Below are positions 1 to 40,789 of a stretch of DNA of 40,789 nt, in pieces. The translations under genes were made by a program, and so were the position numbers. This DNA is from Pusillimonas sp. TS35 (GTDB taxonomy: Bacteria; Pseudomonadota; Gammaproteobacteria; Burkholderiales; Burkholderiaceae_B): the NCBI RefSeq assembly GCF_009857885.1, contig NZ_WWER01000012.1, positions 1 through 40,789 of the forward strand, in the 5' to 3' direction. Positions within the stretch are counted from its first letter, which is position 1; each line of letters starts with the position of its first letter. The notes below the pieces were generated by a model. That model worked only from the letters and a program-made list of their open reading frames with translations. It was not told the DNA's origin and searched no databases.

Positions 1-126
1 AGCATGAAAATATGACTCAGTGGCACGGCGGCCCCTTCGACTCGGCTGCGTTCGATCTGAATGAAGTCAATCAACGACTGATGGAAATTCAGCTCTAGCG
101 CAAGACGGTACTGGGCGGACGCTTAC
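1..126. mobile_element. Inner end of an IS66-like insertion sequence (left copy)
   Basis: These 126 bases are the exact reverse complement of 40663-40788, so the same IS end faces inward from both sides of the window. Read from the inner edge, the element begins GTAAGCGTCCGCCC, which fits the IS66 family, whose terminal repeats usually begin GTAAGCG. The rest of the IS lies outside. Bases 127-134 would be the adjacent 8-bp target copy if this is an IS66 end, but the partner flank is not in the window. The family assignment is from the terminal motif and the passenger gene inside it, not from a transposase, which is not visible. Confidence 0.7.
3..98 (+). CDS. 3' end of a pRiA4b ORF3-like (IS-associated) gene, partial
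   Basis: The open frame enters from the left edge and ends with TAG at 96-98. Its last residues include HGGPFDSAAFDLNEVNQRL, which fits the C-terminal pattern GGxFDPxAFDLxxVNxRL of the plasmid pRiA4b ORF-3 family, a passenger protein often found with IS66-type and IS1096-type elements. Its function is not established. Only about 31 residues are present. The same segment occurs inverted at 40691-40786. Confidence 0.6.
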   Translation, partial: HENMTQWHGGPFDSAAFDLNEVNQRLMEIQL

Positions 127-138
127 CCTGAAACCAAC

Positions 139-186
139 CCGAAACGGTAATAACAGGCAGCACAACACCGAAGCACGCCGTTTCGG
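139..186. repeat. 9-bp perfect inverted repeat upstream of the retron promoter
   Basis: CCGAAACGG (139-147) and CCGTTTCGG (178-186) are perfect inverted copies separated by 30 bases. The right arm ends one base before the retron -35 box. It could be an operator or a hairpin stopping read-through from the flanking IS; no U-tract follows either arm. Confidence 0.45.
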
Positions 187-187
187 A

Positions 188-216
188 TTGACAATAAATG
201 TAATCCCATTTAACCT
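188..216 (+). promoter_or_regulatory. Sigma70-type promoter of the retron
   Basis: A perfect TTGACA -35 box (188-193) is followed after 17 bases by TAACCT (211-216) as a -10 box. The expected transcription start is near 222, exactly where the a1 arm of the retron RNA begins, which supports both calls. Confidence 0.65.
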
Positions 217-221
217 CTAAT

Positions 222-383
222 CGTTCTTACGCGTCTCTACGTCAAGGGTTACGTGGATATGTCGGGCGCTTCGCCAGACTTGCAATGATTGAGTGCATTT
301 AAGCTGCGAAAGCGGCTCCGCGTTTTCCTGCGGGCACTCGAAAAACCCGAAGCCGCTTTCGCAGCATCTTAAAGGTAAGAACG
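222..383 (+). ncRNA. Retron msr-msd RNA
   Basis: The template/primer RNA of the retron. The a1 arm CGTTCTTAC (222-230) pairs perfectly with the a2 arm GTAAGAACG (375-383). Between them lie msr-type hairpins: CTACGT/ACGTGG near 237-256, and GTCGGGCG-CTT-CGCCAGAC near 259-280. An AGC triplet at 302-304 is a candidate for the branching G. A 15-bp perfect msd stem follows: 303-317 pairs with 351-365. The reverse transcriptase would copy the msd part into multicopy single-stranded DNA linked 2'-5' to the RNA. The position upstream of the effector gene, which in turn precedes the RT gene, matches retron-Eco1-like (type II-A) loci. The exact msDNA ends are inferred. Confidence 0.85.
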
Positions 384-403
384 TTTTTAAGCGAATTTGT
401 TCG

Positions 404-1333
404 ATGCGAGATCTTCTTGTAGCCAAACTGAATCTCGCGACCTCAAGGATAAAGCCCTACGAGGGTTTTATTTTTTTGTGCGGAGGTCCCACTGATATCC
501 GATCAGTTAAGCCAGTTTCCATTAGGGATGCCATCCACCGTGAACTGGCGAAGGACGACAATTTTGAAGAGCGAATCCGTGTTGCGGAGGACTACAAGGA
601 CTGGTCCCATGAGGCAACGTATCGCGACTTAGTGTCTTTTGAAAGACATCTCGCCGAACTGTCTTCGGTAATCGTTGTTGTGTTGGAAAGCGCTGGATCC
701 ATTGCGGAACTTGGTCTATTTTCTGCGATCGAAGAATTCAATAAGAAGCTTCTAATATTCGTCGAGACCGATCATTATCAAAGCGGATCCTTTATCAAGC
801 TCGGTCCAATCGATTACCTTGAAAAGACGCACGAGAATCTGGCAGAGTGCCATCGCTGGACAAAATCGCAGGGTCAATATTCTATTTTTGATCCTGATGC
901 CGCTACCGAACTACAAGCAGAGTTGGCCGATGCGATTCGATTCAGGGCATCGCAGGCAATGCCAGAGAGAGCATTAAATCCAGGCGGATGGTTAGACATT
1001 GCTCTGCTAGTTTGCGATCTTTTGAGCCTATGTTCGGCATTGACTCTTCGCGAATTACGTCAACTACTCGTAGGGCTTGGAATTGAATGCGGCGAAACGA
1101 ATCTAAAACAGACATTATTTTTGCTTGAGCGCGTCAGATTGCTGGCGATGGAACCAAAGGGTGACCAACGATTCTATATCAGCGTTGAGCCGCGGCATTT
1201 TGTCCGTCTCGGCATTCAAGGCGGTCCATTCGATTTGATGCGCTTCCGTACAGATCTCCTTTCGGAGTACGAGAAAGGAGATAAAAAACGCTTCAGGGCA
1301 ATTCAGGAGGCGCGACGGCGACATGCAGCGTGA
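404..1333 (+). CDS. Retron St85/Eco1-type effector: nucleoside deoxyribosyltransferase-like domain plus winged helix
   Basis: The accessory protein of a type II-A-like retron, 309 residues. An N-terminal Rossmann-like NDT fold is suggested by GFIFLCGGP (residues 21-29) and by VVVLESAGSIAELGLF near residues 91-106, whose ESxGSxAELG block is the nucleotide-hydrolase signature of this effector family. The C-terminal third (from about residue 185) looks like a winged helix. In related retrons the effector is held inactive by the RT-msDNA complex and, when phage proteins disturb it, attacks nucleotides or NAD and stops growth; that role is inferred here. An upstream in-frame ATG at 293 lies inside the msd RNA, so the ATG at 404 is the better start. 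The gene overlaps the RT gene by 11 bases. Confidence 0.8.
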   Translation: MRDLLVAKLNLATSRIKPYEGFIFLCGGPTDIRSVKPVSIRDAIHRELAKDDNFEERIRVAEDYKDWSHEATYRDLVSFERHLAELSSVIVVVLESAGSIAELGLFSAIEEFNKKLLIFVETDHYQSGSFIKLGPIDYLEKTHENLAECHRWTKSQGQYSIFDPDAATELQAELADAIRFRASQAMPERALNPGGWLDIALLVCDLLSLCSALTLRELRQLLVGLGIECGETNLKQTLFLLERVRLLAMEPKGDQRFYISVEPRHFVRLGIQGGPFDLMRFRTDLLSEYEKGDKKRFRAIQEARRRHAA

Positions 1334-2231
1334 ACCAGATATCATTCTTCAGATGGCGGCGGATCTTGGTATGTTGCCTTCGCACATTTCGTTGCTCATA
1401 AGAACGGCTCCGCTGCGGTACAAGGTCTTCTACATTCCTAAAAAATCGGGGGGAATGCGGGAGGTCGCCCAACCGGCCCGTGAAGTTAAAACGATCCAGC
1501 GTTGGTTGATTCGCTACTTAAAAGATCGCTTGCCCATCCATGAGGCCGCCACGGCTTATACGACTGGCTCTTCAATCCGGGCGAACGCAGCCGCTCACTG
1601 CCACAGTCGGTACTTACTGAAACTAGATTTCTCTAATTATTTTCCATCTATCGTTAAGCACGATATTCAAATGCATCTCGAGCGCTACTGCGCTGATTTT
1701 CTCGGGGAATCGGCTAGAGAGCTCATAGCCCAAACATGCTGTTGGATGCCACGGCGAGAACATCCTCTTCGATTATGCATCGGCGCGCCGACCTCTCCAA
1801 TGCTGTCGAACAGCGTGATGTATGATTTTGACCGGTTACTTGGGAACATTGCAAACGATGAGCATGTAACCTACACCAGATACGCTGACGACATTACGCT
1901 GTCTGCCGAGGAGCCAGGTAAATTGGATCGCTACGTTGAAGTGGTCATGCAGTTATTACGTGACCTGGCATACCCGCGCATAGAGCTAAATATGGCCAAG
2001 GTTGTAAGAGCATCGCGAGCAAGCAAGCGGGTGGTGACTGGTCTTGTTTTAACCCCTTCCGGCAGCATTTCAATTGGTAGAGACCGAAAAAGGCTAATTA
2101 GGGCCATGTTCCATCGAAAAATCCAGGGAAAGTTGAATGCAGAAGAAGCCCAGGTATTAGAGGGTTTTGTGGCGTTCGCGGAAAACATTGAACCAGGATT
2201 TCGTAAACGTTTGGAGCGATCCATGCTTTGA
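1323..2231 (+). CDS. Retron reverse transcriptase
   Basis: An RNA-directed DNA polymerase of 302 residues, a normal size for retron RTs. Visible motifs in order: the retron-specific NAxxH box as NAAAH (residues 88-92), RT motif A in KLDFSNYFPS (100-109), the motif B region GAPTSPMLSN (154-163), the catalytic YADD (187-190), and the retron VTG box (238-240) in RVVTGLVL, which recognises the msr RNA. It should prime on the 2'-OH of the branching G in the RNA at 222-383 and make the msDNA. It overlaps the effector gene, implying coupled translation and a fixed ratio between RT and effector. Confidence 0.93.
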   Translation: MQREPDIILQMAADLGMLPSHISLLIRTAPLRYKVFYIPKKSGGMREVAQPAREVKTIQRWLIRYLKDRLPIHEAATAYTTGSSIRANAAAHCHSRYLLKLDFSNYFPSIVKHDIQMHLERYCADFLGESARELIAQTCCWMPRREHPLRLCIGAPTSPMLSNSVMYDFDRLLGNIANDEHVTYTRYADDITLSAEEPGKLDRYVEVVMQLLRDLAYPRIELNMAKVVRASRASKRVVTGLVLTPSGSISIGRDRKRLIRAMFHRKIQGKLNAEEAQVLEGFVAFAENIEPGFRKRLERSML

Positions 2232-2487
2232 GCTTGGTGCATGCCTAGTTTCTTAATGGTTCCGGTTCATCAAAAAATAGCTTCGCCCAAGCCAATGATG
2301 CGAAGCCCAGATGAAAGGCCGCTCTTGGCCGGACAGCGACCACTTGGAATGGTCGCACTGTCCGAGTATAAGTAAAAATCACACTTCTGTTTGCTCTGCC
2401 ATTTCAAGTGCGTCATCGACTTCGATACCAAGGTATCGCACCGTGCTTTTGCGCGGCTTTATGCTCAAGGTCCGGTGGAATTATGGG
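2232..2487. other. Intergenic region with a strong hairpin (2330-2364)
   Basis: No convincing gene. A long hairpin lies at 2330-2364: CGGACA-g-CGACCA pairs with TGGTCGc-ac-TGTCCG around a 7-base loop. A second stem pairs CTTCGC (2281) with GCGAAG (2309). Neither is followed by a T-run, so a factor-independent terminator is doubtful. They lie between the converging retron operon and the HEPN gene and may limit read-through. Confidence 0.4.
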
Positions 2488-3270
2488 TTAGCCCTTTGGC
2501 ATGCAGAAAAGTGCATATGCTCCTGCTAGCTCAGGACAACGGGTGGTAAAGAAGTTCGTTACGGCTTGCTCAGGTCTTGGGGTGTTCACCGAAGCTCGTA
2601 TAACGCGGTCCAAATCGCTAGAAAGTTTGAGGTGACTTAACCAATCCTCAACATCCTGAGAGCTCTTCGGCTCAGGAATGGCTTCTTCAATTCTCCGAAC
2701 GCAGTTTATGGAAAGAGCGATAAGCGACGACACATCCTTCAGGGAAGGTAGTTTCTTGGAAAAGTGCTCCAGCAGAAGCTTTGCATCAAGGTGCTTGTAG
2801 TCGGCATACAAGACTGATGAATAGTCGCTAATGAGGGCCGTTTCCTGGGTTTTGGTAAGCCCTGCATTTGAACGCTTGTGGATTATTCGATTTCGCCAGT
2901 GGATAGCGACAAGGCATCCCAAGAACAGTTGATCTTCGGGTAGTTCTAGGTGCTGGTGCAGAGCTATGAATTTTTGCGCTCTATCTGGGTCTTTGGGGAG
3001 AGCAATCGACTTGAAACCTGGACAGCCCAAGATGGTGTTTGTGTAAGCACCAAGCTCTTCTGCCAAGAACACAATTGCAGAATTCAATGCAAAGGCTCGC
3101 GCTCCCCGGCTAGAGGATTTGATGTCCTTGGGGTTCCAAGATATGTCCAGTGTTTCCGGCTTTGTGCAAACGCCAGACTCGACCCCAGCCAGACCAACAG
3201 CGATTGTGTTGAGGTAGTGGACTACATGCCCAACAGAATCGAGAAATGGGCGAAGTGCTGGTGTCTTCAT
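2488..3270 (-). CDS. HEPN-motif protein, putative ribonuclease, downstream of a tRNA-like leader
   Basis: A 260-residue protein I cannot place in a named family. It is predicted mainly helical and contains WRNRIIHKR at residues 125-133. R126-N127-x3-H131 is the classic HEPN active-site pattern (Rx4-6H with Asn after the Arg), found in RNases such as RnlA, RloC/PrrC and the Cas13 and AbiF/AbiJ-type defence proteins. RNA cleavage is inferred from this motif alone. The start codon lies five bases after the CCA end of the tRNA-like element at 3276-3359 on the same strand, and there is no Shine-Dalgarno sequence between. Both were probably transcribed together, and the RNA may control or be the target of the protein. 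The neighbourhood (retron, other defence genes) supports a defence role. Confidence 0.6.
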   Translation of the reverse strand: MKTPALRPFLDSVGHVVHYLNTIAVGLAGVESGVCTKPETLDISWNPKDIKSSSRGARAFALNSAIVFLAEELGAYTNTILGCPGFKSIALPKDPDRAQKFIALHQHLELPEDQLFLGCLVAIHWRNRIIHKRSNAGLTKTQETALISDYSSVLYADYKHLDAKLLLEHFSKKLPSLKDVSSLIALSINCVRRIEEAIPEPKSSQDVEDWLSHLKLSSDLDRVIRASVNTPRPEQAVTNFFTTRCPELAGAYALFCMPKG

Positions 3271-3275
3271 TGAAT

Positions 3276-3359
3276 TGGTGTGCGGCTGGGAATCGAACCC
3301 AGACTCCGGCTTTGAGGGAACTGCCTTAATCGGCCGACGTTTGCCATTAACTTCCGCAC
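3276..3359 (-). tRNA. Irregular, Leu-like (type II) tRNA or tRNA mimic
   Basis: 84 bases on the minus strand fold as a tRNA with faults. The acceptor stem is GTGCGG/CCGCAC, six rather than seven pairs, followed by encoded ACCA. The T arm is perfect: CTGGG-TTCGATT-CCCAG. The D arm has only three pairs (GTT/AAC) around AATGGCA, keeping the GG pair. A variable arm of about 18 bases resembles Leu/Ser tRNAs. The anticodon stem CGGCC/GGCAG has one mismatch and a 6-base loop GATTAA instead of seven; if T is position 33 the anticodon would be UAA (Leu). These defects make normal decoding unlikely. It may be a decayed tRNA, an attachment-site remnant, or a functional mimic paired with the HEPN gene. 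Confidence 0.6.
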
Positions 3360-3370
3360 GGAGAGAATCA

Positions 3371-3399
3371 CAAAAGGGCTAACGTGAAGTGGACGTCAA
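3371..3399 (-). promoter_or_regulatory. Possible promoter of the tRNA-like/HEPN unit
   Basis: On the minus strand TTGACG (3399-3394) is followed after 17 bases by CTTTTG (3376-3371). The -35 box is good and the -10 box poor. Transcription would start near 3364, just before the tRNA-like 5' end. Placement more than sequence supports it. Confidence 0.3.
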
Positions 3400-3899
3400 T
3401 TTTGCAGGGTTTGTCTCCTGCGTGAGATATATATTGGTGCAGCGCATGTCTGTGATCGTCCTTGCCATCTTATTCTTCGCGATTGCACTGTGCACATGAA
3501 CAGCACTAAACATCCGGTCAAACCGTGCAAGCGCCAAAACGTGCCAATGGCATTATACGACAGCTCTCGGGAGGCTTAACCACTGACCGCTACTGGCCGA
3601 TTGTAGCCAAAGGCCCATGACTGAAGCCGACCCAAAGCCGCCGGATCAGTCTCTCGTGCTCCATTGGCAGGTGTTTAAGTGGAGCAGCCGTCCGAGCACA
3701 AGGGTCGCGGACAGGGCCTCTCCGCAGCTGTCGCTCTAACCCGTGTAATGGAGGGGTGTGGATTACGGTCGCGTTGAGCTACCGCGCCGGCCTGCATTGA
3801 TCTCATCGAGTGCATCGTGCGGGTTTTGATCATGAACTCTTGCGGGTTTCGGTTAGGCGATCCCTTCTTCGTGGCGCTCAACCCGCACCCTGCAGTCAG
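3400..3899. other. Intergenic region, no gene recognised
   Basis: About 500 bases between the tRNA-like element and the HigA-fusion gene. A short stem GCAGG/CCTGC occurs at about 3403-3420. A 68-codon minus-strand frame (3675-3881) is rich in Arg and Pro with no recognisable domain, and I do not treat it as a gene. No terminator with a T-run is visible for the gene ending at 3900. Confidence 0.4.
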
Positions 3900-6800
3900 C
3901 TAGCGTAATCTCTGGTTGATTCTCGCTTCAGTATCCTCCCGAGCAGCTTCCCGCTCGTAGGTATCTGTCAGCTTCATAAGCAGTTCGGAAGCCACGTACG
4001 GCGATGACATCCGGAGCTGCTGGGCCCACTTTCTGTATTTGTCGGCCAGTTGGCGTTCCTGATCCCCGCCGGGACCTCGAGCATGAACCCCTCGTGAGTT
4101 GTACACGCCAGTATGTGCTCCGCGCATCATATCCTCGGACTGGAGATCTTCCATCACGGTTCTCACCGCCTCACAAGGCCAGCCGCCGTCCTTGCCGATC
4201 TGCGCCGAGGCAAGCAGTTCTCCAATTACGACATCAGCGATTCCGATGCGCGACAGCTCCGCGCAGGACTTGCGCACAGTTTCGGTCCACTTTGCCAGGC
4301 GCTCAGCATCAATGCTCCCTTGTTCGTCGCTTCCAGGGATTCTTTTCATTGCTTGTATGAGCTTGTATCCCCGTTCAGCCATTGGTCTGGCTTTTTCTGC
4401 TTCAACTCTGAATTCAGGAGGGTCCTCCGCTCGGTCACTGCGTTTGTACGTCCATACGATGGCTTGGACCAGTACTTCAGGGTGGTCCTCGATGTAGCGC
4501 TCGAGGTTCGGAATTGCGGACTTGGCACTCCGGTCCCATCCGCGGTCAAGCACTTCTAGATACGCGAATTCAAGGCCGGCCTTCTGTTCGAGTGACAGTT
4601 CGGAAGTGTTGTTGATGCATTCGAAGGCCCTTTGGACGTGGTAGTGTTCAAGCAGGTATTCGCCCGCCTTGTCGTCGCCGTCCTGTGCCATGACCGTGAG
4701 AAGTTGGAAGAGCGTGTGGACCGCCAGCTTTTCGGGGTGATACTTCGCGAGTGCAAACGCTGCGCGTGGTCGCCTGGCCTTCATGAGCATGTCGACCGCC
4801 TTGGCGATCTCCGCAGGGGAGTCCCGCATCCAGCCGGGAACGACCTCCTTCCAGTACCGCGTTTCAACCTCCTCTCCATATGAGGAGACCAGCGACCAAG
4901 TGCCTTCGCCGAAGGGCGCGAGCGCCAGGAAGCGGGTCGCGTTGTCGGGACCAATCGCTGTAATGGCAGAGCTTAAGAATGCTTCGCGTTTTTGGTCGTT
5001 GGGCATCACGCCTAAAGCGCCTTGGATCAGCCATTCCGATGCTCGGGCCGCAGACTCGCTTTCGCTCCTTTTCTGAAAGGCTTGGGTCACGAGGGCGAGC
5101 AGCTCTTCCTCGTCCAGCACTCGCTCGGCCACAAGGGCGCCGATGATTCCCGATGCTCCGCTACGGATTGCCGTATCGAGCAAGCCGGCGACGCCATACT
5201 GCCCGTGGATTTCTTTCAGCGCATCGGCCCGCTGCTTCCGGATCCGCGCCTCGCGCTCTTCATAGTCAATATTTTCTAGGTCTTCGAGCTCGTCGGCAGA
5301 CTCTTCGATCCAAGTCTCCTTGAAAAGCCACGCGTGCTTGTCGAGGAGATTGCTCGGTTCAAGCGCGGCATGGATGTGCTTTGCAGCAGCCGCTACACGG
5401 GATTGCTTGCTGCTTTTCCTCGCGCGCAGAGTTGCGCGACGGGACAACGTCGAGACTCGAATTTTCTCGCGTAACGCAATCTTGTCGCTGTCGCTTGCGG
5501 TCTTCGCCCATGCCTCGACCAGCGCCCATACGCGATCCTGATCAGCATCCGCCAGGTCGTGGAGGCGGTCGATTAGGTCGGACAGCATCGACACCGAGTA
5601 GCGTGGCTGCGATAAGGCTAGCTCTATCATTTTGCCCGCGAACTCTAATATCGGCCCCCACGTCGGAAACGGCTCACCGTGGCCGTATCCGTCCGGGCGC
5701 CAAGTCGGCTTGTGGCTGTAGTCCCCGACTTGATGGTGGTTGCCGAATTGCGCGACGCAAAGCGTCCAGGCGACATCCGGGAACCTGTTGAACAGGACTT
5801 TTACCAGCTCCAGGCGCTCGTCATTATTGGCTGCGGTCTGGGGCATCCACGATCGGAATATCGCTGCCAGCGAATGCGCCGGTTTGTTGACCCAGTTGTC
5901 GTTGATCTCTATCTGCGCGAGACGTGCGAGAATCATCACCGTACGAGGAAGCGTCTCCGGATTCCATGCGAGCCCTTCCAACGCCCAGAGCAGTCCAGTG
6001 CGGCTGGGACTGCCGAATATGCCGGACCCAGCGGGACGAAGGAGGCCGAAAACTGCGGGACTGCTCGTTTTCAGGTCGCGCTCGATGATCGAGAGAAATT
6101 CGGTCGGCGCCGCTTCAGCGTAGAGGGGCAGGTCGCGGTCGTTGGCTTCGAGGGTGCGCGTGGTGAGGGGATCGCTAAGTAGGTCGCGCACTACCAGGGC
6201 CGCCTCGACCTCCGTATCTATCCCCAAGCGTGCCTTGAAAAGGCCCACGCCGTGAACGGCTAGGAGTACGAGCGTTTCCGAAATGCCCTGACGGAACGCT
6301 GGAGAAAATTCCCGAGTCTTGCCGTGAATGGACGCGGCCCATCGCTGGTCTTCGGCGAGATCAAGAGAGGGATCATCCTCGCCCAGCACCATCCGAGCGA
6401 CGTCGAAATACCGCTTCAGGTCATCGCGGGTCACGTAGCGAGCAATGGCGTAGAGAAGGTCGATCTTCGAGACGACCCCGCGATATGTCCCGATGGACCA
6501 AAGCGGTGAGTCGTTCAGTTGGATCAGGCGTTGGAAGTCCTTTTCCAGTGCTTCGTACGCGCGGTCGCCTGCCAGCAGGGACAGTCCTGCCATGTCGGTT
6601 TCGTTGAGCGCGTGCCACGCGCCTACCAGCATGAAGGCGATTAGGTTCTCCGGGGCCTGTTGCTGTGTCGCCCAAAGTGGCATTCGTACGGCCTCGACGG
6701 TCGCGAGCCGGCGGCGCAGGACGGTCAGCGAGCGTCCCGACTCGTTTGCTAGGCTCTTGATCTCATCCCGGTTCTTGCCAATGCCTTTAAGCGCGGAATC

Positions 6801-8018
6801 GAATGTTTCGAAACTGACGGGTTCGAGAACGATATCCGGCTCTGCGTTGACGGAGTTCCTTGGGTAAACCACGATGGAGTGCAATTGTTCAGCGTACGGC
6901 GCGAGTTCAAGTTCGACTTCGCGCGAGTGCACTACTGGAATGAACGGCCTCGTCCCGCCTGCAAGTTTCGGTAGGACACCAGCTTTATCGAAAACCAGGA
7001 TCTGGTACCGATAAGGTTCCAGTTCGGCACTTCCTTCGGGGCCAAAGCACTGGGCAACAAAGGCCAGCGCTTCGTCGGTGGAGTCCGCTGCGACCACGAT
7101 TGGACTTTTGGGCCCCTTCGCGAGGCGGGAAGCGAGCTTGCGCTTCGCGTCCTCGATGGCCGAACTGAACAGCGAGCCGGGCAGCGGTGGAGTTGCCACG
7201 TTCGCCCAGTCTGTCCAGCACTTGTCGAGCGAGCGGACGCTCTGCGTCGGGGATCCTGTCTCGTTGGCAAACCATACTTGGCCGGGCAGAGACTGCTCCA
7301 CCCACTGCTCAAGGTCGCTGGAGTCATAGGCCCGAACGTCTTTCCAGGAACCTTCTTTCTTCTTTTCAGTAACCCAAGCGTTTTTGCCAGCCCATCTGCG
7401 AGGAGTGACGAAAACGAATTCCATCGATGCCCTGTCATTTGCATCAGTTGCAGCTACGCTTTTCTTGTAATCTTTGTCCGCCTTCGTCTTGGGATCCTCG
7501 TTGGTGCCAAACTCCCAACCCGAGTGGCCAGCCGGCACCCAAGCAGTTCCCTCGTTCGCCACGATTCGACCGTCCCAGCCGGCACGCTGGGAGTCGTCGT
7601 TACCCGGGAAGTCGACTTCCGTGAGTCCGCTCCCTGTCGAATGGACCAAGGTCCTCAGGAATACCGCGAACCTGCTGCGAGCGACGATGTTGTGCGAAGC
7701 CCAACTCTCTATGTCGTTGGATTTGATTGCTAGGAACGGGGGGACATACGCTCTCGCGTTCGTCGGGATGCTTTTCTGTTTAGCCTTGAAGGCGTCGTAC
7801 TGAGCCTGCATTTCGAGTAGATCTTTCCTGGGGAATCCGAATGCCTTCTCGATGCGAGTCGCCATATCTGCAGTGAGGGACGCTTTCCCGTTAAGCAGGT
7901 TGGAAAGTGCCGGACGTCCGACGCCAATAAGCTCGGCGGCTTTAGTCACGGACATCTTCGCCGGGAAAATCTCTGCCTTGACGCGTTCGCCAGGATGACG
8001 GACTTCGCTGGTGTCCAT
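3900..8018 (-). CDS. Giant protein: HigA-type HTH fused to a possible nuclease domain and a long helical-repeat region
   Basis: 1372 residues from the ATG at 8018, chosen because GGAAG lies just upstream and because a longer frame to 8090 would run into the promoter. Residues 8-75 match HigA antidotes: HPGERVKAEIF, then an XRE helix-turn-helix with LSNLLNGKASLTADMATRIEKAFG. Residues about 115-255 hold GWDGR (147-151), VPAGHSGWEFGT (161-172) and a strand FVFVTPRRW (201-209), an acidic layout like PD-(D/E)xK (Mrr-like) endonucleases; this is inference. Around 305-460 is a fold resembling an NTPase core, but I see no Walker A. The remainder to the C-terminus looks like alpha-helical repeats, with a charged segment near 905-935. 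No partner toxin gene is adjacent. The architecture suggests a large, self-regulated defence sensor-effector. Confidence 0.7.
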   Translation of the reverse strand: MDTSEVRHPGERVKAEIFPAKMSVTKAAELIGVGRPALSNLLNGKASLTADMATRIEKAFGFPRKDLLEMQAQYDAFKAKQKSIPTNARAYVPPFLAIKSNDIESWASHNIVARSRFAVFLRTLVHSTGSGLTEVDFPGNDDSQRAGWDGRIVANEGTAWVPAGHSGWEFGTNEDPKTKADKDYKKSVAATDANDRASMEFVFVTPRRWAGKNAWVTEKKKEGSWKDVRAYDSSDLEQWVEQSLPGQVWFANETGSPTQSVRSLDKCWTDWANVATPPLPGSLFSSAIEDAKRKLASRLAKGPKSPIVVAADSTDEALAFVAQCFGPEGSAELEPYRYQILVFDKAGVLPKLAGGTRPFIPVVHSREVELELAPYAEQLHSIVVYPRNSVNAEPDIVLEPVSFETFDSALKGIGKNRDEIKSLANESGRSLTVLRRRLATVEAVRMPLWATQQQAPENLIAFMLVGAWHALNETDMAGLSLLAGDRAYEALEKDFQRLIQLNDSPLWSIGTYRGVVSKIDLLYAIARYVTRDDLKRYFDVARMVLGEDDPSLDLAEDQRWAASIHGKTREFSPAFRQGISETLVLLAVHGVGLFKARLGIDTEVEAALVVRDLLSDPLTTRTLEANDRDLPLYAEAAPTEFLSIIERDLKTSSPAVFGLLRPAGSGIFGSPSRTGLLWALEGLAWNPETLPRTVMILARLAQIEINDNWVNKPAHSLAAIFRSWMPQTAANNDERLELVKVLFNRFPDVAWTLCVAQFGNHHQVGDYSHKPTWRPDGYGHGEPFPTWGPILEFAGKMIELALSQPRYSVSMLSDLIDRLHDLADADQDRVWALVEAWAKTASDSDKIALREKIRVSTLSRRATLRARKSSKQSRVAAAAKHIHAALEPSNLLDKHAWLFKETWIEESADELEDLENIDYEEREARIRKQRADALKEIHGQYGVAGLLDTAIRSGASGIIGALVAERVLDEEELLALVTQAFQKRSESESAARASEWLIQGALGVMPNDQKREAFLSSAITAIGPDNATRFLALAPFGEGTWSLVSSYGEEVETRYWKEVVPGWMRDSPAEIAKAVDMLMKARRPRAAFALAKYHPEKLAVHTLFQLLTVMAQDGDDKAGEYLLEHYHVQRAFECINNTSELSLEQKAGLEFAYLEVLDRGWDRSAKSAIPNLERYIEDHPEVLVQAIVWTYKRSDRAEDPPEFRVEAEKARPMAERGYKLIQAMKRIPGSDEQGSIDAERLAKWTETVRKSCAELSRIGIADVVIGELLASAQIGKDGGWPCEAVRTVMEDLQSEDMMRGAHTGVYNSRGVHARGPGGDQERQLADKYRKWAQQLRMSSPYVASELLMKLTDTYEREAAREDTEARINQRLR

Positions 8019-8061
8019 ATGCTTCCAATCGCTAACTGTTGGCTGTGGATCGATGGCAGCG

Positions 8062-8093
8062 ACTATAGTGTATGGTGTAGCGCGACACAATAC
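8062..8093 (-). promoter_or_regulatory. Promoter and palindromic operator of the HigA-fusion gene
   Basis: On the minus strand TTGTGT (8090-8085) and TATAGT (8067-8062) are spaced by 17 bases, a good sigma70 promoter starting near 8055, about 37 bases before the ATG. The inverted repeat GTATGGTGT (8070-8078) / ACACAATAC (8085-8093), 8 of 9 matched, covers the -35 box and spacer. HigA-type proteins repress their own promoters through such sites, so autoregulation by the fused HTH is likely. Confidence 0.6.
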
Positions 8094-8433
8094 GGTATTT
8101 CAGCGAATTTGGCGTTGGTGTCGACCAGAGTCGGGCGAACAACTTGGCTGAATAGTCAGTCAGCAAGCATGAACCATCGGTGGTTGCGCTAATCGGCAGG
8201 CGGCCTGGCCGGCCGCCGGAGCTTGTGAGTGTCCGCTTAGACCGCGAGGACTCGTAGCCCGTGCGGCAGGTTTCGCGGTGGACCGGTCTTCTGGATGTCT
8301 GCTCAAGCGGGAAACCGAGCGTCGGCAGTTGGCCGAAAGCGGCTGTTATGAGTTCAGTTGAGGCTTGAACAGACAGCGTATGTCAGATCAAGCCTCTGTT
8401 AATAAAATTTATCCATTAGATATTTCAAATTAC
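8094..8433. other. Intergenic region with two perfect hairpins
   Basis: No gene seen. GGCGGCC (8199-8205) pairs with GGCCGCC (8211-8217) around a 5-base loop, and GAGGCTTGA (8360-8368) pairs with TCAAGCCTC (8388-8396). The second lies just beyond the stop of the minus-strand gene ending at 8434 and may act as its terminator, though no clean T-run follows on that strand. Confidence 0.4.
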
Positions 8434-8778
8434 CTAATAACCTTTTTTGGGGAAAATACGAATATTTCCTATTTCAGCAGCTGGAATATCTAACCATTCG
8501 CTAAAAACATCAAAGCCAAAAAAATCCTCTAAATCGAAACTTATATTCGAATTCCCAATAACGCGATCATTTTTGTCATACACAACAATCTTTATGGAAA
8601 AGTCGTCCTTTGCGCTGTCTTCTTTGACAGCTTGAAGCTCCCCCCGCACGCTGAGACTCATATATTCGAAATCATCATCTCGGTCCAAAAAGACTGAGAT
8701 ACCCGTTAGCGAAACCCCTGTTTTTTCTTCAAAAACAGGCATGCGCTCCACTAGTAAAGTCAAATCGCTCGTACCCAT
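8434..8778 (-). CDS. Hypothetical protein, 114 residues
   Basis: A small acidic protein with alternating hydrophobic strands (for example SIKIVVYDKNDRVIGNSN near residues 61-78), consistent with a beta-sandwich of the FxLYD kind. I do not recognise the family with confidence. The ATG at 8778 has an AGGAT element upstream. The coding segment is clearly more AT-rich than the neighbouring HigA-fusion gene, suggesting separate acquisition. No signal peptide or membrane segment is evident. Confidence 0.55.
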   Translation of the reverse strand: MGTSDLTLLVERMPVFEEKTGVSLTGISVFLDRDDDFEYMSLSVRGELQAVKEDSAKDDFSIKIVVYDKNDRVIGNSNISFDLEDFFGFDVFSEWLDIPAAEIGNIRIFPKKGY

Positions 8779-8851
8779 TAATCCATCCTCAACAGTTAAA
8801 AAAACAAGCCCCCAAATCTCTATGTAGTGCCGTCAAAACGTAACGCGATAC

Positions 8852-8866
8852 TCCTAAAATATAGGA
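8852..8866. repeat. Small palindrome upstream of the 114-residue gene
   Basis: TCCTA-aaata-TAGGA sits about 75 bases upstream of the ATG at 8778, in the expected promoter area; on the minus strand its centre reads TATATTT, a possible -10 box. It may be an operator. Confidence 0.3.
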
Positions 8867-8996
8867 ATCCTCCGCTAAAGCGACTAACTCAATTCAAAGG
8901 ACAGCGCTGCCAGCTGATACCGGCCTCGACCTATTACTTCGGCCTATTGAGACACCCATGGGAACAATCGCACCCATACGCATACGGCTCCTAGAC

Positions 8997-9674
8997 TCAA
9001 CGCTCCGACCTCTTGCTCTTAGGCAGCATGCGGACGTAAGGAAGAAACGTCGGCATCTGAGGCATGGGCTCGGACTTCGCTCTGAGCCTTGTCCATTCAC
9101 CGCGAAACCTAGCCAACAAATGGCCTACCTGACGACGCACAAGACGAAAGCCCGGTGCACGGCTCATGTCAGAGATCAGCTTCTCAGCTCTGGCTCGATC
9201 GCACCTACCCGGCGCGGCTGAACAAATACGGCGGATCTGCTCATGCCATCGTGACACCGTGGCGCGGGTCATCTGCCATGACCACCCTACCCCATCGTGC
9301 ACAAGCTCATAGCCATCCAACTCCAGGCGTTTTGACCGAGCGGCGCCTTCTGGCTGCAATGGGATGAGCCGTTCCGCCTCCACGACACGACCTTTGCCCT
9401 CAGACACCAGCAGCACCCACCAAAATGGAGCCTTGCCTTCGATTGCAGTCGGCCGTTCGTATACCCAGAAATCAACCGTAGCGAGGCCTGCACGGCGTCG
9501 CTTGCTCTTGGTACCTGGCTTTAGATCGGTCTCGTACCGATCTTGCATCTTGCGCATAAATCGCTCGGCTGTTGTCTCATCATCAAGCTCTCCCGACACG
9601 TATCGAGTGACCGTTCCACGGGCTGCAGCAAGCTGGATTCTCTGCATCAAATACGCTTTGCGATTCAATCTCAT
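8997..9674 (-). CDS. Basic hypothetical protein, 225 residues, divergent from the giant-RNA region
   Basis: I do not recognise this family. The protein is strongly basic: an Arg/Lys cluster KSKRRR is near residues 56-61, a C-terminal arginine-rich stretch includes RLVRRQVGHLLARFRGEW, and the end is KSKRSER. The middle (FWVYERPTAIEGKAPFWWVLLVSEGKG) looks like a small beta domain. The ATG at 9674 is preceded by AAGGA at good spacing. The gene is divergent from the structured-RNA region (from about 9840), with a perfect 20-bp palindrome between. A nucleic-acid-binding role, perhaps with that RNA, is only an inference from charge and position. Confidence 0.6.
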   Translation of the reverse strand: MRLNRKAYLMQRIQLAAARGTVTRYVSGELDDETTAERFMRKMQDRYETDLKPGTKSKRRRAGLATVDFWVYERPTAIEGKAPFWWVLLVSEGKGRVVEAERLIPLQPEGAARSKRLELDGYELVHDGVGWSWQMTRATVSRWHEQIRRICSAAPGRCDRARAEKLISDMSRAPGFRLVRRQVGHLLARFRGEWTRLRAKSEPMPQMPTFLPYVRMLPKSKRSER

Positions 9675-9755
9675 AAAGCATCCTTACTGGTTTTATAGGG
9701 CTATTTGTCCGTCTTAGCCGATTCGAAAAAACACATACATTCAATGCAATAAATA

Positions 9756-9771
9756 AAGGTTCCACAACCTT
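9756..9771. repeat. Hairpin AAGGTT-CCAC-AACCTT
   Basis: A 6-bp perfect stem with a 4-base loop in the divergent intergenic region, just before the 20-bp palindrome. Possibly part of the regulatory region. Confidence 0.35.
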
Positions 9772-9775
9772 GCGA

Positions 9776-9795
9776 CTTTGTGAGATCTCACAAAG
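9776..9795. promoter_or_regulatory. Perfect 20-bp palindrome, likely operator
   Basis: CTTTGTGAGATCTCACAAAG is a perfect palindrome midway between the divergent 225-residue gene and the structured-RNA region. Its half-site TGTGA resembles a CRP site, but the spacing is 4 rather than 6 bases, so another dimeric regulator is more likely. Confidence 0.55.
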
Positions 9796-9839
9796 ACTCA
9801 CTCTTGCTACCGCGCAGAAATCGCTGCATTCTAGCCACG

Positions 9840-10963
9840 ACGAATCGCAAAACCAGGTCGCCAACCTGGACACACACGCCAGCCATCGGCGCGTCTTGTC
9901 CGGGCTCGCCACCTGGACAAAATGCGCAAAGTCACCGACGCAGCAGGCGCCACCTGCTGCGGAACCGCTGAAGCCGCGTGCCTCTAACAGGGCTGGCGCG
10001 GCTACGAAGGGCGCTGGGGGTGGGAACCACCTCCTTCGACCCAATCCATGGCCTGCGCCGCAACGTGCAGGCCAGCAGTCTCCACGACAAGGAGGGGCGA
10101 CTACGAAACGGGCCTGGGTAGGAAATGACCCAGTGACCCTGACAGTTTGGGAAAGTCGGTGAAAGCCCGACCCTCGGGGCCTAGCGAAAGTGGGCGACGA
10201 GTGCAACACCTGGAGGCTGAGGGCGTCAGTGATGGCGTCAGGCATGCGGGAGAAATCTAGGCATGCTGGCACCTATCGAAAGATGGGGCCGCTGGATAGC
10301 TCAATCAGGTAAAGGCACCGTTCAGGTGCTGTGTTGAGGCATAGGAAGGCAGGGCCGCAGTCGCGGTAAGCAAGCAGCGTTGAAGCGCATCGGCAGTACC
10401 GCATCCGTTATGGAACCTTGGGAGCGAGAAACCCTGGAAACGGGGGTAGGGTCAGAGACCTAGATAAATCCGATGTGGCCGAGCTGGCTGTCGTTCGATG
10501 CCGTAGTACTGACTGTCTAAGTAGGGAAGGTCTCGGCAGATCGTGGGGGTGGCACCCTGCGGAATTATCTGCCAAGACTGGGAGATGGCTTGAGTAGTGC
10601 CGCCGCGCGAGCGGTGGGCAGACCATGGGGGCAGACTTGCTGGATGTTCCTATCGGCGAAAGAGCCAAGCGGTAACTGGTGACTTGATAGCGTGTTTTGT
10701 GAAACCGCCCCTTGGCCGGGGCATTAACTTTGCGAGGAGGGTTGCGGAGACGAAAACTCGGTTGGCCCCGGGTGATCGAACCGATCTGAAGAGGTATTGG
10801 CTTTATCTGTGGTACTTAGGTGTTCATTTTGACCGGTACCGGACATTCCGGCTGTTCCGTGGCATTGCCACACAGATGGCGTCTACTGACCCATCACACA
10901 GGGCTCTACTTCTTATTGAGGCATCCCAATACCTCGGTCATTTTTTTGACCGAGGTATTTTTT
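9840..10963 (+). ncRNA. Candidate giant structured non-coding RNA (about 1.1 kb)
   Basis: This stretch lacks convincing protein genes but is dense with perfect stems. Pairs include 9853-9858/9864-9869, 9896-9901/9915-9920, 9940-9947/9953-9960, 9972-9978/9997-10003, 10049-10056/10067-10074, 10114-10119/10128-10133, 10155-10159/10167-10171, 10179-10183/10191-10195, 10239-10247/10261-10268 (one bulge), 10315-10319/10325-10329, 10707-10711/10718-10722 and 10774-10778/10782-10786. Two hairpins close with GAAA tetraloops: CCTATC-GAAA-GATGGG (10272-10287) and CCCTG-GAAA-CGGGG (10432-10445). Further GCGAAAG segments occur at 10184 and 10657. GNRA loops on the plus strand fix the orientation. The loop CGCCA recurs at 9859 and 9948 and within the 9896-9920 hairpin. 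An intrinsic terminator closes the unit at 10928-10963. Size and style recall GOLLD/ROOL-type ornate RNAs of mobile elements; membership is not shown. The 5' end is uncertain. Confidence 0.6.
10928..10963 (+). terminator. Strong intrinsic terminator of the candidate giant RNA
   Basis: AATACCTCGGTCA (10928-10940) pairs perfectly over 13 bases with TGACCGAGGTATT (10947-10959), followed by a T-run to about 10963. It ends plus-strand transcription after the structured region; no protein gene precedes it on this strand. Confidence 0.85.
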
Positions 10964-11653
10964 CTTGTGCGCACAAAACAATGTCTCGGCGCTCCAGCGC
11001 CTTGTCCGTCAGCGTCAAGATTCAGCTCGACGGTTCCTTGCGTGCAGGACTTGGCTCTTGTGGGCGCTGCTCGTATCGGAAATAGTGCCAAGCTGAGCCC
11101 ATCCCTAAGCCGCCAAAGACGACGAGCAAGATCGTAACAGCGAGAATAGCGCTGAAGGTCATTTCACAGTCCTTTAATGTTGTTTACTACATTCCGCTTG
11201 GAACTCAAGCATCCATAAAAAATGCGAGACAGCTACCGCGATGCCGACGAACTTTCAAGGTGTCTCGATAAACGAGAGTCGAGAGTCAACAAATAACTGT
11301 TAATGATTATGACTCATAAACACTAGGTTCTTATGGCAGTCGGCCAGGTCGCGCCACGACCTGATGCTGCCTCTTCACAATCTCTCATGGCCAAGCCATG
11401 CCCGTCCACCGCCCCTGAACGGTGCCGGAGCACGCTCCATCTTTCGATAGGATCTGATCGCCACCGGAGGGCTGGCCGAGCAAAAAAAGCAAATGTGCCT
11501 GAACACCCCTCTCTGCCCTTAACCGGGCAGGGAGGCAAGGCCCTTCTTTCACCGAAAGACGGCTAGGCTTGCGCTTTGTTTGCACCACTCCCAGTCGCCT
11601 GATAACAGCCCTTCCGACAGCAGGCGCCCAAGACACGGGTACCCCGCTAAAAT
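10964..11653. other. Intergenic region before the restriction-modification operon
   Basis: No gene recognised in about 690 bases. A hairpin CTCTGCCC/GGGCAGGG lies near 11511-11532 without a T-run. A run of A at about 11481-11487 and AT-rich sequence near 11180-11330 may hold promoter elements, but none is clear. Confidence 0.4.
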
Positions 11654-12343
11654 ATGACAAATTCAACACACTTCCTTACAGAGAACATGCGTCTAGTCAA
11701 GTCAAAACAACGGGTAGCCGACCACGGGGAGGTCTTTACTCCCGCCTGGATGGTCGAAGCCATGCTTGACTTGGTTAAAGGCGAAACCGAGCGCATCGAT
11801 TCCCGATTCTTGGAACCCGCCTGCGGCAGCGGTAACTTTCTCGTGCAAATATTACGGCGCAAGCTGGCCGCCGTCGAAATCAAGTTCAGTAAGTCTGACT
11901 TCGAGAAACACCAATATGCGCTGCTGGCGTTGATGTGCATCTACGGTATCGAACTGCTGCCCGACAACATCGCTGAATGCCGTGAGAACGTGCTGGAAAT
12001 CCTCGCGGAGTATCTGAGGCTGGACGAATCGACCGACCTATACCGCGCAGCCAGCTATGTACTGTCGCAGAACATAGTCCACGGCGATGCACTTACCATG
12101 CGCAACAGCAATAACCAGCCCATCACCTTTGCCGAATGGGGCTACCTCGGCAAGGGAAAATTCCAGCGTCGTGACTTCCGTTTTGATGTCCTGACAGGCT
12201 CGTCGGCGTTCAGTGCTGAAGGCTCCCTCTTCGCCCACCTCGGCAAGCACGAAATCTTCACCCCTATTAAGACCTACCCGCCGATGACAATTGGCGACAT
12301 CGCGGCCCTTTCGCGTGGTCAATCATCGAAGGAGCCTGTGTGA
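11654..12343 (+). CDS. N-6 adenine DNA methylase-like subunit lacking an NPPY motif
   Basis: 229 residues with the front half of a gamma-type adenine methyltransferase: GEVFTP (25-30), the SAM-binding motif I FLEPACGSGNF (52-62), and VHGDALTM later. Where FDVIxxNPPY is expected the sequence reads FDVLTGSSAF, so the catalytic motif IV is degenerate. It probably cannot methylate alone. The next gene has the reverse pattern (intact NPPY, unusual motif I), so the two may work as a complementary pair or this one may bind SAM or DNA as an accessory subunit. The stop overlaps the next start (GTGTGA). First gene of a three-gene RM operon. Confidence 0.75.
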   Translation: MTNSTHFLTENMRLVKSKQRVADHGEVFTPAWMVEAMLDLVKGETERIDSRFLEPACGSGNFLVQILRRKLAAVEIKFSKSDFEKHQYALLALMCIYGIELLPDNIAECRENVLEILAEYLRLDESTDLYRAASYVLSQNIVHGDALTMRNSNNQPITFAEWGYLGKGKFQRRDFRFDVLTGSSAFSAEGSLFAHLGKHEIFTPIKTYPPMTIGDIAALSRGQSSKEPV

Positions 12344-13929
12344 GCGAGACGCAAGCCAGCTTTACCCTACGTGGGCGCAACCCAGATGCGTTGACTTGCA
12401 TCGCCAATCTCTCGAATGACGAGGTGTTCACGCCACCGACGTTCGCCAGCAAAATGCTGGACAGCATTGCCGCAGCATGGGCAACAGACCACGATGGCGC
12501 GAACATCTGGGAAAACCCGGCCGTGAAGTTTCTTGACCCGGTTGCCAAAAGTGGCGTGTTTCTACGCGAAATTACCACACGACTGTCGAAAGGGCTGGCA
12601 GCCACGATGCCAGACTTGCAATCGCGCGTCGATCACATCCTCACCAAGCAAGTGTTCGGCATAGGTATCACGCATCTGACAAGCCTCTTGGCGCGACGTA
12701 GTGTTTACTGCAGTAAATACGCTAACGGCGCACACTCCATAGCTAAATCGTTCGCCAGCGACGCAGGGAATATCTGGTTTAGGCGCACGGAGCATACATG
12801 GAACGACACCAAGTGTGTTTACTGCGGTGCACCGAAGTCCATTTTTGACCGCGCGGAAGGCCTAGAAACCCATGCCTATGCGTTCATTCATACCAACGAC
12901 ATCAAAACTCGGCTTGCCGAGATGTTTGGGGGAAATATGCAGTTCGACGTCATCATCGGTAATCCACCCTATCAGATGACCGGTGGTGCTGGAGGGACTA
13001 GTGACTCATCCATTTATCACCTGTTCGTTCAGCAGGCCATGCAGTTGGAGCCACGCTATCTCAGCATGGTAATGCCGTCACGGTGGCTGGCTGGCGGCAG
13101 GGGGATGGACGAATTTCGCCAGACAATGCTGACTGGGCGGCATATGCGCGAGTTGGTTGATTACCCCGCGGCAAGCGACGTGTTCCCAGGAGTGGAAATT
13201 AAGGCCGGAGTCTGTTACTTCCTATGGGATGCCAGTCACGACGGCGACTGCAACGTGACAACGGTACGTGGCACAGAAACTATTGGGCCGCAAACACGCA
13301 ATCTAGGCGAGTACGACGTATTTGTCCGCGATGGACGAGCCATCTCTATCTTGCACAAAGTACTGAAGCAAGAGGAACCATCCATCAATACAATCCTGAC
13401 ACGAGACACAACATTTGGGTTGGCATCGAACTTTGATGGTTTTCACGAACAGCAACAACAGGGCGACATCCCGCTGTACTACATTCGGAGGATGAAGCGC
13501 CATGTTGGTTATGTTAGTAAAAGCACCATACACAAGAACGAGCATCTGATAGACAAGTGGAAGGTACTTGTTCCAAAAGCATACAACGGCGGCGATTCCG
13601 TCCCGCATCAGATTCTCGGAAAGCCCCAAATCGCGCCATCGCCGTCCGTATGCACACAATCATTCATGCTTTTCCATGCTGACACAAAAAAGGCAGCTAA
13701 AAGCATTCTGTCATACTATACAACCCGATTTTTTCGGTTCCTTGTTTCGCAGCGGAAAATCACCCAGGACGCGTTGTATTCAACTTATTCGTGGGTTCCT
13801 GTGCAGACCTGGAATAAAACATGGACTGACACGGCACTCTATGAGAAATACGGCATAACAAAGGACGAACAGGCTTATATAGAATCGCAGGTCAAGCCTA
13901 TGATTCTTGGTGATACCGATGATGAATAA
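12340..13929 (+). CDS. Eco57I-like N-6 adenine DNA methyltransferase subunit
   Basis: 529 residues. The GTG start at 12340 overlaps the previous stop and has AAGGAG five bases upstream. Motif X-like EVFTPP is at 28-33, a motif I variant FLDPVAKSGVFLREI at 64-78 (the usual DPxxGxG reads DPVAKSG), and the catalytic NPPY at 208-211 in FDVIIGNPPYQ. A CVYC pair (159-162) may bind zinc with an upstream cysteine. The C-terminal half should hold target recognition and helicase contact. It would methylate adenine in the system's target and protect self DNA from the nuclease-helicase encoded next. Confidence 0.85.
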   Translation: MSETQASFTLRGRNPDALTCIANLSNDEVFTPPTFASKMLDSIAAAWATDHDGANIWENPAVKFLDPVAKSGVFLREITTRLSKGLAATMPDLQSRVDHILTKQVFGIGITHLTSLLARRSVYCSKYANGAHSIAKSFASDAGNIWFRRTEHTWNDTKCVYCGAPKSIFDRAEGLETHAYAFIHTNDIKTRLAEMFGGNMQFDVIIGNPPYQMTGGAGGTSDSSIYHLFVQQAMQLEPRYLSMVMPSRWLAGGRGMDEFRQTMLTGRHMRELVDYPAASDVFPGVEIKAGVCYFLWDASHDGDCNVTTVRGTETIGPQTRNLGEYDVFVRDGRAISILHKVLKQEEPSINTILTRDTTFGLASNFDGFHEQQQQGDIPLYYIRRMKRHVGYVSKSTIHKNEHLIDKWKVLVPKAYNGGDSVPHQILGKPQIAPSPSVCTQSFMLFHADTKKAAKSILSYYTTRFFRFLVSQRKITQDALYSTYSWVPVQTWNKTWTDTALYEKYGITKDEQAYIESQVKPMILGDTDDE

Positions 13930-16459
13930 ACCCATCGACGAGATTCTCGCGCCCAAGCCAACTGCCAGACCACGTATCTACGCCTATTCCATCTCTGATA
14001 CAGCCCACAAGGGTCTGCTCAAGGTTGGTCAGACCACGCGCAATGTCAAGCAGCGTATCGCCGAGCAGCTCAAGACCGCCGCCATCAAAAACTACACCAT
14101 CGAACTCGACGAACCCGCAGAACGCGATGATGGCAGCCTTTTCAGCGACCACCAAGTACGCGCCGCACTCGTTCGCAAAGGCCATGAAAACACCGAACTA
14201 GAATGGGTGCGATGCACAGTCAAGGATATTCGAACTGTCCTGACCGGGTTGCGTACCGGCCAACAATTCAGCGGCACACACCACGAAACCTTCCCCATGC
14301 GTCGGGAGCAGGCAGAGGCCGTCGATAAGACCTACGACTACTACCACTCAATCTGGGCCGAGAACAGGAATGCGGTCCCACGATTCCTATGGAATGCGAA
14401 GATGCGTTTCGGCAAGACCTTCACCAGCTACCAGTTGGCGAAGAGGCTCAAAGCGAAGCGTATATTGGTCGTGACCTTCAAACCTGCCGTGGAAGATGCC
14501 TGGCAAGCCGACTTGGAAAGCCATGCTGACTTCGACGGCTGGCAGTATCGATCCAACCATACGGGAGTCGATCCGACTCAGGCTGACAAGAACAAACCTT
14601 TGGTCTACTTCGGCTCCTTCCAAGATTTGTTGGGCCGTGATGCAACAGGCAACATAAAGCCCAAGAACGAATGGCTGCATACTGTGAATTGGGACTTGGT
14701 CGTCTTTGACGAGTACCACTTCGGCGCATGGCGCGAGACGGCCAAAGAACTCTTCGAAGGCGAAGAAGAATCCGTCGCCAGGAAAGAAGCCAAACTGGAG
14801 TACGCGGGCGGCCTGGAAGATGTGAACGAAGACCTGGGCGTACTCTCGGAAAAGGAAGCCGACTTTCTGCCCATCACGACCAAAGCGTACCTCTACCTAT
14901 CGGGAACACCTTTCAAAGCACTCGCCACGGGGGAGTTCATCGAAGAACAGATTTTCAACTGGACGTACACCGACGAACAGCGCGCCAAGGAAGAATTCGC
15001 CGCACATCACCCTGACAAGCGCAATCCATATGCTGCCCTGCCACAGCTGCGCCTGCTCACGTATCAGATGCCCGATGAACTGCTGGCTATTGCCAGCGGT
15101 GGTGAGTTCGATGAATTCGATCTCAACGAGTTCTTCTCAGCAACAGGCACGGGCAAGACCGCGCAGTTCAAGCACAAAAGCGATGTGCAGAAATGGCTGG
15201 ATATCATCCGTGGCCAATATGCGCCCAAGGCAGTAGAAGGTCTCAAGACCGGCTCGCGCCCACCGTTCCCATATTCGGACAATCGACTGCTGCCCTATTT
15301 GCAGCATTCGTTTTGGTTCCTGCCCAACGTGTCATCCTGCCATGCAATGGCAAACCTGCTGACAGAGAGGCACAATACATTCTGGCGCGGCTATAAGGTG
15401 CTCTTGGCGGCAGGGGCACAGGCTGGCATTGGTCTGGAAGCCTTGCCACCCGTACGTGCAGCCATCGGCAGCGGTTTTGATACCAAAACCATTACCCTGT
15501 CATGTGGCAAGCTCACCACGGGCGTAACCGTGGCGCAATGGTCGTCCATCCTGATGCTGCGAAATCTGAAGTCGCCCGAGACGTACTTCCAGGCAGCGTT
15601 CCGTGTGCAATCACCGTGGTCGATCAAGAACCCCAACGGCGACAACCCAAACGAAGAAGAAATCCTCAAGCCCGTGTGCTTTGTCTTTGACTTTGCGCCC
15701 ACCCGAGCATTGCGGCAACTTTCCGAATACGGTATTGGTCTCTCGCCCAACGAATCGAACCCCGAAAACGCCGTCAAAGAGTTGGTGTCGTTTCTTCCCG
15801 TTCTGGCCTATGACGGCGCAAACATGACGCAGATCGACGCTGGCGGCATTCTCGATATTGCGATGGCTGGCACATCGGCCACCCTGCTTGCCCGCAAGTG
15901 GGAAAGCGCGCTGCTCGTGAATGTGGACAACGACACACTGCGCCGCATCATGAACAACCCCGAGGCGATGGCCGCCGTGGAACGCATCGAAGGCTGGCGG
16001 TCGCTGGGCGACAATGTGCTGGAGACCATCATCAACAAGAGCGAGAAGGTCAAAGACCTCAAGAACAGGGCGAAGGAGCGCGACCTCACGGACAAGCAGA
16101 AAAAGCAACTTACCGATGAAGAGAAGGAATACAAATCCAAACGCAAGATGGTGCAAGAAAAACTGATCAAGTTCGCCACGCGCATCCCGGCCTTCATGTA
16201 CCTGACCGACTTCCGAGAGAACACGCTACGCGATGTCATCACGAAGCTGGAACCAGACCTATTCCTCGCCGTTACGGGCCTGACCGTGCAGGATTTCCAC
16301 CTATTGGTGCAACTCAAGGTGTTCAACACCGAACAGATGAACCAAGCCGTGTTCGCGTTCCGGCGCTATGAGGATGCTGGCCTTGCTTACACAGGCATTG
16401 AATCGCACCCTGGCCTAACCCATTACGGCCTGTATGACACTGTGGTGGCAAAAGAGTAG
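13919..16459 (+). CDS. Restriction subunit: GIY-YIG/T5orf172-type nuclease fused to a DEAD-like helicase
   Basis: 846 residues from the ATG at 13919, overlapping the methylase gene by 11 bases. The N-terminal YAYSISD...LLKVGQTTR (21-41) is the GIY-YIG/T5orf172 pattern with the downstream Arg. The helicase core starts at about 125: Walker A as AKMRFGKT (160-167), strand RILVVTF (181-187), motif II DEYH (264-267), and YLSGTP as motif III. A Lys/Glu-rich coiled coil lies near residues 700-750. The arrangement of two methylase-type subunits plus one nuclease-helicase is a multi-subunit RM system: the helicase would translocate from unmodified sites and the GIY-YIG domain cut. The RM class name is uncertain. 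Confidence 0.8.
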   Translation: MMNKPIDEILAPKPTARPRIYAYSISDTAHKGLLKVGQTTRNVKQRIAEQLKTAAIKNYTIELDEPAERDDGSLFSDHQVRAALVRKGHENTELEWVRCTVKDIRTVLTGLRTGQQFSGTHHETFPMRREQAEAVDKTYDYYHSIWAENRNAVPRFLWNAKMRFGKTFTSYQLAKRLKAKRILVVTFKPAVEDAWQADLESHADFDGWQYRSNHTGVDPTQADKNKPLVYFGSFQDLLGRDATGNIKPKNEWLHTVNWDLVVFDEYHFGAWRETAKELFEGEEESVARKEAKLEYAGGLEDVNEDLGVLSEKEADFLPITTKAYLYLSGTPFKALATGEFIEEQIFNWTYTDEQRAKEEFAAHHPDKRNPYAALPQLRLLTYQMPDELLAIASGGEFDEFDLNEFFSATGTGKTAQFKHKSDVQKWLDIIRGQYAPKAVEGLKTGSRPPFPYSDNRLLPYLQHSFWFLPNVSSCHAMANLLTERHNTFWRGYKVLLAAGAQAGIGLEALPPVRAAIGSGFDTKTITLSCGKLTTGVTVAQWSSILMLRNLKSPETYFQAAFRVQSPWSIKNPNGDNPNEEEILKPVCFVFDFAPTRALRQLSEYGIGLSPNESNPENAVKELVSFLPVLAYDGANMTQIDAGGILDIAMAGTSATLLARKWESALLVNVDNDTLRRIMNNPEAMAAVERIEGWRSLGDNVLETIINKSEKVKDLKNRAKERDLTDKQKKQLTDEEKEYKSKRKMVQEKLIKFATRIPAFMYLTDFRENTLRDVITKLEPDLFLAVTGLTVQDFHLLVQLKVFNTEQMNQAVFAFRRYEDAGLAYTGIESHPGLTHYGLYDTVVAKE

Positions 16460-16510
16460 TAATCGAAACTAAGTAAGCCATCTATTCAAGCACTCGTATG
16501 TAAATTTCGA

Positions 16511-17227
16511 TCATTTCCGTCGCTTTCCCAGCTGGGCAAGAAGATCGACACATATACTATGTACTTCCTCGCGAGGTGCCAATTCCTCGGGAGCTGGCTC
16601 AGGCGGAGGAACGTCCGCCAAACGCCGCGCACGCTCAGACTCGCCGTAACGAAGGACTGGGCGACCAACTTCATTCCAACGCGCATTCACTTCCTGCAGC
16701 CATGCCAATGGAGCAACAATTGAATGACCCGCTGAGCGCGCGCCAAGGAATTCATAATTCAACAACCGGGCGCGCTCTGGCGGCAGAGAAGCCAACCATT
16801 GCTCAATTTCTTGATGCCTCTTTGTGGGGCCTCGCGGACGTGCGGCTACATCTCTGGCACGGAATCGCGCCTGCCGATTTGAAGCGCCCTCGCGCGCACG
16901 AAGCATGTCCTCAACGCGCTCGATCAGCAGCGGATGATAGTACCGACGATTTGTAGCGAGAAACCAACCGGAGAGAATTCTTGGCTTAAGGTCCTGCCAT
17001 TGGCCAGAATCGACACCGGCCAACTTACACAGCAAAAGATCACTTTCTGGCAAACTGCCGCATGGCACTTGTCGCCAGGATTGCCACAAAATCATGATCA
17101 AAAATGGCCGCTCAGATTCAGAAAGTAATGTCCAGCCGTCGGACCGCTCCCAAGCCAAATAATCGATTTCTAGCCGCCAACCTTTCGCATTTACGTCACT
17201 GGGGTAGGGGGGATTAGATCCATCCAT
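16511..17227 (-). CDS. DUF1376-like (YdaU-type) replication-associated protein
   Basis: 238 residues from the ATG at 17227, chosen because AAGGA lies eight bases upstream; the ATG at 17236 is too near that site. The N-terminal part, with WRLEIDYLAWERSD and WYL-type aromatic spacing, then an acidic helix ending in a small Trp-rich region (residues about 20-110), resembles the DUF1376 domain of phage and island replication proteins. The rest is charged and proline-rich with no clear fold. It lies directly behind the AlpA-type gene in one operon, a typical pair in integrated elements. Confidence 0.6.
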   Translation of the reverse strand: MDGSNPPYPSDVNAKGWRLEIDYLAWERSDGWTLLSESERPFLIMILWQSWRQVPCGSLPESDLLLCKLAGVDSGQWQDLKPRILSGWFLATNRRYYHPLLIERVEDMLRAREGASNRQARFRARDVAARPRGPTKRHQEIEQWLASLPPERARLLNYEFLGARSAGHSIVAPLAWLQEVNARWNEVGRPVLRYGESERARRLADVPPPEPAPEELAPREEVHSICVDLLAQLGKRRK

Positions 17228-17238
17228 GACGCCCATCC

Positions 17239-17505
17239 TTAGTCAATTCTCACAATTCTTGCCGACACGCACCCCTTTTCTGCTTCATCGGTGAGAGTAA
17301 GCTGACGTAGCGTCGCCCTCACGACGCTGGAATGCCACACCGAATGCCGCCGTCCCAAGCGCACAGGCTGCGGAATCACTCCACTCGCGATCCACCTATG
17401 CAGCGTTGCAAGCGAAATCCCTAGCCTCGTTGCAAATTCATAACGAGAAATAAGTGCGTCATCTGCCAGCGGTGACAGGGCAGCGCGATGTGTAATTTTG
17501 GCCAT
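17239..17505 (-). CDS. AlpA/excisionase-family helix-turn-helix regulator
   Basis: 88 residues with a MerR-like winged HTH: LISRYEFATRLGISLATLHR then WIASGVIPQPVRLGRR, the standard AlpA/Xis pattern. Such proteins control integrase expression or direct excision of P4-like islands. GGAG lies eight bases before the ATG. It is more than 22 kb from the integrase at the right edge, so it may belong to another, decayed element. Its stop is next to the start of the DUF1376-like gene. Confidence 0.8.
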   Translation of the reverse strand: MAKITHRAALSPLADDALISRYEFATRLGISLATLHRWIASGVIPQPVRLGRRHSVWHSSVVRATLRQLTLTDEAEKGCVSARIVRID

Positions 17506-17636
17506 CTACGAAACTCCATAACGAATTGAGATACATCCCGAGACTCACGCCTCGCCTGCCTCACATTGTTGATGTGCCTACCCAAAAGAACCACCCGCAG
17601 TGATAATACGATTTTCATTACTCCAGAAATTGAACG

Positions 17637-18401
17637 ATGGTGAATAACTTGCCGCGCAGTAAAGGACGCCCGCCCATTCACCCCGTTGATCGAATTCGCA
17701 CCCAAGTCTGGTTCTACACCGTCAAACATGTTTCCAGCCTACCCTCAGCCTATTCAATCGAAATGCGGCTGGACGGAGATAGGATCAGAAAGCGGGATAC
17801 GGATGTAGCGAGACCTCGTAAATGGGATGGCTACGAGAAGGGGAAATTTGTCCCAACAGACAAGCCGGGCCCTCGAAATGCTATAGACCAGGCAGAATCC
17901 GTTTTCCCTGGAACAGCCAAACTATTTCGCAGCCCTCTCTGGGACGTACTCAAGAAACGGAAGTTTGATCAGCTCCAAATCGACAACGCATTGTTTTCCC
18001 TCGATCCTTGGATCGTTGCGTTATTGTTTGGATCAAAACCACGAGAGGGTGAGGCTCGGCCTAGGCTACTTCCTTTTGATGCAGGCAGTGCGCGTCTTCT
18101 ACAAACTCTGGCAAGCTTTGACTCACTGGTAGCCATCGTACTGATGGCGCACCTGGCCGAAACCATCGCTTCGCCCCAGCTGCGCGAGCTTGCAGTTAAC
18201 ACTTATATTGGCATGCAGGAAAAATTGCGAGACACACCCGGTATCAAAGAAGTTGCTGTTGATTTTTTTCATTTGGTCGATAGTTACTGTAAACACTGGA
18301 CTTTCCTATCTGCAAGCCAGCGAATGGAAGTTGCTTTTTTCTCTGGACAGGAACCAAGTGAGAATGCACAGCCCGTGAAGTTTCGTCTCCCCGGCCTATA
18401 G
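17637..18401 (+). CDS. Hypothetical protein, 254 residues, divergent from the AlpA gene
   Basis: Not recognised. The N-terminal part is basic (SKGRPPIHPVDRIRTQVWF), followed by mixed helices and a hydrophobic helical segment near residues 155-185 (SLVAIVLMAHLAETI). No catalytic motif is evident. It is transcribed away from the AlpA/DUF1376 pair and its end overlaps by six bases the end of the small convergent gene. The position suggests an island accessory or regulatory gene. No good Shine-Dalgarno sequence is seen before the ATG. Confidence 0.65.
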   Translation: MVNNLPRSKGRPPIHPVDRIRTQVWFYTVKHVSSLPSAYSIEMRLDGDRIRKRDTDVARPRKWDGYEKGKFVPTDKPGPRNAIDQAESVFPGTAKLFRSPLWDVLKKRKFDQLQIDNALFSLDPWIVALLFGSKPREGEARPRLLPFDAGSARLLQTLASFDSLVAIVLMAHLAETIASPQLRELAVNTYIGMQEKLRDTPGIKEVAVDFFHLVDSYCKHWTFLSASQRMEVAFFSGQEPSENAQPVKFRLPGL

Positions 18402-18647
18402 ACTCTCAGCATAAGAAAGGGAATTCAGGCGCATTCTGAGTACCGAGGCAAGGGCTCGGATTCCTTTTCCCCTTTGCTCAGGTCTCCTACGCGTCATATA
18501 GACAGCTGCTCCTATAAGCCCTAAAGCCGCAGCTGTTGAAATCTCGCGCTTGTTGTTGTCTTTTAATTCTTGTTCTAGTTCTAGTTCTAGTCTCGTGACT
18601 TCAGCATCACCTACCCGTAACAAACGCGTTTCCGGCCCGTATCCCAA
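18396..18647 (-). CDS. Small hypothetical protein with one possible membrane segment
   Basis: 83 residues from a TTG start preceded by GGGGAG at short spacing. A Leu/Glu repeat segment RLELELEQEL (residues 19-28) is encoded by short tandem repeats of CTAGTT, then comes a Gly/Ala-rich hydrophobic segment STAAALGLIGAAVYM and a basic tail. It might be a small membrane protein. The short repeat and rare start keep confidence low. Confidence 0.4.
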   Translation of the reverse strand: MGYGPETRLLRVGDAEVTRLELELEQELKDNNKREISTAAALGLIGAAVYMTRRRPEQRGKGIRALASVLRMRLNSLSYAESL

Positions 18648-18662
18648 ATCACTCCCCTGCTA

Positions 18663-18692
18663 TTGACCGAAACAGCAAGAGCCGCATAAAAT
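18663..18692 (+). promoter_or_regulatory. Promoter of the candidate small RNA
   Basis: TTGACC (18663-18668) and TAAAAT (18687-18692) are spaced by 18 bases, a good sigma70 promoter starting near 18699. No protein gene follows before the terminator at 18909. Confidence 0.6.
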
Positions 18693-18698
18693 AAGGCC

Positions 18699-18909
18699 AG
18701 CCGGGGAGTTTTTCGAGTGAGCCCCAGGCCACCAACGATTTCTTTTTTGAGTTCCATTGCAACCTGTGCCGTTAAGCATAAAACTGCCATTCGGAAGACT
18801 TATGCTTTAAATCCCGATCGGCAACATTATGGTTTATCGGGATCAGGGGTTAGACTACAAAGTTTGCCTGAAATTGTTGAAAGCCAGTCATTTGACTGGC
18901 TTTTTTTTC
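18699..18909 (+). ncRNA. Candidate small RNA, about 210 nt
   Basis: A promoter at 18663-18692 and a strong terminator at 18881-18909 frame about 210 bases without a credible reading frame; an 86-codon frame starting at 18717 runs through the terminator. Inside are two further stems: AAGCATAA (18774) with TTATGCTT (18800), and ATCCCGAT (18811) with ATCGGGAT (18836). It could be a regulatory sRNA or an RNA component of a nearby system. No family recognised. Confidence 0.5.
18881..18909 (+). terminator. Intrinsic terminator
   Basis: AAGCCAGTC (18881-18889), loop ATTT, GACTGGCTT (18894-18902), then a run of T to 18908. A strong Rho-independent terminator on the plus strand, closing the candidate small RNA. 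Confidence 0.85.
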
Positions 18910-19468
18910 GCTTTTGCTCTTCGGCTCACTACAAGATCCAAACCCTCGACCAGCGGGGCCTCGAAAAAATATCTTAAATTACCCTCAAAAATTTAGACTT
19001 CGCGCTATACGGTTGTGCAGCACCACTACAAACCGACGGCCGAACCGAAATGGCGCCCGACTCGGGGTACAGCAGACAACGACAGTCTCCGTGCCACCAG
19101 TGGACTCATAAAAGCCCGCAAGACCTGCAGGGCTATACCGCTGCCGCTTCGAAGGACGCTCACACGCACCGGCTTCGAAGGGATACGTCTGACCGGGGGA
19201 AAGCACTGAAAAACAGACGCAGGGCGGCGAAGTTAGCACCCTGATTGCGCAAGGCTGACGGGCGACGCCGATCCCATACCGCAATACGGGAGGGGCGAGG
19301 CTGAGTGGAAGGCTTATCTCATTAGATTGGGAGGGCTGGGCTCTGCCTCCCCCACCCGCAATTGCTTTGCAGGAGTATCCGTTCTGGCAGAGCCTAGGAA
19401 ATTTCAGTAGTACTCAGCGCAAGCCATTCCCAAAAAACAAGTATCTACGCAGCGAGAATTGGGGTGGC
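18910..19468. other. Intergenic region, no gene recognised
   Basis: About 560 GC-rich bases between the sRNA terminator and the end of the DUF499 gene. A minus-strand frame of 99 codons (18985-19284), rich in Cys, Arg and Pro, has no visible domain. GGGAGG (19329) can pair with CCTCCC (19345), without a T-run. It could hold a decayed RNA or IS fragment. Confidence 0.35.
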
Positions 19469-22333
19469 TCAATCCTCCTCAAACTCCGCAGGTTTGAATT
19501 TCAGCACACTGCAATTTTCCTTGATGGTTCGCTGCAACACCTCAGTAAACCCGTCGGGCTTGCGAGCCTCTATTTCGACCGAAATAGTTACCTCTACGCC
19601 CAACTGGGAGGTGAAGTGTTGAACCACCTCATCCATGATGTTCGCAAAGTCCATCTTAGCTCTAACAGGATCCAGGCTAACTGTGCCGTAGAAGCGCTTC
19701 CTGAGGGCTACGGAAGTCTCACCGCTGGATTCTGTGTCCTCGCCATCGCTACGCGAGGATCCCTGCCCCGCTCTTGCACCACTTCCTTGGCTTGAGCGCC
19801 CATCAGAAGCCGGGTCCTGCTCACCATCGATGCCACCCTCAGGCAAGGAACCAGTCGGACGCAGCGGCTCATGCAGCTTGCGTGTATAGGCAAGCGCCAC
19901 CTCGCGTTCAATTAGCAACGAAGACTCATTGAGCTCAACGACCGCACCTCGCCCGAAAACAAACCCCAGGTAGCGATCCACCTCCTTGCCTGAAGCAAAG
20001 CCGAAGAAGTCTTCAGTATCCAGGCCTCTAGCAATGGCATCACGAAATACCTGATCGTTCGCCAACCTGGGCAGATAGAGATAGTGGCAACTGTCTTGCC
20101 ATACCTTCAAAGCGCCGACATCAGAAGCACCTCCTTTGAAGTACCAGTCGGCCAGAACTTTACGCAAATGAATTGGAGACCATTCGTAAACGACCCACTC
20201 TTCTTCGCGCAACCGGTCTTCAATGGTTTGAACCAAATTAGTAGCTGTAGGAGAAACTGCCACCACTTCCCAACCTAGCTCCGGACGACCTTGCACGAAG
20301 CTCTCAACCGGCGCCAGCATCCACTTCCAGGTTTCTCGAATCAATCCGTTCAACGACTGTTCTGCGATATCACGATTGCGCTTAGACTGGTTCAGATGCG
20401 ACAAGTCCTGGTTCAACGTACCACCCTCGATATCGGACGCTATTGATCGCCATGCCAGATAAATTCTGCCCTGCTCCTTTAAGCGGCTTACCACATCAAA
20501 ATCCGGTGCCAGAAAAATTAGACGGTTTTGCTTTTGTCGGGGCTGATCGCCACGGTTACGCAAAATCCTCTCGGCTTCAGTAAACGCCTGGTTGGTTTCG
20601 TTGCGGCTGTAGCCTGCACTAACCGGCAACACAACCAAACGAGGACCAGCGCCATAGTCATCAGGCACATCAACTGAAGGGGTGAAGACGTGGATACCAC
20701 CGAAATGATGCCCACGGCCGAATACCCTCGCTACCCGGTCTTTAAGCAGAGGGATCAGATCATCGCGCTCACTGATACTCTGAATGCGACTTTCCATTTC
20801 ACGGCGCAAGTTGGGCTTCGTATCCAGCCAATAACGATCCTGCTCTGCGTATAGATGGTGCAAGCGGTCACGCAAGCGCTTGAGCACATCCTCGAATACA
20901 CCGATCGTTTGCCCAGGCTGCACTGTGCCCAGCAGAATCCGTTCAGTCTGAATGCCACGAATCATCTGCGACTGCGTTGAAGGCGCGCTGCCTAAGAAAA
21001 TGGCACGTGCGGCCCGCCGCGCGGCTTGAACCCCGCCAAATAATGTATGGTGACCATCAATATCCGCTGGAACTGAACGTGGACCATCCACCTCTTTCTC
21101 AATCACTGGCTCCCACCCCTGAGGGAGATAGTGAATGGACTTATTGCGCACGTTGACGTCGTCCAGCGGCAGGGAGCCGGGCATAATCAGCGCATCACGG
21201 TTGTCTGAATTCCACAACCTGTGGATAACTGTGGCCATGTACTGAAGCACACCCCGTGTACGCTGGAACTTGTCTAATGTAGACCAATCCTCGTACAGGC
21301 GGTCGAACACCTCTGGATGTATGGGATAACACCCACATAGGCGCTCATAGTATTCATTTGACTGGGTTTCTACTGGAAACTTCTCGGCATGCTTGCGGTA
21401 AAAATCGGAAAACTGGCGGCATATGCCCTCAACCTCGCCCCGCTCGCCCGAACTCTCAAACAAGCGGCGGCGCACAATCTCGAACGCTTCGCGCGAGCCC
21501 ACTGGCTTCCAAACTGACTCTACTCGAGCAAAGTATTTTTCCAGCGAATTCAGTGCGCGTTGGCCCATCGTGCCACCAACTTCCAGCTCAGACTCGGGCA
21601 AAGATGCAAGCAAGATAGCGTTGGGAACCGCCTTCAAGGCTTCGGTAAGCGCCTGGATGAAGCTAATGTTGCTATCAAACGTGCCGCCCTTATACTGCTT
21701 GCCTAGCTCCAGTTGGCGCACGTAGGCCACCAGCTCGTCAATCAGAATCACGCATGGTGCTGCACGGGTTAGCAGCTCCTGCAACGTTTCTTTTCCAGGT
21801 GAAGTGCCATCGACATCGCTCTCGGCCACCATGCCATATCCCTCTTCACCCAGCAACCGCCAAGCTAACTCGCCCCAAAGCGTATTGACTGTGATTGAGC
21901 CATAGGTGCTGGGCTGGCTGGGCGACTGCCGAATGCCATCAAGCACTGCAATACGCGCGCGTGGCAAATTGGTAATACCAGCCTCATCCAAAATGGTCGG
22001 GATCCCCAAGAGCTTGTCCGCACTCACCTCGCGGTTGCCCATGTGGAAAACTGCCAGCATGGTGTGCGTTTTACCGCCCCCAAAAGCCGTTTGCAGTTGA
22101 ATTACAGGGTCACCACCCTGGCCTGCTAACCGTTGAGCCACCGAGATGAGTAACAGTCGCATGCCCTCGGTGATGTACGTGCGCGAAAAGAACTTTTCGG
22201 CATCCTGGTACTCTGCTGTAGCTGTACCATTAGCCACTTGAGTGATGTCAGCCGCAAATTCGGACTGCTTGAACGAGCCTTCCAAAACGTCTTTGTGCGG
22301 GCGGGCGATTTCACGCCAAGGCTTCAATGACAT
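19469..22333 (-). CDS. DUF499-family AAA-like ATPase of a phage-defence operon
   Basis: 954 residues from the ATG at 22333, chosen for AGGAG seven bases upstream. Walker A is [10 protein letters not shown] (81-90) and Walker B lies in [12 protein letters not shown]. This is the DUF499 pattern seen beside DUF1156 methyltransferases in anti-phage operons. Near residues 845-880 is a low-complexity Ser/Gly/Asp linker ([18 protein letters not shown]), and the C-terminal domain after it may bind partners. The ATPase presumably couples recognition to DNA or nucleoprotein remodelling; mechanism is inferred. Last gene of the five-gene minus-strand operon, 48 bases after the membrane-protein gene. Confidence 0.85.
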
Positions 22334-22381
22334 ACCTACTCCTAAAATTTCCATTTACGCGTGACAATAAAGGCGCTTCCC

Positions 22382-23158
22382 TTAGCATTTCAGCCTCATC
22401 TTTCCCTGAGCAACAAGCGTTTGGTGTGCATCAAACGCATTTGACACAGCGTTATTAACCAAACTTACATCCTCGCTTACCCAATCGGGCCACTCCCAGT
22501 CGCTAATGTGGTCCTGGGGAACTACAGATTGCAGACCAGCTCGTGTCGGCGAGGACTTCAGGGATAAAAGTTTAGAAAACTCGCGCGCCTCGTTCCAAAA
22601 TACGCGCTTTGCGTCCTCCAGATCGGAAGCATGAAATCGATATTCCGGCGCGCCCCATTTGTCAATAAAATCATCCAAAGAGGATAGTTCGTCCAAATGA
22701 AAACTATGGCCAAAATCATGTTCACTCAATAATCGAATAGACCTAGAGCTAGATGGCAAAAGAACTAAGAGATCATTAAATAATGACAGGTCGCTATTCC
22801 GCTCCCAGTCGTCAACTTGATTTTTCAGCACCCGATTGCGCTCGGATATCCATATGAAAAACAGATTATGAAGCAACGCAAAAGCCACCAGTAGTGTGCC
22901 GATCCAATATGGCATCTGCCCTCTGTCGACATATATCTGAGCTAATTGATCCTGAATATCTAACCCTAACCAGCCCGCGAGCCATTTAATTAGGAGGTAA
23001 TGAAGAACGGGCGGTGCAATAAGCACTGCTGCTGCGAGCCACAGAACTCTACGAGCCAATCTGTTACTTGCATCCGGGAAAAGCCAATGCAAGACCCACG
23101 ATGCTGATCTCTTCAGCCACGACTCGCCCGACTCATTAAGTGATGATGGCCTTTGCAT
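22382..23158 (-). CDS. Two-pass membrane protein in the DUF499/DUF1156 operon
   Basis: 258 residues from the ATG at 23158, which follows the DUF1156 stop as TAAgATG (coupled translation); a longer frame would overlap that gene. There are two hydrophobic segments: one in LWLAAAVLIAPPVLHYLLI and one in WIGTLLVAFALLHNLFFIW. They are joined by a short loop and followed by a soluble C-terminal domain of about 150 residues with Asp/Glu-rich helices. The family is not recognised. Its position inside a DNA-acting defence operon is unusual and would place part of the system at the inner membrane, perhaps as a sensor of injection or an effector. Confidence 0.7.
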   Translation of the reverse strand: MQRPSSLNESGESWLKRSASWVLHWLFPDASNRLARRVLWLAAAVLIAPPVLHYLLIKWLAGWLGLDIQDQLAQIYVDRGQMPYWIGTLLVAFALLHNLFFIWISERNRVLKNQVDDWERNSDLSLFNDLLVLLPSSSRSIRLLSEHDFGHSFHLDELSSLDDFIDKWGAPEYRFHASDLEDAKRVFWNEAREFSKLLSLKSSPTRAGLQSVVPQDHISDWEWPDWVSEDVSLVNNAVSNAFDAHQTLVAQGKMRLKC

Positions 23159-23159
23159 C

Positions 23160-26060
23160 TTAAAAATCCAACCCGACCTGGCTTCCTTTATGCCCAAGGT
23201 CATGTGAGGCCGAAACGATCGCGTGCCATGAGCCAATTAGTTCGTTATAGGCGCGCGCCTCCTCTGCCCATTTCTTACGCTCGCACAAGGTATATAAATG
23301 ATAGGCAAGCTGGCGGACAGCTTCACCTTTTTCAGGCATTTTGGCCAGCAACTCGCCCGCAGCCGACTCTCCCTGACGGTTCAGACGGCGAATCATCTGG
23401 TGGCAGGCTTCCCATATGGGAATATTGGAGTCTTTGACAGGATCCCAATCAGCCTCGTACTCTTTCCAACGCAGCAGCCGGACTTTACCCCCGCCAGACT
23501 CGACCACACCGGCGGCCCTAACCCTGTCGACGTTGGTCCCCTTGGCACGGGCCAGTGTGTCAGCCTCGCCAAAGAGGCCACTTACCCAACTATATTGCTC
23601 AAACCAGCTTGAGCAAAACTGGGTTTCAGCATCGAAACTGCCTGAATCCGGGCTCAGATAATCAGTAACTGCGCGATTAATCAGAACTAAGGCATCATGC
23701 ACGCTCATCCGCGAGCCGTCCTGGTTCAGGACCGCTTCACATTTGGAATAAATAGCCATTCCAGGGCCGATGGCTGCCTGAGCCAGGTCCACCGGAGCGA
23801 TTGGGGTTTGCCCAGTTTCACCACCGATCATGGTTTCCAAGGCTTCTGGCATTTCTTCTCGTAGCTGACGCTGGAAGTCGCGGCGAGAGATGGTCTCAGC
23901 ATTGGCTTGACGTTTGCGGCATACAAGGACAATGGATGAAGCTAAGGCATTAGTACCAGAGCCAATCATGCGGTTGGCCATCTCCGTGCGCATTGGCCAA
24001 GTGCCGTCTATGGAAAAACCTGCCTGAATCACCGCCTCGAGAAAGGTCACCCAACCCGTGCTGGTGGTGCTACCTTCTTTGGTCTCTGATTGCTTGAAAG
24101 CATAGTAAATGGATACGGGGAAAGCCGGATGAGCATGTAGAGCGAGGTTATGAATGGCCTTGGTCATTCCAGTCATAAAGAAGGCCTCGGCATTCTCTTT
24201 ACTTCCATGCCGATAGGGAGTAGCTACAAGCTCTTCCGCCTTGGGAACGGCCATCGTACTAAACAATGATGGGTAGATACTCCGCAAGGACTTACGCATC
24301 CAAACATAAAAAAAATCGGATAGGTCCGCATAACCGATATTGTCGTAGTAGGGGGGGTCTGTTGAGACTAGCTTCCCTAAGCTCATTCCTTGTACTGCCG
24401 CATCTTCTTGCGAAACAAAACCAGCAGGCCGCCCCGGGAGTAAAGCCAGCACCTTAGCCGCCCACTCAATCCCACTTTTCGCATTTCCTGCCGAATCAGA
24501 AAATGGATTAGTTTCTGCGTAATCCCAAGTCATCGGTATTGCTTGACGGCCAAAAGTGTTCCGGATTAACTCTTTACTTGAATGCCAAGAACATACAGTA
24601 GACCAATAGTCCACGGACTTATCCACGGCGAAACATAGATAGACGGCTACTGCCTCTCCGTACGCCGTTGCGCCAGCACCTCCCTGTGCTATCCCTAGCC
24701 CATCATCTTTAAAACCAGCGGCTTTCGCGTCGACGATCGCTTTCTCCCTAGCCTCCCCAACAAGATCCGAAAACGTGGTCAGCGCCACTAGTTGCCGACG
24801 AGAGAAGAGGTCACCATATCGAGTGAGGCCATAGAGTTGAGTGCGTATGTCTCGAGGATTGTGGTTAATCTCACTTTCTGGCTGCCACGGCGGGCTGGCA
24901 GAGGCAGCCAAACACTCGTCTTCTTTTGTGGGGGAGAGGTAAATTCGACCTGTTTTTCCCTCTACTACAACAGCCATAAGACGCTCTTTAAAAGTGCCCG
25001 CCTGACCTTGCTTTCTTATTTCCGCTACTGGAATTGGGGTCTCAGAAACTAAGCATAAAAAATTCCCTCCACGCCCGACCTTAGTGCCATCGTTAGCACT
25101 CGCTGGATATGGCCCAATTTTCACTTCAAATCTATACGTATCTCCCTCGACCACTGGATCTACATATGCCTCCTTACCTGCCTTACTCGACAGCACAAAG
25201 CTGGATACTAGCGGCACATCCACATGGCTGTATGCTGGATTGGGGCTTTTTACCGTTCGAGCCCACAACCAGGCAATGACGGTCAGCGATTCCCCTTCAT
25301 GTGCTTTAAGATCCGGACGCTCTTTCACCATTTTCTGGGTGATCGTCACCTTGGGGTATAGATTACCGATCCGCTTGAAGGCCTCTTCTCGCATCCACTG
25401 ACCATAGCGGCGTAGATCTTCAGCCAGGCCTCGAGCACCTGACCAGTCATCGGCATAACTCTCTGTATATTCCTCACCCTCGGGGAGTGGGCCTACCGGA
25501 GATCTGTCTGCAAACTTAGGCGGAATCTCGATCATCGCCTTGTTGATCATGACCGCCACAGGGTTAAGGTCTGAGGCATGACTCTCAAGCCCCAGGCGCT
25601 GAGCTTCCAACGGAATGGCTCCTCCGCCAGCAAATGGGTCATGAAAGGCCGGCAGCTTTTCAGGATTGAACAGTTCTGCCGCTTGCGGGTGGTTGCGATT
25701 CAGGTGGCAGGTTTCGCGCCAACTTTCCCAAATAGCTTGGCGAGCACGGTCCAACACCTCTTCATTATTGGTGTTTTCCCACTTCACCAATTCACGGATG
25801 ATCTGAAACAGTTTTTCCCGCTTGAGCTCGGCTTCCTTCTTGTTCACCCCATATCCCAGCTCACGCTGATAACCCGGGTCGTTGACCAACTGGGCGAATA
25901 GCACAGCGCGGGCAGCCGCCAGGGGCCGACGCGCCCACCATAAGTGCAATGTGCTGGGGTGGCCATGTCGAATAGACTTTTCACGTGCAGCACTAACGTT
26001 GATGTCATCCAGCGGCAAAGCTACTTCGATGAGTTTTTTGGGAGATTTAATCGCGGTCAT
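23160..26060 (-). CDS. DUF1156-domain DNA methyltransferase
   Basis: 966 residues. The N-terminal DUF1156 signature is clear: [20 protein letters not shown] (32-51). SAM-binding motif I is [17 protein letters not shown] (from 141), followed by SDLNPVAV, and the catalytic motif is DPPYYDN near residues 565-571, an adenine-type or N4-cytosine-type DPPY. The C-terminal part probably recognises the target. It should mark host DNA so that the helicase/ATPase machinery of the same operon spares it. It lies between the helicase gene (46-bp gap) and the membrane-protein gene (one base after the stop). Confidence 0.9.
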
Positions 26061-26106
26061 TACTTACGGTTGTCCTTATGCGGCCGGAGGGAAGCGCTGG
26101 TCAAAG

Positions 26107-29100
26107 TCATAGCGGCATAGCCTCCTGGGCCTTTCCAAGCAAATATTTCAGTTCATAGTTCACCGATGGCACACCGAAATCGGGCTCTGCGGTGAAAGGG
26201 TTCTTCACATAGTAGGGGCCCTCGTGGCTGTCACCGTCGACAAGCACAATGGCTAGCCAGAACTTATCGGCCTGGTTTAGTGCGTACAAAATTTCATTAC
26301 GGCTTACTGTGATGACCTCTTGGCCTTTGGCCCGACCTTTCACTTCAATATGGCGGTCTTGAGGCAATGAGCCGTCAGGACGTTGGGGTGGGCGTGCCGT
26401 AATATCCCAGCCGCACTTCTGAGCAGAAACATCGTTAACGGTGTGCCCCAACGCCTTTTCGTAATCAATGACTGCTTGCATGGCAACGTGCTCGATGCGA
26501 GCACGCGCCTGCGCGTCTGCTGTAAAGGTTGTTTTCCCCTGACGCATGTTCAGCAATCCCTGCGGAATGACTAAGGCGCCACCAATGACGACTGGCGTGC
26601 TGGACACCACGTTTTTCATACCCTCGAGCTCGCGCTTGCGCTGTTCGAGCCTGGCAGTCAGCTCTTCGGCACGTCGACGAAAGTTTTCCGGCTGAACGCG
26701 CGGCTGCTTGCCAGCGGCAACATCGTCTTCGAGTTTTATAGCCCGACCTGAAAGGTAATTAATCTCCTTGACCAGGCGTTCGTGCACTGCCGCATGAATC
26801 TTGTCAGCTTGTCGTTCGCGGCGCACTTTGACCTCTTGATAATGCTCGGGCACCAAGTGCGCTGAGGCATGGTTCAACGCCAAAGCTTCCAGGTTGCCTG
26901 TGATCCAGGGAGCATTCAGAACATCTTTGGTCAATGACAGCTCATCATTAGCGATAGGCTGCAAATCAAGGTGTGGCGCCCAGCCAGCAAAACTGGCATT
27001 TCCCTTTTGATCGATAGCCACGAACTGAAGCCGACGCGATGCGATAGCCGGCTTAGCTTGCGCATCACTGCTTTCCCCTTCACGGATGCTGTGATCCACC
27101 ATGAATAGGATTCTGGGTTCTACTCCTTCGTCATTTGGATCAACTAACACCGCGCCTTGTTTAAGCTTGCTACGATGAGCCGACAGAACCAAGTCGGTAG
27201 TGGCGGCCATTAACGGGTGACCTGGGTGGATAAGGTCAGCCATGGGCTTGCCCGATACCCGGACAGCCTGTTTTTCAAAGCAAATACGCTCGTATTTCTT
27301 CAGCACAGGGGTACGGGTTTCACCTATTACACGGTCGCGCTCACGAAGCGCGGCAGGCACATGGCGCACCTCGTAACGCCCGGCCTCGCGGGCGCGCATT
27401 TCGCCATTCAGGGCGGCAAACGCTTCGACAAAAAACGCACGAATAAAGTAAGGCTGAAGCTTACGCGCCTCGGCCTTGTCCATTTCTTCCTTGACCGCGT
27501 ACAGGTCCTCCAAGGACATATGCTGCTCCACCAAGGCATTACGCTTCAGAATTTCGCGCAGATGACCAGTATCCAACGCGCCATCAATGACCTGGTTGAG
27601 CCGTGCCTTGACCTCGGGCGATTCGCCATACCGGATAGCCTCGACCAGCAAGTCTTTCAGAGATTGGTTCTCGAAGGCCTCGCCCAGAATATCGAAGACC
27701 TTGCCGCCCAGCGCCTGCTTTTCAATTTCAATCTTTTCAAAGAGCTTTTGGAACACCTCGCCTTCACGGGTTTGCATAGCCACCAAATTCCACAGGTGAC
27801 AAACCTCGGTTTGACCAATCCGATGAATACGTCCGAATCGCTGCTCAAGACGATTAGGGTTCCAAGGCAGATCGTAGTTGACCATCAGATTGGCGTTTTG
27901 CAGGTTCACCCCTTCGCCGGCGGCATCGGTAGCTACCAAAACCAGCACATCGGGGTTGTTGCGAAACTCTTCCTGTGCCTTGCGCCGATCGTCGCGGTTA
28001 GTACCTCCGTGAATGGTCAACACTGCATCGGCATTACCTAGCAAGCCGCGGATGCGCTCAACCAGATAGTTCAAGGTGTCTTTGTGCTCGGTGAAAATGA
28101 TGAGTTTTCGTCGATTACCGCCACTGGTGTACATCTCGGGGCGATCTTGCAGCAGGTGCGAAAGCTCCTCCCACTTTTTGTCGTTGCCCGACTGCACGAC
28201 GGTCATGGCCTGGTATTCCAGATCTTTCAGAATCAGAATTTCGGCCTCAAGCTCCGGTATGGTCTCCGCCGCAGTGGCCTGATCGGCGACCTGGTCGGCA
28301 TACAGCTCGTATTCCTCGGCACTCAGTTCATCTTCAGCCTCATCCAGGTTTTCTGGGAGATCTAGCTGGCGCGCGACATGGTACTGGGCCAGGGTTTCGG
28401 CCACACGGTTGTTCTGTGCTGCTTGACCACGGGCGACCAGGGTCATTTCATCCAAGCGAGATTCCAAACGATTGCGCCGACGCTTGAGAGACTGATAGAT
28501 GGCCTCGGGGCTGGAGGCCAGCCGCCGCTGAAGCAAGGTAAGCGCAAAACCAACCGTGCCCTTACGCTTGCCGTCAAGCTTGTCGGCGCGATTCATCTCA
28601 TTGCGAACGTAATCGGTCACCTCGGCATATAGAGTTGCCTCGGCAGTAGATAACTCGTAGTTGGCCGTGTACGCCTTGCGCTCTGGAAACAACGGGGTGC
28701 CGTCAAACTTGAGCAATTCTTCCTTGACCATGCGACGCATCATGTCGGACACATCGACTTTATGCGCCCCTTCACGGAACCTTCCGTAGAAGCGGTCACC
28801 ATCGAGCAGCGACAGCCAGATCTGGAAGTCTGCTTCCTTGCCGTTGTGCGGCGTAGCGGTCATGAGCAGGAAGTGACGTGTAATAGACCCGAGCAACTCA
28901 CCCAACTGAAAGCGCTTGGTTTTGTTGACCTTGTTGCCAAAGTAATTGGCCGAAAGCTTATGCGCCTCGTCCACAATGATCAGATCCCAGTCGGTGTTCT
29001 TGAGCTTTTCCTGATAGTCCTCGTTGCGCGATAGCTGATCCAAACGACAGATCAACAGATTGGCCTCATCGAAATAGTTACCGGAGGCGCACTGGTCTTG

Positions 29101-29658
29101 CTTTTCACGGCTAAAGATATCGAACTGCACGCCAAATTTTTCCAGTAGCTCGTCTTGCCATTGCTCGGAGAGCCCCCCCGGTGACACGATCAGTACGCGC
29201 TTGGCATCAGCGCGCATAAGTAACTCTCGAATCAACAACCCTGCCATGATGGTTTTGCCTGCGCCGGGGTCGTCAGCTAACACGAAGCGCAGCGGTTGGC
29301 GCGGCAACATGGATTCATACACGGCCGAAATTTGGTGCGGCAGCGGCTCTACATTAGAAGTGTGCACCGCCATCATCGGATCGAAGAGCGCGGCCTGAGT
29401 AATACGCCAAGCCTCCAGCCCTAATTTGAAATCAGCCCCCGGCGCATCAAACGCCCACGGGCGTCCAGCCTGAGCCAATTCCAGACGGGCTTCATCGGAG
29501 CGAAACAACATCTGCTCGTTCAACTGCCCTTGGCTATCTTTGTAGTAAACCGTCAGGGCATTCTCACCAGCGGGTTCAATTTGTACGACGCGCACGACCT
29601 CATTGCCTTGAAGACCACGAATCTGCGCATCTTTCTTTATATCCTCTAGCTTGATCAT
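26107..29658 (-). CDS. SNF2-like DEAH helicase with C-terminal DUF3883
   Basis: 1183 residues. SF2 helicase motifs in order: Walker [10 protein letters not shown] (128-136), DEAH (229-232) in [20 protein letters not shown] as motif III, and [10 protein letters not shown] as motif VI, which is typical of SNF2/DISARM-type helicases such as DrmD. A coiled coil lies near residues 1030-1060. The C-terminal DUF3883 domain shows [10 protein letters not shown], whose E-x-K resembles a restriction-nuclease core and might give DNA cleavage or binding. The start overlaps the WYL gene stop as ATGA. Its likely role is translocation along unmodified foreign DNA within the defence complex. Confidence 0.9.
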
Positions 29659-30596
29659 TCGGCATCTCCAACACGTACCGACCCAACGGCGGCATCAATC
29701 ACATCGCCAACCATGGGTGGCGGATTTGGGTCGAACCCAGGCGCGACTGCCAGATTCTCGACTCCATACAGGGTTTGCAGATTGCTCAACCACAGATGAA
29801 ACTCGGCACCCCTCAAGCGATGATTCGCAGTACAGTCAACGTTCCATCGACGCAGCACGTAACCCGCCACGGCGGCCCTTACCTGTGCCTTGAGTAGTCC
29901 ACCACGCATGCCATACTCGTATTCGACCGTATCCGGATGAGATAGCTGCGGGTGCGGCACCAGATGCAGCTCCACGATCCGGTTCCACTGGATATCCGCA
30001 TCTTTGCTTTCGGAAGCCACCAAAGGCATGTGTGGTAGTAGCGTCGACTCCGTGATGCGGTTAATGACGAAGTCCGCAAAATGCTCTCGTTTGCGATCAA
30101 AGGCGCGCACATGCCAGCGCAAGCCGTTATCCACCAGCGCAAATGGAACAATTTCACGCTCACTTAACCCACTGCTCAAAGAGCGATACCCAATGTATAG
30201 CGCCCGCTTTTGAAAAATGGCACGGCTGACAACTGCCAATACGTCCAGTTGCGGGAGGTTTAACTGCGCAGGCATCTCGGCTGCCACCAGAGGCTGGTGT
30301 GTTCCGACGAAATCATCACCTAGGCCCTGGCATAGCGCGGCCATTACCTGCGCCTGAGAGTGCCGAAAGAGTGGCTGGAACTGTGCGTTAACGTTATAAA
30401 GCTTGGTCTTGGTGTCGTATTCCAGATTGGTTGGCGCAAGCGTCTTGTATAGCGACAAATCACGGGTCGCAGCCGCTGCCTGGACCCCGAAGCGGGCGAC
30501 CAAATCAGCGCGCCCAACCGTGCCCAGGAATCGAAGCCTGAAATCGATATGAAAGAGGCGCTCTTTTCGGGCCTGGCTGACTTCATCTAAACGCAT
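29655..30596 (-). CDS. WYL-domain transcription regulator (BrxR-like) of the defence operon
   Basis: 313 residues from the ATG at 30596; a TTG six bases earlier is possible. An N-terminal winged HTH ([20 protein letters not shown], then a recognition helix) is followed by a WYL domain ([20 protein letters not shown], then [22 protein letters not shown] near residues 163-184) and a C-terminal WCX-like part. Such proteins repress defence operons and may sense nucleic-acid or nucleotide ligands. As first gene of the operon it probably regulates itself and all downstream genes. Its stop overlaps the helicase start. Confidence 0.85.
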
Positions 30597-30602
30597 GGGC
30601 AA

Positions 30603-31056
30603 TGTTAGTTACCAATTGAAAAATTAGGACAAATCTAGCACGATTCGATTATTTGCACTAGCAAAGAAATCTCTTTGACCTTATATGCAGATCAAAAAGA
30701 GGCGCATGTTACCACTTAAATAATCACTATCTGCTGAACCATAGAACGTAGTAAAGCCAATCCATCAAATAGTTTCCGCAAGCCCCGTCAGTAGCGGTAG
30801 AACTACTGGCCGACCGACATTGACAGTTGCCTTATGCGAGCAAACCCTTATTACCTCGTAATTCGATTGCGCCTACCCTAGTAGATATAGCGCGTGCAAC
30901 GCGCGCATAGTTGTTGTAATTATTACGTCGCGATCTGTGTTGCTCGGCCCTTTGGCCGCAGGCCCCCTTTTTATGAGAGGGTATGTAAAGGGCATTGAGA
31001 TGGCGCGACGACACGTATGGCCACGCAAAACCACTGCAACGGGCCGGATCAAGGAC
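30603..31056. other. Intergenic region with possible regulatory repeats of the WYL operon
   Basis: AT-rich next to the WYL gene. TTTGC-tagt-GCAAA (near 30653-30666) is a short palindrome, and CTCTTTGA (30671) with TCAAAAAGAG (30692) forms an imperfect longer repeat; either may bind the WYL regulator. Further right, GCGCGT-gca-ACGCGC (30891-30905) is palindromic. No gene is supported. Confidence 0.4.
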
Positions 31057-31380
31057 TTACTCTTTAGTGCGAGCAAACCGCTCCATGACTTCTTGCGTGG
31101 TAGGCACTGGCAGGCCCTCCTGCCTCATCGCACTCATGCACATCAAAAAAAAGGCTGCGCTGAAGCTCTGTCGGTTCACCTTACGGTTCAACCGGCTCGC
31201 GCTTTCATGTACACCCATGTCCTTCAATCGTTTTTCCAGATCTTTGTACGTGATTTTGTTGGTCTTCATCGTTTTGACGAGCATCAGCGGAGCCACTTGC
31301 GCCCAACTATCAAGAACTTGCGACTGAGCAAAGGGCCCCAACGGCGTTGCGTTGCGCCGCACCACGGTTCGATCCTTCAT
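31057..31380 (-). CDS. DUF6471-domain small protein
   Basis: 107 residues from the ATG at 31380, which has GAGAGG upstream; an in-frame ATG at 31419 lies inside a palindromic operator and lacks a good ribosome site. The body fits the DUF6471 pattern: KTNKITYKDLEKRLKDMGVH, then NRKVNRQSFSAAFFLMCMSAM, a small HTH-like helical domain. DUF6471 proteins are probably DNA-binding regulators; function is not established. It is divergent from the TnsA-like gene, and both may be controlled by the palindromes between them. Confidence 0.75.
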   Translation of the reverse strand: MKDRTVVRRNATPLGPFAQSQVLDSWAQVAPLMLVKTMKTNKITYKDLEKRLKDMGVHESASRLNRKVNRQSFSAAFFLMCMSAMRQEGLPVPTTQEVMERFARTKE

Positions 31381-31410
31381 AAAGCCAAAACCTCTCTCTT
31401 CAGCATAAGA

Positions 31411-31441
31411 ATCAGTCATATTCGACTGATTTTAGTCGAAT
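31411..31441. promoter_or_regulatory. Two overlapping palindromic operators
   Basis: ATCAGTC-atattc-GACTGAT (31411-31430) and ATTCGACT-gatttt-AGTCGAAT (31420-31441) are both perfect palindromes built from the same GACT/AGTC core and overlap each other. They lie upstream of the DUF6471 start and about 190 bases before the TnsA-like gene. Confidence 0.6.
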
Positions 31442-31550
31442 TACACCCCTCCTCTCCTTTACTCCAGGTCTTTTACTTTTTGGAGAGATGGTCGATGTCC
31501 GCTCCTGCAAAACACCGTGCCCGGCACTACCACACACGAAAACCTTCAAA

Positions 31551-31568
31551 TCAGTCATTTTTGACTTA
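31551..31568. promoter_or_regulatory. Third copy of the AGTC/GACT operator
   Basis: TCAGTC-atttttGACTTA (5 of 6 paired) repeats the core of the palindromes at 31411-31441, about 60 bases before the TnsA-like start. Shared spacing suggests one regulator for both divergent genes. Confidence 0.5.
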
Positions 31569-31628
31569 TTCAAACGGCGATTTACAACCTGGTTCCTATA
31601 CCTTGCCCCATCCACTTGGATTCAAAGC

Positions 31629-32924
31629 ATGTTAGTCAAGGAACAACTGGCCGCGCTATTTGACAAGCTTGGCACCCCGTCCAAGGGGCAGACCCTCGTG
31701 CGTACGGCGCGCATCGAATCGCCCGTGCGTGAGGTGCAATCACGCGGCCGAAATGTCGTGACAATATTCGCGAGTCAGAAAATGGGCCGCGAAATTCGCA
31801 CCGAAAGCCGGCATGTCGAGTTTCCGGCGGCGCTCAACCACGAGCATGACCGCGCCGTGCTGGAGTTTTATCCGCAACCGTGCACCCTGCACATGGATCT
31901 CATCGAAGCCACCACCGGCGAGGTGCACAAAATCCATCACACGCCAGACTTTCTTGTAATTCGTGCTGATGGACTTACGCTCGAAGAATGGAAACCGGAC
32001 AGTGCCCTGGAAAAACTCGCCGAGCGCTACCCCTACCGGTACAAAAGGGGCCCCGACGGAAATTGGTACGCCCCACAAATTGAACAACACCTTGCAGACT
32101 TGGGGATCGCCTATCGCATCCGCACCGAGCACGCCATTCCACGCCTGCGGGTAGAAAACCTGCTGCACCTGGCGGACTACCAGCTACCGAGTGCAGAATC
32201 GTGTGGCCTCGATGAGTTGAAGCGCCTGGAATCTGCACTTCAAAAAGAGGGCTTGCTGTTTTTAGCGGACTTAACCAGCCCTCCGTATAGCTTTACTGCT
32301 GATTTTCTGTTCAAAGCCATTGCCGATGGCTTAGTCGTCACGAATCTGGACACCGAGCGCTTGGGAGACCAACGCCGCTGCCGACTATACCGTGACCCGA
32401 CGTTCATGGAATTTACCCAGCAACAATTCCCCCAAGAAGATCCGCTGGGCATACATAACTTTCTACTCGTCCTTGAACCAGGCACCCGATTTCGGTACCA
32501 CGACCGAGAGCTCGAGGTTGTGCTGATAGATAAACAGGGTGTGCTATGCCGCGCCGATAGCGGCGAAACAGTGCCTATTACACGCAAATGGCTGTTGCAG
32601 GCACATGCTGACAAACAGATCACCGTAACGAAAAGCGCTGACAGTACCAGCTTAGACTTGGCTCGCTACTGCGACAAAGAACTCGCGCAGGCGCTTAAAC
32701 GCTTCAGCGTTGCAATTTTGGGGGAGAACTGCCGATCTCGCAGCATGTGCACGACCTCGTCACACAAGCCATCCAGCAAACTTCTCTTAATTTTTAAGGT
32801 GCTCACATTCACATTGAGTGCCGAAGCTAAACGCTGGGGTGACACCCCCCGGTCGATCGCACGACAAATCATGATGTGCTCTTGGATCGACGACAGTCGG
32901 TTCAGCCGCCCGTTATACGTGTAA
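31629..32924 (+). pseudogene. TnsA-like transposon endonuclease, 5' part of a TnsA-TnsB-type gene, truncated
   Basis: The frame from the ATG at 31629 encodes a TnsA-type PD-(D/E)xK nuclease: Glu in DRAVLEFYPQP (about residues 74-84), Asp in HHTPDFLV, and EEWK near residue 120, followed by ERYPYRYKRGPDGNWYAPQI. A winged-helix-like region follows, as in the N-terminal part of TnsA-TnsB fusions. The DDE transposase core expected next is missing. From about 32700 the frame runs backwards through the ParB-like gene to a stop at 32924, so the native protein ends near the junction. In Tn7-like elements TnsA cuts the 5' ends during cut-and-paste transposition. This copy is very likely inactive. Confidence 0.65.
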
Positions 32925-33205
32925 CTCTCGTCATCTTTTGCCACCAAACACGGCACCTGCAGCTCTCCCAATTCGCGCAGGATGCTCAGTCGTATGTGTC
33001 CATCCAGTAAAAGGTAATGGTCAGAACTCTTTAGTTTCGGAGCAATCGACAGGGGTTCTATTAACCCAATATCGTTAATTGATGCTCGGATTTGTGCATA
33101 CTTCTTGCTCAACGTAAATGGCCCAGATATTTGCCTCGACGGCAAGATCTGCGTCACTAGTACCATCACTGGTTGTAAGCCAAAACCTAAATCGACCGTA
33201 CTCAT
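32666..33205 (-). CDS. Second ParB-like protein of the recombinase module
   Basis: 179 residues. The ParB N-terminal fold is visible: SINDIGLIEPLSI, then LLLDGHIRLSILRELG, the counterpart of the GEgRlrA box, with the key motif altered to DGHIR. An HTH-like part near 125-150 (RLASALNVNVSTLKIKR) and a RepB-like end LLDGLCDEVVHMLRDRQFS follow. The last residues after about 165 do not fit the family and overlap the truncated TnsA-like frame, so the C-terminus may have been replaced at the insertion junction. The start overlaps the preceding ParB stop as ATGA. Confidence 0.75.
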   Translation of the reverse strand: MSTVDLGFGLQPVMVLVTQILPSRQISGPFTLSKKYAQIRASINDIGLIEPLSIAPKLKSSDHYLLLDGHIRLSILRELGELQVPCLVAKDDESYTYNGRLNRLSSIQEHIMICRAIDRGVSPQRLASALNVNVSTLKIKRSLLDGLCDEVVHMLRDRQFSPKIATLKRLSACASSLSQ

Positions 33206-34107
33206 AGGGCCTCCTCGGTTGTCTTTTGGACGCGCTCAGCCAAATATTTCGGCAGCGTGTTAAGACCTTCAGCTCGCAACAACGTCGCAAAATGATCATC
33301 GGCAACAAGCTGGCGAAAGGCACTGGCAACGAACAACAGCTTGTCATGGGCAAACGCTGCCTTTTTTACGATCAGCTTTTGCCGCTCTACCTCCTTTTGG
33401 TATGACTTGACCAAGCTATGGCTGGATACGGGAACATTTTTCCTGGCAACGGCTTTATTAAAGGCCTTTCCTAGACTCATTCGTCGTTCGATAATCCGGC
33501 GGGCATCAAGAAGGGCCTTTCCTCGTAAAGCACCCGACTCATAAGCATCTTGCAGGGCATCTTGGACCGCAGCAGAGCTCTTGCCCGCATTGACAATGGC
33601 CAGCGCCGAATTGAGCGGGATTTTTCCGCGCTCTACAGCATCCAAAAGGCGCAGCTCTCCCTTCTCCAACAGCATCATGATGCCGTGTACATACGCAGAA
33701 GAAAGGCCCGTTTTAGTCGCAATCGTGAAGTGGTCGTAACCCTTCTTTTGCATCTGCTCAATAGCCACCATCAACTCCACAGGGCGGTAGTGGCGTCGAG
33801 CGATATTTTCGGCCAGGCTCATAATGAAGGCGTCTTCGTCTGTAACGTCGACGACCATCGCGGGAATCGCGAGCTCTCCCAGTTCGCGAAATGCCTTCAA
33901 TCTCCCCTCGCCGCATACCAAGAGATAACGTGCAACACCGTCGATGCGCGGTCTGGGTGTAACGGTGATGGGTTTTTTGAGTCCTATTTCTTTGATATTA
34001 CGGACGATTTCCTCAAAAATCTTGCTATCACGCTCACGCGGATTGAGAACCTCGATTGCGTCGACCGGTATAAGTTGCAGTTCAGTCGGAGCCCGCTCCA
34101 TTGTCAT
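33202..34107 (-). CDS. ParB/RepB-like partition-type protein
   Basis: 301 residues. ParB N-terminal motifs: NIKEIGLKKPITV, CGEGRLKAFRELG (residues about 70-82, the CTP/DNA box) and SLAENIARRHYRPVE (ParB ENxxR box). An HTH (FTIATKTGLSSAYVHGIMMLL) and a RepB-like C-terminal half follow. No ParA is encoded nearby, so plasmid partition is unlikely. The tight coupling (ATGA overlaps on both sides) with a large serine recombinase suggests the ParB pair guides or regulates recombination or holds the excised element. Confidence 0.85.
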   Translation of the reverse strand: MTMERAPTELQLIPVDAIEVLNPRERDSKIFEEIVRNIKEIGLKKPITVTPRPRIDGVARYLLVCGEGRLKAFRELGELAIPAMVVDVTDEDAFIMSLAENIARRHYRPVELMVAIEQMQKKGYDHFTIATKTGLSSAYVHGIMMLLEKGELRLLDAVERGKIPLNSALAIVNAGKSSAAVQDALQDAYESGALRGKALLDARRIIERRMSLGKAFNKAVARKNVPVSSHSLVKSYQKEVERQKLIVKKAAFAHDKLLFVASAFRQLVADDHFATLLRAEGLNTLPKYLAERVQKTTEEAL

Positions 34108-35663
34108 GCCGCTCTCCTGAAAGGAACTCGCTCAGTCAAGCTGTATAAGTACTGAAGCGAATCGAAACGATATCCATCGAGCTCGATGGCATTCCTATCG
34201 GTAAGACTGAGCTTGCTGGCGCAAAAGTCCAGACGCGGCAGTACGTAATAATCTAAGGCGGCTCGGTTATGATGGTCCAGCCGCACTAAGACCGTGATGT
34301 CAGGAAACAGACTCGTATCAAATCGAACTTTCCAGCGGTACTGACCGGCCGTGGGTACATGACACCGCGCCAGCACAATAGAGAGCGTGAACTCATCATC
34401 GATAGTCAGCAGGTCTGTCGCTTCATGACGCACGACCTCAGCACCCAACTGTGCGATACGCTCTTGGGTTTCTGCGACCACCTGCGGGTGCATCCGCCGT
34501 AGATAGCGATTAATTTCAATGTATCGATAGTCGCGATTAGGCATAAACCCAACGGCTTGATATGCACGCACCAAACTACCGAATCGTTGCGCATAGACTG
34601 ACGATGACGGCATCCCTTCCGTTTCGTTAATAATGAGACCCGATAGGAAACCCCTGTGCATATACAACGCACGTAGTTGCTCTAGCAGCTCGTCATTGCT
34701 GAATCTCCGAGCCCGGGCACGAATAATTTCCTGCGCCGCAGCGAATACTTCCGAGGGCACGATGCTCTCAAACGCCGCCTCCTTTCTGATCCACATCTCA
34801 GGCGCGTTCGAAACGTGGACTCGCTTTAACTTAAACGAGTGCCGGTTATATACGTTGTTACCGATGTACTTCTCGTTCGTCAGCACCTCATGGACAGTTC
34901 CCCGGGTCCAGGCTTTGCCTAGGTCTGTGCGTATATCAAGCACATTTAGCTTTGCCGCGATCTCTGACTCGACCAGACCCGCCTCGATCAGCCAGCGAAA
35001 CATCTGATTGACAACACGGACTTCTCGAGGTGGACCCGGCACGAGAATGACCCGGTCAGTTTGATGACTTTTATGCTCGCCTCGCGCAAGCTCGCCCTTG
35101 GGCTCGCCCACTTGGTTTACCAGCATTCTGCGCAAGCCGTAGCCTGCCGGCCCGCCTTGGCGAAACCCAAGCTCGATCAGGCGACATTGGCCAGCAAACA
35201 CCTTCGTCGACAGCTCCCGGCTATATTCTCCGGCCATGGCGCGCTTGACGTTCTTAATGATTGTCGCGCTTACGGATCCGTCATTCTCGAACTGCTCGGC
35301 GCAATAAACGATGTTGATGCCTGCGCGTCGACAAACATATTCGTAGTAAGCACTTTCGTCAGCATCTTGGAATCGACCCCAACGACTAATGTCGTAAACC
35401 AAAACGAGACTGAAATCAGCATAGCCTGACTGCACATCCTGTATTAGCCGCTGCAACGCTTCTCTTCCGTCTATACGCAGGCCACTTTTACCATCGTCTG
35501 CATAAGAGCGGACAATCTCAATATTGCGCCGCTTGGCGTACTCTCGGATCGCCTCACGCTGATTTTCGGTTGAATATTGCTGGTGATCAGTCGACATCCG
35601 GACGTACTGTGCCGCCCGAATCGCACCGGAATCTTCGATATCTGGAGTTGCGCTTATTGACAT
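34104..35663 (-). CDS. Large serine recombinase (site-specific integrase type)
   Basis: 519 residues from the ATG at 35663; a GTG three codons earlier is possible. Resolvase catalytic domain: AQYVRMSTDHQQYSTENQ with the nucleophile Ser in RMST, then YADDGKSG, VLVYDISRWGRF and a conserved REL segment. A recombinase domain follows (GLVESEIAAKLN, WTRGTVHEVLTNEKYIGNNVY) and then a region without the usual zinc-ribbon cysteines. It should cut and rejoin att sites through a 5'-phosphoserine link. First of three coupled genes with two ParB-like proteins. The module appears to have inserted into the TnsA-like gene near 32700. Confidence 0.9.
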   Translation of the reverse strand: MSISATPDIEDSGAIRAAQYVRMSTDHQQYSTENQREAIREYAKRRNIEIVRSYADDGKSGLRIDGREALQRLIQDVQSGYADFSLVLVYDISRWGRFQDADESAYYEYVCRRAGINIVYCAEQFENDGSVSATIIKNVKRAMAGEYSRELSTKVFAGQCRLIELGFRQGGPAGYGLRRMLVNQVGEPKGELARGEHKSHQTDRVILVPGPPREVRVVNQMFRWLIEAGLVESEIAAKLNVLDIRTDLGKAWTRGTVHEVLTNEKYIGNNVYNRHSFKLKRVHVSNAPEMWIRKEAAFESIVPSEVFAAAQEIIRARARRFSNDELLEQLRALYMHRGFLSGLIINETEGMPSSSVYAQRFGSLVRAYQAVGFMPNRDYRYIEINRYLRRMHPQVVAETQERIAQLGAEVVRHEATDLLTIDDEFTLSIVLARCHVPTAGQYRWKVRFDTSLFPDITVLVRLDHHNRAALDYYVLPRLDFCASKLSLTDRNAIELDGYRFDSLQYLYSLTERVPFRRAA

Positions 35664-35747
35664 AGGAACCACTCACTTGCGACCGACATACAGATATGAA
35701 CAATAGATCGTTCGGTGAAAATTGGCGATCAAGTCCTCTCTTTGCAA

Positions 35748-36038
35748 TCACCACTTTCTGCTGCGCTTGGCGTTGCGGACAGTCTGTTGTTCACGATTTT
35801 TCTGCGTGTACTCAGCATGTTCAGCTCGATAGGTACGCCAGTAGCCCGGGTGGCTGTCGGACCACCTCTTCTGAGCAAGAGCTTGGTTCTCCTTGTAATC
35901 GGGATCTTGTCGCGCGACTTGTTGCCATCGGTTCTTGCGCACTTGTTGACACCGCCGGGCCGAGCAATACAACTGGTTCGGGCATTGGGGCAGGACGTAG
36001 AACATGACAGCGCAAACGGCGCAGAATCTTTTCTCCAT
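35748..36038 (-). CDS. Small Cys-rich zinc-finger-like protein upstream of the recombinase
   Basis: 96 residues. Cysteines CAVC (residues 7-10), then CPNQLYCSARRC (19-30), form a likely zinc-binding site, followed by a basic, aromatic-rich tail (NRWQQ, YWRTYRAEH, YTQKNREQQ). Proteins of this shape with CSxxxCQ and W/Y-rich repeats occur next to recombinase and IS genes. It lies 84 bases upstream of the serine recombinase on the same strand, so it probably belongs to that module, perhaps as a DNA-binding accessory factor. Confidence 0.65.
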   Translation of the reverse strand: MEKRFCAVCAVMFYVLPQCPNQLYCSARRCQQVRKNRWQQVARQDPDYKENQALAQKRWSDSHPGYWRTYRAEHAEYTQKNREQQTVRNAKRSRKW

Positions 36039-36363
36039 CCGAAGTCCGAGTCATGGTCACCAAAAACCAGTGATCGAAAAAGGGGCGCGTGCCCTTCTTT
36101 CCGGTGAGCACTGACTGATTCCTCATCTTGCCGGCCTGACGGATCAGCCTAAGCGATACGCAAGGCGAGTACAGGCCGTTCCGCTTGGGTATGAGGCAAG
36201 ACAAGGCCGGCGCAGCGCGATCTGCGTAAGAAGGGGGCAAAGCGTTAGGCAAACAATCAATTGGATCGCGGCGACACTAATCTGTTTATTTTTGATACAT
36301 TCACAAAGGTTCAGCAGAGATCGAAGTTGGCAAGCGTGCCATCTTCAATTAGTGGAGGTTACA
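36039..36363. other. Divergent intergenic region with long inverted repeats
   Basis: Between the Cys-rich gene (minus) and the SIR2 gene (plus). CCTCAT (36121) and ATGAGG (36190), CTTGCC/GGCAAG, and GCCGGCC/GGCCGGC are inverted copies, and CCTAAGCG/CGCTTGGG forms an inner stem. The region may mark the right end of the recombinase module. AT-rich sequence at 36275-36300 probably holds the SIR2-HerA promoter, though no clean boxes are seen. Confidence 0.4.
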
Positions 36364-37539
36364 GTGAACACGGTTGACGACGGATACTTGCAGCAGCTCG
36401 ATGAGTTCTTGAGTAGACCAAATCAAATTTGGCTGCTCGGTGCCGGAGTGAGCCATAGCGCCGGCATACCTCTGATGAATCCGCTAACCGATCGGGTCAT
36501 GGAGCTGTCCGCCACCTCCCCGCACAAACCGTTGTTAGATGCATTACTAGCAGAGCTTCCAGACAACACCCATATTGAACATCTTTTAAGCCACCTTGGT
36601 GATTACGCCACGCTCGCCAATAGAAATCGTTCTCAAAAAGTCACTATTGACGGTATCGAATACACCATCGAGACTCTTGAACAAGCACATTCCGAAGTTC
36701 TAAGACACATAGCTGAAACGGTGCGTTGGGGTTACCGCGCTGCGTCTGGGGATAATAACGATGCGGTTGTCGGCTCATACGAAAATCCTATGGTCTCCGT
36801 AAAGTATCACCTGGATTTTTTGAACGCGCTTATCGGCAAACGACAGGCGGGACTCGACAGTAGACGGCCACCGATTCGATTCTTCACCACAAACTACGAC
36901 ACGCTTCTGGAGGATGCACTGGCTCTTGGCTGTTTCCCATACTGGGATGGATTCTTGGGCGGATCGGTCGCATTCAGAAATCATAGGTATGGCGACAAGG
37001 AGCCAACAACAGGCTTTCGCGGGCATGTCATTAAACTACACGGATCGATTGATTGGCATTTAGGCGATGACGGTAAAGTATGGAGGGTTCGTGACCGGGA
37101 TCTCTACCCTGAGCGTGCCAGCCGGGTTTTGATTTATCCACAAGCAACAAAATACATTGCTACGCAAAGAGATCCTTTTGCCGCACAATTTGATATTTTC
37201 CGGCGCGCATTATCTAACGGTAGCGACAACATTCTCGGGATATGCGGATATAGCTTCGGCGACGACCATATCAATCAGGAAATTGAATTCGCGCTATCGG
37301 CACCAACCAGCAAAACAACGATTCTCGCCTTTTGTTTTGAGTCTGAGGCGCTTCCTGCTGTGCTTGAGGCATGGCGCCAATCGCCTTGGGGTAAAAGAGT
37401 ATACGTCATGACCCAGCGTGGTTTATATGCTGGTCAGATCGGACCGCTACATGGCCGAAGTGATGGAAGGTCGTTAAATTGGTGGACTTTTGAAGGCGTC
37501 ACCGACGTACTTCATAACGGCGCTGAAGGAGCCGTGTAA
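36364..37539 (+). CDS. SIR2-family NADase of a SIR2-HerA defence pair
   Basis: 391 residues from the GTG at 36364, chosen because GGAGG lies five bases upstream; an in-frame ATG at 36292 has no such site. Sirtuin NAD-binding motif GAGVSHSAGIP (26-36), then FFTTNYDTLLEDAL, KLHGSIDWHL with the catalytic His, and GYSFGDDHIN. Defence SIR2 proteins hydrolyse NAD+ and stop growth of infected cells; with HerA they form a large complex that can also act on DNA. The stop overlaps the HerA start (TAATG). Gene order and coupling fit the known two-gene system. Confidence 0.9.
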   Translation: MNTVDDGYLQQLDEFLSRPNQIWLLGAGVSHSAGIPLMNPLTDRVMELSATSPHKPLLDALLAELPDNTHIEHLLSHLGDYATLANRNRSQKVTIDGIEYTIETLEQAHSEVLRHIAETVRWGYRAASGDNNDAVVGSYENPMVSVKYHLDFLNALIGKRQAGLDSRRPPIRFFTTNYDTLLEDALALGCFPYWDGFLGGSVAFRNHRYGDKEPTTGFRGHVIKLHGSIDWHLGDDGKVWRVRDRDLYPERASRVLIYPQATKYIATQRDPFAAQFDIFRRALSNGSDNILGICGYSFGDDHINQEIEFALSAPTSKTTILAFCFESEALPAVLEAWRQSPWGKRVYVMTQRGLYAGQIGPLHGRSDGRSLNWWTFEGVTDVLHNGAEGAV

Positions 37540-39389
37540 TGGTCAATTTCGAGCTAGTACCTGATCTGAAAATCGGTAATATTGTTGAAGTCTCTGGCAC
37601 AACTATCCGCGTTGAATTGAGCGGCGAGGTCACTGAACTAACACGTAGCTATCAAGGTCGCGTTTACCCAATTGGGCAAATCGGTAGCATCGTAAAAGTT
37701 CATTTCGGCCGTCGATTAGTGTTTGGATTCGTAACATTGCTGCGGATGCGATCCGAAGAGTTAATAGAAAAGGGGCAACCCATTCCCCCAGAAGCAGACC
37801 AACGGGTCATGGAGATCGAGTTGTTCTCCGAAGGGGTCTGGCAGGGAGCTAACAGCGCTCTAAAGTTCACCCGCGGCGTCTCCACCTACCCATTGCCACG
37901 TCAAGGGGTATACCTGCTTACACGTGACGAATCTGTCGACCTATATAAATCAGCCGAAGGTCAACTCCACGACGATAAAATCGATCCATTAGTTCCCTTC
38001 GCCACGTATGTTGGCGCGGATTCAGCGCGCTGTCGCGCTAATATAGACAAAATGTTCGGTATGCACTGCGCTGTCTTAGGATCAACTGGATCCGGAAAAT
38101 CGGGAGCGGTTGCCGCATTGCTTCACAGCGTGCTTGAGCACAAACCGAATGGTAAAGATGAATGTCGTCCACGCGTCATCATGATCGATCCGCACGGTGA
38201 GTACGGGCAAGCATTTGGCGATCGAGCAATTGTCTACCGAGCCTATGATCCCATTGGCCACGAGCAAGCTGGAGGCGAACCTGTTCAACTTCCTTACTGG
38301 CTAATGTCAGCGGATGAATTTAGATTGCTCACAATCGGAAAGACAGAATTTGAAGCGACCTCCCAGAACAACGTTATTTATAAAGCACTAACTTATGCAA
38401 GGTTAGTCGCTGCCGGACTGGTAGAACCATCTCCCACGAGTTACGGCGGTGCCGCTCCGGTGGATGGCGGAAATCCTGACGATCCACGGCCTAAAGCCGG
38501 CGTTGAGGCACAAGCAATTGTCGAATTTGATCGAGACAAACCACGTCCTTTCTCCTTAGATGAGCTGGTTAATCATATAACCTACTTACAGGGGGCACGC
38601 ATCAAAGCCAATGTCCTGGAGCGCATCACAGAAACTGACTTCACCAAGAACTTCAAATCCATATTGGATAAACTCGCGGTTCTGCGCCGCGACCCGAGGA
38701 TTAATTTTTTGATGGATAACTGGGATGAAAACGCCCCAACGCTTTCTCAGATTCTCTCCCAGTTCATTAACGAAATCCAGGCCGATGACGATAATAAAAA
38801 AGATATTCGCATACTGGATATATCGGGCTTACCAAACGAGGTCGCAGGCCCACTTACGGGAATGTTGGCAAGACTATTGTTCCAATATAAGCTCTACCAG
38901 ACATTAGACGAGAGAAAAAAAGACCCAATCCTATTGGTTTGTGAGGAAGCGCACAGATATGTTCCAGACCGCGGAGAAGCTGAATATGCTACAGCACAGA
39001 CTGCAATTCGAAGAATTGCACGAGAAGGTCGAAAATATGGCGTGGGATTAATGTTGGTCAGCCAGCGCCCTGCGGACGTTGAAAGTACGGTTATATCTCA
39101 ATGTGGCACCTGGCTTGTCTTGCGATTAACGAATCAAGCAGATCAACAACATGTCGCTCGCTTTCTACCGGATGGCCTTGCTGGAATGACAAGAGCACTC
39201 CCAAATCTAGCACAGCAAGAGGCTATCTTTGTGGGGGAAGGAGCGTCATTACCAGCCCGAGTAAGAATTCGCAACCTTGCAGATGACAAGCTACCACGAT
39301 CACAAAGCGCTAAATTTGCAGAGGGCTGGTCTGGACCAGGATTATGCAACGCAGAAGTGGACGTAGTAGCTGCGCGAATGGTTGGTTAA
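37539..39389 (+). CDS. herA: HerA-type hexameric ATPase of the SIR2-HerA pair
   Basis: 616 residues. An N-terminal HAS-barrel (about 1-75) is followed by the FtsK/HerA ATPase core: Walker A GSTGSGKS (181-188), Walker B in RVIMIDPHGEYG, LLVCEEAHRYVPD with the catalytic glutamate, REGRKYGVGLMLVSQRPADV, and TNQADQQHVARFLPD. An insertion with acidic linkers lies near residues 300-345. It forms a ring motor that assembles with the SIR2 protein; ATP hydrolysis controls the complex. Translation is coupled to the SIR2 gene. A terminator follows at 39473. Confidence 0.92.
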   Translation: MVNFELVPDLKIGNIVEVSGTTIRVELSGEVTELTRSYQGRVYPIGQIGSIVKVHFGRRLVFGFVTLLRMRSEELIEKGQPIPPEADQRVMEIELFSEGVWQGANSALKFTRGVSTYPLPRQGVYLLTRDESVDLYKSAEGQLHDDKIDPLVPFATYVGADSARCRANIDKMFGMHCAVLGSTGSGKSGAVAALLHSVLEHKPNGKDECRPRVIMIDPHGEYGQAFGDRAIVYRAYDPIGHEQAGGEPVQLPYWLMSADEFRLLTIGKTEFEATSQNNVIYKALTYARLVAAGLVEPSPTSYGGAAPVDGGNPDDPRPKAGVEAQAIVEFDRDKPRPFSLDELVNHITYLQGARIKANVLERITETDFTKNFKSILDKLAVLRRDPRINFLMDNWDENAPTLSQILSQFINEIQADDDNKKDIRILDISGLPNEVAGPLTGMLARLLFQYKLYQTLDERKKDPILLVCEEAHRYVPDRGEAEYATAQTAIRRIAREGRKYGVGLMLVSQRPADVESTVISQCGTWLVLRLTNQADQQHVARFLPDGLAGMTRALPNLAQQEAIFVGEGASLPARVRIRNLADDKLPRSQSAKFAEGWSGPGLCNAEVDVVAARMVG

Positions 39390-39472
39390 AATGGCGACTT
39401 CCGGATGCCCCCAAAAATAGACCATCCCAGACTTGTTTGACCCGATGGCTGATGTGGCGACCGCGTGGGCAA

Positions 39473-39500
39473 AAACCCTCTGTAAATGAGGGCAGTTTTT
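39473..39500 (+). terminator. Intrinsic terminator after SIR2-HerA
   Basis: CCCTC (39476-39480), loop TGTAAAT, GAGGG (39488-39492), then CAG and five T. An A-run precedes the stem, so it may work in both directions. Confidence 0.55.
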
Positions 39501-39815
39501 ATTGCTGAACGATTGGCAGGCTTTTCGTTTAACAAAGGACGATCGGCAAAGATATGCTTTATTCACAAAACACGCAGAGCTTCCACTCCCTGGGAGCAGA
39601 GCAGCTAGCGGCAGCTTTATGCTTTAATTTCCGGCATGGTTATGCTTAACGGCACACAACCTAGCAAGACTCAAAATCAACATAGAAATCAATGACTTCT
39701 GCATCACACCATCGCAGATAGTCTCAAGTGGTCGCAGTGGGTTTCACGTTTGGCACCCCCCTGGCTATTACCCAAAATATCGTTGGGTAATAACTACGGA
39801 ATCAGGGTATTGCAA
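39501..39815. promoter_or_regulatory. Integrase upstream region with an 8-bp inverted repeat
   Basis: TATTACCC (39766-39773) and GGGTAATA (39785-39792) are perfect inverted copies about 25 bases before the integrase ATG. They may be an arm-type or core recombination site or an integrase operator. No tRNA gene is seen here. The rest of the region holds no gene I can support. Confidence 0.45.
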
Positions 39816-40694
39816 ATGCTGACCACCAAACAAATTGAAGAACTTCACCACGACGGACGTGACCGCTTAGTCGCAGATATCTCCGGTCTTTTCCTACGCA
39901 TACGCCCTTCGGGCAAGTCCTGGGCGTTTCTTTACACCCACCCCACATCAGGCAAACAAGTACGCATATCCTTTGGCACCTACCCAAAGGTACAGCCCAC
40001 TACTGCGCGCCAACTGGCACGCGACGCCTTCCAACTGATCGCGATTGGCAAAGACCCCAAAAGCGAAAAGCTCGAAAAACGCCAAGCTGCTCGGCTGCGA
40101 GATCTCGCCAGCTTCGAACAAATTGCTCGCGACTGGCATAAACACGCTACTGCCACACATGAATGGACGGCTGGCTACAGCCACCGTGTACTTCGCATGA
40201 TGGAGCTGCATGCATTCCCCCGCCTGGGCAAGCTGCCAATCGGGCTTATCACGACCGCAGACGTATTGGATACCTTGCAGGCGGTTTCGTCCTCCGGCAC
40301 CCGCGAGACGGCCATACGGCTGCGGGAATCAATTCAACGGACGTACCGCCATGCGGTCACGCGCAATGTACTGCTGCCCACTGAAAATTTCATGGCAAAA
40401 GGTGTCGCAGACTTTACCTTGCCTGCCCCACGCGTCAAGCATATGGCTGCAATTCTCGATCCGATAAAGCTTGGCCAACTACTACGCGACCTGGATGCCT
40501 ATCGCGGCAGTGCAATCACCAAGGCCGCCCTACAACTCATGCCGCTGATTTTTCAACGCCCCGGCCAAGTCCGACAGATGCTGTGGGAGCAACTCGATCT
40601 GGACGCTGCCATCTGGAGCTGCCCGGGGATTCAGGTGAAGCAAACCAAGACCCGTCGAGCTCGTAAGCGTCCGCCCAGTACCGTCTTGCGCTAG
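39816..40694 (+). pseudogene. P4-type tyrosine integrase, C-terminus removed by the IS66-like end
   Basis: From the ATG at 39816 (AGGG upstream) the frame shows the DUF4102 N-terminal domain (LVADISGLFLRIRPSGKSWA, then VRISFGTYPKV), a SAM-like core-binding domain (FEQIARDWHKHA, LGKLPIGLIT), and the start of the catalytic domain (LMPLIFQRPGQVRQMLWEQL with the first catalytic Arg region reading RPGQVR). At 40663 it enters the IS end and stops at 40694 after about 292 residues. Functional P4-like integrases have about 400 residues including the HxxR and Tyr motifs, which are absent here. The island is therefore unlikely to excise with this protein. Confidence 0.85.
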
Positions 40695-40789
40695 AGCTGA
40701 ATTTCCATCAGTCGTTGATTGACTTCATTCAGATCGAACGCAGCCGAGTCGAAGGGGCCGCCGTGCCACTGAGTCATATTTTCATGCTC
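40663..40789. mobile_element. Inner end of an IS66-like insertion sequence (right copy)
   Basis: Bases 40663-40788 are the exact reverse complement of 1-126. The element begins GTAAGCG at 40663 and interrupts the integrase gene. The preceding 8 bases (40655-40662) would be the target copy. The segment from 40663 to the window end is 127 bases long, a length often used as an assembly k-mer, so the window edge is probably a contig break inside a repeated IS. Confidence 0.7.
40691..40786 (-). CDS. 3' end of a pRiA4b ORF3-like gene, inverted copy, partial
   Basis: Identical to the partial gene at 3-98 but on the opposite strand, ending at 40691. It belongs to the right IS copy; the remainder lies beyond the window. 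Confidence 0.6.
   Translation of the reverse strand, partial: HENMTQWHGGPFDSAAFDLNEVNQRLMEIQL

Follow-up and report, generated by a model that had tools for sequence, protein, structure and literature searches.

The window, which is the whole analyzed stretch of 40,789 nucleotides from Pusillimonas sp. TS35, contains a large structured RNA gene on the plus strand. It is oriented divergently from a gene for a 225-aa homologue of AcpG. The coordinates of both genes and of the individual RNA domains are listed in Table 1.

Table 1. Features of the RNA gene and its divergent neighbor (positions in the window).
Feature	Position	Strand	Remarks
acpG homologue, 225 aa	8997..9674	-	Divergent from the RNA gene; family HMM match to the pTT8 protein taken as AcpG
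CP group II ribozyme gene (almost certain assignment)	9840..10963	+	5′ hairpins to terminator; covariation, domain order, pPNAP05 alignment
P2-like hairpin	9942..9958	+	Helix 9942-9946 x 9954-9958; GCCA of the loop (9949-9952) is conserved and complementary to that of D2
Long-range helix, 5′ strand	9963..9968	+	Pairs with 10669-10674; covariation
Domain V	9971..10004	+	AGC triad 9972-9974, U-N bulge 9994-9995, tetraloop 9985-9988
Domain VI hairpin	10009..10042	+	Bulged branch-point A 10039; 3′ splice site after 10045
49-nt linker ("exons")	10046..10094	+	Predicted release as RNA circle; IBS1 10089-10094
Domain I	10095..10524	+	Largest domain; GGGCGAC 5′ splice-site motif at start; helices 10101-10104 x 10521-10524, 10141-10150 x 10509-10517
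EBS1	10414..10419	+	IBS1 partner in relatives; two mismatches in window copy
Domain II	10529..10579	+	TGGC loop 10550-10553
Domain III	10586..10667	+	Covarying helices
Long-range helix, 3′ strand	10669..10674	+	Pairs with 9963-9968
Intrinsic terminator	10928..10965	+	13-bp stem and T tail

The surroundings include a pair of St85-family retron effector and reverse transcriptase (293-2231). The regions 3900-8090, 11654-16459 and 19469-30602 form a probable defence island, in which a large protein with a HigA-like N-terminal part and methylase-type genes, including an Eco57I match, were found. Its long ORFs are methylase- and helicase-like by eye, and the family scans reached up to position 13929. 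The Rfam small RNA Betaproteobacteria-1 was identified at 19145-19263 (+) with 84.1 bits. A ParB-like protein, a serine recombinase (weak CcrB similarity) and a tyrosine-integrase-like ORF (by eye) at 33202-35672 and 39750-40694 make it probable that the contig belongs to an integrated element.

For the analysis of the RNA structure, 77 relatives were aligned (89 extracted sequences minus 12 near-identical or short ones). A total of 59 column pairs covary at E<=0.05, and 55 of these are canonical in at least 70% of the sequences. The null consisted of 20 parsimony-permuted, tree-based alignments evaluated with an in-house R-scape-like script, not R-scape itself. The covariation confirms the large ornate RNA with perfect stems that the first-pass annotation had proposed; the stems are genuine and conservation acts on the RNA. 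In an alignment of 35 sequences with 24 covarying helices (3884 cells), G.T (G.U) was counted 538 times and A.C 52 times, so the plus-strand RNA is the conserved structured strand. For domains V and VI, 95.7% of 1174 cells pair compared to 38-47% with the partners slid (51 of 76 usable sequences, with the misaligned row L124 kept in). Both sides have changed in 21 of the 24 pairs, and none of 500 shuffles was as high on any of five measures. The covarying long-range helix spans 700 nt, and the folding of the region 9963-10674 gave a z-score of -3.97 against 60 shuffles.

Of the two GAAA-closed hairpins pointed out earlier, the first (10272-10287) has a covarying stem, 10272-10277 x 10282-10287, whereas significant covariation was absent for 10432-10445 in the alignment of 77 relatives. 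The repeated CGCCA was found at about 9859, 9907 and 9948, the last copy being inside the conserved GCCA loop. The RNA also has its own terminator as claimed (stem 10928-10959). Of 75 relatives, 14 have a terminator-like site, the fraction in shuffles being 0.01. The lack of a convincing protein gene was likewise borne out. The longest open stretch has a median of 91 codons in the 77 relatives and of 103 codons in their shuffles. In the window copy one open stretch reaches 138 codons, and two ORFs (130 and 162 aa) overlap with the RNA. Neither a conserved ORF nor an intron-encoded protein was seen within the RNA across these relatives, their open stretches being no longer than those of the shuffles.

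A search against Rfam 15 gave no match above the gathering scores, and a permissive scan returned sub-threshold matches only, e.g., Spot 42 at E 0.23. This result would fit an RNA that is either non-permuted or of an entirely new class, such as GOLLD or ROOL, to which the RNA had been likened in the first-pass annotation. However, domains V and VI, the splice-site motifs and EBS1/IBS1 are present in permuted order, and a published member of the circularly permuted (CP) group II ribozymes is part of the alignment. A new class or a GOLLD/ROOL-type RNA is thereby refuted for practical purposes, and the annotation's statement that domain V is lacking was wrong, since it lies at the 5′ end.

The RNA is almost certainly a CP group II ribozyme paired with AcpG, a class already known as CP group II ribozymes or T-large RNA (Roth et al., 2021; PMC8637638). 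The assignment is based on the order D5-D6-linker-D1-D2-D3, the AGC triad, the U-N bulge, the bulged A and the boundary motifs, together with the EBS1/IBS1 pairing, the covariation, the presence of the pPNAP05 RNA in the alignment and AcpG as neighbor. D5 and D6 precede the helices of D1 to D3, the domains that could be delimited here; the published order is D5-D6-D1-D2-D3-D4 (PMC8637638). The RNA of P. naphthalenivorans pPNAP05 (L014 of the alignment) has a delimited linker of 32 nt, identical to the circle/linker length described for it (PMC8637638).

In the domain V hairpin, AGC lies at the base of a stem of eight or nine pairs, which is followed by a bulge of two nucleotides, a further five pairs and a loop of 4 nt. 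In the domain V/VI alignment (A5) the triad occupies columns 3-5 and the U-N bulge columns 26-27, with five pairs between triad and bulge. Although the A of the triad was described as apparently unpaired (PMC8637638), it faces a U in 43 of the 49 distinct rows. In domain VI, A10039 (column 72 of A5) is bulged between conserved pairs and followed by the CAAT motif. The boundary motifs CAAT and GGGCGAC thus occur in reverse order around the linker, 32 nt apart in pPNAP05; the linker itself is variable across relatives. Its positions -6 to -1 are canonical with 10419-10414 in 53, 56, 43, 57, 56 and 59 of 61 sequences, respectively, with clear covariation at position -3. Judged from this alignment, the two segments are the IBS1-EBS1 pairing, which is mismatched at 2 of 6 positions in the window copy. 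The GCCA loop of the P2-like hairpin and the TGGC loop of D2 are complementary and nearly invariant, hence uninformative by covariation; a pseudoknot between these loops has been described for CP group II ribozymes (PMC8637638).

Judging from the intact parts, the branch point A10039 would attack the 5′ splice site at 10094/10095, and the freed 3′ end would then attack the 3′ splice site at 10045/10046. The predicted products are a released 49-nt RNA circle and a T-shaped branched RNA. Branching and circle release have been published for relatives in vitro (PMC8637638).

In 200 genomes, the RNA was detected by blastn in 7, the window's own included, with matches from 94% full-length (one genome) down to single conserved blocks. 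The RNA was found in 16 records of the plasmid collection and, within 19 of 5426 E. coli genomes, on 20 plasmid records, of which 7 are three-kb plasmids and 13 are larger; this agrees with the earlier proposal of carriage on mobile elements. The 3-kb and a larger plasmid were co-resident in one E. coli genome, numbers too few to weigh. No carriage was found in the phage collection or in viral contigs. One core pattern identified 57 stretches in the genome collection and 0 in the viral collection, and all 57 match the RNA profile built earlier from 35 sequences. By title, most of them are from Alpha-, Beta- and Gammaproteobacteria, and a single one bears the label Mycobacterium. For pTT8, the RNA profile gave weak matches only, three of them collinear (E 0.03 to 0.8). 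The Thiothrix plasmid L055 carries two CP group II RNAs (17915-16778 and 33205-32262), which are about 94% alike, and one AcpG match. In Pandoraea pPO70-4 (L054, 20930-23121) the CP group II RNA is split into two matches by an IS256-family transposase gene.

In a two-sequence search, the family HMM of AcpG matched the 259-aa pTT8 protein with 74.6 bits and an E-value of 8.1e-25. The pTT8 ORF 6164-6943 was taken as TTHC007 by length and place, as the record carries newer tags; TTHC007 is the published AcpG (PMC8637638). An AcpG-like ORF was found in 45 of the 57 stretches identified by the RNA pattern; in the other 12, several of them short, it was undetected. Among 88 rows with RNA and AcpG (duplicates included), 76 are divergent, 7 on the same strand and 5 otherwise arranged. 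AcpG without detected RNA occurs in L019, L057, L079 and L080, the first two being Acetobacteraceae plasmids in which the RNA profile found nothing. In the order, 31 of 399 genomes encode AcpG, the window's own one included.

The 225-aa homologue matched no family of Pfam, NCBIfam or PHROGs, and no relaxase family or fold was among the matches of AcpG in sequence-profile and structure-model comparisons. Profile similarity to MOBC-like proteins was undetectable, and the PD-(D/E)XK-type motif of the MOBC relaxase was absent. For the model of the window protein, proteins of group II introns were the top three PDB matches, the best with E 0.025 and a probability of 0.94. This likeness to a maturase fold was not reproduced with another AcpG model, for which only Prp8 appeared, at rank 6 with E 0.84.

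In all five distinct fetched plasmid loci with AcpG and a coupling protein (T4CP), AcpG and the RNA adjoin the coupling-protein gene. Four of these are complete plasmids with a type IV secretion system (T4SS), i.e., E. coli pEc631_3, P. aromaticivorans pBN5, G. diazotrophicus pGDIPal5I and Pandoraea pPO70-4; the fifth is a 13.7-kb stretch of P. terrae pPT70. The coupling protein is VirD4-like in all five. It is located on the AcpG side in pEc631_3 and on the RNA side in the other four. By profile test, no MOBC-like gene was found at these loci (pPT70 being a partial stretch). Pfam scans of 29 of the larger proteins encoded on the four complete plasmids (10 of L016, 8 of L050, 2 of L054 and 9 of L053) gave no match to a relaxase family, an absence that is to be read as one of profile matches.

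Eight further coupling-protein matches were chosen from the search results and their surroundings fetched, one of which was pPT70. All seven other loci with related T4CPs have a MOBC-like gene and no AcpG (partial stretches). This gene is divergent, encodes 237-290 aa with a PD...ExE...K pattern and is followed by a gap of about 0.86-1.1 kb up to the coupling protein. Within the fetched stretches, 12 of 12 loci have either AcpG or the MOBC-like gene, never both. The Sulfuriferula plasmid L052 contains AcpG, RNA and MOBC-like gene together, with no coupling-protein match. Three of the seven MOBC-like plasmids were typed as MOBC by MOB-suite. The label "non-mobilizable" was rejected as proof of a missing relaxase, since four plasmids with the MOBC-like gene bear it as well. 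The repeats GCGTCCAGC were also discarded as an oriT mark of MOBC loci, single copies being present in some CP plasmids and in the window.

In a tree of 19 T4CP sequences (midpoint rooting; one deep node at 0.239), CP and MOBC kinds are intermixed at least twice. The E. coli CP sequence groups with Providencia MOBC (0.988) and is joined to the Klebsiella MOBC clade (0.998), and Eleftheria MOBC is sister to the Burkholderiales CP sequences (0.999). Relatives of these T4CPs are widespread on plasmids with ordinary relaxase typing and not confined to CP plasmids; among 190 records matching the pBN5 protein, MOB-suite classified 131 as mobilizable, 55 as non-mobilizable and 4 as conjugative. Within the 57 genome stretches, a T4CP was found in seven, always on the 3′ side of the RNA with AcpG opposite; the other 50 stretches (at most 8 kb) have none. 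The location of CP group II RNA and AcpG at the coupling protein and the swap with MOBC are new relative to the available text of Roth et al. (PMC8637638).

An E. coli plasmid of 3,064 bp and a 30-kb T4SS plasmid have 719 bp in common (95.7%), which lie within the RNA match of the latter. AcpG was not found on the small plasmid, which has kept the RNA. Its 150-aa gene is 73% identical to a 152-aa gene located 3′ of the RNA in the 30-kb plasmid. Relatives of the latter directly follow the T4CP gene in a Providencia plasmid and are one gene further from it in two Klebsiella MOBC plasmids. This gene content fits a mobilisable satellite that would need the RNA gene in cis. The 30-kb plasmid (L016) contains three copies of a repeat of about 180 bp, at 4266-4440, 19235-19412 and 20091-20268, and the 3-kb plasmid contains one.

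The biological role of CP group II ribozymes was called unknown by Roth et al. (2021; PMC8637638). No functional follow-up was among the matches listed from open PMC papers, and of the listed matches to the class names only Roth et al. (2021) uses them in this sense. We propose, with the balance about even, that RNA and AcpG form a DNA-processing module for conjugative mobilisation replacing relaxase and oriT. The proposal is made because both adjoin the coupling-protein gene in the five loci with a MOBC-like gene instead in the seven others, because the T4CP tree interleaves the two kinds and because Pfam found no relaxase family in the 29 scanned proteins of the four plasmids. It is also made because the T4CP in the genome stretches always lies on the 3′ side of the RNA, and because the 3-kb plasmid keeps the RNA and a homologue of the gene downstream of T4CP in MOBC plasmids. 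The module would be self-transmissible beside a coupling protein and T4SS and mobilised in trans where it is alone, as in the window. On another contig of the host genome, coupling-protein and VirB4 domains are encoded; mobilisation in trans is therefore possible.

Several results count against this role. Most genome stretches show no T4CP, AcpG and RNA each occur in places where the other was undetected, and L052 has both AcpG and a MOBC-like gene. The IS256 insertion in the Pandoraea RNA lowered our estimate to the even balance given above. Profile similarity between AcpG and MOBC is absent, T4CP relatives are common on plasmids with ordinary relaxase typing, the pTT8 RNA matches are weak and IBS1/EBS1 of the window is imperfect. 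Furthermore, Roth et al. detected the transcript in cells but no processed form of it, and pTT8 was still able to replicate when most of the RNA was missing (PMC8637638). The pair could instead be a passenger or stabiliser (copy control, addiction or nucleic-acid defence) that is near T4CP genes by chance or at a hot spot. Its presence on various replicons and chromosomal contigs, mostly with no T4CP nearby, and the likeness of the window to a defence island speak for such a passenger, which we consider possible but not probable, as the mutually exclusive swap with MOBC-like genes recurs in 12 loci and the gene content of the 3-kb plasmid argues against it as well.

Roth et al. noted that back-splicing in reverse would cut a DNA strand (PMC8637638). 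Held by AcpG, the branched RNA would run the second splicing step backwards on a DNA strand, so that the 3′ end of the RNA becomes joined to a 5′ end of the DNA and a 3′-OH is left free. The RNA would stay joined to the transferred strand, and the coupling protein would export the complex via the T4SS. Classical relaxases yield comparable products, i.e., a joined DNA 5′ end and a free 3′-OH. That CP group II ribozymes act together with AcpG as RNA-based relaxases, nicking plasmid DNA by reverse splicing, nevertheless appears doubtful. The circle junction was rejected as DNA target: 19 elements were tried, a linker was obtained in 17, and in these no DNA copy stood out save a 13-nt match inside a window ORF.

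AcpG might also be a new protein relaxase, with oriT in the DNA of the RNA gene and the ribozyme as RNA helper or regulator only. AcpG is divergent and in the place of the MOBC gene, and mobilisation of SGI1 is reported to require a small RNA that SGI1 itself encodes (PMC9299015). This explanation is unlikely, given that no relaxase family or fold was among the AcpG matches, that the 3-kb plasmid has the RNA without AcpG and that the helices and EBS1/IBS1 are conserved at the RNA level.

The relaxases covered in the available text of PMC12857230 are all proteins of unrelated enzyme families, and an RNA relaxase would, if true, be the first non-protein one compared to these. With CP group II RNA and AcpG in the place of a relaxase, their purpose becomes testable by deletion. 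The module could explain plasmids with T4SS and coupling protein but no recognisable relaxase, and sequence-based mobility prediction would, if this is true, change.

In size and ornateness the RNA is similar to GOLLD, ROOL and OLE, which to our knowledge have no group II core. GOLLD is phage-linked, whereas the core pattern of the window RNA had no match in viral contigs. With canonical group II introns it has the domain V/VI architecture and the EBS1-IBS1 logic in common, but the order is permuted and no reverse transcriptase ORF lies within. The AGC triad, U-N bulge, bulged A, boundary motifs, linker and AcpG neighbor are the same as in the published CP group II ribozymes, from which the window copy differs by its 49-nt linker and the imperfect IBS1/EBS1 (PMC8637638). 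Compared to the MOBC relaxase modules (pAD1 TraX, CloDF13 MobC; PMC12857230), the pair takes the same place by the coupling-protein gene and the T4CPs are related, whereas AcpG has no profile similarity to the fetched MOBC-like proteins and the RNA gene occupies the intergenic region.
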